A stretch of DNA of 64,000 nt from Aphrocallistes beatrix (Eukaryota > Porifera > Hexactinellida > Sceptrulophora > Aphrocallistidae). The DNA lies in the NCBI GenBank assembly GCA_963281255.1, contig OY725498.1, forward strand, positions 4,464,001-4,528,000. Reading direction: 5' to 3'. Position numbers and translations under genes: made by a program. Positions 1 to 64,000 of the stretch are shown piece after piece. The notes under the pieces are model-generated. The model made no database searches. It was not told the DNA's origin and saw only the letters and a program-made list of their open reading frames with translations. Numbering within the stretch: position 1 is the stretch's first letter; each line of letters opens with the position of its first letter.

Positions 1-3000
1 AGATGGAGATTGGTTTGTGCGAGTTTGGAAGGGAACAGGAGAAGTAGAAGGTGAGAGATCTAGTGTCTGTGTAGGTTGGATGTTATCCGGCGACTGACTC
101 GGTGTGTCGAATGTCGGAGACTGAGATGAGTTCGTAGAGGAAGAACGGAGTGAGTCGATTGTTACGGGCACTACCGTGTTACAGATTCCGGTGTCCACTA
201 AATCGCTGGAGACTTGGGAACGTTCTACGCTGTTTTCATCATCTAAGGAAACAAATGTATCTAGCGTTTTTGTGTCTGGAATCTGGGGAGTCAGTGGCTC
301 AGGCGAAGTGTCCGTGTATGGTTGAGAGGGAGGAATTTGAGATAAGGGAGGGTGTTCGGTGGGAGGTGCTGTCTCTAGAGTGGGCGACTCAGGCATGGAC
401 GTTTGAGGAGGTGAGTGGGACAACATTGGTGATTGTGTTCTTGGAGTGCTAGGATCAGGAGATTCAACCTGCATAGCTGTCGACTGGTTTGTAGGAGATT
501 CTGACTGCAAAATCGGGGAGTGACGTAGCGGAGGCGAAGTCTGCAGAATGGCTGAGTTAGGTGTAGGAGAATCCACCCTTGGAGACGAGTTAGGTGTAGG
601 GGAATCCACCCTTGGAGACGAGTTAGGTGTAGGGGAATCCACCCTTAGAGACGAGTTAGGTGTAGTGGAATCCACCCTTAGGGGAGAGTTAGGTGTAGGA
701 GAATCCACCCTTAGGGGAGAGTTAGGTGTAGGAGAATCCACCCTTAGGGGAGAGTTAGGTGTAGGGGAATCCACCCTTAGAGGAGAGTTAGGTGTAGGAG
801 AATCCACCCTTAAGGGAGAGTTAGGTGTAGGAGAATCCACCCTTAGGGGAGAGTTAGGTGTAGGAGAATCCACCCTTAGGGGAGAGTTAGGTGTAGGAGA
901 ATCCACCCTTAGGGGAGAGTTAGGTGTAGGAGAATCCACCCTTAGGGGAGAGTTAGGTGTAGGAGAATCCACCCTTAGGGGAGAGTTAGGTGTAGGAGAA
1001 TCCACCCTTAGGGGAGAGTTAGATGTTGGAGAATCCACCCTTAGGGGAGAGTTAGGTGTAGGAGAATCCACCCTTAGGGGAGAGTTAGGTGTAGGGGAAT
1101 CCACCCTTAGAGGAGAGTTAGGTGTAGGAGAATCCACCCTTAAGGGAGAGTTAGGTGTAGGAGAATCCACCCTTAGGGGAGAGTTAGGTGTAGGAGAATC
1201 CACCCTTAGGGGAGAGTTAGGTGTAGGGGAATCCACCCTTAGAGGAGAGTTAGGTGTAGGAGAATCCACCCTTAAGGGAGAGTTAGGTGTAGGAGAATCC
1301 ACCCTTAGGGGAGAGTTAGGTGTAGGAGAATCCACCCTTAGGGGAGAGTTAGGTGTAGGAGAATCCACCCTTAGGGGAGAGTTAGGTGTAGGAGAATCCA
1401 CCCTTAGGGGAGAGTTAGGTGTAGGAGAATCCACCCTTAGGGGAGAGTTAGATGTTGGAGAATCCACCCTTAGGGGAGAGTTAGGTGTAGGAGAATCCAC
1501 CCTTAGGGGAGAGTTAGGTATAGGAGAATTCACCCTTAGGGGAGAGTTAGGTGTAAGGGAATCCACTCTTGAAGGATGTTCATTCGAACCTGTTAGAACG
1601 TGTGTGGTGGGTTGAGGAGATAGGGATGAGAGGTGTAATTGAGGTAAACCTGCTAATTAAATTGTTCGCATACATAATGGCGTGGCTGAGATGTACAATA
1701 AATGAATAAAACTTCAGAAGTTACCTGGATACACCTGCTCAATAGAATCTTCAGATGGAGTGCCTGATGCAGTGGAATCTAAATCCGGGTTTAGAGCACG
1801 CATAGTCTCAACCTTAATGGCAGCTTTCACCAATTCCTGCACTTGTCCACCTAAAAAGTGTTGAGATTTTAAAAGATTTCGAATGCAGTTGAAATCGGGT
1901 TTTTTGTCATCAATCTTTGCATAAATTGTTTTATTCATAGTAATTTCAATAGTAATTTCATCGGATTTTTAGTCGCCTAGAAAGTGTAATCAAATGGACA
2001 AAAAAAACCCGATTTCGACTGTACTCGCTTCAGGTCATAATCTAGACTTACCAGTGAATATATTTTGGTGAGGAAATTCTACCTGAATAGAAGCATAGAA
2101 TTTATTCATTACGTGCTTCACATGGTTTCTCCACTCGTCTCCATCTGATTCATCTCGACTCCCCAACTCGCGGTTTCTCTCACCTAATGTCTGAATTTCA
2201 CCCATCAATCCTTTCTCTGATTCTTCCAATGTTCTCACACAACTCTTCAATTCATTCTCACTTCGAGTTAACTCTTCTATCATCGAATTCTGTTTCTCAA
2301 TCAATTCTTGTGAGCTAGTCTCGCGGATTTTCACACCTTCAAATTCATCTAACTCTTCTAGAACTCGATTATTCTCCTTTTGAAGGTTCGAGTTTTCGAT
2401 AGATAGATTTGTCACCTTCCTTTCTAACCTTTGAACTTGAGATTTCAACCTCAGTTCATTGCTTTCCAGTTCTTCAATCTTTTCCTCGAAAGTTGACGCA
2501 TTATTCGAAATTTCAAGTTGCATTTTCCGTTTCCAATTCGCTTCAATTTTGGTTATTTCAACTTGACTGGGTCCAGTAGACTGCTGTAACTGAATTTTCA
2601 ACAAACTCAATTCCTCCTCATGGCCCCTTTTCAACTCCTCCATCTCTCTAACAAGTTTACTCTTCTCATTTTGCTGTTTTCGACGTCGGTCTTCGATAGT
2701 AGAAGTTATCACATCTCTCTCAGCTTTAACTTCTCCCATTTCTTCCTCCACTTTGCTCAGGTTAGATTGAACTCGCTTTTTGGATTGCCTCTCAGTTCGT
2801 ATATTTTCTCTTAACTCTTCAATCGTCTCTTTTAAGTCGTTAGTTTCTCTCTGGGTAGATTGGCGCGCGTTTTTCTCTCTCCCCACTTCACGTTGTAACT
2901 TCTCTATTTCGTTCTTTAATTCTTCAATTTCCCCTTCTTTCTCGCGGAATTTCGTACGTGCGACGTTCATTTTCTGAGTGAGTAGCTCATTTCTCTTCTT

Positions 3001-3755
3001 CATCTCATTCACATCATTTTCAGTCTCTCCAAACTCAAAGTTCCTAGATTCCAACTTCCGTTTAGCTACTTCTGCTTTTGCTTTTAAAGAAGAATTTTCT
3101 TCCTGTAATCTACGTACATAGTTACATTAAAAAACAACTGGAATGTGAATAAATTAATTTATAGGTAATATCTGTTGGACCTGATAATTTGAGAGCTGTT
3201 AGCAGAAGAGAGAGAGTGCAGTGAGTCAGATCTCTGCTCCATCATATGCTGGGATTGCTCGACGTAGCGCTGATTGCTCTCCATCAGCTGTCTAACTTTG
3301 TGATTCAGAGACTCTATTCGCGTATCTCGATCCAATAGCTCCTGTTTCAGAGATCTACTCTCCTCTACAACCTAAAATAACCAGATTGTTAGACACACAT
3401 TTTTCTAATAAAAAAAATTGAATTAATTTCCAAATACCTTATTTATACTGGACAGTACAATGTTAGGGTCTATGATGGAGGTAGTGTCAGGTTTCGCGAC
3501 AGGAACCACTGCATTAGAAGGCGATTCTTTTATGGAATCAACCTTCTTCAACACCTCATCTAGCTTCATATCAATCTTACTCATCCCTACTTTCGTATCA
3601 GCGATCATCTGTGAGAACTCTAACAAGTCAGAATTGGTGGTCGAGGGAGCTGGCTGCATTGCTGGAGGCTGTTGCGCGATTATTGGCATCCCTGTCTGCA
3701 GCGTCATCCCTGGTACAGGGTAACCAGGTACCCCGATAGGAAAGTTGCTTATCAT
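1..3755 (-). CDS. FKBP15: FKBP15-like (WAFL) coiled-coil protein, 3' part, runs off the left edge
   Basis: Exons read on the minus strand: 3755-3438, 3371-3181, 3109-2052, 1850-1725, then 1652 (or 1649, a TAG-CAG tandem acceptor) to beyond base 1. Phases 0, 2, 1, 1 agree at every junction. Exon 3755-3438 has a Pro/Met/Gln-rich stretch and then a helical segment. The next encodes NQRYVEQSQHMMEQR, close to the vertebrate FKBP15 coiled-coil segment. Exon 3109-2052 is a long Glu/Lys/Arg-rich coiled coil ending in a VKHVMNKFYASIQVEF segment that also resembles FKBP15. The last exon is a Ser/Pro-rich disordered tail carrying the 33-bp repeats. FKBP15 family proteins act in actin-linked early endosome transport. 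No PPIase domain is seen: only about 475 bp separate this gene from FEM1, so the FKBP part is lost or lies beyond a nested FEM1. ATG at 3755 abuts a possible acceptor, so the true start is uncertain. Confidence 0.75.
554..1576 (-). repeat. 31-copy 33-bp coding tandem repeat (11-residue unit)
   Basis: Thirty-one consecutive 33-bp units with no length change between the first and last unit starts (554 and 1544). On the minus strand the unit reads LRVDSPTPNSP, continuous with unique coding sequence on both sides and with no stop from 1656 down to base 1. The plus strand is also open over 548-1615 (unit ELGVGESTLRG) but opens and closes around the repeat, so it is treated as a shadow. Variants recur at whole-unit spacing: an AAGG variant at 811, 1141 and 1273, and a GATGTTGG variant at 1021 and 1450 (13 units apart). 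This points to expansion by multi-unit duplication. Each unit has Ser-Pro and Thr-Pro sites. Confidence 0.9.
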
Positions 3756-4230
3756 CTATGCGGAGTTAAATACGCACTTGAACAGTTATATACACATATA
3801 TAGTATAGTATGAATAGTTTAGTTTATTTCATGCATATAGGAGTGTGGTTAGTTGGAAGCACATGTGAGAAATTACTATCGCGGGGTAGCTTAAGCATAT
3901 ATGGGGGTATGGAATTATATAATTGAACAGCAAACAATGGCGTTTTATTGAATTCACAAGTTTGCCCATATATGGAAATAGCTATTAGGAACATACAATG
4001 CCGTTCAAAGTGTATGGGGGAATTAGAGGACATTGCGTAGTTAAAAATACCTTTTTTTTTAACTTCCCTTCAATGCCCATATAAGGAAATATCTAAGTAA
4101 CCATTTATATAAATCAGATATAATAACCAGTGAATGAACCATTCCCCTGTACTCAAAGTTGAACACAATTGATGACTACATCTTACTACAAAAATCATAA
4201 AATTTAATCTACATTCTCAGTAAAATGTCT
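3756..4230. other. Spacer between FKBP15-like and FEM1 genes
   Basis: AT-rich spacer with no supported gene. It contains several near-palindromic CATATATGG-like words (for example around 3895 and 3967) and a poly-T run near 4052. The minus-strand ATTAAA at about 4203-4208 could serve as the FEM1 poly(A) signal. Confidence 0.5.
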
Positions 4231-6234
4231 TCACACCTTGATACAGTCATATCGCGGAATGTGGAGTTGAACGAATTCTTTAACTCGCTTTGGAATATCG
4301 GAGAAATCAATATCGTATTTGATCACAGCTAGAGATGAGAGCGTTTTTAAAGATTTCCCAATTCTCTCAAGTCTGTTCATGTAGGCTGTTACCTCAGGGC
4401 CACACTTGCATTCCTCAGCCATCAGATCATAGGCTGTTTTCCCTATAAAGTTAGCCAGAAAAGGGTACACACCCAGGTTGATTAGGGTGCGAATCGTCGT
4501 GAGATGACAGGTGTTAGCTATCGCCGTGTGGAGGAGAGAAAAACCGGTTTTATGATGCACTACATCTACGTCAGCACCACACTCAGCGAAGAGTTCAAGG
4601 TTTTCGACAGGAATGTATACGGAGATATCATTATTAGAAATGTTATGAGATAATTTGTTGATATTATGCAGGGAAGCGTGCATAATCGAGAGTGGAACAT
4701 TCCTCTTCACATCCAATACACTACGAGTCAATTCCTTCATTCGCTTAATGTCAACACTAACTCTCTCCTCGTGCGAGATTTCGAATTGGTCACAGGCAGA
4801 GATCCAAGCGGAGAAGAAGTAGGAGAGAACGTTGAGGAGATTATTCAGGTATGTGCTTCTCGTGTAAGGATTATTTAGTTCCAACACACCCCATTCTACG
4901 AACGGGTAAATCTCAGGGTAGAAATTATTATGAAACATGTCGATAAACGTGTCTAGAGATATGATCAAATCTAACGCAGCGTTAATCTCGAAACCGAAGC
5001 GAATCTTCTCATATTCAAAAGCTCTCAGCCAAAATTGCATACATCTCTGATAATCAACTCCAATGGGACTTTGTAAGAAGAAATCTCCACATACTCGCAA
5101 GTAGTGAGCAGTGTGGGGATGATTTGAACCGAAAAGACGTTCGAATACACACAAAGCCATGACCATAAGATGGAAACTCAAACTCCCGCGAAAGAATTTA
5201 GTGTCCTGTTTGTCGATCTGAATGAGTTCCAGAGCGGTACTGGGCTCACGTACGTTCTCATAGAGAGGAGTTACGGGGAGAACTGGGGAAGGAATGCCAG
5301 ATTTTAAACGCACACATTCCGCTCGACGCCAGTAGTTCTTGACACCGTTCAAGTTCTCTTCAATAGCAAACACTGCACCGAGAATTTTGTAAGAATCCAC
5401 CAGCTCACCAACACACACGTCACAATTATCCAGCAAGAGTTTAAAGTTGCCCACTTTGCGATATGCAGCGCTCAAAATGAGCGGTGTAAACCCGAAATAA
5501 TCCGGTTTATTCTTAGCTCCGGCCTGCAGTAATAACTTGACCACATTCTCATTCGCAACTTCCACCGTGATATGTAGTGCTGTGTCACCTTGTGAGGTCG
5601 CCTGGTCTATTTTAGCCCCCACCTCCAAGAGGTACTCAACGACGTTCTCCTTGCCCATAGCTGCGCCGATCATGAGTGGACTCTGGTCGCAGTCATTTAC
5701 AGCATGGAGATTCGCCCCATTCGAAACGAGATACCGACAGATGTCGATGTGTCCATCATAAGAAGCACAGCGTAGAGGTGTTGATCCACTGAGTGAACCG
5801 TGTTCGATATCGGCGCCTAAATCAACCAATTTTAGCACCATATCCTGTCTATTCAGTGCCGCTGCAATCCATAGTGCAGGTGCTCCCTCAACACGAGAAT
5901 TCTCGTCCTTTTCATCGATAACAACAGAACCTATCTTCTCCAAGTCAACAATGCCTTCCGGAAATGTTCTTCTGTCTAAAAGATAATTAAAAACCTTTGT
6001 AGACTTTTTAAAGACAGATAGTATGAGTGGTGTCATGTCGTCATAGTAAGAGTTGAGTAAGATTTTTAGGTAATCACGTGAGAGTGGTTGTATGAACGTT
6101 TTCAACAGTTTGGGGTCATCACTGATGCAAGATTTAAACACTATTGTTTTATAATTTTTGAACATATTTCGTTCTCCATAGTTCGACATGAATGGTACAT
6201 AATCTGTGTTTTCTGAATTGTCTGAAAAGTCCAT
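4231..6234 (-). CDS. FEM1: FEM1 family, ankyrin-repeat substrate receptor of CUL2 E3 ligase
   Basis: Uninterrupted ORF of 667 residues from ATG at 6234; the frame stays open a little further upstream without another ATG. Ankyrin repeats occupy roughly residues 120-275, with unit ends such as LVDLGADIEHG, LVSNGANLHA and LLQAGAKNKPD. Next comes the FEM1 helical region (LGAVFAIEENLNGVKNYWRRA; LFGSNHPHTAHYLRVCGD), then a second ankyrin pair near residues 550-620. The C-terminus (SLAVIKYDIDFSDIP...KEFVQLH) lines up with the end of animal FEM1 proteins. Human FEM1B is 627 residues, so this is full length. FEM1 proteins recruit substrates with C-terminal degrons to CUL2-RBX1 ligases. Single exon, head to head with PMS1. 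A possible 5'UTR intron acceptor lies near 6260. Which FEM1 paralogue it corresponds to is not resolved. Confidence 0.88.
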   Translation of the reverse strand: MDFSDNSENTDYVPFMSNYGERNMFKNYKTIVFKSCISDDPKLLKTFIQPLSRDYLKILLNSYYDDMTPLILSVFKKSTKVFNYLLDRRTFPEGIVDLEKIGSVVIDEKDENSRVEGAPALWIAAALNRQDMVLKLVDLGADIEHGSLSGSTPLRCASYDGHIDICRYLVSNGANLHAVNDCDQSPLMIGAAMGKENVVEYLLEVGAKIDQATSQGDTALHITVEVANENVVKLLLQAGAKNKPDYFGFTPLILSAAYRKVGNFKLLLDNCDVCVGELVDSYKILGAVFAIEENLNGVKNYWRRAECVRLKSGIPSPVLPVTPLYENVREPSTALELIQIDKQDTKFFRGSLSFHLMVMALCVFERLFGSNHPHTAHYLRVCGDFFLQSPIGVDYQRCMQFWLRAFEYEKIRFGFEINAALDLIISLDTFIDMFHNNFYPEIYPFVEWGVLELNNPYTRSTYLNNLLNVLSYFFSAWISACDQFEISHEERVSVDIKRMKELTRSVLDVKRNVPLSIMHASLHNINKLSHNISNNDISVYIPVENLELFAECGADVDVVHHKTGFSLLHTAIANTCHLTTIRTLINLGVYPFLANFIGKTAYDLMAEECKCGPEVTAYMNRLERIGKSLKTLSSLAVIKYDIDFSDIPKRVKEFVQLHIPRYDCIKV

Positions 6235-7095
6235 GTGGGTTGGGTCAAGCACCAAAACACTAAATCAAATAATGGAAAATTATATAATTTATATAGATTT
6301 GAATACATACATTGAATCCTTCCAATTGTATAAAGGAGTGTGATTAAATAAAAATATGAATGGCCATAAAACAGACTTTATTGTCATGTGAACCATTTTA
6401 TCACTATTCGAAAATCTATTCAGTCACACTTAGATAGAATTTTTTTAAACCCAGATCGTTTTCGAGGTAAGTGTCCTGGTTAACACTGAGTTTCATTTCC
6501 CAAACTATTTTGACACAAATATTTATTTAAATGTTTAACGGGATTTTTTTCAAATACAAGTACGTAATGACAATTCGTTATATGTAAATTAACCAAAACT
6601 TTGGGTAACTAAAGTGTGTATTATATAATTGAGGTAAAAAAAATTGCAACAAAAAGGGTTTTATACAAAACTAGAATCGTAACTAACAAAGTCAAGTCTG
6701 TATACCTAACCAAGATTAGTTTCTAATACTATTGTTCTTCATTTCTGGCTTCAAATCAGCTTCTATTGACACTGGTTCATATTTAGACATTGAATATCCA
6801 GCTAAGGTGCGGATTAGTGGTCACAATTATCGACAAAATCCAGTTCAATTTATGGATTGTTTGTAAGGCCTACTGACTGTAACAACTCAATCTACATGTT
6901 AAACTAGACTAGACATTTATACATATAAACACCATTGATAATGTTAAAATGAAGTAGACATAAGAGGTCGAAATAGGATTTATTCTTCACTCAAAATATA
7001 TATTTCCCATTGCTTCAATGTGGTGGTCACATGTTTAATCAATTAGGCATCCATCTACAGTATAGCTAGCTAGCACTTGCTAACCTATAATCATC
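6235..7095. other. Head-to-head spacer between FEM1 and PMS1
   Basis: 860 bp, AT-rich, no ORF of note on either strand. It separates two divergently transcribed genes, so it should contain both promoters. No TATA box or binding site can be assigned with confidence. Confidence 0.5.
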
Positions 7096-9282
7096 ATGAT
7101 TCATCTCCCCAAAGATACCATTCAACTCCTAACGAGCAGTCAGATCATAACATGCTCGAGTTCTCTAGTGAAGGAGTTGGTGGAGAATGCAATCGACGCA
7201 GGTGCCGAGCATGTTGATATTAGCTTGGAGAAATTCGGTCTCGACAGAGTCGAGGTAGTTGATAATGGAAATGGCATCCCGAAATGCGAAATTTCACAAG
7301 TTTGTCAGAGATACTGCACGACGAAATTGACAAAATATGAAGATTTAGCTGTTGTGAATAGTTATGGTTTTAGAGGCGAAGCATTGCATTCCATTTGTAC
7401 AGTGGCCAACTTGGAAATATCAACGTGTACACCTTCCCAAGAGTTGGCAGAGAAACATATTTTCGATGGAGACGGGAATTTAGTGTCGTCTCATCCCATT
7501 TCTATGAACCAAGGTACAAGAATTCTAATCACTAACTTGTTTTATAACGTTCCCGTTCGTAAACAAGTGTATTCATCCCCGAAAAAAGGCAAAGAGGAGA
7601 TTAAAAACATTACAAATATTCTGCATTCCTATAAGATAGCACATCCCAGCATCCGTTTCACGCTCAAACATGATAAACGCGTTCTGTTACAACTACCCAA
7701 GGCTGATGATATAGGTTCTGCTGTCACACTTATCTATGGCAGTACAACGTTAAACTCGCTAAATCATACTTGCGTCAATCGTGAACACTTTTCATTGAAC
7801 GGGTATATCCCTTGTTCTGGGAAGCAACCATCTACTGTATCACGTTCGAACAATGAATTGTCAAAGCTTATAGTTAACAAGAGACCAGCTGATGGACCAA
7901 AGATCAACTCATTCTTCAGAAAATTCTTTATTGACAAATTAGACCTCCCTTCGCGACTACACCCAATCTACTTCCTCCATCTAAACATTCCACAGGACAA
8001 ACTAGATATCAATGTCTCGGCAGATAAGGGCATGGTAATGCTGCATGATGAATCCTCCATCATAGAATGTATAAAAGAAGAATGGGAGATTGTCTATGCA
8101 CCAAACAAGGCAGTGTCTGAAACAGCTGATCGTGATATCGCGAATCGTTTGGAACTGTTGAGTCATAGTGATTGTGGCGATGACGTAGCAATTTCGAGTG
8201 CGAGAGATGTTCTACTTGACACAAACGGGAGGGAACTTGCAGATGAAATACCTGGCCATAATGATGACTCAAACGTGTTGTCGGGAGGTAATTTCCTTTA
8301 AATATACGTACATTTAAATGTGAGATTCAATAATGTTTGTATTAAATTTGATTTGTTTGTAGATGATTTGAATTGTGAGAATAATAGTGAAGTTAGTTCT
8401 ACGAAAGAAATCGGATCTTTAAATAATTTTCTTAAACCTGCCACTATCACATCCCCGAGGAAATCAGAAGAGAGAAAGACTAAGCGGCCTGTCACAACTC
8501 CGAAGCAAGCCACCTCTTCCAAAAAACGTAAAGCACCCCAATCACCAAAATCCTCTTCCAACCAAACCATTTGTTTCAAGCGCCCACATCCTGATCAAAT
8601 GGTGACGTCACCATCTATAGTTTCAATCCGGGAGAATGTTTCCAAGGCCACAGACCTGAAATCTCCCATTCCAGTGCCAGCAATGCCTCCATCCCTCATA
8701 GGCTGTGTTGAAGAGAATACGTTTATATTCTACGTCACGCCTAGTCTTTACATTGGGAACACTCATTTGCTTCAAGAACAGTCAGCATTCAATACACTAC
8801 TATCTACACACCAGTTAGAAGCTTGTTCCCTTGACTCACCACTAGTTATACCGGACAACAAGCTAACCATGGATTTAAAACTGCAAATTGAGAAGTTGCA
8901 ACGCGAATTGATTGGATCTGAATCGATGTATCGTATTACAGAAGAGAGTGTAGTTAAAAACGGGTTTGATGTTAGAGTTAGTTTGATTGCAGATAATAAA
9001 GTGGAGAGAGTTGAAATAATTGGTCTAGCTAGTCTGTATGAAGGAGACGGAGTTCATAATTTAGTCAATTTACTTAATGAAATGAAGGGTAAAGAATCCA
9101 ACTCTGTTTTCCGTACAGAAATAGTACAAGAACATTTGAAGATGGAAGCTAAGCGTTTGTCACAAGGAACGCCAGTTGTTTCTAAGCTTTTGCAGCAAAC
9201 ACTTTGTAGCGAATGGGAAGCAGAGAAAGTAGACGGGAGAGTACGCTACACTGAATGGTACAAATACTTCAAAACACTTTAG
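7096..9282 (+). CDS. PMS1: PMS1-like MutL mismatch repair protein
   Basis: Two exons, 7096-8287 and 8363-9282, join in phase 1 to give 703 residues. The N-terminus carries the GHKL ATPase motifs of MutL proteins: ELVENAIDAGA near residues 27-37, VVDNGNGIP near 55-63, YGFRGEALHSI near 93-103 and QGTRILITNLFYNVPVRK near 137-154. The opening (LPKDTIQLLTSSQIIT) is closer to PMS1 than to MLH1, PMS2 or MLH3. After a basic, Ser/Lys-rich linker there is a C-terminal region (about residues 535-703) expected to dimerise with MLH1. No HMG box is visible, and the protein is shorter than human PMS1 (932 residues). It would act in the nucleus as the MutL-beta subunit. The endonuclease motif DQHA(X)2E(X)4E was not seen, as expected for PMS1. 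Confidence 0.85.
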
Positions 9283-9559
9283 CATTCTAATGTTAGAGTT
9301 TAATTAATTTTTTACCTTTCACACCTAACACTGAATTAGACCTAATAATTAGTCTCATTAATGTTAACCTTTGTTTGGATATCCCTAATTACTTGAGTGT
9401 TCGGGTAACACACGAATTCAATGCACCATTATTACTTAGTACGTATGGTAGTGGAAGTTGTTGACTGTTTGTCACTCTTCACTCTTTGTCTGAGAACGAG
9501 TTAAATACCAGTTATGTTGGGAACAGGCACATTTGAAGCTTTTTGTTCGCTTTACTGAA

Positions 9560-12500
9560 ATGTATGCTTTTATTCTATTCGCTTGCTTGCTCCAGATTTC
9601 ATTGCAATTAGGTAATTTGCTAGAAATTTTGTTTAACATTCGCGCGATGATATTTCACCTTCTCGCCACTTTTAGATTACATACAAGTGCAATGGGGAAG
9701 AAACGAAGTATTCTTATCCACAGGGCAATCACTGCAATTGCAAGTTTCTACAGTCGATATCACACTAAACTGTTCCTATCCTGAAGACCTTGCGATGTGG
9801 ACTTACTCCATGAAAAGTGACCGGGTACGGGAGAATGGGAATAAGACCCTCTCCATCAGTATATTCAGGCTCGCAGAGAGTGGGAGTTACACCTGTCAGA
9901 ATACAGAAACACAACAGTCTATGACTATAGAATTGCTGGCTGCAGGTAAATATGAAATTCCATGCAAGAATATGAAATTCTTATTAACATTTTTCTTCCG
10001 TTGTTAGGTACTGGCTTATTCCACATTGACTCAAGTGGTAATGACTTGAGTTTAGCTAGCGGATCTGCTGCAATTGTAACGATTGGGGATGAGAAGGCGT
10101 TCATTTGCCTCAGTTCACTCAACCAGTCTAACTCTGCAGTTTGGTACTTCCCAAACGGATCACAAATTGATAACAAAGTAACTTCACTATCAATGATGGT
10201 TAATGGAGTATTTGTGTTTGATGCCATATCAGACCGAGGCGTGTACCGACTTGAGTTAAATGGTGCGTTTAGCACTAGTATTGCAGGATTGTATCAGTGC
10301 CGAGTTAAGAATAGTTTTTCAGAGGAAGAAATTCAAGATTTATATCTCTATCCAAATGGAACAGGTAAGATAATGAAATAAATCGATTTTTTTTTTTCTT
10401 GTATTTCATGTTTGTTTGTATGTAGGATATATTACTATGGAATATGGAGACATTTCGACTCAGATAGTGAACAATACATTTTACATTCCAATTGGTACAA
10501 CAGAAGTTAGTTTAACCTGCAACAATTCGAATTCAACTTGGCAATCCCCAGTATCCGAGTTTATATCTTCTCAATCGATTGGAGAGTCTCACACTCGGTT
10601 GCGAATATCTCTCTTCACACTAGGAGAGATTGGGGCGTATCAGTGTATCGGGAGTCAGACTGTATATGTGGTGCTCAGGACTAATGGTAAGTAAATATTT
10701 TAATTCAAATAATTTGTACAAAAGATCTGAAATTTAATTTGGAGAGTTTGTTTAGGCTCTGCAATCGCTGCTATTTCACAAGGCATTACGGAAAAGCTCA
10801 CTGGGCATGAAGTACTGACTTATACTGAAGATAAACTTAAAGTATTGTGTTTATCTGCTAATGGAATCGGTGTGTGGTATCATCCCTTTTTGGGTAGGAT
10901 AGACTCAGACATTGTAGGAGAAGACGGAAGTATCAGAATAAATCAGAATGTTAGTAGAGGTGTTAATACATTAGTGTTTGGAGGCGAATTATCAACAGAA
11001 AATGAAGGCGTATATCGCTGCGAAACATCTAATCAACAAGGACTCCTTTCAGTTGGAATATACAATGGAATAGGTATGGATAAATGCTACATAGACACGT
11101 AATAGTGTAACTTGCTAGATAAACAACAAGTATTACTATAGAAGAGTCTATCCATTGTATAGACTACAGAGCAATTGATACTGTACTATAACTAGTTGAA
11201 ATTAGCTGATTCAATATACTAACTTGTATTTTGTGATGATACATAAGGAAAACTAATCAACTCTACATTCCACGAAATTTTCCTATATAATGCTCTCCAA
11301 AATATTTGCACCCCAGCACACGTATAAAGTCTGTACTGTCTGTTTTCTCATCATGATGGGTTACGGTGTGTATGGCTCCGTTCTAACATCCAGAGGCATA
11401 TCAGATGCTGCCGAGAGGTTGCGAACGAAGGAACAGGTTGCCGTGAAGTACAGATAGATGCGTGTTGTATGCAGCTCTACTCCTTGTTACATGTACTTTG
11501 TGTCTGTATGCTACTAATTATAAGCTAGATTAATCATGTACAGTGATTAGTATGAATAGTACACGAATGTTCTGAAATGTTTTATGAAAGTGGGATGGGG
11601 TAAAGTATTATACCAATTTATTTATTTTATTCTATAGATTTCATAACGGTAGAGAGCTATCCATACAGGTACCAGGTTTATAACGGCCAATTTCTTGCTC
11701 TTACCCCAGCTACAGAATATATTGTACTGTCATGTCCCTACCCAAATGCTGTGTGGTCACTGCCTGCGAATTCTAACACTAGTACCTGTACACTCTCAGA
11801 TGGTAAAGTATACATCAGCCCGTTTAACACAGAAACTGAGGGAGTTTATAACTGTACAAACACGAGTATCACCATCTTGCAAGGTATAACAACACTTTTC
11901 ATACAACATACTATCCTGTTATAGTAATATTTATTTGATATTATACATCCATAGCTACACAGCAATTGGTTATAACAGTGAACGGTGAATTATACAATCA
12001 ATCCTCGGTTACTATCGACTCATGCACACTCCCATCCAACATATCTTGCTCTCTAACTGGATCGCTTAATAATCCCACGACTCCTCTCAAATGGTACAAC
12101 TCTATTTCTCGTGAGGTTGGAAACGCGACTATTGACACCTCAGGATTGCGAGCAGAAGATTCAGGTGTATATGTGTGTACAACAGATACTCTAGGCTACA
12201 CTGTGACTGCTGATTTAGAAATTCGAATCATTGAAGGTAAGGTATTGTAAGGATTTAATTAATTACCTGTATATCAATACGTTATACAATTCCCTATCCA
12301 GCAAACTACATACAGTTGGAGTACAATTCTAAAACAGTTCCACTCGTTGATGGACAAATGATTGACATTGACCTGCTCTCGCTTGCGGTTTCTCTCACCT
12401 GTATAGGGTCACTCCCTTACTGGTCTAAATACCCAGCATCAAATTATACTCGAACAGACTCCTCAAGACTAGTAATTGATATAATCACTCTGAGCTCAAT

Positions 12501-15500
12501 TGGAGAGTACGTGTGTACTGATAACAATACTAGAGACTCAACAAAGATCACATTTGGATACTCATTTGGTAAGAACTGAATTAATTCAATTCCATATTGA
12601 ATTATATATTTAGCATAGTATATGTTGCTTTCTAGCTATCGGTGTCTATCAGATGGCAGAAGATGGTTCTTATAACGTAATTAGCGAGGAATACCCCGTG
12701 GTGCATCTCAATGACTCACAGTCTATCCAGCTAGTGTGTGTTACGTCTCTCTACTATCCTTGCTTTATTGTGTCTCCATGGTATACTGAAGATCCAATAA
12801 CGAATCTATCAGCCAATATTTCTACCGACATAGATTGTGCTAATAGGAAATACTACCTTACCGTGAATAGGGGTGTGTTGGACGAGGGAAGATATGCCGA
12901 ATATTTTTGTGAGGTTGAAACTGAATCCGGTGAGGAGCTAGCGAGAAAAGTCGCAATTTATGGAACAGTTTCAGGTATAATTCATACCACCCATAAATAT
13001 GTTCTATCTAACTCGATTACTTACACTATCTATTAGGTTATATTCATGTCTACTATGATTACACACATTATGACGTCATCAACAATACATCACTCTACCT
13101 CCCTCTTGGTGCGAATAATATCATTCTCGAGTGTAATATGTATTCAAATTCAAGTGTTTGGCTATCTTATCCATACTCGTACAACATCAACGCAAAGAAT
13201 GGGAGATTAGGCATCAGTATCTTCACTGCTGATGAAGTAGGCGTGTACTCTTGTACTGATAATAATGCTGCAGTTTATGTAAAGCTATTACCAAAAGGTA
13301 TTTCAAAACTCGATTATCTTATTAGTATTCTACTTTTGGTTGTTTGACACTTTTCCTTTCTTTAGCGACAGTTGTGTTTAGCCTCAAAGACAATAGCATT
13401 GTACCTAACAATACTATTTTCACACCTCGTGCCACTCTACAACTACTCTGTCTAACTAGTGTGGACATAGCGAATGTTACAGGGTGGTTTGCTGGTGATA
13501 TTTTCTACCACAAAACAAGCCTGAATATTACCCCTTCAGATGATGAAAAATGTTTCTCTTGCATTGCCTCTTTAGATGGAGTTACTTTCCATACTCATAA
13601 CATTCGCATTCTTCCAAAAGGTGTGTCATTTATACTATTTTTTTGATATTAAAATACGATTTATATATGATATATCTATCTCTCTACAGACTCAGGCTTT
13701 ATACATATACAACAATTCAGTATATCTGTGGACATTCCTTCTTCTGGTAGTCCCATCGTCCCCTATGGAACCCAAGGTGTGAAATTATCCTGTTCCCTAG
13801 TAGAGGGTCTCATTTCATGGCGCTACCCAACTTCAATACAGAAAATGGATGATGTGTGTTTGGTGGAGGGAGGTATCTTGATTAGCAATATTAGCTCTGT
13901 AACAAGAGGGATGTACTCTTGTTCCAATAGCAAACAAAATATCGCCATCAGTTTAAACAGTAAGTATTACGCTTTATATTTGTTTACACATTAAATTTTT
14001 TTATTTATTTTCCTCAGACGTTATTCAGCTAACAGCAGATGGCATTTCCAAAAGCATCGCTGGATACGAAGAGGTGTACCTTCTCATCTTCTCGCTAAAT
14101 GTAACATTGACCTGTGATTCACCTGACACCATATGGCTAATAAGGTTGAACCAGAAAAATAGTACACAAATAATTAGCACTAATTATACCTCACTGACCA
14201 GACAAATTAATGGAACTTCTATTGAAGTTAACCATAACTCTGTGACAATTGGATCTGTGGAAATATTTGAGTCTGGTTATTATGTTTGCGACCCCAACAC
14301 CTCCAGACAAACAACAGTTTATCTCCAGAGTATTGGTAAGCTTGGAAGTATTTTGTCTAGAATCAATTTCTCCTGGTATTTCTCTAGTTACAAATAGTAT
14401 TATACTTGACACTACTCCCCTTCAAACTAATTAAAGCAGGTAGTAATTACATGCGTAACCGTCACAAGCATGATGTTATAGGGAAATATTGTTAATTTAC
14501 TGAACAGTTACTCAACAGTTTATTTTGGTTGATATTTTCGTGAGTCACCTTATTGTTGATAATATGACTGAATGTTATCTGTATAGTTTCTGAATATTTA
14601 TCTACTTAATCATACTTAAAATTGCTGAATTATGCTATGTATTCATTACAATTTATGTCAGTATGTGACGATTGAAAGGTTGCAGTTTTCAGATATTAAT
14701 TATTAACTCTACTAATGGATCTGTGAAATAAACATGTAAATGTATCAATTAACTCTTCTAGGTTTGGCACTATTCATAAACACAAATATGTCTATCCAAT
14801 CACGAATTCTACCCAACTCAGTATTCATTCTCTCTCCTTTACAAAACTCATCTTTCTCTTGTGTATACGGGTCACTGCACCAACCTCCTCGACTCATCCA
14901 CACCGATACATCCAATGATACAGTTCCTCTCTCTAACCTTGTCCGAACACAATTAGAACTCGGAACCTCACAGCTAAATATTTTTATAACTCCTCAAGAC
15001 ATTGATCCGGGGGATGAAATGTCTATACAGGAGAATACTGCATTGAACGGTCGCTACTCGTGTTTAGTCAGTCCTGATTACTACATTACATTTACAGTAT
15101 ACCACAAACTGACAGGTAGTTGATTAACTCACACTAAATTCATAAGTAATTTGGTACTTTCCAATTTATTCTCTCTAGTTACTCCTACAATCAAATTTTA
15201 CCTGAACTCAACACCGATCTCTCAACAGCTCATCTTAACACCAGACAATAGTTCTAACGACTTATTGGAATGTAGGGCTAGCGTCCTAGAGCCTAGTGCT
15301 GCGATTGACTCTGTAACCTGGTTGCGAGATGGTGAACTCATCACATCCAACGGGATCCTTGATCTCTCTAATCTGCTGAGCTCTAATGGACTCTACGAGT
15401 GTAGAGTTTATTCTAAATTTGTCAATGCTTCAAGGACAATAGATATCTCAATTTTGAGAGGTAAAATATTTGACAAAAAACAGTTTATGGTTATTAGTGC

Positions 15501-18500
15501 GAGTTTAGAAAATGCATAGTTTTCTACGTTGAAGTCATGATATAGTAAGTATAGTTCTTAGTTAATATTGTGTCCTGTTAACAGAACTGAACTGATAAAG
15601 TTTTCCTGGAAACATTATTGTCCACATTTAAAAATAGCTCATAGTTTACAATCGCTTTAATACCGCGGTTAGACAATCATGAGCAACATACTGTACATAA
15701 TACATGTTTGTTATGTACAATAAGTTTGCTCGTGATTGTCTAACAATGTATGCTTATTTGATTTGAAATAACTAATTTAACCATATTGGTTTATGAAATT
15801 AATTACCTTTAGTACCTACTCAACCTCTGGATTTGACCACCTCAAACGTTTCTTCCGTTGCTGTTACCTTATCTTGGACAGTGAGTATTGCATTTTCTTG
15901 GAAAAAAATAATTAGCATCCTCTGGTTTATCAATTTCATACTTCATTTTAGCAACCCGAATTTTCTTATGGCACAATAATTTCCTACTTGATTGAATATT
16001 CTATCCAAAACAATCCGACCTATGCCTCCAACGCAACCGCTTCCACTACATCAATCACTCTAACACCACTCTCTTCCAACTCCCTCTATACAGTAGCAGT
16101 CAGTGCAAGGAATTCCGTTGGAAGTGGGTCTCTCTCTGATAGCATCAATTTCCGAACAATATCGAATGGTAAGTACTTGTATCATTCATGAACTACTGTT
16201 TTTCTATTATTCATACTGTGTATAGTGTATTGGTCAACTTAAATACCCGGTAGCGTCTTTTTTTTCTCCGAGATCACTATTCTGGGGAAAAATTTGTCCA
16301 AAGATGTTTCAATTAGGATGGATTTATTACTCCACAACTAGGACATAATTGTGCAGATTTGTGTCTTTTTGCTTAAAAGTAAAACAATATTGGACAGATT
16401 TTTAAAAACTATCCCAACATAATAAAGAGTTTGATCACAGATGTTATTTTTCTGATCCTATCTGATTAAAATTTTAATTATACTTAAATTAAATCATTGA
16501 TTAATTTGACAAACTTAAATTTTTACTCTGTTTCAGAGATTTTGTGATAATTCAATTTTTATAACTTTCCGATCCTGCTCTATCATTAACTAAAATCTAA
16601 TAATTAAAAAAATCTGACTAATGCATATAACAATAATATCCTTTATAATTATTCATCTTACCAACTTCACTTGCGTTAATTTGAATATATATCTTGCAAA
16701 AAAACAAAAAGTCTTGAGAACACGCAATTGATATATTGAAACATCGTGCAATTGTATTTAATGAATAAATGTAACATTATCCATTCTATATATTCTGAAA
16801 TGATCCAAGGAATTAAAACTTCTGTCAGTAAGGCTAACTCTCGCTATTTATACTAAAGACGTGAATGCAACTGGATTAAAAGGCGTACCCAGGCTCTGTT
16901 AACCATTATGCCATCACTAGAGCAATATATTCCCTCATAACTCCATATTTCCTTTGGCATAACGTAGTAGACTTTGATAATCTAATTTATGATATTTGGT
17001 GTCATCAACTTCTTAGTGAAGACTCGTTCAAAGATAACGTATTACTTTACAAGGAAAAGAAGGCTACAAAAATGTGGCAGAAATATATTAAGACAGCGAG
17101 ATAAAGCATTTCATAGGGAAATGGGATAGAGTAAGATTAGTGATAACATTAGTGATGTACTTTACAACAGCCGATGCTTTTAAATATTTAGGTCAATTAT
17201 TTGATAATTATACAATTTATTATCGTTCAAATAGACAGGAATGCACACTGTAAAGTATAGATTTTTTCATACATTAGTGCTAGTTGCAATTTTATGTGGA
17301 TTTAGACATGGGATGAATATGTAATTGAAATAATTGTGTGTTTTTAGTGCCGAATTCTCCCGAATCGTTTACTTATTCAAGACTCACGACTACCTCAGTA
17401 CAACTAACCTGGAATCCACCACAGGACAGTTCAGGGATTATTATCTACTACCAGGTACTGCTATCCTTACTATTATTGTGTTGATGTAATTGTGAAAGTG
17501 ATAAATATGTATAAGATTATTATCGTTATCAATATTATTTTAGATTTCCACTACTGGTTTGAAATCCTATGATCTCCTTTACGAAGAAAGTCTAGACCTA
17601 ATCCGTGTAGATGCCTCTTCTCTCTGGTTACAACTTGAAGATCTGACGCCTGCAACTTCTTATAATATCAGTATTGTAGCAGTAACTGATGCTGGAGCTT
17701 CCATAGAGAGTGCAGTTCTCTCACTCACAACTCCACCTGGAGGTACAACCTTAATAGTAGTAGCAATATGCCAATAATTACTATTTCATTGACATTTGTT
17801 TAATAGAGATTAGTGTAATAAACCCAACTGTGGTAACTACACCTCTGAGAGGTCTCGACTCAATCGTTGTCAAGTTGGAAGAGACTTCAAATAGAAATGC
17901 AGAAATAATGTAAGATATACTGTAAGTATCTTTTTGTATGACTATTTTAACTAAAGTTTCTTTATAGCTTCCAGCTCTTACTGATGGTTCAACTCCCACT
18001 CGACTATGATACAATTTCTTTCGAGATAAGCCATATACTATTAACACTAAATTTCTCCAGAACAGCCCGTGATGCAAATAATCCTGTCAGCATTATACGA
18101 TTATCCGCCGTAGCTAACATTTCCAGCGACAACTGCTATGCATTTCCAAACCACTTTATAGTAGGTGGAGACGCTGAATTTCATACTTGCAATTTTTCAA
18201 TGCTTCTGAACACAGTGAAACTGCCTGGAAGTAATATTCGCACGAATTATTTTCCTCAACTTCAATTCGGGTTCCAATATGCATTCGCTCTCATGGCAGT
18301 AACAAGAGAGAAGGCTTTTTACACTTCAACAACATCTACCTTTATAGGTATGTTCGATATTCGTGTAGATTTAAAGCCACTGTTAGTGACTTCAGCTCGT
18401 CGGACTTCATTACCTAACATGATAATAATTGATCTAACGTCCTATAAATGTTAGTTAATTGAGCATCGTTAATGTTATACTTTGTTGTGTGTGTTTCGTA

Positions 18501-21500
18501 GGTTACTAATTAGAAATTGTTTTTGAGTATAACTTTATCAAATTACCAGTACAATGGAGAGAAATGATGCAATAATGATAACAATTACATTATTTGTAGT
18601 ACCAAAAATCTGGATGCGGGGGGGGAGCCGAAATAAGTTCCAACCAGTTGTGGGCTAATTATTAAGGATATAAATTATGCACATTGTTTTTGTGTTGAAT
18701 AAATGCAAATTCGAGCAAATTTTACATCACAAGGAGATTGATTATCAACAATTGTAATTTTCAAATCACTGACCATATGCCAGATATGTCTTACATAATT
18801 ATTGTGTCATTTAGTCTAATATCTTTTCAACAAATATTCCTTGTAATTATGTCTGGTCAACAATATATTACCGCCACTAATAATATATTTTATTTAATTA
18901 ATTAGAATTGTTGGAACCTGTCAATGATGGTATTCTGAGTAGTGTTATATATCTCGGCGCGACTCTTGGAGCTGTAGTCGTACTGTTCGTACTAATTATC
19001 ATCGCGTGTTGCTTCATCCTGTGTTGTGTGTAAGTTATTGAAAGTAGATAAAATAGTGATTTGGGAAAAAAAAGTTTTTATAATACTATTTTTGCAGTGT
19101 CAACTATTTCAACAAAACTAAAAAGTCTAGATTGAAGCGTCATTATTCAGATGCGGTACCTACTTTGGAAACCTCGCTTATAAATGTGAAGAACAGTTTT
19201 GGATTTTCAAACCCGCTTGTCGCAATTGAAAATGCGCTTAATTCAACTGAAAGATTAGACCTGACGGAAGGTATTCCAATTGGCTAAAATAATTCGATTT
19301 AATTAATACCTCTTTTCTATCAAATACTTTTCCATAGTTTCAACAGATATCGCTCAACAGTACATCCTCATAGAAGATTTAGGGAATCAAATCAAGTTGT
19401 TCCATAAGAACAATAACGAAATTTTCACACAAGATTACAATGTAATATACGTAGTTCAGTTTTGCAATTAGTTTACTTCGTTTTAACTTCAAGCAAACAT
19501 TATGTAGCGATTGGACGAAAGAATGGAGACAGAAGCGAAAGCAGCGAAAGAACCAAGTAATAGACATTTAAACCGATTTGTGGACGTTTTTCCATGTAAG
19601 TATTCGAACAAGGTAGGGAACAAGGTTGTCAACTATTATGAACTCGTTTAAAATTTGTCCCAAAAGTTTCTAGCAAACATTTTCCACATGATGTGATATT
19701 GGACATTTATATGGCGCGTTAGCTTAATATATATTGTGCTTAGATGATGATTCTCGTGTTGTCCTTACTCCGATCCCAGACAATCACAAGTTCGACCATG
19801 ATTATATCAATGCATCTTTTATTGATGTAAGTTGGGAATTTACTTTCGAAAGTACTCAAGAATGCAATCATGGTTTTTATGTCCTTATTCATTTTTTTAG
19901 GGATATGATAGGGAGAGGAGTTATATCGTGACTCAAGGTAAGCATTTATATTTGTTAATTATTGACTGAAATTCTTTATTTAGAATTTAAAACTGCAACA
20001 GTCACCAATCTAATGCTTTTGTATTACTATTTTCACTGTGGTAATCAATTTATTTATCTCAAGTTGTGATTTTAAAATTGGACAATTTATGATGTTCAGA
20101 TATTAATGAATAATTTTGAATTATTTGGATTTTGAGGGTAGTTTTCCCTACATTTAATTTCAGAAGCATAATTGGTCTCGCTTTGGTGAAATTTCTTTCA
20201 GACAGTACAAAGTCTACTCACGAGGATTTAACTGTAACTAAATGGTGCAATCTGGTAACTTATTTCCTTGATTCCATATACATTTTGGGTATTTCTTTGA
20301 TGGTAAAAATGGTTGATTGTGCAATTCTTTCTATGTTCCCACAAAATTAGTGTAGATAATTTAGAGGTAATGAAAACATATTCCTTTTGTGTAATTATCA
20401 TTAAAAAGCTATTTGTCATTGAAATTATTTGGTAATCAGTTACGATTAGTAGATGGCGCAGTTATTGCGTGTACACACCATACATTTATTGATCAATTCT
20501 TTACTTGTATAATTGTAATTAGTCCAATTATGTTCGTTGAAAATACGGTTTAAAATAATGGTACCTGACCATTCCATGGCTTTTTTAATTCTCTTACGAT
20601 TAATTTCTGGGCTATTCCAATATTGAGTTTCTTTATTTTTCTAGTTCCTCTTCTCGATACTATTTGCGACTTTTGGCGACTTTGTTGGGAGTACAATGTA
20701 ACAGTCATCACTTACTTCACTGATTCAATAGCAAAGGTCTTATTCAGGAAATAATGTTTTTAAATTGTCTACATATTTGGAAGTTTAAGGATTCTACTCT
20801 CTGTAATTAAGCTTAAGATTACCTAAATAGTTCTATTTTAACTTAATTAATTGATTTGCTACGAATTTATAGGAATTCCTGAAATGATTTCTTGGAGACT
20901 ATCGTCAATTTGATTAATCTTAGATTGATTTTTAATGCTTATGCAGCAAGCATCAAAAATTCGTTTAGGACATCTATTTCACTAGTATGTGACAAATATA
21001 CTGCTATTTCTGCTTCCTTTAAATGGGCTTAGGTGTTATTTCAATTAGTGATGTATACTTTCTAAAATAGTGCTTTGATAATGATATTTCATGGAATGGC
21101 GTTCAATTTCATCGTCGTAGGCGAAACAGAGAATTGAATACGTCATAAATGCAACCTATTTTCCATCCCTAGTTAAGTATTATTATACATGGCTCATGGA
21201 TTAAATTATGCATGCGACTCCTTTTATAAAATGTTATTTACACACATTATAATTGGATTATCAATTTCTAGATCAGAAATTCCAATTATTGGCCTGATAA
21301 TGTTATGACTGAAGTCGCATACGGTCCTTTTATCATCAAACTGACCGAGATGACAATCAACAGGATCTATGTGCGAAGATCTCTTACTGTAAAGGTATGT
21401 GTGTGTTTATTTTTAAAAATTGTCCAGGGGACAATTCTCATTACCAGATACATATGGACATTTGTTTGTGATAAGTATAAAACAACTTTTCCTCCAGTGA

Positions 21501-24500
21501 CATTTATTTGCACAAAAAATATACATGAAAATTTTCAGCTTCAAAAATTCCTTATAATAAACGACCTTGACATTTATTTTTATTTGGTAACCAACAGAAC
21601 TAGAACTCATTACTATTAAACTTCCCAACGTAATTATTTCCACAGCCAAAATATTTGATGATTCATAATTCTTTTCTCGCTTTTATCAGAATTCACTCGA
21701 TAGATTCATCTAATTTACTTTAGATCCATTAGTAAGTTTAATTAAAGTATACTATCGCACAATTGTATAACCAGCGTGTATTGTAAATTGAAACTAATCA
21801 ACGAAATAAAGGCCATTCTATTGTTAACTAACTTGTACTCAGGCTAAAGGGAGACTCTAAGTTCCATACTTAGTTCTAATTATATGTATCTACATTTTAT
21901 ATATAAGTGGAGTTTGAGCATTAACTACATATATATATAAATAGTTAATCTTTTGGATCACCTCATTTGTTAATCAAGTACTAATACAAAATATTACCAA
22001 TAAATACACAAATTTGCAAAAGAAGAAATATCGTAATGATGTCTGACAATATACAGAAAATTCCCTTTACTGAACAAAAATTCGAAATTGTTGTCACCAG
22101 TTCAAACAATCCCGCCGAGTACACACCATTAAATCCGGTAGAAGTTTCACATCCAAACAGCCAACCAGAACAAGTTTGCATTGTAATAACTGATCCAAAT
22201 CAGCCAAAGCAATTCTCAAACACGATGAAGTCTGTTCAAAATATGATTTCCTACACAAACGCGTTACCAAATTACTACTACATCGGCCAAGAATTTGCTG
22301 CAACACCAAGCTCCGAATCAAACACTTCTCCTATTGCGCCAAACAAAATTGATGTTCCAAATTTGGGATTTCTACCCGCTACAACCCAACCTCAACTAAG
22401 AAACACTCCTTCCATTTTCTCACCTGTGCCTCCAACTAAAAATGATTCTCCCTCCAGCATGTCATCTGATGAGACCCTTGATAATTCGGTTGAAATTGTC
22501 GATATCCAAAATTACGTGAAAAATTTAGATAAAAGGCTGCGAAAAATAGAAAAAATCGCGAAGGAAACTAACAGACTTACCAAAATAAATCTGCAAAATC
22601 AAGAAGATTTGAAGAAGCAGTTCGAATTTCATTTGAAATTTGCCTCCGCGCACTCTCGCCAGATTGGATCAGAGAGATCCATGTCTTTACCGAATTCGCA
22701 CGAACCTCCTATATTTCGTGTCTCGAGCCAGCCTGAAACGACCACACTTATTGGTTCAATGAAAAGTTCTGCGAGCGATTCTCCTCCATTCTTCCTCGAA
22801 GCTCAGAAAGACGATCCGAATTCACCCAATTTGACAATTGATGTGAACTATCCGCTTCTTATAGACGGACTAGGGCATAGATCTCCCCATAAATATAACT
22901 CACATAGCTGTTCCATGTACAATAAGTCGATCCGTGACTTTTCTGATCCTGAAACGATGGCATGGCTAGAGAAAATCCTACCAACACTGGGCCCAGGTGT
23001 AACTCTAGCGAAAATCCAAGAAGTGATTTCCCAGACAAATACTATCACACATTTCACTGCTGAATTTCAAAAGGTTGTGTTCACCAATAATGAGAGGAAG
23101 ACCCTCACAACGAGTGGAAAATTCCGCAAACGAAAGCTTGAGAGGATTGTACTCGGCCCACTTGATACAGAGAAGTTGCAAGCCATTATTCAATTGAGCC
23201 TCTACTTGTTTGGCGTGACTGTTGCAGATGAAGAGAGAGTGAAATACCAGTTGAAACAGGCGATTGATGAGAAAAACCGCCGAGAATTCTACCGTGAAGA
23301 CCGTGGTACCAAGAGGGCACACCTATCTTCAACTCCGTATTAAGATAATCTTTTTACTTTCAACTACAACGCAATTTTTTATGGGGTGACTTTTCCTGTA
23401 TCCCTGTGGTAATTTGACTCGTTTCTTCAGTTTTTGTTTATGCTTTTTTACAATACTGCTTTTCATTGTTTCTGTGAACTTAATTAATTTCTTGATCAAA
23501 CAGTCCGAATTTAAATGGATCTTAACGGCAGTTAATTATCTACAGACTTAATGAGTTAAATTAATTTCGATACTTGCATTGATTTTTTTCTCCATTTAGT
23601 ATCAGCAGTATCCAGACGAAATACGAGAAATTCACCAGTTCCATTTCACTTCATGGCCGGATACAGGATTTCCAGAGATTAGTAAACTGCTAAATTTTCA
23701 CACCTTAGTGAAATCATTTTACATTTCACAAGATCAGAGTGGGCCTTTGCTTGTGCACTGCAGGTATGCATATTTTAATAGATTTCACCTTTTTCGTTCC
23801 TAAACAGACGTTGTACATATTTAGTTTAAAACTGTTTTCAATAATAAGCATTACTCAATCATTTGCATGACAATCTAAGTTCTTTATTCTTCGTAATCTT
23901 TTGTAATTCTAGAAAAAAAGGCGGTTTTGACTGAGATTATTTCGCCGAAACTAGATGAATCGGTTAATGCCTTTTATCAGAAATTGAAAATATAATCGAA
24001 TTCCTCAATACAATCATATTTAAAACTACACTCAGCATTTCGTTTTGCCTCAATTCGATTCTACCTCCATAGAGGTATACTTTATCGTGATGAATTGAGA
24101 CTTAAGCTGGTCAACCTTTCCATTCATCTACACGCTTCACACTCTTGTTCTAAATGGTTACACATTCCATGTCTACATTATTATAATGATATGAGCGATC
24201 TACTCTCTTCTTTTTGATCGGCTTGAATGGTTTAGTTAATTTGGCACAACCACAATTAATGACCTTTGCCTCTCAAGAATATCAAAATTCCTTTTATTTT
24301 AAAACCTTTTATTATCTTGCATTTAATATTATTCTACCTTAAAACATGTATAATCACTCTGTTTACCTTGAAGAAATGTGGTAATATTTTACTTCCCACT
24401 GTTTCTATTACATCGTCAGATGGCCTGACCAACTTATACTAAGATAGATACGAGTTGTCATTTTCAGTGGGTAGTATGGAGACACAAGAAAGATTAGTTA

Positions 24501-27500
24501 ATTGGAGTAGAGCCTTTTAGAAGCAACACATTCCTTTTGTTAGTATTGTTGTTAATCTTACATTAATGACGCATCAAAAACTTCATTACAGTCATTACAA
24601 GGCAATTCTTAAAAATAAGATTAAACGAGGATAGAATAAAAACAGTCTTCAAATTGTTTTCAGAGTTGGTCTCTGTCCTGTAGTTCATTGAATTATTAAA
24701 TTAAGTGGAAGCCACTTGATTATGACGCTGGGCTTTGGAGTAAGAGTTCACTAATTTATACTGTAGTAATGCCAACAAACCAATTTATCGGATAAATTGA
24801 TTATAATTAGCTCTTCCACCCTGTTTTATGGATATAAAGTACAGAGCTGAAATATTCCATTAAGGTCATCATCGATTAAACTCGTAGATGTTTCAACTTC
24901 TTTTAATTGATTTGTAATTAAGAATGGCTCAGATCACGTGTGTTTATGGTCATTTCCTATGTTGAAATGAAGGGATATGCGTGCAAGAACTTTTATCTAA
25001 CACTCGAGACAGTTTACAAGTTAAGTGCATGTCGCAAATCGTATCAGAAAGGAATGACAAGTACATTAGACTTTGAATGCTACTTCCACTTTTAAGCCTC
25101 TTTAGTAGATGATATATCAATTTCATACTTAACAGTAGGAATCATCTTAAAATGTTCCCTACACTTTTAAAATATAAATATCTCACCCACATATCATGCA
25201 ATGTAAACTAATATATGGTTATCATCACGATAGACGTATTTAGTCCGCCATATATATATTATGTAGCTGATAAAATGCCTTTATTTAAATATATTGATTG
25301 CGAGATCACATTCCAATGATTTAAAAAAATATGTTTTTAACCTTAAATGTGAATGTGAGTGTGTACTTAGCTTTAATTACCTGTATCTCATGCTCTGATT
25401 CTTTGACGTGGGACTCCTCAGATTCAATATTCCAATACTTAAGTAGATTTAGCATAATTAGTTATGGTATCTTAATTATTAGCTAGCAACCTTTGGTACT
25501 TAATAAACCTATTTATGGACAACGTACTCAAAACGTCCAATATAATAGTTCAGTCTGGATCTAACTTTTCCATAGGAAATTTATTCCTTGCCACCGTCTG
25601 CACTTTATTGTCGTAACTGATATTTACATTTGCTAGTTACAATACTTTCATATAACCGTTTGTTTACCAAACAAAGCATTTTTGTTTAATTACTTCAAGT
25701 TTCGATATTCTAGTTATGGCTATCCACTCATAGATCCTATGCTTACTGATTTTAGTGGTTGGCTACTCATATTTATTTCTCGATTCCCTTTGACGTAATT
25801 TCTGGCCTGATTCCTTTTATAGCCTTCCATTCAACTAATATTACTTTAATATTAGTTTCAATATATATTGTCGTGTATCACGTGTAATCTGATATAGCAC
25901 ATTTGCTTTATCAACTTTCCTTGAATTAATTTTTCTCTTCGATAAGTGTCGTTGTATTATTTTAAAAAAATTAATTTACCAGAATAAGGACTTTTTATCC
26001 ACCACAAATTTCGATCATTTCAATTTTTGAAAATCATTAATGCATTATTTGGATAGTTCAAATTGCTTCGACAATGTAAAATACTTTCTATGAATCTTTT
26101 AGATCTGGAACTGGGCCTAGTGCGGTATTTCTAGCCCTTGACATTCTGGCTGCACAAGCCAGGTCAGAAAACCGAATCAGCGTTCAGAAATGTATCAACA
26201 GTATGCGATCCATGCGAGCTAAAATGATGTGCTCTCTGGTGTGTTTTATGTTTTATATCATCACTTGTTTTAATTGAATTTCCACTTTGATTGCTTTCCA
26301 TTCTGTGCATTCTGCTACACCGAATAATTGACTATGATAACCTCAATTTCATCTCCAAATAAAACCTAGACTAGTAGACAATGCATTTATTCACATATCT
26401 CTAGGATTATTATATCTTTTTACATGACCTTTTGCTTACGGCACTAACTTCTGGAGACACATGCATTGATGCTCCCTTCATTCCACGCTATATGAAGCAG
26501 CTGTTGGAGACGGATAATCTTACACATTCCGACGGCTACCACAATGAATACTCTGTAAGTGAAAATTGCTATTTCTTTTCCAGCATGATTCAACCGATGA
26601 ACTTTCATTATTCACTCTCAAACTTTCTATACACTACTAGACCTAACACATCATTCCAATGAGTAGTATAATTTTAGATTTTTACTTGAAAGTATTTAAA
26701 TCATTTTAAAATTCGAGTGAGAGCATGATTCAAAATTGGAACTGTTAAAACCTCATATAGACAATACGTTTGGGTTGTTTTTTTTACATCTTGATATGTC
26801 ATTGTTTAGATCTTAGAACAAATTTCAATTCCTCCAAAAGACTATCCACGTACAATTGCTCTACAGAATGCGTCAAAGAACAGAAACAAAGAATTTCTTC
26901 CAAGTAAGCCTCGACATGTCTCTGACAAGATTGCGCATTATATCGTTTTATAATCATTTCATTTTCTAGTTAACTCAAGAATAGTAAAATTGGAGAAAGG
27001 TGAATACATAAATGCAACTCTTCTCAATGTGAGTAATCAATATGTTACGCTCTTGTACCAGTACTTAAGTATGGAACTGCGACTGGTTAAATAGCAGAAT
27101 TTGCATTATAGTTCCTTACTATGATGTAATAAATGTCTAGGGATACTCTAGCGATAACTCGTTCATAATTGCTGAATCACCTCTTCATCATACGGTGGCT
27201 AATTTCTGGCACCTCATTTTCGAATATCGATGTCATGCAGTGGTCATGTTGTGTGAACTAGAACAAGAACAAAAGGTAATTAATTCATTACTCAATAATG
27301 AAACTAAAGCATACCTCAATATTAAATAAACATTTCTACTCACTTGTATTGAATTAGGAAGTAAGTGCGAAATATTGGATCGACTCTGGAGAGCCAATCA
27401 TCTATGGAGATTTAACTGTTCAACTGTCGAATATTATTCACCCAGAACACTGTGCATTCACTATTCACACCTTTGTACTAACATCTAATCAAACCAAGGT

Positions 27501-30500
27501 AAATAACTTACATTATTTATTTCGTTTTTTCAGGTCTTTATTTAGACAGACAGATATATGTACAATTGTACATATATAAACTCTAATTTCTAACACATAA
27601 TATTCAGAATTTTACTTTTTCGTGTTACCAAAAAAGGCAATGTATTATTCCGTTTAGATAATTTATATTCATAACAACAATATTAAAGAATATATCTAAG
27701 TACTTGTCAGCTGTTTAACAGGATCATAGTGCTTATATTCGATACAGCTGAAGTGATGAGTGGTCCGCTCTGCATAGTTTTCAAAGTTATTTCGAAATAG
27801 TTTAGGCTTACAACGTAAATGACTGCATAATATTTTCAAACCATTAAATTGCAAATATTCAGGTGGTTAAAAATTCCTTCCTTTTGTTAATTCGATCATA
27901 TTTCTTTCACTAATTATTTCATGTTCAAATTTCTTTCATCTACCTACATGCATGCAAGGATGAACGCCTTAATCGACACGTGAAGTTATGATAACTACTT
28001 TCTTGTGTAATACTGCCATATTAAGTATGTTATTCACATCATATGGCAGTCTAGTATCTAATTATGACTTGAGTTAAATCTAGCAATGAAATTTCTTGAT
28101 ATTTGATCCAAATATTACATTGTTACAATCTTAGCAAAGTAAATGGCAACTTCGTTAAGTGCTATATCAAATTTCACCACTCTTACACCACCAGTTGCAG
28201 TGAAAATTGCTCCCATCGGCTACTGGTATATTCAACATCAAATTCTCAAAGGGCAGCACCAAACTGAAATAAAAGATTATCCTGATCCTAAATTGGAAAA
28301 ATTGGATGAAAATGTTGAAAGCCCAAAAGTAGAATCGGTAGAATCTGAAATCGACTTAGCTCTCCTCGATCCGACTGCATGGAAATCACAAGACCATTAC
28401 AAACTGCTAGGATTGTCACAAATTCGGTTCATGGCAACCATGGACGATATCAAAAGCGCGTATAGAAAAAAAGTGAAAAGGCATCACCCTGATAAGTTAG
28501 GGAAAGGGTGTGGTACATCAGTAATTCTCGATGAATCGGATGCGAGTAAAGAGCTTTCTTCGGAAGATAAACATTTCCAATGCATCATGAAGGCATACGA
28601 AATACTTTCCAACCCTGTGAAACGTAGAGCTTACGATAGTGTAGACCCTACCTTCGATGAGTCTATCCCTGATGCTGAGGAAATTGCTGAGTCCACGAAT
28701 TTCTTTGATTTATTTGCTCCAGTCTTTCAACGTAATTCACACTTCTCGATTAGCCAACCTGTCCCCCAACTTGGTGATAACGAGACCCCTTACAGTGAAG
28801 TTGATGATTTTTACCAGTATTGGTTCAGTTTCAAATCTTGGCGTGAGTTTTCTTATCTTGATGATGAGGACACAGACCCTGACAAAGCTGAGAATCGAGA
28901 GGAGAGACGTTGGCTTGAAAAACAGAATAAACAGGGTCGAACTCAGTTGAAGAAAAACGAAACTCATCGTGTGAAGAAACTTGTTGAGCTAGCATACAAT
29001 AGTGATCCGCGTGTCCGTAAAGCAGATGATGAGTTGAGGCAGAAAAAGGAGGAAGAAAAAAAAGCGAAGCAGGATAAACAAGCTCGCGAGCAGGAAGAAA
29101 AGGATCGTAGGAAGAGAGAGAAAGAGGAGAAAGAGCTGAAGGAGAGAGAGGAAAAAGCTGAAATGGAACGGCTACAAGAAATTGAAGAGAAGAAACAACG
29201 TAAAGAGAAGAAACAAGCTTTGAAAAAGCAGCGAACCGAGCTCATTACAGCCTGCGGACAATTTAATAACTTCTCTATCGCCCCTGCTGATAGTGCTTCT
29301 GCTGAACTCACTCAGAACATTATAGATATTGAGAACTTATGCCAAGCGTTGAGTATTGATGAGCTGTCTAATTTGACTGAGCGAATCCGAAATGAAGAAA
29401 CTTTCGAAACAGCGAAAGGGATTTTTGAAGAACAAGTAGCTCTCATGAACGGAAAGCAGGAGGAAGAGATGAAGAAATTGTTATCTCAGTCTGGATCGGC
29501 ACAAGGTACACTTAATTTATACTTAATACACATGTTTCAAAGAGTTTCGCCGGTAGAGCATATATACTCAAGCTATTTCTGCCATTCCAAAAGGAATTAT
29601 GTTTAGTATAATACCAAATGACTGTGGCTTATTACTGGAAATCCTGATTATACTATGGATTAAAATGAAGTTCAGATTTGTCAAAAACCGCGATAGATGC
29701 AATTGCTTATATAGTACAGTTTAATGGAATAATAAGGTCATATTCATAATTCATTTTAGGTAAAAAGAAGGAAAGTAAAGGATCGAAAGGTGAAGATTGG
29801 AGCCATGAAGAAATCCAACTTCTCATCAAAGCTGTGTCTCTACACCCAGGTGGAACTCAAGGTCGTTGGGATGTGATTGCTAACTACATCAACAGACACA
29901 CACCTTCCTCAGTGAGCAAGAGCGGAAAACAAGTCATCGCTAAGGTTAAAAGCATGCAGAAATTCGACTCGAAGGATTCTGCAAGAACTGACGCCCAAAC
30001 TTTCGCATCTTTTGAGAAATCGCACCACTCTAAAGTACAAGCTTCCACTGAGAAAACAATTAACTATGAGACACCTACTGCTGCTGTTACTCCCTGGACG
30101 AGTGTAGAGCAGAAATCGCTTGAAGAGGGTCTCCGTACCTACCCTACATCTGATTCAGAGAGGTGGGAGAAGATCGCGGAAAAAGTTGGCAGTCGTAGTG
30201 AAAAGGAATGCAAAAAGAGATTCTTAGAAATTGTCGAAAATTTGCAAGCCAAGAAGACTAAAACTTGATTTGTAAATTCAATTCCCCTTTCTTAGAAATG
30301 GAATGTTCTTTAGAAATTCGATGAGTTCTTAGTTTTTTGTTTAGAAATAAATGTGTTTTGATTTTTACTAGGCCTTATTGTGACAATATCGAATGTTTGT
30401 AGGGCTTACACCTAGAAGTGAAACAGTACATCTACCATGATTGGAATGCAATGTACCTCCCCACTAACTATAACAACTTTGTCAAACTGATTTCTGCAGT

Positions 30501-31011
30501 TCTCAAAGGCTACCATGGAGAAGAGCACAAGAATCCTATCCTAATTCATTGCAGGTAGTGCACCTTTAATTCTATGCAAACACGAGACATGTGGGTTATT
30601 AGAGATTATTTACAACGAAAATATTTTCTGTTGCATTGAATAATACTAAATTTCGTAGTATTTAATGCAGCACCTTTCAGATCCCTCAGCGAAATCTCTT
30701 TTTCTAAGCTTAAATATTCCGAGGAGTAAATTGCATTTATCAATTATTGGATTATAGCGATACAGTTGGACGGTCTGGCGTTTTCTGTTGCGCGCTCTAC
30801 TGCATTGAGAGATTAATCGAAGAGAATGTCGTGGACGTCTTCGGCTGTGTGAGATATCTACGTGGTGATAAACCTGGGCTTGTCAATACAGAGGTGAGCA
30901 TTTTAATAACACCTTAAATTTGCACCTCATATTTTGAAATTTTTATGTTATTTCTTTCAGGAATATTATCAAAGTATTTATGAAACAATCCTCTCTTACA
31001 TCTCAACATAA
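9560..31011 (+). CDS. Receptor tyrosine phosphatase with 14 Ig, 2 FN3, TM and tandem PTP domains
   Basis: 39 exons: 9560-9611 (signal peptide); Ig exons e2-e15 and later exons as in the sub-entries below. The 7,248 coding nt end exactly on TAA at 31009-31011, giving 2,415 residues. Approximate order: signal peptide 1-17, 14 Ig-like domains 18-1377, FN3 1378-1574, an unrecognised ectodomain segment 1575-1735, TM about 1750-1774, juxtamembrane to 1869, PTP D1 1870-2160, PTP D2 2161-2415. The plan resembles LAR-type receptor phosphatases but with many more Ig modules. D1 keeps the WPD loop (Asp2031) and Cys2064, but the P-loop reads CRSGTGP, with Pro at the catalytic Arg. D2 keeps CSDTVGR (Cys2353, Arg2359) but has Trp-Asn-Ala where WPD belongs. 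It may therefore be a pseudophosphatase. Introns host two complete genes. The exact vertebrate orthologue is unclear. Confidence 0.88.
9676..15460 (+). repeat. Array of 14 single-exon phase 1-1 Ig-like modules (RPTP e2-e15)
   Basis: Exons: 9676-9945, 10008-10364, 10426-10686, 10756-11073, 11638-11883, 11955-12236, 12302-12568, 12636-12974, 13037-13297, 13366-13620, 13690-13959, 14018-14335, 14762-15115, 15179-15460. Every length is a multiple of three and every junction is phase 1. Most encode an Ig-like fold with the Cys...Trp...G-x-Y-x-C pattern (LNCSYP...SGSYTCQN, LTCNNS...IGAYQCIG, LECNMY...VGVYSCTD), although some lack one Cys or the Trp. Short exons (246-270 nt) and mostly longer exons (255-357 nt) alternate from e2 to e13. 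The short ones resemble each other more than they resemble their neighbours. This suggests growth by duplicating a two-module unit. Confidence 0.88.
11353..11457 (+). pseudogene. Protein-kinase glycine-loop fragment in RPTP intron 5
   Basis: A 34-codon open stretch begins ATG ATG and encodes GYGVYGSVL followed about 18 residues later by EQVAVKY, then TAG. This matches the G-x-G-x-x-G-x-V and V-A-x-K signature of protein kinase subdomains I-II. Nothing else of a kinase is visible nearby. The intron is unusually long (564 bp) for this part of the gene. It could be a decayed retrocopy or exon relic, or chance. Confidence 0.35.
15668..15744. repeat. 77-bp hairpin (inverted repeat) in RPTP intron 15
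   Basis: Arms at 15668-15685 and 15727-15744 pair over 18 positions with one mismatch. An inner pair at 15692-15700 and 15711-15719 (9 bp) continues the stem. The loop is about 10 nt. It could be a small fold-back transposon or a small-RNA precursor; no flanking duplication was found. Confidence 0.55.
16169..17347 (+). other. RPTP intron 17, no gene seen
   Basis: 1,179 bp, strongly AT-rich, between the two FN3 domains. No ORF, hairpin or repeat could be supported on either strand. Confidence 0.5.
18348..18905 (+). other. RPTP intron 21, no gene seen
   Basis: 558 bp, AT-rich, just before the TM exon. A run of nine G residues near 18617 is the only notable compositional feature. Confidence 0.45.
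19938..21271 (+). other. RPTP introns 27 and 28 around a 92-bp exon
   Basis: Introns 19938-20644 and 20737-21271 flank exon 20645-20736. They are AT-rich, and no nested gene, repeat family or RNA gene was recognised in them. Confidence 0.5.
22036..23343 (+). CDS. BEN-domain-like protein nested in RPTP intron 29
   Basis: Intronless ORF of 435 residues starting ATG-ATG, lying wholly inside the intron between host exons ending at 21394 and starting at 23600, on the same strand. Residues 1-150 are Ser/Pro/Asn-rich and look disordered. Residues about 153-200 form a charged coiled coil (VKNLDKRLRKIEKIAKE). The C-terminus (about 305-425) resembles a BEN domain: an F-x-K-V-V-F segment, then LTTSGKFRKRK, then PLDTEKLQAIIQLSLYLF and LKQAIDEKNRR. 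BEN domains bind DNA or chromatin proteins, so a nuclear role is inferred. The match is by eye and moderate. No poly(A) signal was found before the next host exon. Confidence 0.65.
   Translation: MMSDNIQKIPFTEQKFEIVVTSSNNPAEYTPLNPVEVSHPNSQPEQVCIVITDPNQPKQFSNTMKSVQNMISYTNALPNYYYIGQEFAATPSSESNTSPIAPNKIDVPNLGFLPATTQPQLRNTPSIFSPVPPTKNDSPSSMSSDETLDNSVEIVDIQNYVKNLDKRLRKIEKIAKETNRLTKINLQNQEDLKKQFEFHLKFASAHSRQIGSERSMSLPNSHEPPIFRVSSQPETTTLIGSMKSSASDSPPFFLEAQKDDPNSPNLTIDVNYPLLIDGLGHRSPHKYNSHSCSMYNKSIRDFSDPETMAWLEKILPTLGPGVTLAKIQEVISQTNTITHFTAEFQKVVFTNNERKTLTTSGKFRKRKLERIVLGPLDTEKLQAIIQLSLYLFGVTVADEERVKYQLKQAIDEKNRREFYREDRGTKRAHLSSTPY
23764..26102 (+). other. RPTP intron 30 (2.3 kb), no gene seen
   Basis: The second longest intron of the host gene; it splits the PTP D1 signature motif. 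AT-rich, without a sizeable ORF on either strand and without recognised repeats. Confidence 0.5.
28143..30268 (+). CDS. DNAJC2: DNAJC2 (zuotin/MPP11), J-domain ribosome-associated co-chaperone, nested in RPTP intron 36
   Basis: Two exons, 28143-29505 and 29760-30268 (phase 1), give 623 residues; human DNAJC2 has 621. Residues about 80-165 form the J domain with the catalytic HPD (KRHHPDKLGKG). Next come the zuotin homology segment (RRAYDSVDPTFD, NFFDLFAPVFQRNSHFS, WREFSYLDDED), a long Lys/Glu charged helix (about 265-365), and two SANT/Myb-like domains (DWSHEEIQLLIKAV...RWDVIANYI and PWTSVEQKSLEEGL...RWEKIAEKV). The family acts with an Hsp70 (HSPA14) in the ribosome-associated complex and also binds chromatin. 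The whole gene lies between host D2 exons on the same strand. Its poly(A) signal ends 51 bp before the next host exon. Confidence 0.95.
30346..30351 (+). promoter_or_regulatory. Poly(A) signal of nested DNAJC2
   Basis: AATAAA 77 bp after the DNAJC2 stop and 51 bp before host RPTP exon 30403-30554. Host transcripts must ignore this signal. Confidence 0.6.
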
Positions 31012-31193
31012 CTGCGTCTCGATAATGGAACTAGAGATGCCTTTACAACAAAGTATTTAAACTGTGGATAACTAGCTATGATTTATTTATTCTTTTCTTG
31101 CTTTTCGAAGTACAACTCTGTACTTACTTCTGTACTGTGTAGCTAGTTTGAAAGTTATCAATACGATTTTGTTTCCAATTTCTAATGGGGAGT

Positions 31194-31345
31194 GGGCATG
31201 CCTAATTTCCGGGACGGGACGGAACCATCAGGTACCTAATTTCCGGGACGGGACGAGTCAAGATGCCTAATCTCCGGGACGGGACAGAAAAGGTACCTAA
31301 TTTCCGGGATGGGATGCCGTCCCGTCCCGGAAATTAGTCATGCCC
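31194..31345. mobile_element. MITE-like element, family A, copy 1
   Basis: 152 bp with terminal inverted repeats starting GGGCATG. Inside, the word taatttccgggacggga occurs four times in direct orientation (one copy has T-to-C, one has C-to-T), spaced about 30-33 bp, and once inverted at the right end. The same architecture recurs at 62989-63106. Flanks (tggggagt / tgggagt) look like an imperfect target duplication. It lies 183 bp past the RPTP stop codon. Confidence 0.8.
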
Positions 31346-31547
31346 TGGGAGTTGTAGATATTCATATGAGCCATGGAACTGGAGTTAACTTCAATACAGG
31401 TTTCGTACTCTTCACAGGAATTCCTAAGGAATGTATGGACAATCTAAATAATACTAAGACATTATTGAATGGGCTCCCTTCTTGAATAAACTTAGAACCT
31501 AAGACCGTATGCTGCACGTATCTATATTGTCAAGACATAGACATGGT

Positions 31548-31898
31548 CAGGGGCGTCGAACTTTTCCACAATTTCTCCAGAAAAAATGTTTAGGAACCAC
31601 ACCGGCGCGCGGCCTGTAGATTGGCAGGAAATACGCCTTGCTAGTAGCTAGAATATACGTATTAATTAATCTTTTCTTTGAATTCCCTTTTGATTTGAAA
31701 TTTTAGACTTATTTACAAGCCCTAATAAGAACCAAACTATCAATAACGCAATTATTAATTATATTTATCTTTGAAAGTTATTTAAGTTTCTTGAATATTC
31801 CAATGTGGCTAGCCCTCAATTTTGTATTGCATCTATAGGCCATCTTCGAATTCAGGGGGGGTTTGAGCCCCCCAGCCCCCCCGGGTTCGACGCCTATG
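31548..31898. mobile_element. hAT-like MITE, family B, copy 1, with 8-bp TSD
   Basis: 351-bp element flanked by a perfect 8-bp direct repeat GACATGGT (31540-31547 and 31899-31906). Ends are CAGGGGCGTCGAAC and, inverted, CATAGGCGTCGAAC. Eight-bp duplications and CAGGG-type ends are typical of hAT superfamily insertions. No transposase ORF, so non-autonomous. A G/C-run block (31852-31884) lies near the right end. Confidence 0.85.
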
Positions 31899-32028
31899 GA
31901 CATGGTTACTGGTCCTAGAGAGTAACTAATCTCTTCTGACGTTTATTTTCTTACCGAGCCTTCCATACATCGTTTGAACTAAATTTTTCGGTCCTATGAT
32001 AAAGTTACCACAGCTTGAGGTTGGTTTA

Positions 32029-32241
32029 GCCACATTGGAATATTCAAGAAACTTAAATAACTTTCAAAGATAATTAATAATTGTGTTATTGATAGTTTGG
32101 TTCTTATTAGGACTTGTAAATAAGTCTAAAATTTCAAATCAAAAGTGAATTCAAAGAAAACTAAATATATTCTAGCTACTAGCAAGGGGTATTTTCTGCC
32201 AATCTACAGGGCTGGCGTGGTTCCTAAACATTTTTCTGGGG
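32029..32241. repeat. Partial inverted copy of family B element
   Basis: Reads as the reverse complement of 31575-31810 with scattered substitutions and small indels, starting at agccacattgg. The two copies form an inverted pair of about 210-235 bp arms separated by about 220 bp. Its outer part (after 32241) diverges from copy 1, so it is either truncated or a longer relative. Confidence 0.8.
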
Positions 32242-32415
32242 ACAAGCTCCCAGACCCCATTTTTCGCTCAATCGCACAATAATATTCTGAGATATATATA
32301 TATAACTTATATAGGAATAAATGTGATAAATATAGTTCGCATACGAGAGGTCTATCCTGCTAAATAATACCCAGGCCTAACCTAAACACTAAAATACAAT
32401 CCAATGAGGGCCAAG

Positions 32416-33165
32416 TTAATGGTTCCTCCTCTGATTCGTCTCGAAGAACATGAAATCGATCAAAAAGCAAGCACCGATCATCACAGCTTTCAGGCGTACA
32501 TCCAAATCCATCGGGAATTTAATCCCAAAGTTGTCAGCATCAGTGAAATACTCACGAGCTAGGCCTGTCCACTGTTTTGAAACTTTGCCTACATTCTGTC
32601 CGTCTAGTGTGTCCACTTCGAAATCAAGGTCATAGCACCATCTACAACACAGCTTCAGTGCGTTCCCAGTGATCTTGAGGATTTCTTGCTCTTGGGCATC
32701 CAGGAGGGTGAACTTAGGGTCCCAAAGATAGCAGTCCTGACGCACGTATCCCACTATCTGGCCTGGGGGCGATTGCACCTCCATCAGCTGTAGACAGCAG
32801 AAGCAGCACCAAGCAGAACATCTCAGAGGACGCACGATGTGAATAACTTCGTTCTGTGAGTTGTCTAGGATTGACATCTCGAATGGTCGACTCGGCCCGC
32901 AATACTGTCGAGCACAGCAGTTACTGTTCTCAGCTGCGAAGTAGATCTGTTGTCCCAGGGTGTTTTTCAGGACGTAACGGTTCGCGGTTTCCCAACCAGT
33001 CATCAATTCCCACAGCTCAACCTGCTGGTGAACTAGGATCTGATCGATCTGAGTGAGGTACTCTAGTCCTGGAGGACAGTTGGCCACCGCTTGAGGGGGC
33101 GGCATCCACTCGGTTTTCTGTAGTTGGGGCGCGCCAGGGGGTGCTGGGGGTGGATATCCTGCCAT
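32416..33165 (-). CDS. Phospholipid scramblase (PLSCR family)
   Basis: Intronless ORF of 249 residues from ATG at 33165. The family plan is clear: a short Pro-rich N-terminus (MAGYPPPAPPGAP), the scramblase core starting CPPGLEYLTQIDQILVHQ, a Cys-rich palmitoylation segment (RCSAWCCFCCLQ), and an acidic Ca2+-binding-like stretch (DADNFGIKFPMDLDVRLKA). It ends in a single C-terminal TM helix (AVMIGACFLIDFMFFE). Scramblases move lipids between leaflets in a Ca2+-dependent way, and some members act in the nucleus. It sits convergent to the RPTP, after the MITE cluster. Which vertebrate paralogue it matches cannot be decided from this sequence alone. Confidence 0.93.
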   Translation of the reverse strand: MAGYPPPAPPGAPQLQKTEWMPPPQAVANCPPGLEYLTQIDQILVHQQVELWELMTGWETANRYVLKNTLGQQIYFAAENSNCCARQYCGPSRPFEMSILDNSQNEVIHIVRPLRCSAWCCFCCLQLMEVQSPPGQIVGYVRQDCYLWDPKFTLLDAQEQEILKITGNALKLCCRWCYDLDFEVDTLDGQNVGKVSKQWTGLAREYFTDADNFGIKFPMDLDVRLKAVMIGACFLIDFMFFETNQRRNH

Positions 33166-34165
33166 CTCTACTTTTTTTTAAATTAAGAAATACGTAATGT
33201 ATTTATCACAGATATAAAACTGTATATAAAGGTTTCATCATGTAGAAATGAAGCAAAAAATGTGAGCATAGTATAGCGAATCCTTGAGCATGTGGGTTAT
33301 GCTCTAGAACTTATGATCATAAAGGATAAAAGTATAATTATACGATTCAACACGAGGTTGAAATGAGAGCAAGGCATATAAAGGACTATATTTAAATAAT
33401 GGCTGATTCTACGTATTTACAGAACTATTTATATGTAATAGATTAGATCTACCTACTAGACTAACTAGGAGTCAATTTCACACTATTACAATCACTACTT
33501 GGGAGTCTATTTAATTAATCACAAGCGCGCTACGCGCACTTGCGTAGCGCGACTAGCGAACACTTCGCAGAGTCGCCTGATGCGAAATATTGGTTACTCT
33601 CACTATCCATTTCAAATTTGCTTACTTTATGAATTTATTGTAAATAAAAAATACAAACAACAATATAAGATCGTAAATACGATATTCGGAATCTACACCC
33701 ATAATAGTTCAATGGTTGAAAGGTAGTTTCTACTACATTTTAAGATTTGTTTACTAATGTATCTATTTTTTTAAAAAGTAAACAAATATTTACCATATAT
33801 AGATTCGAAAATATGATATTCGAAATCTAGCCCGCTACTGCCAAAGGAGTATAGTCGAGCACAGTTATTGCATATTGCGATGAACTCGACTACTTACTTG
33901 GCAACGCGAGACTTTGTGGAATGTCTGGATAGTAACTGCTCGGGAAAGGTGGAGCAAAATAAGTAGGCTTCTTTTTGATACTCGTATTTTGCTCTTCTAT
34001 GTAGTTTTATACGAAAAAAGTCGCATTTATAATATAACAGAATCGAATCAAAATCAATAATTTATTACTAATAAAATAGGCAAATATATGAGTATCTAAA
34101 ATATTCGAAATAAATAAATACGAGAAAACCTAAAAATTAAGAGAGTGCTCCTAGTGATGAGAAGA
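33166..34165. other. Spacer between scramblase and giant receptor gene
   Basis: 1 kb without a supported gene. It contains a short GC-rich palindrome at 33526-33551 (10-bp arms cgcgctacgc / gcgtagcgcg) in otherwise AT-rich DNA. A diverged direct repeat of about 34 bp occurs at roughly 33668 and 33800 (both contain gatattcg). Confidence 0.5.
34061..34066 (-). promoter_or_regulatory. Candidate poly(A) signal of the giant receptor gene
   Basis: AATAAA on the minus strand, 99 bp past the stop codon at 34166. Confidence 0.5.
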
Positions 34166-37100
34166 TCAATATCTATTCTTATATATCAAAATGTCAGTGT
34201 CGTCATCTTCGCTTTGAGGCAATGCATGAGATGAGTAGGCAGTAGAAGCTCGTACCCATTCATCCCCCTCTGTGTATACGGGGTTGATCAGGCTAGCCCG
34301 AGGGATTCGTGTTTCCATCGTGTTTGGTTCGGTTTCGTGTTCGACTCGAACTTTACCGCTACGAGATTTCTGAAACCGAAACTTCTCACTGCTTGCAATA
34401 TAGTATACTAAAAGGCAGTATACCCCAGTCAAGGTAGATAAAGCAATGAAAGTTATTTGATAAACAGGAAGCTCATCATCTCTGCTAAATCCATAAGTTG
34501 CTACAGCCCAGGTTGCAGTGAGTAGAAAAGGAAGTGTACTAGAAGAAATTTGCAATCTCAAAAACTGGATACATCGATTGGAAGTAGTTTCACCTAATTC
34601 AGTACGTTTGCGAAAAATACTCAGCAATACCATTATCCCCAAAAAGATCATCGCAAAGAAAATAATAATATAATTCGGGATAGTGATTGCAAGGTCAAGA
34701 TTGATATTCGTTTCGCTGCTTGGCCAACAGTATAAGCGAACACGTTGATAGGAACACGAAATTATCTTGTAAGATAAAGGAATTGGTATTGCAGGTAGGA
34801 GGTAGCCGACACCGGCGAATATGAAGTCATAAAATACTTTTTTGGTCTTTGTAACGACTAGAATGACGTTTATCATATCCAAAAGAGACCAAAGTGTGGT
34901 GCTAAATGCGAGATATTGCATCAGAATACCAGACACTGTGCAAAGCCAATTCAATTCAGTGCGATCGATTCCAACAAGGAATACCACGAATGCAATCATT
35001 AGAGTTAGAATCACATTTATACGCACGAAAGTTAACCCTTTCCGGAACTGGAATATTCGGAGTGTGAGGAGAATCAGAGCTGTGAAACAGCATAGAGCAG
35101 AGAAAGCGAGAAAACATTTTATGAGAAGAGTGAGTGTTAATGTTGTGTTGGGTATAGGAGGTTGAGTTGGAGAGATGAGTAAAGGTATGTACCCATCAGA
35201 TGAGTCACATTCGAATTGAACCACAGGATCATTACGTGAAGAGATAATGGTGCAAGTAGGGGCATAAATTTGTTGGAATTGTTGAAATAACTCAATCGAT
35301 TCCAATCGAGTGTTGACAAATGTTTTACCATCCTCGTGGTAAGTGGGAGAGTTTGGAAGAGAAATCACAAACAGATTCGAAGGTGAGAATTCATTGATAC
35401 TAGCAAACTGACACACACCACGAGTAGCCGCCACAGAAATATAGTCTCCTTGAAACTCGTATTTCCGTGACGGAGTCTGTACGCGGAGATTGATGCACTG
35501 GTTCCTCCTCACACTCCCAGTGAGGGCTGCGTTCAGGAGGAGAGCTAGCGATGTGATCCGCAACAGCAAAAGAGAGGTTCGACATTGCTGGGGAGTACGA
35601 CCGCCTGGCAACGAGACTTGGGACGAGTCTACGAATGGAAGAGAGATGCTGTGGTTGGTTAGTTCGGGGAATTGGAGATTCCTTACACCATATTCCGCAG
35701 TGTAGTTATCCCATGTTAGCAGTTTGAAGGAGAATGACGTACCACTGAAGGCGTAATACTCCATTCCCTGATCGTAAAGATAGATAGAAACACGGTTTGC
35801 TATCTTGTGTATCGTGTCCACAATGCTGAGGAGGTTGAAGGTCGAGTTATCAGTCTCTTCCCAGCTCTCTTCGGAATTTGACAGGAGAGAATCTGCAACA
35901 TCTAAGAGTTTGTCGAAAGAAGAAATACCAAGGGACAATGTAGGTGTAGGCCAGTCCTCAATTACTTGTTCTACTTCTTGGATAAAAATGGCAGCTACTT
36001 CTAGATCTATTCCCTGCAGTCGAGAATTCTGAGCTAACAGCCACACATCCTGAATGATCGATTCTAACTCACTCTGAGAAGTAGATTTGGTAATGCTCAA
36101 CCTTCGTAATTGATTCAGCGCCATATCCAACTCTGGAGAAACACACTCCGTTACTCTACTGTATCCCCATTGTGGTCTGTCTGCTATGCACTCACAAGAT
36201 GGCAGACATGTACGAGAAATGAGACCGTATTGAGTGTTGGGACACTGGATTTGCACTGTAACACCTGGAACTGTATCAAAGAATGTTATATTCATATCAT
36301 CGGTCGTAGTTTCACAAACAAAAGTACCTACTAGCACTGGTGCACACTGTTCGAGACACTCACAGAAATAACTTCCTTGTGTGTTCACACAATCCTGGTT
36401 CAAATCGCAAATGTCTATGTCAGCACACTCATCAATATCAACACACACCTTAGGTTGGCAACTGGGCTCGAAGCAGTATGGAAGTATTGAATGTGAATTG
36501 TTTAACTCTACGGTATATCCTGAAGGACAAACACATTCGTACTTTAACAATTGGTCTACACAACGAGCAGGATACTCTCCACACAAAGGGTAGTGGACAC
36601 TACACTCGTTGATAGCACTACAATTGTACCCATCACCTTCAAAACCGTCCTTACACTCACATGTGTAGCTACCAAATGTGTCTGTACAGTTAGCGTAGGG
36701 ATCGCATGGAAAGGTTTGGCATTCGTCTAAAGTGATGCATTCGCCATTAAGTTCCAAAAGAAAACCATCTTTACATGTGCATTCATATCCTGAGTTAATT
36801 TGTTCGCACATTTGAGTGATTGGGTTACAAGCTGGAATACATAGACTCACCATAATACAGTTGACACCTTCGAAGCCAGGAGCACAAATGCAGTCATACC
36901 CACTTATATTTGCTTGACACATCCCACCATTCTCACAGGGATTAATATCACATGGTGACTCGCATTGACAACTCCCATTCACTGTCCCCCCACCACACGA
37001 AATGTTACACAATTCACAGTTCATCCCTGTGAAACCTCCTACACACTCACAACTGTAACTCCCATTCCCATCAACACAGCTACCATTATTCATACAGGAA

Positions 37101-40100
37101 CTGTTGACACAGTCGTCTATGATCAGAGAGCAATTCTTCCCAGTCGTATCTGGGACACAAGTACACGTGTAGTCCTGAATGAGATCTGTGCAAGCAAGGG
37201 AGTTTTTGGGATGGCATGGATTAGAATCGCACTCGTCTACCAAAACACAGGTTCCAGAGGTAAGCACATAATTCGGACCACACATGGTGCAACTATATGT
37301 TTGTGGGTAAGGAAGGTTCGTGCAAAATTCTCCTGTTCCGCAAGGAAGTAGCGAACAATCGTCAAATTCTTGATCACAAAATGTTCCAGTCAATCCCTGT
37401 GGACATTCACAGTGAGAACAATTTTGATCGGGGAGAGCTGAATTTTGGCATTGATTGGAGAGACTACACACACTACAATTATTCCCACTCCAATTCCCAA
37501 CACAGTTACAGCCAGTACAAGTAGAATTGTGACTACCATCGTTTTGACAAAGCCCTAGCTCACACGTATCGCAAAGCACCCCGCTCCAATTTCCGATACA
37601 GTTACACCCACAAGTAATATTGTGAATACTTCTGTTTGGACAAGGCATGGCTCCAGAAATATTCAGAAGCACAGCAACTTGAGCAGACATCGGTTGAATT
37701 CCTTTGTCAGTAGCGCTTACGACTAATGTTTGTTGACTTTTGAAACATGGTAGAATTTGTTTAAGAGTGACTGTTCCATTTGAAGATTCAATAGCAAAGA
37801 AATTGTTAGGTTGTGAAGTAATAGAGTAGAAAACTTGTGCATTTGTACCAATATCGAGATCAGAGGCAGATACGTTAAGTATGACCATGTTAATTGAGGT
37901 AGGTTGAGAAATAATAGAAGAGTAGTTCGGTTGAGAGAAGATGGGTGGATTATCATTCACGTCTCCAATATTAACAGACAAAGTTGCTGTACTGTTCGTC
38001 TGATTCTGAGAAGCTTGGTCTGAAGCTGTTATCGTCAACTCGTAAGAAGATCTTGTCTCACGATCCAATGCACTCTCCACTGAGACAACTCCAGTACTGG
38101 AATTAATAGAAAAAGGACCAGCACTGATACTGTACATTACTTCACCATTAGAACCGAAATCTCGATCTGAAGCAACAAACTGAGCTATACTCACACCAAT
38201 CCCAGTGTCTTCTGAGATAGACTGGTATTGGTTATTGTGTATGAATGTAGGAGAGTTGTCATTGATATCTTCGACAGTTACTGTTACGAAAGAATGTGCA
38301 GTGAACCTCAAACTACCACCAAGAGAATCGACAGCTGAAACGTTCAGGAGAATGGGAACTGTGTCAATTTCGCGGTCCAAGAAACCAAGTACTAGCAAAT
38401 CCCCATTCGCATTAACAATAAATCGATTATCTCCACTCACAGAATAAACAACTTCACCATCAATTCCTCTGTCATTATCTGTAGCAGAGACACGACCGAA
38501 TACAGTATTCACTGGAGATTTCTCTGCGACAGAGAAAGAGTAGCTGTTAGAAGTGAAGACAGGAGGGAACTCGTTAATTCCTAAAATCTGGATAGGACAG
38601 GATAGCACACTGGATGTAAGACTAGGAGAGCCTTTGTCTCGGGCAAATAAACGCAACTGATATGACGTGACACCTTCATAGTCGATAGCACCACTTAACG
38701 ACACAACTCCTGTCACGGAGTCAATCGAGAATGGAACCGTTGAAGTAGAGAAGAATTCGATGTCAGAGTTTGAAGAGTTGGTGAGATCTGCATCAGAAGC
38801 GGAGATAGAAAACAAACTAGAATTAATCGGACTATTCTCTGCTACAGAGACTGCACACGACGTTACAGATAGAATCGGAGCATTATCGTTAACATCCTCC
38901 ACACTTATTCGGATAGACAGCGTGTCGTCCAGACGATCACTTAACACAGGATCAGAATCCAGTGCTATTATCACGAGATCATACATGTCCTTATCCTCTC
39001 TGTCTAATCCAGAAACCAGAACAACTGATCCTGTAGCAGAGTCGATACTGAATCTACCTTCGTCGTTACCAGATAAAAAGCTATAAGAAATCACGCCTTG
39101 AGGACCAAAGTCTCCGTCGGTAGCTACCACCTGGAATAGAGTCTCACTGATAGAAATATTCTCCTTAAATGGAAGCATTGGTCCAGTCATGTTTGAGAAG
39201 TTGGGAGAGAATTCGTTCACACCAGTCACTTGCAACAGAACAGTTGCATTCGTATACTTAGGCTCAGCACTTCTATCAAACGCGGTTATTGTCAAGTTGA
39301 AAATCTGCTCAGGTGGCAAAAGAACAGCAGGTGACTCTAGATTCAGGTCTTTTCTCAATGTTATCAAACCTGTCAGCTCGTCAATAGAGAATTCGTTATT
39401 AGCAGAATTAACATGGTAGAGACTGTAACGGAGGTTTGCATTGAGATTGATGTCTCGGTCAGTTGCATTAACCTGATAAATTCCTGTTGTGGCATTTGTT
39501 GTTTCGCGAAATTTAAACATGTACACGGCTTGCTGGAACATTGGAGGATTGTCATTTTCATCTAGGATGGTAACTAATACGTTAACTGTAGAGCTACGAT
39601 ACACTGGATTAATTGCTATTGTTTCTACAACAATCATCCAAGAATAGGAATCTTCCGTTTCTCTATCAAATAGGATGGATCCAACTACAACTCCACTGTC
39701 TTCATCGAGAGTGAAAAATGAATCATCTGGACTGCCACTCTTCACGAATACAAATTCACCGCCCAAACCAAAGTCAGGATCAGTGGCATTCACGTTGAAT
39801 AGGACCAGAGAGATTGGTTGATTCTCTGATATCTCTACGCTAATATCTCCATGCAGGAAGGAAGGAGAGAACTCATCCACTTGTAAGATGAGGATAGTCA
39901 GGTTCGTCTCATTCATTTGTACAGGGGTGCCTTTATCAGTTACTGTTATGAGAAGAACAATCTCTTGAATGGGAGGAACGAAATCAAGATCAAGAGAAGA
40001 GTCCAATCGAATGCTGCCATTCCCTTCATTTATCACAAAGTAGGTTATATTGCTAGCTGGTACTAATTGACTAATAGCGAAACTGAGCTCTCCATTCAAA

Positions 40101-41545
40101 CCAGAATCAACATCCCATGCCGTAACATTGTACACGATTGTGCCTAACTCTTCTGTTTCTTCCAACTGGAAGCTGTCATTGGGATCTGCAAACTGAGGTG
40201 CATTATCGTTAATGTCTGTTAGGTTGATGAGCAAATGGAGAGTAGTGATAAATGGACCAGGTAGACCAGCAGGAGGCGTAGCTGTAGCGAAATCAAATGC
40301 TTCCACTACCAGGTCGTAGTGTGTAGCTTGTTCGTGATCAAGCCGTCCTAAACAATAATAAAGTATACGACTTGTAGAATAGCGCCTTCCAAAATAATGA
40401 ATTAAACAGAGTATACGTAAGTAGTGAGGTTCGTCTATAGCAATTGCTCTACTAATCATCAATTCTAAATTATTCTCAGGTCACAGGCAAATAATGCTAA
40501 TTTTGTTACTCTCTTCGCAAGCAAATTCAGATCAAAAAGTGAATCCATTTTAGGACACTCCACTATAAACTTATTTCAAATCCTTAATTACAATTAGAAA
40601 TTCAATCAATTTGAGTACGTACTCAAATACTCAAACCTTTAAGCTTAGTAATAATCATATTATAACTCACCTGTAACACTGATAATGCCATCAGTTGGTC
40701 CAATAGAAAACACATCAGCGAACGAGGCTAATCTGTAATTCACAACACCTTCATCACCAGAATCTGCATCAGTAGCATTTACAGTCGTCACTGAGAGAGA
40801 AGTGTTCTCCTCAGCAAATTCAAAACTGTATTCAGGCAAAGGAAGGAAGATGGGAGGAAACTCATTTACAGGAATAATGGTGATTTCATACGTCACATTC
40901 GAACTCAGTGGAGGAACTCCCTTGTCTGTAGCTACCAGCAAATATTCATAATAAGAACCACTGGGAAGTGTCATATTGTCAAAATCGAGTCGAGTTTCAT
41001 TCTTTATCTCCAAATGAGCATTCACAGAATCAATTGAAAATATTCCATAATCCACTCCAATAGCAACAAGTGAATATTCGATTTCACTGTTAACACCTTC
41101 ATCTTTATCAGTAGCCTTTCTAGTAAAGCACTTTTCCCCATTTTTGAGATCTTCTCGACAATCAAACCTATAAATAGAATTTTGGAAAATTGGATGATTA
41201 TCATTGATATCCAGAATATTCACTGTATAGTCCAGTTCTGTGTAGCGGACCTTCTCAGGATAAGCGTTATCAGAAGCTAGAATGGTCAATACGTAGAGAG
41301 GATCTTCAGAATTGTCAGTGAACATCTCTCTATCCAGAGGAGATATGAGGGTCAGAATCCCGTTATTTGGATCAATGCTGAAAATATAATCTACACCCAT
41401 TGTACTGATTGAGTACGAGACTTCTCCTTGAGAACCTTCATCCAGATCCACAGCATAGAATGTAGTGATCGGAATGTTAGTGGTATTCTCCTCGAATAGT
41501 GAGATGGAGGATGTATTAGGTAGATGGAACTCTGGCATGTAGTCG
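34166..41545 (-). other. Cadherin-EGF-GAIN-7TM part of the giant receptor
   Basis: Cadherin repeats run from about 41545 to 37640. Eleven are inferred from repeat-end motifs DINDNHPIF, PVNEFPPIF, DINDNAPQF, VDEFSPSF, DENDNPPMF, GVNEFSPNF, DVNDNAPIL, GINEFPPVF, DINDNSPTF and DVNDNPPIF plus a terminal repeat. EGF-like and laminin-EGF-like modules span about 37630-36310 (CSCECVGGFTGMNC-type; DIDECADIDICDLNQDC). A Cys/Trp segment near 36200 resembles a hormone-receptor domain. The GAIN-like region (36130-35180) lacks a recognisable HL-[ST] cleavage site. Seven hydrophobic helices lie in 35140-34390, and the tail to 34166 is polar and acidic (SEDDDTDILIY). Confidence 0.87.
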
Positions 41546-44500
41546 TTAACGTAGTGGACTTCAAAAGACTGGGATATCACAGAATGATCAAAGTTGGACT
41601 CAAATAGCAGTGTATAACTTTCAGCATATTCGGACAAGGAAAAGTTACTAAAAGTCGCGAATGAGTTGGATAATCCTGCTTGATTATAACCGAGGATTTT
41701 GGGAATTCTAGGGGAATTATCCATTTCTATGTAAACGGATATTTCCCAACTACTATTGAGATAGGGTGCTATCATCCCAGTGCCGTAGTCATAGACTCCC
41801 ACGCGTGGAGACACACCACACACGACTGACTGATTGCAATCTGAAGGGAGGGAATCAACACTCAGATAGTAAACCCTCTCTTTCACATAAAAAACATTAC
41901 TCATTATCGTCAAACCATCGTAGCTGGAATCACCTTCTGTAGAGATGTTCAAAACGAGATAGAAATAAACATCCCTTGCGAAAACTCGAAGATCGTCAAA
42001 CACAGCACTACCCAACGAACCCAACTCATACTCTGTAGTGCCGTTAAGTGGGAATGGTTCATCGGTCATTGTGAACAAGTACACTCTCACTGTCCAAGTT
42101 CTATTTCTCCAACCGATATTACGGACAACTTCTCCATTCGCTTCGTCTCTGATACTCAACATGGGACTGTCTCCACATACCACTGTTTCATTACAGTCGT
42201 TAGGCTGTGTGTCTAGTGTCAGGTAAAAGAGTCTCTCTCGAATCAACACAAAACTGAAAACACTTCGAAGCGTATAGTTGGAAGCTGGGACTGTGTACAC
42301 ATTATATTCGATGGAATAGTTGCCTTCAGAGTGAATAGAAAAGTCTGGGAACTCAACCAATCCAGATGTGAAGTTTTGAGTTGTTTCTCCAATCAATGTA
42401 CCGTTACCAGTGTGACGTGTCAAATTCGTTTCAGTTACCCAGTCCCAACCCTTCCAATCATGGTTCGTGACTCGCTGTCCAATACCGACATCAACAAGTT
42501 CAATGAGAGGAGCAGGATTCAAAGGAATTGTCTCGTTACTGGTGTCAGCATGTGTCAAGATATTAAGCACAATGACCCGCTCCTTCACCTCAAACAGCCA
42601 AGATGCTACAACGAGATTAGTATGAGAAAACGTCACTCTAAACTCGAGGATATAGAATCCAGAATGCGAGATGGCGAGATCAGAGAAGGTAGCCCTTCCA
42701 GCTACAATTGGAACGGTCGTTCTTCCCAAGAAGTACGCGTCAGGGTGTCCGTATCCTGCACGGAACGAGACAGTCAATCCCCATGTTGTGTTAGTTGTGT
42801 AGTGTCGAAGGTCGGTGACAATATCATTATTCTCATCAACGAGATATAACTGAGGCTGCTGACCAAATGGAACAGTTTCGTTTGCATCGAACGGATTTTG
42901 GGCTATAAGTACGTTTACAGGTACTTTGTAAAGAGAAATATTCAGAGCAGAACCATTCGATGTAACAAAGAGAGTCAAATTTCTGAGAAATGTACTATTC
43001 AGAGCACTGTCATTCAATCCTGTAAAGTTAGCAGCTTCTGGGGATGGAAGCGGGTCAGCGATTACTAGGGTATGAATATCCGCATTAATAAATTGGCCCA
43101 ATAACCCAGTTTGTGTTAAATCTACAACTGCTTGGGAAATATTCAATAATTCGAGGTAACTGAAAGGAAAGTCATTTGTGCTGTTAGACAAGGTGTCATT
43201 AGTCTGGTTGGTCATATTGGTCTGATTGAATAAATTAGTCATATTGGTTTGGTTGAATATATTAGTCTGGTTGGTCACATTGGTCTGGTTGGTCACATTG
43301 GTCTGATTGGAGGGAGGAGGAGGAGGAACATATGTGTAAGTGTCAGTAAGAGGTGTGGATGTCATGTTCTGAGGTGGATCCCCGATTTCAATCCGGATTG
43401 TCACGTTATTGAAAACGTGATCCACTTGTCTTCTAAAAATACGAGGAATACCCACTATATTCGTTACACGAATCCTCGAAATTGGAATATCAAGGAGGAA
43501 AGCAATATTCGAAACAATTTTCTCCTCAAAAAATGCATCTACTGTGATTGAAGCCATATCGAATCTCAGTTGAATCACCATCGTGGTCTCAAGTTTGATC
43601 TTAGCATCTCCTTTCACAACAAAGTACATTGTCAGAGTAGATCGGTCGAAAAAGTTGGCACCTGGGTTAAGATCGACAGTGGGAATGTGGTCATCTCGAA
43701 CACTAGGATCTCGAGTGTCGGAATACTTGAGGTTATCCTCAGCTAACATTGCATTTGTTGGGACGACGAAGTTATCTCCATTATACACGTCGAGTCGTTG
43801 TGGATTTGGGTAGAATAAACCGACAACAATAGCTCGACTCACGTCAGCATTTAACATGAAAAATCGCAAAACTTGCGGATTCGTGCCTGTGAATGCAATC
43901 GAATAATTCAGTCCAACACGCACGATCGAGTAGAACGTGGAGATACGCTCTTGACAAGTGTACCCCAGACACCATCCATGGTCCATTGGACCGTTTATCA
44001 AGTCGATGAAACTTCCAGCAGCGAGACCCACTGGAGAAATGCGCCTCGTCTCAGTATCAGCATCCAAGCTCTCAATTATCATCATCTCGTGGTTGCTGCC
44101 GGGACAGAAATAAGATTGCCAGTCAGATTTATACTCACAATTCGCGTCACGATAAATGCCCTTATTTGGATACACATCTGAAATGTTCACTCTACTACCA
44201 TCAGTGTTAGTCTGCAATGCGAGAGGGACACGATAATCTCCCAATCCACGCTGTGGGTCTCCATCCCATTCAAACTCTGACTGCGCCACCAACTCGCCAC
44301 TCATTCCAAAGAAAGAATCATCCAACATTTTGATTAACACCTTTTTAGGACCATCACAATCCATGTCCACACAGTCCGGAGGATCCACCCAACTCAGCAA
44401 AGGTCGAAATACAAAGTATGTAGCACCTTCATCAACATTCGATCTGAAACTGTCGCGAATCTCAACAGGGTGCATTGCATCACCAGATTCAGAATGGGAT

Positions 44501-47500
44501 TGGATTGCCTTGTCACCACAAGAATTGAGAAAGTTAGCAAAGGTCACACCATTCATTCGTGTTACACCACTAATGGATGAGTAACTGAGAAGTCTATCGT
44601 ACGGTTTGTTAGGCACATTTCCACTTTCAGACATGAAGGTGGAAAGAGTGAAACCAACATTTCCACCATTCTTCGCAGAATGAGACCTCCAGAAAATTGT
44701 CCGAGACTCATGTCTCGGTTTAGACAACAAAACACTACAATTAACAACATCAGAATTACCCACAAACAAACTGTCACTCACACTCACATACTTGTCAGAA
44801 CAAATATGATCCAGAGATCCCGGTTCGTACACGATAGCATGGAGACCAACTCTGTTATCAACCAGAACCAAATCTTCAAACTGCATTCGTTGTCTGGTGT
44901 AAGTGAACACACCCCAGTCCCAGTTCACATAACAAGTGAACTTGGAAACCTTGCTGCAACGAGGATGGCCGTCATTATACAGCATGTTAATTCCATGGAG
45001 ATTGGAATGTGCAATGTTCCCAAACCATTCTCTAGCAGGGTCAACTTCATCACAATGTTCTCCATCGATGTGGAAACCAATAAAGTCTGACCCAGCTGCC
45101 GAGTTATCTCGAAGTTTCAAGTTGGTCGCACCTGACAATTCAAATGTCACAACATGAGGGAGCAGACCGACGACAATCGTAGTCAGGAAGTCTTCTGGGA
45201 ACTTAGTCTGAACTGCTAAATTGTGAGTCAGGTTTACAGCATCAGCAGCAATGATCACTGAATCCCCGATCGTCCCGTACACCACGTTATCACTGATGTC
45301 AACAGCATGCGAGTTGAACACACCGATGGCAGGACTCTTCGAGTCATAGAACACGCAAGATCGAACAAATGAAGAGTTCCTAAGAGGAGTTTCTAAATTC
45401 AGAAATGCCACAGCATAGCGAGGATCGTACGAATCAGTGAACCCATACTGTCCCCCGTGGTAGAACTCAACACCTTCAAGGAACGTCACTCCAGCAAGGG
45501 TTTTATTGCCGAAATAAATCGTTGATGATATCACTCTTGCACCAAAGTCTCGAGAGGATACGGATCCAGATGGTTCATTCACACCTTCAATGATAATATT
45601 TCGAGTCAACAGAGCTACTTCCGGTCTGAGAACATACTCGATCCCATTCTGTGTCACACCTCTCACCACACGGTGTGTATGATTAAAAGGTGCTACAACA
45701 TAACAAGTCACACGGTCTACCTCGATAAATGAAATGGTGGCTACTTCCGTTTCGTAGTGGTCATACGTGGATGATGTGATCAAAATCTCACTTCTCACAC
45801 TCCAGTCGACTGGTTCAGAGAGGAGAAGTGTCGTGTGGTTTCGCAGGATGGTGGCATTCGCATAGGTCCAAGATACTAAAGGCACCTTCCCCCTCAACTG
45901 AAGTAGACCAAAATTGGCGATCACCTTTGCTCCAATCACAGGAGAACTTGGATACACTAACTCAGGAGTGCCATGATCACCCAGCAGTCGAATGTGAATG
46001 TTATGCTGGAAAGATCCATTCAATCCAGCAATCAGACCAGCATTCTCTCCCAGAATAACGATGTAAGTTGCATTCAGCACATAATCAATGTAATCTTCAA
46101 ACTCGAGCACTCCTTGAATGGTCAGATTTCTGATTGTCGGTAGCTCCGTGTCTATAACCATCCACCAACCAGGCGGAATGAACACATCCTCCACATCAAC
46201 TGGAGGTTCTGATATGCCGTACTCTTCATCCACCCAGTCACTGGGTATGCTCCACTGCTTATAAACGGTGGGTCTACCCATTGGAGGAGGTGGTGGAACA
46301 GGGATAACACATCGAGGGAAGAAACACTGATAGACTGATAGTTTTGTTTCCAAGTTTAAAGTGTCATTGAAAGTATTCCCACTTACAATATAGTACAAAT
46401 CAAGTGAAGACTCATTAAAATGCCAATCACCATGTGACGCGTTGGGACGACGTGGGATATCAATAAAGCTGGTAGTATCGATATCTTCTAGGATGCGAAG
46501 GTAATCGGGTCGCTGGGTGAAAGGATGTCGAATCCACAAATCATCTTCTGGTGCAATGTCAAAGAACCCAGCATTGTAACTGATGTTGGTGATGTGTGTT
46601 AGATTCTGGAATATCAGAGTAGTGGTCTCACCAACTAACACCAGCGACATCCAACCATCAGGATGAGTGAGTCGCTTATTTCTGAAAGGTACAACAGAAC
46701 TTCCATAAATATTTGAAAGAATGGCGTTTACGAATAGGAGTGATTCCGGTTTCGGGTTATTCCATGCCATCCTTCGAAAGCTAACATTCCAACAATAACT
46801 TCCAGCATTCGCACCAACAGACAACTCAGGTACATCCTGCATGCAATTATCAGGAGGCAGGAGTCCCATCGTAGGGACAATGGAGAAAGAGCCATTCTTT
46901 CCCGTGATGGACCCATCCATGTCAGAATGAACTGTTTCATGTTCCCATAGGAAAGAGACACGGTTTGTAGTGTTGATGAAATGAACACCAGACCATCTCA
47001 CCTCCCATCCACCTTGTCGAGATTTGCAATGCGAACAACCAGCAATAGCACTGCAAGATGATTTGTCAAAGTTGGCAAAAGTGATATTACGAAATGTGGA
47101 ACCTCTGTGATGACCAGTTCGAACACCCGCACTCCCACACAACTCCTCTTCCAGTCCGGAAATTCGAGACGATACGAAGCTATCGTACACCAGACAGCCA
47201 TCTTCACTCTCAGTATGCCACACACTGGGAATCGTCACTTCCAATCCTGCCAACTCGTTGCTAATCGCGTTGAAATTACGCCAGTGGACAGCTCCGGTCT
47301 CCACGGTTTCAGCTCCGCGCATGTTATGCCAAGTCAGGAAATCGGAAAACAGCGCCACTGTAGGAATCGTCGACTCACAACTACCATTCTTTTTGGGGGA
47401 ATAATTCGGAAAGATCCATAGTCCATAGCGACCGAATGAGTGTGCAGAGTTGTTAGTGAACTCTCGCATCACCACATGGCGGGGACACACGGTGGACGTG

Positions 47501-50500
47501 AAACTGGGTCCTTCAGGGTGAGCAGACAGTCGAACCCAATAACCGAATGTGCTCCCACCAGCAGCTGCGTTGTGTGACACCACGTTGTCAGGGTTCGTTA
47601 TCCAGAAGGCAGCAGGAGTCACGTCCACATTCAACAGACTGCTGGAAGAACGGACAAACACAGCCAAGTTGTAACGGATAACATTCCCCGTCTCAATCCC
47701 GTCTTCCAGAAAGAACGCATGTCCCTTCACATTGTAAGCAACATTGTGCTCCACCACCAGGCCATGCACTGCATGGATTGTCACAGCACGATTGAACGTG
47801 TCGTGGATAGCACAGCCGCGCACATACGAGTGAGACACGTTACCGTTGAGGTGGTAGTGGATCGGGTAGCGACCCAGTCGGAATGCCTGACCGGCATGTC
47901 TCACCTCCACATACTCCAGACGTGCCTGGGCTGCGTGGGTCGGGGAGTGGATCATGATGTGTGCACCGAACTCATCACTCCCGATCTCCTCACCGAATCG
48001 ACCTTGGAAGCAAGACTGAGTCGCGTGCTGGTCGTGGTCAAACGCGAGAGAGCAAGGAGCGATCTCCTCTGTCCATTCGTCATTCACGGACCCTTCAACT
48101 ACGATGTTACGTGTCAGTAACCCAACCTCGGCTTTCAAATGGAGATCTTCTTCTCCATTCGACATCACAAAACTCAAATGTTCGTACTCGAGAGCGGGAT
48201 TGATTCCCAATTCAGTCAAACCATTCCCAACACTCACACTTGTGATCAAAACACGTTCATTTCCAACAGGACCGAACCCAGACGTAGCAATCACAATCTC
48301 GTCTCCAACCGACCAGTTCACCTCGTGCTCTATTGTGATTTCTGTGTCGTTAATATTCGCGGTTCTCGACAGTCTGCTCCAAGTGATGGGAATCGGTTTA
48401 CCGTGTAGCTCCAGGGTCCCATCTCTCACAGCCAACACCTTCGTGCCGTAGACAGGAAGTTCTGGCTTTCGAGCATGACCGTGGATCCTGATCACAGCCC
48501 TGTGCTGGAAATGTTCCTCTTCTGTCCCCACTTGTAGAACACCCCCGTCAGTCACGAGGATATACTCACTGTTCAGTTCGATGTCCTTCTCATCGAACAC
48601 GAGCTTCCCTTGTATCAGAAGGAAGGACAGTGTGGGCGTGGAGATATCCAACAGGATGGTCTGGTTTGGACTGATCACCACGAAATCACCTGCAACAGGC
48701 AGACTCGTTCCTCCCCACGTGTAGAGGGAAGACCATACATCGATGAATTCAAATGTCCCGCTACCTTCTGCATAGCCCTTCGAATCAACATGCACATCAA
48801 CAGACACTTCAAAGCTCTGCAGACTACTCGGAGAGTAGCACTCGATCTGAGAATCAATTACAGAACTCACATTACAGGTTAGTTCACCCAATCTCACTGT
48901 GATGTCTTCTTTCACAGTTCCGAATCCAACTCCTGTGATAGTCACAAGCACTCCACCCCCTGTCCCTCCTCGATGAGGGTCGACGCTTGTCACATTTGAG
49001 AAGAGAGAAGTTTGATAATGAAACATATCAGTCAGCGCAACAGTTTGAGAATTCACACTAACTTGGATGTTGCAGGTTCTATCAGTAGGGTGACCTGGTG
49101 CACGACATTTCAATGAGTGAGAAGAAGATTCAGATACATAAATTACGCAATTGTTATCACAAACTGTCACTGTCGCGTTTAGTGGATCGAACCCATGCCC
49201 ACTCAATTCAATATCTCGCCCCATCATACCACTGTTGTAAGTCACGTTATCTATTTGAAGTTCAAACGTGTAAGATTGAGATGTTACAGAACAGCCGTAA
49301 ACGCCATTCCTTACTAACGGAGTGTAAGATCCTGATACGAGATTCGATGGAAGATTACACATAATGGACGAACTATCAACACTCACAACAGAGCATTCAA
49401 ATCCACCAAATACGACTGTTACATTGTCAGAATTCGATCCAAAGTTGGATCCAGATAGTTCAAGTTGGCCACCTGTTCCACTGGAAGGTGATATACTAGC
49501 GATGGTGGGAGTAGAATTACTAGAAAATAGAAACGCGGGACTATCTGCAATCATCAAACCATTAACTGTAACGGAGACTAGCTTGGAACCTACAGATGGG
49601 TGAGTGGAACATTTCACTGTGTTGTATGAAACATCGACGATATCACAAGGATCTGTCCCGATAATCACGGTAGTCGTGTCAGGAGAGAAACCGTGGCCAT
49701 TGATTGTTAAGAGTGTACAACCTCCTGTACTACCTGACAACGGAGACAGCTGGGTAATGCTACCTCCAATTGATACAGTATTAGAGGTGTCAGGTATGGT
49801 GGCACATCCTAAGTTCAGGACAATCACTGACACGGGGTAATCTCCGAGAACGAGGGAACTCACGTTACAACTAATCCTGTTCATTGAAACTTGAAAATAA
49901 GTACACACATGCTCTCCCACTTCTACTGTAATATCTGAAGCATCACTCGTAGGAATACCATCCACAGTAATCATTGTCTCGTGCGGACCTTCCACTGAAG
50001 AGATCTGAGTAACTTGAGGCGTGTAAGTGACAGAATATTCAAAGTGGAAACTAGAAGACTCTAAAATGGAGCAGTACGAAATGTTCAGTGGAAATACACT
50101 GCCAATGTTCTTACTCGTGCGACAACTAATTTCATGATATGTCTGTGATAAGATCACACACTCACTACCCAAATTCAGCTGTGTCACTTGGTTCAGTCCA
50201 TAGCCATTTACGGTGAGGATGGTGCAGCCTTCCAGTGATCCTGTCTGTGGAGACAGCCCTGTCACACTTGGTTTAAGATAGTATTCACTTTTCGCAGACA
50301 ATAAAGCATAGCCGTTATTCCCAAATAACACACTCACCGGTAAGCTGCGACATGTGGGGACCTCATAGTTCTCGTTGAGTCTGCAAAAAGCTGTTGTGTC
50401 GTTTTGCTGAAACACCTCGCACGGAAACTCGGAATCCAGTAGCAGTTCTATGGAATGGTTCATGAAATGGGATCCTGACACAGTGATCACATCTCCCCAA

Positions 50501-53500
50501 TCACCTTCACTGGGTGTGATTGTTGAAATATGTCCGCTCTGACAATCCCAGAATACGAACTGAAGACCATTCACACCTGTGACTGGAGGAAGTGGTGTCT
50601 CACAGGTTGGATCGATGGGTATAGCTGTCACACTCGCAGGGAGTGAAGGAACAGAGGAAGGAGAGAAGTTGTGAGCAGTGAAAGAAATGTCAGAAGTGAA
50701 AGAAGATAGTTCACTCACGTTAATCACTCCCCTCATACTCGGTACTACACTGTTCTGGTAGTACCGAATACCAGGTTGATAGAAACAGTGGGAGAAATTA
50801 CCACTCGAGCTCACCTCACTTGAGAAACCATCCACGACATCACTTCCAAAAGCGTCCGTCTCACTCACTCCATACTCGATTAAACCAGCCCCCACCCAGC
50901 TCCATGTCACCCTGTCTCCAGGTTGGACCGTCACACTACTCGGGTTCCAAGCATAGCCATAACCGAACTCACTGCTGTAGCCTGAGTTGTCGATGGAATG
51001 CTGCTTCCAAGTGGAGCCTATCCTGCACTCCAGACGAGTGCTGTTAAGGAATAGAACACTGCAAACAGTGCCCACCGGGGAAGATGGGAAAGTGATGCTG
51101 ATGTCAGAACAGAAACCTTGTCCGAGGAATGTCAGAATGGATCCTCCCAAGCGAGAGCCGACTAAGGGGGAAACACTGCTCACAGAGAACTCGTAGTTAA
51201 TCGGGAATTCACTGCTTCCATGTTCCACGTGTGTCAAGGTGAGAATGGCTGTACCAGGTGGGTTAGGAGGGACAGTACACACAATGCGAGTTCCAGAGTC
51301 CTCAATACTCACAGCGACACAGTTTTCGTCTGCAACATGGATAACAAGTTTCGATACATCATCGTAGAAGTTACTTCCATATATGGTAATCAATCCACCA
51401 CAGGCACCGAATGTATCAGGCTGGACACTAGATATGTTGGGAGATGTTGTTGTTACCTCATAGGTCACCTGTAAACTGGAATTCGTCACGTTTCGAATGG
51501 ATATTTCGATGGGATATGTTCCAATAGGATTAGCAGGAGATTCACACTGTATATGAGTATTATTGGCACTCAGTAATACACATTCTTTAGTGTTTATCAC
51601 AACCGAAATATCTTCTGAACGATCCCCAAAGCTTCCTCCTGTGATGAGAAGATGAGTTCCTCCACTTCTACTCAAAGTGATGGGGTTTGCACTGTACACC
51701 GTCATTAAATAGGAAAATGAAGAATTAGTTGAGAATCCATATTCTAGAATGTGAACTCTCACTGAGAGTACTCCACATGCATGGAGAGGGACGACACAAG
51801 TTATCTCACTCACACTCCATACCACTTCTGTGCAGTTAACACCTCCAACCAGTACGTACACACCAGCGGATTGTGTACCGAATCCTGTGCCTGTCACAGT
51901 CAGCACACTCCCCTCCTTCCCTGACTCAGGGGAGGTGTCTGTGATGGTTGGAGTGGCACTAGAATCGTACTCGAAAGCACAGCTGCCATTGTCACAAGCC
52001 GCAGGGACATGGTTCACGAGGACTGACACTTGAGCTGAGCTGTGAGAGCTACGCAGCATGTCTGGAGGGAGAAATGGTAAGCAGAGACCTCCCTCCCTCA
52101 ATGTTGACACTTCAATCGATACGTCACCAAATACTTTCACATTCGTGTCATCCACCACCATCTCATCCTTGTCCCCTCCCACTTGCACCCACTCCACCGT
52201 CCACGTGTACCCCCTGCAGTCCCCACTCCGTCCCACAGACACTTCTCCCTCTTCAAACGTCTCTTCGATAACACTTCCCAACTCTTCACGCGTAGCCTGC
52301 ACGTCGATTGCTCGAGTCAATGCGGCTCCTTTCTGAAGTGTGAAGTTCCCCTGAATGGGTGGAGAAGCATGCTGGACACGCGTAATGTTGAATTCAGTGA
52401 CAGGAGAATGGAACTCGTCGTACGCTACTGCTATCAGAGGGAAGCCGTGGCCACACTCAAACGTTGTCAATCGAATGTCAAAACACAGACTAGAGTTGAG
52501 GCTAGAAGGACTAAGCTCGTCAATAACTGTCACATCTACGAATATGCCGTTAGGACGAGTAGGGGGGATGGGGGATCGGTATAAGGAGATTGGATATTGT
52601 GCAAAGGCGACCTCATCAACAAATAACTCAGCAGAATACTTGGATATCGTGATGGAAGTAATAGAGTAGCCTGAAGCAGAAGATATTTCGACAAATGTAT
52701 CATTCAGCTCAACTAGCTTACTGAATACATTTTCACACTGATAAGACCATGAAGAGACTTGAGGAGTAAAACTCTCTTGAGATATAGTCACACTACTATA
52801 TAGAGTGTCCTGACTCTCATTCTGCCACTTCACACCTAGAGATATACTTGGACCAACAGACCCGATGTAGGCGAAACATAGATATTGGTAATATCTGGCA
52901 TCAAACTCTTCAGCTTCCACGAACGATCCACCATTCTCTTTCAAATGCGTCGAGGTAGAGTGGAATATGCGATAAGGGTTTCTAACTGATTTCTTTCCAC
53001 AATAAGGTTCGACAGTTCCATTCAGCGTTCCTGAGACAGATCCTGTCCCAGTCTCGTAGTCCTGCAGCAAGAAGTTGATTCCTTTCGGGTACTCACACTT
53101 TCTGAAGAATAACGCCTCGATTGACTGACGGATCTGAGTCGTGGTGGCTGTGAATGGAATCGGGACACTTTTAGTGGCGCCAAAAACGAGAGTGAAATTC
53201 ACATCAGCCTCCAACCCTTCTGAAATCACTGAAGTGAGAAGACTCACTTTCGCTGTCTCATTTGTCGCACAATCCAATTCTGACACCTCAAAACCAATCA
53301 CTTCCCTCACTCCGACCTCTTTAAACGTGAACTCCCACAGCAAATGAGTCCCGTTATCGCGAACACTAACATTCACACCTCCTGACTCAACCAACGCGCT
53401 ATTCAACAGGTTCACTTCCTCTTCCACGCACTCAGAGCTACAGTTGAGGAGAAGAGAGGAGACGTTTCCTCTGTACAGCACGTCCACTCGTGGGGTGTGA

Positions 53501-55518
53501 CACTCGGTGGAGTTCATCCACTCAGACGTAGCGTTACACACGTCTGTGTTGTTGGCTGTGCTGTTACAGGATGCGTTCACAAGCTGTGAGAACGCACAAC
53601 ACTGTTCGCGGAATTTAACAGGGATCGCTACCACTTGAATAGAGTGGTTGCCTCTGTTCCTTTCCAACACCTCCACTCGCTGCCACTCATCAAACGGGTT
53701 GTTCGTAGTCCTCACTCTCTGTTTCTCATTCTTGGCCGAGCTTAGTCGAGCGTTGACAAACTCACTCTCAAACAATCGAATACTGACCACGGGGAGGGAA
53801 TTCTCAGCCAGTGCATACAGGTAGTACAGTTCTCCCTTTACGAGAGAACAAACGCCACTACAAGATGAAGCAACGGCATTCGTGGCAGGATAGCCTGTCG
53901 CACTCATGTACACTTCGCCAGATGATGATGTGAACGTGTAGCGACCTGTTTGAGGTGCAACGAAGAATCCAGACAACTTCACCACATAATTCTCAGCACT
54001 TATAGGCGGGAGATCGGACACAGTGTCTACATAGCTCGTCTCACTCATTGCCAAGTCGAGAGTGTCGATATCCGAGAGAGAACTCACACCTTGATCCCGC
54101 CACACGTGCACACTCCACCCCCTCTGACCTGGATACAGACTGGTGGTGTCACCCTGCTTGGGACTCCTGCAAACAATCTCACCTAGACTAGCTACAACTA
54201 TCTCACACTCTCTCTCACCTACAAATACCTGAACGCTGTCCACGTTGTCATGGAAGTAGTCTCCATACACTGTCATCAGAGTATTCCCTTCCCTGCTTCC
54301 CATGAGAGGGGAAACGCGCCTAATCACAGAGTACTGTTGGACCAGGAATGCTCTCAGCTGTGCGGACACGAGGAGAGCCTCTCTACTCACCACACTCCTG
54401 CCTTTGGGACCGGAGAAGAGCCAGCTGGCGTTGAAGGAGCCGATGTCAGTGGAGCTGGGCTTACACACGGCATAGCCGGTGTCGTCTTCCTCACTCACGG
54501 CTAAGCCGAAGAGCGTCTCGTTCTGAGAGTCGCTGTCGTACAGGTGGCACACGGAGGGACCCAAATACACGCGCTCTATCTGCTCCTGTCCAATTTGATC
54601 CTCATCCGTCTCCCCATACTTGTCTGTGTAAATGCGACCGCTCAAGTTGAACAGAGCTCCTGGTCGTGTGTAGCGAGGACTCGCGTCAGAGATGAGCGGC
54701 GTCTGGTCTGACCGGTAGGTGAATGAACCGGTAGAATCGACCGAGATGCCGTCTGATATTATGGAGACTGAGTATCTATAGCTTCCCGAAGCTATAAATA
54801 GGAAGGAATTCTATAAATATGGCTAGGTTGTCACATACCCGATAGTTTTGAAACTAGCTGGACATTTTGAAAACAAACTCCAATACCGAAAATCCTGAAT
54901 TCGCTTCATCTAACAGGAGTAACTAGTAGTTGTATATTATTCGTTGGCCACTGAAACACGTAAGGACTAGTGACGCATATAACTGTAGAGAGGTCAATCG
55001 TTTGAGATTTGACCCACTAAGGGGTATTATATGATATCTCAGAGTCACTCACAGGCAATGAATTTTGTCATGATTTCGCAAAGAATTTTACGGCCTCATC
55101 CCCGAAATGTATGTCAACTTATAAGAATATGACAAAATTTGGCTAAAATACAAATAACATTATTTTAAAAATCAGTTAAAAATCGGACGTAGCGGCGTAA
55201 CATAGTTGATCATGCAAATGGTGAGGGTGAGGGATAATAAAATATTCACTTACTGCGTCCAGAATTTCCTGTCACACAGACTATCTGCTCGGAGTTTGAG
55301 GAGTAGGACACTGCTTCGCAGGGCAGGGTCTCAGTCGGATTGTTGGTTGTTAGTCGCACTATGTTACCATTGGTTTCATATGAGTCTCCACTGAAGCCAC
55401 TCCCAGATATTGTCACCCTGGTCCCTCCTCCTAGACTCCCCACCGAGGGAGAAATGTCTCCATTTGAAGTGGAAAATAAGAGAAATAGCAAAGTTATTAC
55501 TTTCAGAATCATTCGCAT
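34166..55518 (-). CDS. Giant fibrocystin-L/cadherin/EGF adhesion-GPCR-like receptor (6,855 aa)
   Basis: Three exons: 55518-55254 (signal peptide plus first IPT), 54791-40671 (14,121 bp, one open frame) and 40347-34166. Both junctions are phase 1, and the total of 20,568 nt closes on the stop. The second junction rejoins one cadherin repeat (GIISVTG | RLDHEQATHYDLVVEA). Order: signal peptide about 1-20; IPT/TIG repeats with a PA14 domain; a cupredoxin-like segment; more IPT; G8 domain and PbH1 repeats, twice; an Asn/Thr-rich linker; three or four Ig-like linker modules; 11 cadherin repeats; about ten EGF-like modules; a Cys-rich segment; a GAIN-like region; 7TM; and a cytoplasmic tail. The N-terminal two thirds match PKHD1L1 architecture, and the rest recalls Flamingo/CELSR receptors. 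This combination is unknown to me as a single protein. The 55518 start uses the first ATG before a strong hydrophobic signal (MRMILKVITLLFLLF). Confidence 0.87.
41560..55518 (-). other. Fibrocystin-L (PKHD1L1)-type part of the giant receptor
   Basis: Approximate positions on the minus strand: IPT repeats 55450-48760, with signature openings such as SPLMGSREGNTLMTVYG and SPESGKEGSVLTVTGTGFG; PA14 near 54050-53740 (FFVAPQTGRYTFTSSSGEV); cupredoxin-like near 50990-50735 (WNPSSVTVQPGDRVTWSW); G8-1 near 48720-48250 (YTWGGTSLPVAGDFVVI); PbH1 helix region 48250-46300 (HAFFLEDGIETGNVIRYN, AAFWITNPDNVVSHNAAAG). G8-2 is near 46270-45700 and the second PbH1 region near 45650-44800 (NSAAGSDFIGFHIDG). Modules 42950-41560 are repeated Ig-like linkers (VKERVYYLSVDSLPSDCNQS). 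This is the full PKHD1L1 order without its own TM helix. Confidence 0.88.
43199..43312 (-). repeat. Asn/Gln/Thr-rich linker repeat in the giant receptor
   Basis: About 114 bp of short tandem repeats reading NQTNVT / NQTNMT / FNQTNM on the minus strand. Each unit carries one or more N-x-T glycosylation sequons. It separates the second PbH1 region from the Ig-like linker modules. Confidence 0.85.
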
Positions 55519-55768
55519 TATATCTTGATGCACTATGCTCTAGACTCGTAAATATGTATCTTAGCTAAAGCATCAAGCTTTTATATTGAACCGGAAGTAA
55601 CACCTCAATCTTCTAGGCAATCATGCATGTAAGCTTGTTTTCAATTTGGGATGAATTCATTGCTTTTTAGATTGCCGACTCGCGTATTGTTGTTTTTTCT
55701 CCATAACGGATTTACGGGAAAACCACAAGTATGAGATGAATTAAATTTGGATGTAGAATGTTCATGGG

Positions 55769-55898
55769 CATAGGCGCCGAACCCGGGGGGGCTCAAGCCC
55801 CCCTGGAATCGAAGATGGCCCATAGACGCAATACAAATTTTAGGGCTGAGCTAGAACGCCAAAATTACCCATATATTTCGAAAAGTTCGGCGTCCCTG
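55769..55898. mobile_element. hAT-like MITE, family B, copy 2, with 8-bp TSD
   Basis: 130-bp internally deleted relative of the element at 31548-31898. Ends are CATAGGCGCCGAAC and, inverted, CAGGGACGCCGAAC. It is flanked by perfect 8-bp direct repeats TTCATGGG (55761-55768 and 55899-55906). It shares the G-run/C-run block and the adjoining gaagatggcc...tagacgcaatac sequence with copy 1, in the opposite orientation. It lies upstream of the giant receptor start. Confidence 0.88.
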
Positions 55899-56211
55899 TT
55901 CATGGGTATACCAAGTTGCCATACTATGTACTTTGTTCCGACACATCGCGACACAATTGTGCCATTGTATGTCTTCTTGATCATAACTCGAAAAAAATTC
56001 AAATTATTTTTCAAACTTGACACAGTAAATGATTATAATCAAAGATACAGGAATTTTTTTTAGATCCTATTCAGAATTTCCATTTGAAACTCAAATTTCT
56101 GTCGACATGTACTCCTCTCGATTTAATTAGCAGTAAATGGAATCAGAATTTAAGCTCCCTCATTCATGTTTAGGATTTAACACTTTAATCAGGTTATTAA
56201 CATGGCACATA

Positions 56212-56291
56212 AATAGAGTGACACCAAAAGATCAAGAAAATAATATCAAAAATTTGTTTCTATTATTTCTATCATAACTGCTCACTCTATT
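56212..56291 (-). promoter_or_regulatory. SECIS element of selenoprotein L
   Basis: Begins 30 nt after the SelL stop codon. On the minus strand a basal helix pairs aatagagtga (56291-56282) with tcactctatt (56221-56212), a perfect 10-bp inverted repeat. The 5' ATGA (56275-56272) faces 3' TGAT (56234-56231), forming the non-Watson-Crick quartet. An AT-rich upper helix (agaaataata with tattattttct, one bulge) leads to an apical loop starting GAAAC. There are 12 nt from ATGA to the apical AAA, within the usual SECIS spacing. Confidence 0.88.
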
Positions 56292-56321
56292 ACATCGTTG
56301 CCAGTTTAACGTCTGTGTAGA

Positions 56322-56906
56322 TTAGTCCAGAGTTTTGAGCAATTTTGCTAATTCCTTTGGAGACGGCCTTTGATCAGGTGTTTCACTGCGGAGAATATAC
56401 AATAGCTTACATTCTTTGTTCACAATCATATCTCCACCCATTTGATGCGACTGGCCACCTTTAATAGCTGGTATTGTCGAGAAAAAATGAGTAATTGCTA
56501 TTTTAAGATCTTTTCCTAGTCTCTTTCTGTCCAAAATCCCAACTGGTCTTTTGTAGTAGCTCAATGCATCATACAGTTTCAGATTCTGATCAAGGAACAT
56601 TGGGAAACTTGTTTTCGTTCCTTTAATCCAGTTGAGAGCTGTTTTTCTGTCGTAAAAAGCCACAAGGACAATATCGAGCTGCTCCATAATGGCTTGCGTC
56701 CTTTCCAGCTCTTCAACATGTGCCTTTCAGAATGGTCAGAAAGGGTCCCTCAGGAATATGAAGAGCGTTTTCTTTGAACTATCTTGTGAAGCTAGTATCT
56801 GGGTTAGCGAGGTCTCTACTCCACTCTCTACGCTTTCTACCGTAAGTGAGGGTGAGAGAATGTCTCCAACATTGGCTGTGGGACCAATTGGGTCTGCCTC
56901 AGCCAT
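56322..56906 (-). CDS. SELL-like (selenoprotein L): Selenoprotein L (peroxiredoxin-like, two in-frame TGA = Sec, UxxU motif)
   Basis: One exon of 194 residues from ATG at 56906 to TAA at 56322-56324, read through two in-frame TGA codons at 56738-56736 and 56729-56727. They give FLRDPF-U57-P-F-U60-KAHVEEL. In Prx-like2/AhpC-TSA relatives this place holds the redox CPFC motif (FLR...CPFCR), so both TGA fall exactly on the redox cysteines. The rest matches the thioredoxin-fold family: VLVAFYDRKTALNWI, FPMFLDQNLKLYDAL, and GGDMIVNKECKLLYILRSETPDQRPS. Selenoprotein L, described from aquatic animals and marine bacteria, is defined by UxxU with a diselenide. A SECIS follows the stop. A pseudogene with two nonsense mutations is unlikely given the intact frame and the SECIS. 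A minus-strand ATTAAA at 56189-56184 may be the poly(A) signal. Confidence 0.93.
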
Positions 56907-57042
56907 TTGCGATTGTTACTGTTACTGTTAATAAATCAATTTACTTAGGAAGAGAATTCTATCTCAACTGTTACGTACTCTGTACAAGTATATATGTGCA
57001 CTATTTTATCGCTATCATATATCGCTTTGGGTACATTTGTCA

Positions 57043-57353
57043 GGGAATACATACAATTCGTGACCTTACAATTCTTGACAGGATTATATGCAGTCTAACA
57101 TCGATTTAAAATGACCGTGGGGTCCACTCTATTTATAGCATGGACGCCACATTTCTAAGGTTTCCCCGCACAAAATGACTTACCGGAAATGAGTTAGCAA
57201 AATCTTAATAATGTTGACGGGATGCCATGAATTATTACTAAATCGATACGAGGAGTGGAACTTAGTTCTCAAATACACGAGTTCCAAAATATTCGAAACC
57301 CAGGTTAGATAATGAATACGAAACATTGTAAGGTCACGAATTGTATGTATCCC
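57043..57353. mobile_element. hAT-like MITE, family C, with 8-bp TSD
   Basis: 311-bp element with inverted ends: left gggaatacatacaattcg and its complement at the right (one base shorter), pairing over about 29 bp. It is flanked by perfect 8-bp direct repeats ATTTGTCA (57035-57042 and 57354-57361). No ORF of transposase type. It lies between SelL and TAF12. Confidence 0.85.
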
Positions 57354-57650
57354 ATTTGTCATGTACTAATTGATCAATTCTCTCTTATTCTTGATGGTTA
57401 ACTCCCTACACACAGTTGGACCATTGATTAAGATTGAGCACGCACTCACTGGTTTTCGTGATACCTTTGCAAGATGATGGGGACCATGCATGTTAGGCAG
57501 AAGCAAACGGTTGTGTCTCGTGTTTATTTATGGTAGCCTATATAATTTTACAATAAATTCCTCATTCCTTTGTAATGGAATCGTCTAGTGTAAAAAGTTC
57601 TTTTCAATCTGGAAATCAAAATTTTCATGCTTGAATTGTTAATTAGAACC

Positions 57651-58049
57651 ATGGCTAGCCGTGACGAAGAGAAGTCAAAGCAGAAGTCTAGCTCACTCGC
57701 TAACCTCCCTCCTCACTTCTCCCAACAGCTGTTGAATAAGAAGAAACTCTCCGAACTAATGAACGAAATAGATCCAGATAAAGTTCTCGATGGTGATGTA
57801 GAAACTTTCCTTCTACAAGTAGCCGATGATTTCCTTGAAAATGTGATAACGCAATCCTGCATGCTAGCGAAGCATCGTAAATCTACCAATTTGGAATTGA
57901 AAGACGTACAACTGTGCTTGGATAAGAACTGGAATATGTGGATTCCAGGTTTTGGGACTGAGGAAAAGGCTCCAGCGAAAAAAGCTCTTCCGACTGAATC
58001 CCACAAGCAAAGGATCAATCTGATCAAGAAAGATCAGAGAAAAGTGTGA
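57651..58049 (+). CDS. TAF12: TAF12, TFIID/SAGA histone-fold subunit
   Basis: 132 residues from ATG at 57651, which sits in a good start context (accATGG). An upstream in-frame ATG at 57627 would add 8 residues. The histone fold occupies about residues 25-95: LLNKKKLSELMNEIDPDKVLDGDVETFLLQVADDFLENVITQSCMLA, followed by the highly conserved RKSTNLELKDVQLCLDKNWNMWIPGFG. The C-terminal tail (ESHKQRINLIKKDQRK) also matches animal TAF12. It pairs with TAF4 in TFIID and with an ADA1-type partner in SAGA, in the nucleus. Single exon; human TAF12 (161 residues) has a longer N-terminal part. Confidence 0.95.
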   Translation: MASRDEEKSKQKSSSLANLPPHFSQQLLNKKKLSELMNEIDPDKVLDGDVETFLLQVADDFLENVITQSCMLAKHRKSTNLELKDVQLCLDKNWNMWIPGFGTEEKAPAKKALPTESHKQRINLIKKDQRKV

Positions 58050-58317
58050 TGTGTCAATAATGCCACCCTCAATCTTTCTGTTGTATATGAATTAAACGCA
58101 GGGGTAATAGTAAATAATTTATTGTTGCGCCGCAAAAAAATGAACCTTTATTTTCCAACAATTCGCATCGAAATCGTAGAGAAAACTAAGTGTTTATTTA
58201 TCTAAAACATCTTCCAATTCTTTTGTCCGAAAAAACTAATAGTCATTTTTCTTTATTACATTTATTGTCCATAATATTAGCTCGCTCTATCCAGGCAGAT
58301 AAACTATAAACTGTAGA

Positions 58318-61300
58318 ATGGCCGAGTCTCCACACCGTGATACTGGCACACCTACGAACACAGACATGCCTGAGAACTCTCTATTCCAACCTTCAGAGCT
58401 GTACAAACAGGTATGAATGTACCCCTCCCTTCCCCCCCCAACATAAGATGTAACTAAATGTAACTTTTTTTACTTTACTTTTTACTCAGATAAGTCGGTT
58501 CTTGGAGCGTTTTTTCGAGCCCACTCATGTTCCAGTGGAGAGTAAAGTCGAACTGTCTGGCCTCACGAGTGCCATCCCCTTCCAATCCATCCTAGACATC
58601 CTCTACATATACTTCTGTCCAGAGGGAGAGTCCCATCCTGACCCGCCCAACTCCTCCCTTCGTGCAGGCGGTACTCAATTGGGAGCCGTGGTGAGCACTC
58701 TCATTCCGTACATCAGCGTTGCGTATGACACACAGCAGCTGGAGCATGTCGTGGGACGTGTCAGTAAGGAGTGCTCAGAATGGATCAGGGACATGGCCTG
58801 CCTGCCTGATTTCACCGGGACAATGTTTCACTTGGACAGGTATTGTGACTTTCTTATCAGGCACGGGTCCAGGTACCCCTTCCCTCCCCCCTCCGGTGGA
58901 CCCGTGTGTTTTTATACTACCTATAGTTCCCATTTTTATCTCACTAAGGTTTGCAAAAGTATAAAATGTTATAAAAGGCGTTTAACAAATGACAGCCATC
59001 ATCACTCTCCTCGTATTTTCTATAATTGTTATCTTCCCCCTCCCTCATAATTTACTGCCATATGCAACCTCTAATATTCATGTGTTAACCGTATTAACTC
59101 AATAAGCTACCTGATTATGAATAGAGAGTTCACTAAGTATTCAGGATTGAATATAGATCATTGTGATAGTAATTAGCTCTGCATTGTTCCATTAATATCC
59201 ATAACATTATTATTGTGTGATAATATTGAATGTGTACTGGTTCTGTGTCAGTATTTACAATGCAATTCCTCCATCTTATATTAGCAGTTGTGATATCGAA
59301 TGATTATTACGTTCAGTGAAGAGGTGACGGAGGGGTTTGCCCCACTCTTAGCCTCGCTCAACAAAGACCTTGTACTCCCTATCTGTAAACTGGCCATCAA
59401 CGCATTCTTAGGCAAGGAAAGCATTTCTGAGTTCGCTCCATTCCTGAAGCAGAACACTGAGTTAACAGCTGACAAAGCTAAATTCCTACTGAGAGCGATC
59501 CAAGAGATATTCTACGAGTCGACTAAAGTTAATCTTAACGAGCAAGATTTCTTCGAATCACTGAAGTTGATCGGCATTACGGACGCTGCACAAGACATGT
59601 ACTCTGTCTACCAAGAGCACCGCCTCTACTTGCGCGAAGCTCTTAAGCCGGGGATAACCACTACCTCCTACTCCAACTTAAGATGGCGCGTTGAGGTACA
59701 GGTGGCACGGAAAACAATGCTACAAGAGGCGCTGCCTAAAATTACGTTGTGTTTGACACTCGGCACGAAAAGAAAAGCTAATAAAGATTCCGAAGATTTG
59801 ACCATCGTAGCTAAACCGGGGGAATTGACCGATCTGAAACACGTCATTCTGCAAATGGACCCCAAGACATTGACTAGGATCACTCACATCCTTGAAGGCG
59901 CACTCCGTGAGATGGTAACTCCATACTGCCGGCGTGTAATGAGACATATCAAATGAGGAAAGAGAGAAGAGATGTAGCTATTCATGTTTGTGTCGTAAAT
60001 ATAGTTATAATATTAGTTTATTGTGTAACTATCAATTGAATAAATTGGATATAAAGTGATGATAAAGGTTTTTACTGGCCAGTCGCAAATAGTCGAGATA
60101 GGTGTTAGCGTTCAGTTTTTAGAAATGTCAGAAAATAATTTTTACTAGGATTGACATTTGTCTGAATGTAGGAGATGTATCGGTGGCGTCAGTAAGACAG
60201 TGCAGGTAGCTCTACACCAGCAGTACCCTGCCCTCTACGAAGAGGGACAAATCTGTCTCCAGTCCAACCCCCCAATCATATACATCAGTCCAGCAGCCCC
60301 CCCTGATCTCGAGCAACAGCTGTCCCTCTCCCTGTCGATCGGATGCAAGTTCATAAAGCGTCTACCGCCAGTATCCACTTCCTGTCTTACCATCGACGTT
60401 GCAAAGTTCGAAGATATTATCAAGCAAGACAAGGGGGAAGGTAAGGTTAAAATATAATATTTATTTTTTCAATAAGAAATTAAATAGAATTCACAGTCGA
60501 ATAACTAAGATCCAGTAATTGGAGAGGGGGAGTGTATCAATTCGCGTTTAACCCCAATTCTAGTATTGTTTTCGCGGCAAGGCGTATAATTGCATCTTCA
60601 TCAAGATTCCATCCGGTGTTCGCTACTTCGAACTGATAGAGACAGTCGTTCAGCTGTTTAAGACTCTGGTCATGTTCGTTGCATCTGTGCCTTTTGAGCC
60701 TCTTTACCCAAGCGTCTGATGATTCTTCTTCCTTTTCAAATTTACGTTTTACCTGTCCGAACACAATCTCGCCAGGATCCTGCATCTCACAAGTTCTACC
60801 ACAATCTCGAGTTGTAATCTCTTACTCATCATCAGATATCCGTTGTATTTAATTGCTTAAATCGATGCCTATCTCAGACTTAGTTGAGTTAGTATCTATT
60901 AGGAATTTGACCTTTGGGATATGCAAATTAAATTTAAAATAGTTTACAGGGGGCCTATAGTAAGCAATGTTTGATTTCCATTTTGTTGATTCCTGCTCCC
61001 ATCAGATTTAGCGCTAGTTCAAGTTATCATGGAATTTTTTGAAAACGATCCAAGGGCATTCGTCAATGTACCTATTCAATGATTTCATTCACGAGACAAT
61101 GCATCGATTGGGTTGCCAAGAGTCAAACTCAATCGATTGTGCAACGGGATAAGAATTGCTCCCCTTCAAAGTTTTAATTAATTTTTGTTCATAGGTAGAC
61201 GCCCATTGTTCCTTCTCGCTTACATTGGAACACCCGAAACAGGACATTCCGATGACTTCGCTCGAATCAGCTTCCTCTGCTCTATGGATAACATATGGCT

Positions 61301-63990
61301 GCACTTGTCTGGAGTTTCTCTCTCCAACCTTATTCTCTCCCACAAACAAAGCAATGAACCTTTAGTGGAAACTGTCACAGGAGCTAACTCCGTTACATTC
61401 GACATTGGTCTATGGTTTGGATTGCCGACCCTGCCCAACGTAACACTGTATAGAGAGGGTGAAGATGTGATCAGTAACAGAGACGTCATGCAAAAGTTGT
61501 TAGAGATTAAAACTCAACAAGACTACCTCTTGCCACTCGTTGTATGGACTACCATTCTCTCCATAGGTATTGCATCAATTTCTCATTCACCAACCACCAT
61601 ACGTGTTAATAGATTCCTCTCATAGGAAGAAAGGCTCTGGTTAACACAGTTGACTATGCAATGGGGATTTCTACTGCTATTGTACAGGGCTTGAGTGAAA
61701 TTCCTTCAATCAAGCTCTTCTCACCCGATGTTGGTAGTTACATGATTCGTTTTGGGTATAGAGGTCCTCCGTTTATACTTAAAGGAAAGGGGAAGGATTC
61801 TACAACAGAGGAACAGACACAGTATTTACCCGTCGAGGTAACTTCAGCTAACTCATGCTCGCTCGTTTTTTTATATACTAACATCGCCGTTATTATTAAT
61901 CGAATATTATTCACCCCCCCCCCCATTCACTTTTAATACATTTTTCGCATCTTTTTCAAATTCTATAACACTGTCCAAGTTAAAATACTAAACTAAAATG
62001 CACGGAACAATAATTACAGCTGGTTCCTATATTACTTCTGCATCACGTTATCTCGATAGAAGATTCTTACTGCCTGCATTTGCTCTCCGCACATGTTAAT
62101 GTGTGATCGCTTCTCTCTAATCCTCGTCACAGCTTCATCGGGGCTGATACCATGCAGTTGCATGAGGTAGCATGTTACGACTGTCGTACTACGTCCTCTG
62201 CCTGCTTTACAATGCACGTATGTACTTTTCCCTTCTCGTCCTATCTCCTTTATGAAATCTATCCCTCGGTGGATGTCTGTCTGTGTGGGGGCTCGGAAGA
62301 AATCAACCGTTGGGAGTTGTTGCTGTTCGATTCCTCTCCTTGCCCACTCCTCTCTCGACAGGATCGTGTAGCGTGTTTCGAAATGTTCATTCATGCTCAG
62401 TACCCCGCCCACTCCCTCGTCTTCTAGCTGAGGGACGAATGTCCGCAAGGGAAGCGCGCCTAAAATCACCTGATTGTCGATCCGGTCGAACCAGTGGCGA
62501 GTTTGAGACCGGTTCATGTAGCTGAACAGGAGAGTCGGGTAGAAGAATAACCGCGAGTAGATTTTGGCGGAAATTTCTTTAAAAAATCCAGCCATCACAT
62601 ATATATCTAATTTAGAAATTATATATCACAGCAATTGTTATAATATAATGCATTTTTTAAATGTCTAATTTCAGATGACCAATGACTTCTTCAATATAAT
62701 CTGTGAATCCCTGGTCCCAGACTTCCCCAGTCTACAACTCCAGGAGGGGCCCGACTCCCAAGAGATGCGCTACCTCAGCATAGACGTGTACCACTGCTTC
62801 ACACAGCTGGGGGCTGGTCTGGAGGAAGTGGAGAAGTTCATTCGGAAGATGAAACGGGTCGCAGAAGAGTTGGATATCAGTCTACTCGCTCGAGTGCACC
62901 TGAGCAAGCAATTGCACAGGGAGCCCAATCTGTTCATGAAAGAAGTTAAGGGTAATCAACAATTCCAATAGATAATTCCCAGCTAACAGGGCATGCCTAA
63001 TTTCCGGGACGGGACAGAAAAGGTACCTAATTTCCGGGACGGGACAGGTTAAGATACCTAATTCCCGGGACGGGATCCCGTCCCGTCCCGGAAATTAGGC
63101 ATGCCCCAGCTAACATGATGACAATGCTTTACAATATGTATCATATTTATATAGGTCGTCCTTCCATCGCGTGTATCCACTACATCCCCACCAAGCTAGT
63201 CAACTCTCCGCTACTGAGACCTGAGCAGATAACACAGCTTAACAAAGCTAACCGAGGCCTTGCAGTGCATATGAACAGCATACATCCTGCCTACGGACAC
63301 TGCGAGATGCAGGACTACTTGTATGTGGAGCTGAGGAGGATTAGGCCAGGCGAGGAGGAGGCTTTGTACCAGTCTATCACCGAGCTGAAGGAGCAAGCTC
63401 AAAAGTGAGTGTCCATTGTTTTTTAATCGCTCAATTCTCTCTTGCATGCTTCAAGCAAATATTAATGATTTATTTGGACCAGGAATGTTGTTAACTCATT
63501 TCCGGTGAAGTTATTTTGGTGGAAAGCCATGAGAATTCGGAGTACAAACTCTAGATAGAATGTACCCCATTAGAATAGATATAACTATTCATGTCCCTAT
63601 CTCCTGCTTCACAGATTGGAAACTGAAACTGAACAGCTAGAAGTTCTCTCAGAGCAAGTAACAGCCGTCCTATCCAATGTTCAGGCAGAGTTGGTCGAGG
63701 AGCAAGATAAAGCATTCTGGGAAGAAGGCATTATGCGCAAAGTGCCACTAATCGGATCGTTCGTTAATTGGTGGTCTCCTTACGCTCCACAACCAACTGG
63801 CAGGAGCTTCAACTTCATATCTGGGAAAATGGAGACGACAGAAGATGTTTATAAAAGCAGAGCTCAAATTACAACAGATGAATCGGGACTATCTCTTGCA
63901 GATTCGTCAAGAATCTCCGCTTCTAACTTGAGTCTCGTGTCAAAATCCGGTGCAGAAGAATCCCCTGTCCGTGAGAAAGATCAGTCTTGA
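58318..63990 (+). CDS. PDXDC1: PDXDC1-like pyridoxal-decarboxylase-fold protein, host of three nested genes
   Basis: Eight exons: 58318-58410, 58490-58839, 60172-60440, 61195-61566, 61626-61837, 62675-62951, 63155-63404, 63615-63990. They sum to 2,199 nt, giving 732 residues (human PDXDC1 788). Matching landmarks: LGAVVSTLIPYISVAYDTQQL, PPIIYISPAAPPDLEQQL, GHSDDFARISFLCSMDNIWLHLSGV, WFGLPTLPNVTLYR, and the C-terminal VPLIGSFVNWWSP...GRSFNFISGKMETTEDVY. The fold is that of group II decarboxylases, but the usual His-Lys of the PLP site (DAHKWLG in active enzymes) is replaced (TFDIGLWFG), so catalysis is doubtful, as also seems true of human PDXDC1. Introns 2, 3 and 5 contain other genes, and intron 6 holds a MITE. 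Confidence 0.9.
59300..59956 (+). CDS. COMMD2: COMMD2, COMM-domain protein nested in PDXDC1 intron 2
   Basis: Intronless ORF of 218 residues. The N-terminal helical domain (about 1-125) includes FLLRAIQEIFYESTKVNLNEQDF, similar to the COMMD2 segment with LLTESSKL. The C-terminal COMM domain (about 130-218) shows YSNLRWRVEVQVA, then LTDLKHVILQMDPKTLTRITHILEGALREM, and ends CRRVMRHIK, close to the CRRVVRNIK end of human COMMD2. COMMD proteins form the ring of the Commander (CCC-retriever) complex for endosomal cargo recycling. The gene lies wholly between PDXDC1 exons on the same strand. Its AATAAA is at 60039-60044, 127 bp before the next host exon. Confidence 0.92.
   Translation: MIITFSEEVTEGFAPLLASLNKDLVLPICKLAINAFLGKESISEFAPFLKQNTELTADKAKFLLRAIQEIFYESTKVNLNEQDFFESLKLIGITDAAQDMYSVYQEHRLYLREALKPGITTTSYSNLRWRVEVQVARKTMLQEALPKITLCLTLGTKRKANKDSEDLTIVAKPGELTDLKHVILQMDPKTLTRITHILEGALREMVTPYCRRVMRHIK
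60039..60044 (+). promoter_or_regulatory. Poly(A) signal of nested COMMD2
   Basis: AATAAA 82 bp after the COMMD2 stop and inside PDXDC1 intron 2, on the host strand. Confidence 0.6.
60537..60785 (-). CDS. Hypothetical 82-aa acidic/basic protein in PDXDC1 intron 3
   Basis: ATG-initiated ORF antisense to the host, wholly inside intron 60441-61194. The protein is not recognised. It begins MQDPGEIVFGQVKRKFE, followed by an EEESSDAWVKRLKRHR mixed-charge segment and then predicted amphipathic helices (SLKQLNDCLYQFEVANTGW; DEDAIIRLAAKTILELGL). Composition and helix pattern look like a real small nuclear or adaptor protein rather than chance, but no family could be named and no poly(A) signal was identified. 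Confidence 0.55.
   Translation of the reverse strand: MQDPGEIVFGQVKRKFEKEEESSDAWVKRLKRHRCNEHDQSLKQLNDCLYQFEVANTGWNLDEDAIIRLAAKTILELGLNAN
62032..62595 (-). CDS. PTPMT1: PTPMT1-like mitochondrial phosphatidylglycerophosphatase in PDXDC1 intron 5
   Basis: Intronless ORF of 187 residues from ATG at 62595, on the strand opposite its host. The dual-specificity phosphatase signature is intact: YVHCKAGRGRSTT (CX5R), with the preceding acid loop region TVDFFRAPTQTDIH. The N-terminal RLFFYPTLLFSYMNR and WFDRIDNQVILGALPLR, and the C-terminal ISPDEAVTRIREKRSHINMCGEQ, match PTPMT1. The enzyme dephosphorylates phosphatidylglycerophosphate in cardiolipin synthesis at the mitochondrial inner membrane. The basic, hydrophobic N-terminus fits a mitochondrial signal. 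The whole ORF fits in intron 61838-62674, ending 80 bp before the next host exon. Confidence 0.93.
   Translation of the reverse strand: MAGFFKEISAKIYSRLFFYPTLLFSYMNRSQTRHWFDRIDNQVILGALPLRTFVPQLEDEGVGGVLSMNEHFETRYTILSREEWARRGIEQQQLPTVDFFRAPTQTDIHRGIDFIKEIGREGKSTYVHCKAGRGRSTTVVTCYLMQLHGISPDEAVTRIREKRSHINMCGEQMQAVRIFYRDNVMQK
62989..63106. mobile_element. MITE-like element, family A, copy 2, with 9-bp TSD
   Basis: 118 bp with inverted ends GGGCATGCC / GGCATGCCC and three direct plus one inverted copies of taatttccgggacggga (the third with one change). It is flanked by perfect 9-bp direct repeats CAGCTAACA (62980-62988 and 63107-63115). It sits in PDXDC1 intron 6. One direct-repeat unit fewer than copy 1 at 31194-31345. 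Confidence 0.88.
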
Positions 63991-64000
63991 TTTCGCTTTC

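Follow-up and report, generated by a model that had tools for sequence, protein, structure and literature searches.

A glass-sponge locus that appears to join a fibrocystin-L-like ectodomain and cadherin rod to an EGF-7TM receptor

The window analysed here, a 64-kb stretch that contains no N, holds three minus-strand exons (55518-55254, 54791-40671 and 40347-34166), which splice and translate in frame, with zero stops, into a protein of 6,855 amino acids. The order of its domains is a signal-like start, IPT/TIG repeats, two G8/β-helix units, 11 cadherin repeats and EGFs, and then a probable hormone-receptor (HRM) region, a GAIN-like region, an adhesion-class seven-transmembrane (7TM) domain and a tail. 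A sequence-only reading had proposed a single gene from a PKHD1L1-type ectodomain through cadherins and EGFs to a 7TM, and the splicing model confirms this. Exon 1 (55254..55518; all features given here are on the minus strand) has the ATG, a stretch that by eye is hydrophobic and signal-like, the beginning of the first IPT domain and the donor GTAAGT. Exon 2 (40671..54791), a giant exon of 14.1 kb, carries the IPT/TIG repeats, the G8 and β-helix units, a membrane-proximal fibrocystin-L-like region, cadherin repeats 1 and 2, and the first half of repeat 3. Exon 3 (34166..40347) completes repeat 3 and continues through repeats 4-11, the EGFs, the probable HRM, the GAIN-like region, the 7TM and the tail to the stop. 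The intron between them (40348..40670) is of phase 1 and lies inside cadherin repeat 3.

IPT/TIG repeats, G8 domains and a β-helix define the fibrocystin-L (PKHD1L1) family, and the domain search found all of these hallmarks in the window protein: the IPT repeats, a first G8 domain at 48367..48720 (127 bits), a second at 45865..46212 (75.5 bits), and a first copy of the CEMIP-type β-helix (PF24606) at 47419..47970, residues 2274-2457 of the protein (P0001). For PA14, the Pfam domain search gave a GLEYA match alone, at E 0.006, below the cutoff. The signal-like start is also shared with fibrocystin-L, which however ends in one C-terminal helix and a short tail, where the window gene instead has 11 cadherins, EGFs and a 7TM. 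A single-helix fibrocystin-L is present on contig C6 of the same genome (identified by eye), with no cadherin match listed on that contig. A replacement of fibrocystin-L is rejected on this ground, and the suggestion that the gene is an alternative replacing both families is not upheld. Fibrocystin-L has been described as a component of the stereocilia coat (PMC13424714); for the window protein, a stereocilia/cilia-type coat role is a prediction of the sequence-only reading.

The eleven cadherin repeats (37652..41541, interrupted by the intron) were located from Pfam matches and linker patterns, with DxNDN alternating with NEF/DEF up to linker 9. The count was made by eye from the list of linker patterns, four chance matches being omitted, and compares with nine repeats in CELSR. 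Among the best 120 of 526 matches to the giant exon there are five unnamed non-self proteins of about 60% identity, with G8, TIG and cadherin, and their homology ends at the same point.

The EGF-like repeats (36320..37651, Pfam) include one block that aligns with the EGF-7TM proteins of other records and is missing in the sister copy described below. The probable HRM domain (36137..36319) combines a weak PF02793 match, at E 9e-4 below the cutoff and present in one of the six members of the EGF-7TM family, with profile matches to CRF receptor ectodomains (E 1e-3 to 2e-4), which are weak but agree with it. The following region (35162..36136) aligns by profile with ADGRL3 as far as the GPS strand, and the predicted structure of the HRM-GAIN-7TM stretch has helices, then strands, then seven helices (pLDDT 41). 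Pfam gave no match to GAIN (PF16489) or GPS (PF01825) in any of the six members; the GAIN domain is thus partly shown, and we call it GAIN-like. An HRM before the GAIN is optional in adhesion GPCRs, and many of them, not all, have the H-X-S/T cleavage motif, the canonical GPS site being CNHLTxF. The GPS here (about 35177-35254) is degenerate, reading CDSSDGY in both window and sister, and the H-X-S/T triad is absent from both; at this position P0125-P0128, relatives from other records, have C-x-SLSH, SFNH, SLNH and SLNH, respectively. The ectodomain of latrophilins (ADGRL2/L3) is not known to be related to that of the window protein. Latrophilin L1 has a conserved HLT cleavage site (PMC13062082).

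Profile and fold searches identify the domain at 34370..35131 as a 7TM of the adhesion (B2) type within the adhesion/secretin class, as had been anticipated for the region after the EGFs. The proposed order cadherin-EGF-7TM stands, with the GAIN shown in part and its GPS degenerate. The PDB profile matches of the HRM-GAIN-7TM stretch are to ADGRL/E/D/F/G and peptide-hormone receptors. No CELSR 7TM is among the PDB profile or fold matches listed, which excludes nothing.

An inverted sister locus lies 22 kb away; identity between the two is 95% in the giant exon and 88% in the exon-3 cadherins. The sister, too, has a start codon and the exon 1 donor, and it keeps both the donor and the acceptor of the 40348-40670 intron, the interiors of which have diverged so far that they cannot be aligned. 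Spliced alike, the sister encodes 8,303 amino acids, and past the shared cadherins it has a dockerin match, a sub-threshold TMEM132 Ig match and one terminal helix. The EGF-7TM protein of this locus has a neighbouring gene or frame to itself, with a signal-like start (by eye). To our knowledge, the known coherins lack a fibrocystin-L front. In its cadherins, dockerin match, sub-threshold TMEM132-type Ig match and one helix, the sister gene otherwise resembles what has been described for Coherin and the TMEM132-type cadherins (PMC6030884), whereas the window gene is without the dockerin/TMEM132-like end. The domain search of the sister end gave no match to a cohesin domain. Only two close copies of the window 7TM were found in the genome, and the sequence that follows them has 33% identity. 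In an unrooted six-sequence tree the 7TM parts of window and sister form one clade with 100% support.

In the DNA alignment, the sister position leaps from 4559490 to 4572158 over 60 bp of the window. This places the putative fusion junction at 37645..37705, its left side matching sister C12:4559490 and its right side C12:4572158; the junction keeps the reading frame and falls where cadherin repeat 11 ends. We infer that a neighbouring pair, consisting of a fibrocystin-L-cadherin single-pass gene and an EGF-7TM gene, underwent an inverted duplication, and that one copy then lost about 12.7 kb between the two, which brought them into one reading frame at the edge of a cadherin repeat. From the single-pass gene the lost segment would have taken the far cadherins, the TMEM132/dockerin-like part, the helix and the tail; from the 7TM gene it would have taken the start and the first EGFs, together with an open frame lying between the two genes. 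Taken as a whole, we consider it probable that the locus arose in this way and is one functional gene for a seven-pass adhesion receptor of 6,855 amino acids, with predicted expression and signalling.

Four public EGF-7TM relatives (P0125-P0128) are separate proteins of 1537-1543 amino acids with signal-like starts (by eye). The best named relative is P0126 from Oopsacas minuta (1,543 amino acids, record name 'SCO-spondin-like'), which shows 51% identity across the HRM, GAIN-like region, 7TM and tail (716 aligned residues), but has its own signal-like start and no cadherin or G8 in Pfam. In two cases a giant-exon protein and an EGF-7TM protein are on contigs of the same size (P0004/P0125, 1118058; P0008/P0128, 839114). 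Because the sister pair and these four relatives are separate genes or proteins, the window gene appears to be a fusion of two neighbours that is specific to its lineage. An early or ancestral fusion, as the sequence-only reading had suggested, is rejected on account of these separate genes and of the 7TM tree, the fused form being seen, among the matches listed, in this genome only. The same reading's picture of a protein unlike both PKHD1L1 and Flamingo holds, and Oopsacas minuta as the best named relative points to a sponge.

The search beyond this genome for G8, cadherin and adhesion 7TM in one protein gave no second case among the best 120 of 526, 408 and 2,278 matches, and such a fusion was not found in the literature titles and abstract openings searched. 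For exon 3, only two proteins, both from this genome, exceed 35% identity among the 120 best matches listed (2,305 candidates scored). No other cadherin/7TM neighbours were seen by eye in the genome among the matches listed (at least 151 cadherin and at least 134 7tm_2); these are lower bounds, since 150 of 510 cadherin candidates were scored and the window's own 7TM is missing from the 7tm_2 list.

Given the repetitive nature of cadherin and EGF arrays, and a distance of 22 kb between two nearly identical inverted copies, the assembler might have dropped 12.7 kb between two genes arranged as in the sister locus; a public contig of 809,977 bp with both copies probably represents the same assembly and is not independent. 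We regard such a collapse as unlikely. The two sides of the junction, cadherin end and EGF start, show no mutual similarity, the reading frame is kept across the join, which falls on a repeat boundary, and the adjoining cadherin repeat has diverged from that of the sister; the absence of N and the presence of only two close 7TM copies also argue against it. Slightly less likely still is a locus that makes a truncated fibrocystin-L-cadherin mRNA and, as a second transcript, a short cadherin-EGF-7TM mRNA of one exon that begins de novo upstream of 40347. The last open frame does extend upstream into the intron, to 40480, and the glass sponge Aphrocallistes vastus is described as rich in single-exon genes (PMC10282587). 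However, the sister conserves donor and acceptor and not the intron, which lies within a cadherin repeat; homology to the five other giant exons stops at the same place; and, by eye, the exon-3 frame does not open with a signal-like stretch.

Decay into a pseudogene that is open by chance is very unlikely, with 6,855 codons free of stops and frameshifts. In the tree, the window branch is longer than the sister's for unconverted parts of the sequence, Pfam does not report the window 7TM while reporting three of the six family members, Ka/Ks is near or above 1 in individual codon windows, and a dead copy could look intact after recent gene conversion. Against this, Ka/Ks is 0.10-0.40 in eight of 19 EGF-7TM codon windows, in unconverted tracts (Ks 0.8-2.9, partly saturated), and 10 columns are invariant across an alignment of 13 7TM sequences that includes the window copy. 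Flamingo is defined by the order cadherin-EGF-HRM-GAIN-7TM, and in the window protein, as in Flamingo/CELSR (ADGRC), a cadherin array precedes EGFs, a probable HRM, a GAIN-like region and an adhesion-class 7TM. A glass-sponge Flamingo ortholog with an added fibrocystin-L front is nevertheless highly improbable, and we set it aside as a first choice: Pfam found, at E 0.01, none of the laminin-G domains (PF02210/PF00054) that lie between the EGFs in Flamingo/CELSR, and the halves are of separate origin, the cadherins belonging with a sister protein that has a dockerin and TMEM132-like tail, and the 7TM half with a family of separate EGF-7TM proteins. The window 7TM is at most a candidate ortholog of that of CELSR. 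Flamingo also lacks the front, which accounts for about 4,500 residues of the window gene. Flamingo has been reported absent from Hexactinellida (PMC4818920), and Wnt signalling missing in glass sponges (PMC5684314).

Returning to the fusion of two neighbours, the IPT/G8/β-helix end and the cadherin rod might bind matrix or an opposing cell, the partner possibly being the sister protein with its 95% identical adhesive parts. Tension or contact would then be relayed through the EGF, HRM and GAIN-like modules to the 7TM, with the sister as anchor and the fusion as a sensor with the same adhesive face. Autoproteolysis at the GPS is reported to require H-X-S/T, and uncleaved CELSR1 and CELSR3 to signal still (PMC13062082); because the window GPS lacks the motif, signalling would likewise not need cleavage. 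We suggest, tentatively and judging from the sequence, that in glass sponges a giant cadherin of the fibrocystin-L type may have fused with its EGF-7TM neighbour and so yielded a Flamingo-like contact receptor anew, gene conversion keeping one adhesive face nearly identical while the membrane ends diverge, so that one protein anchors and the other reports contact without GPS cleavage.

If the gene is expressed, seven-pass cadherins can arise by the joining of two neighbouring surface-protein genes at a repeat boundary, and a fibrocystin-L-type ectodomain would here acquire a readable signalling output. For a class reported to be without Flamingo (PMC4818920), this raises the question whether cadherin-7TM signalling can be reinvented, and the unfused pair, still only 22 kb away, allows a direct comparison. 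It is worth adding that the cytoplasmic tail has a motif (34274..34285) that we take to be NPxY: N-P is found in all six members of the EGF-7TM family, followed by x-Y in four and x-F in two.

Two long open frames on the minus strand were returned by an ORF scan of the window, one of 4,716 codons (40663-54810) and one of 2,104 codons (34169-40480). Both were seen in the sequence-only reading, and both are real: the longest frame arising by chance, judged from 100 first-order Markov sequences matched in length and composition, is 231 codons. Splicing of 55518-55254, 54791-40671 and 40347-34166, with both introns in phase 1, gives a fusion protein of 6,855 amino acids with no internal stops. Exon 1 (55518-55254, minus strand) supplies the start codon and, as judged by eye, a signal-like hydrophobic stretch, for which a hydropathy scan was positive in the sister copy described below and negative in the window copy. 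In the giant exon Pfam identifies TIG, two G8 domains, two CEMIP-type beta-helices and cadherins; exon 3 has cadherins and EGFs. Eleven cadherin repeats were counted by eye from their linkers, and an intron splits repeat 3, in agreement with the earlier proposal of a repeat divided between exons with an in-frame junction. For the PA14 module proposed at the same time, Pfam gives a sub-threshold GLEYA match and nothing stronger. The cytoplasmic tail carries an N-P-x-Y/F motif kept in all six aligned members of the EGF-7TM family. Between 37652 and 41541, the cadherin linkers up to linker 9 switch in turn between DxNDN, which is the calcium-type linker, and NEF or DEF, a pattern that multiplication of a two-repeat unit would give.

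The window spans C12:4464001-4528000. At a distance of 22 kb from its fusion gene, and inverted, the same contig carries a sister locus (C12, about 4541900-4575280). Its protein is 95% identical to that of the window gene over the giant exon and 88% over the exon-3 cadherins. Spliced at the same sites, the sister gene gives 8,303 amino acids. Past the shared part it continues through further cadherins, a dockerin match (E 5e-6) and a TMEM132-type Ig match that stays below threshold (E 2e-4), and ends in a single helix. Downstream come another open frame and then a separate EGF-7TM frame of 1,554 codons, which encodes EGFs and the 7TM behind a signal-like start of its own. The sister gene, at C12 about 4541900-4567445, is intact: its fibrocystin-L ectodomain leads into a cadherin array, and the helix comes last. 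Its cadherin, dockerin and TMEM132-like end are reminiscent of the coherin/TMEM132-type cadherins (PMC6030884), and on its predicted domains it is a G8-bearing coherin-like cadherin, an unusual architecture in its own right.

The DNA alignment of window and sister reaches C12:4559490 and resumes, 60 bp further on in the window, at C12:4572158, and about 12.7 kb is therefore absent from the window copy. Cadherin repeat 11 ends at the join, across which the reading frame is kept. The window copy has EGFs that are missing from the sister but are found in proteins of other records, so both copies seem to be descended from a common EGF-7TM ancestor.

The divergence of the two copies is a mosaic. 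Over 11.5 kb the giant exon is 98% identical in DNA; of its 19 codon windows, 15 have a Ks of 0.06 or less, three of 0.09-0.14 and one of 0.60. In the EGF-7TM part, eight of 19 have a Ks of 0.8-2.9 (partly saturated), with Ka/Ks of 0.10-0.40, and the remaining 11 have a Ks of 0 to 0.21. No intron alignment between window and sister was obtained, and the DNA comparison gave no match beyond the genes. Our reading is that the duplication is old and has been patched by gene conversion, the unconverted tracts being under purifying selection. Taken as a whole, the giant exon has a Ka/Ks of 0.36, the exon-3 cadherins of 0.45 and the EGF-7TM part of 0.37. Counting against strong constraint are single codon windows with Ka/Ks of 0.97 (EGF-7TM part) and of 1.11 and 2.15 (giant exon/exon-3 comparison), together with the longer tree branch of the window copy in the unconverted parts (0.545 vs 0.216 in the sister). 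Between window 40664-55508 and C12:4541919-4556587, exons are up to 98% identical and introns cannot be aligned at all; our guess is that conversion between the copies was restricted to exons.

Among the best 120 of 526 matches to the giant-exon end, six combine G8 and cadherin, these being the sister itself and five other ENA records at about 60% identity; in these five, homology stops where the giant exon stops. For the EGF-7TM half, coverage of the query reaches 90% or more in six of the best 120 of 408 matches. Two of these are the window and sister proteins, and the other four, 1,537-1,543 amino acids long, are separate proteins that begin with a signal-like stretch. One of the four is from the glass sponge Oopsacas minuta (51% identity over 716 aligned residues), which points to a glass sponge as the source of the window. 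For two of the four, the contig has the same length as that of a giant-exon protein, so the EGF-7TM gene appears to adjoin a giant-exon gene elsewhere too. Exon-3 orthologs were not recovered among the matches listed from other species. An unrooted tree of the six sequences groups the window and sister 7TM parts apart from the four relatives with 100% support. Given this grouping and the separateness of the four proteins, the fusion is, on present sequence data, lineage-specific; the searches were length-limited, and a fused protein outside the limits would escape them.

A profile search of the genome (100.5 Mb, 28 contigs) found six G8 matches, spread over three open frames: those of the window gene and the sister, and one on contig C6. 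The C6 frame of 4,712 codons (about 2743254-2757389), read by eye, ends in one helix and a tail with an NPIY motif, and its predicted protein looks like canonical fibrocystin-L. No cadherin was seen in it by eye, and none of the 151 cadherin matches listed for the genome, a lower bound, lies on C6. Adhesion/secretin-type 7TM matches number at least 134, many of them partial and on C4, and several belong to giant frames that also encode EGF, fibronectin, LRR or GAIN domains. By eye, no cadherin/7tm_2 pair within 49 kb was found among these matches besides window and sister. Six other giant 7tm_2 frames from the 134 matches listed, of which up to 10 kb each was read, have EGF or fibronectin repeats and no cadherin there. 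An earlier study of two glass sponges did not find Flamingo in either (PMC4818920). Giant single exons are known in this group, a single exon of Aphrocallistes vastus encoding a protein of 49,014 amino acids (PMC10282587), so the exon length of the window gene is ordinary; its domain order is not. No published description of the combination was found among the titles and abstract openings listed by searches of open-licence literature, a body that excludes most subscription journals.

We propose that the window gene would couple a long adhesive ectodomain, near-identical to that of the single-pass sister, to a 7TM without GPS cleavage. The sister protein would then be the anchor, and the fused protein the reporter of the same contact. 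7TM function without GPS cleavage has been reported for CELSR1 and CELSR3 (PMC13062082).

Directly downstream of the fusion gene is a Scramblase-family frame (32419-33177, minus strand; PF03803, E 7e-89). On the plus strand, a MutL-type mismatch-repair frame (7084-8298) runs up to a single stop, directly beyond which a frame of 326 codons (to 9279), with no Pfam match, continues in the same reading frame. A CENP-B-type DNA-binding frame (524-1612, plus strand; PF04218) is possibly from a transposon. Pfam also identifies an ankyrin-repeat frame (4234-6264, minus strand), an AhpC/TSA-type frame (56325-56726, minus strand) and, weakly, a COMM-domain frame (59294-59953, plus strand), and 28143-29603 (plus strand) holds a Zuotin/DNAJC2-type ribosome-associated chaperone frame with J domain, ZHD and RAC head.
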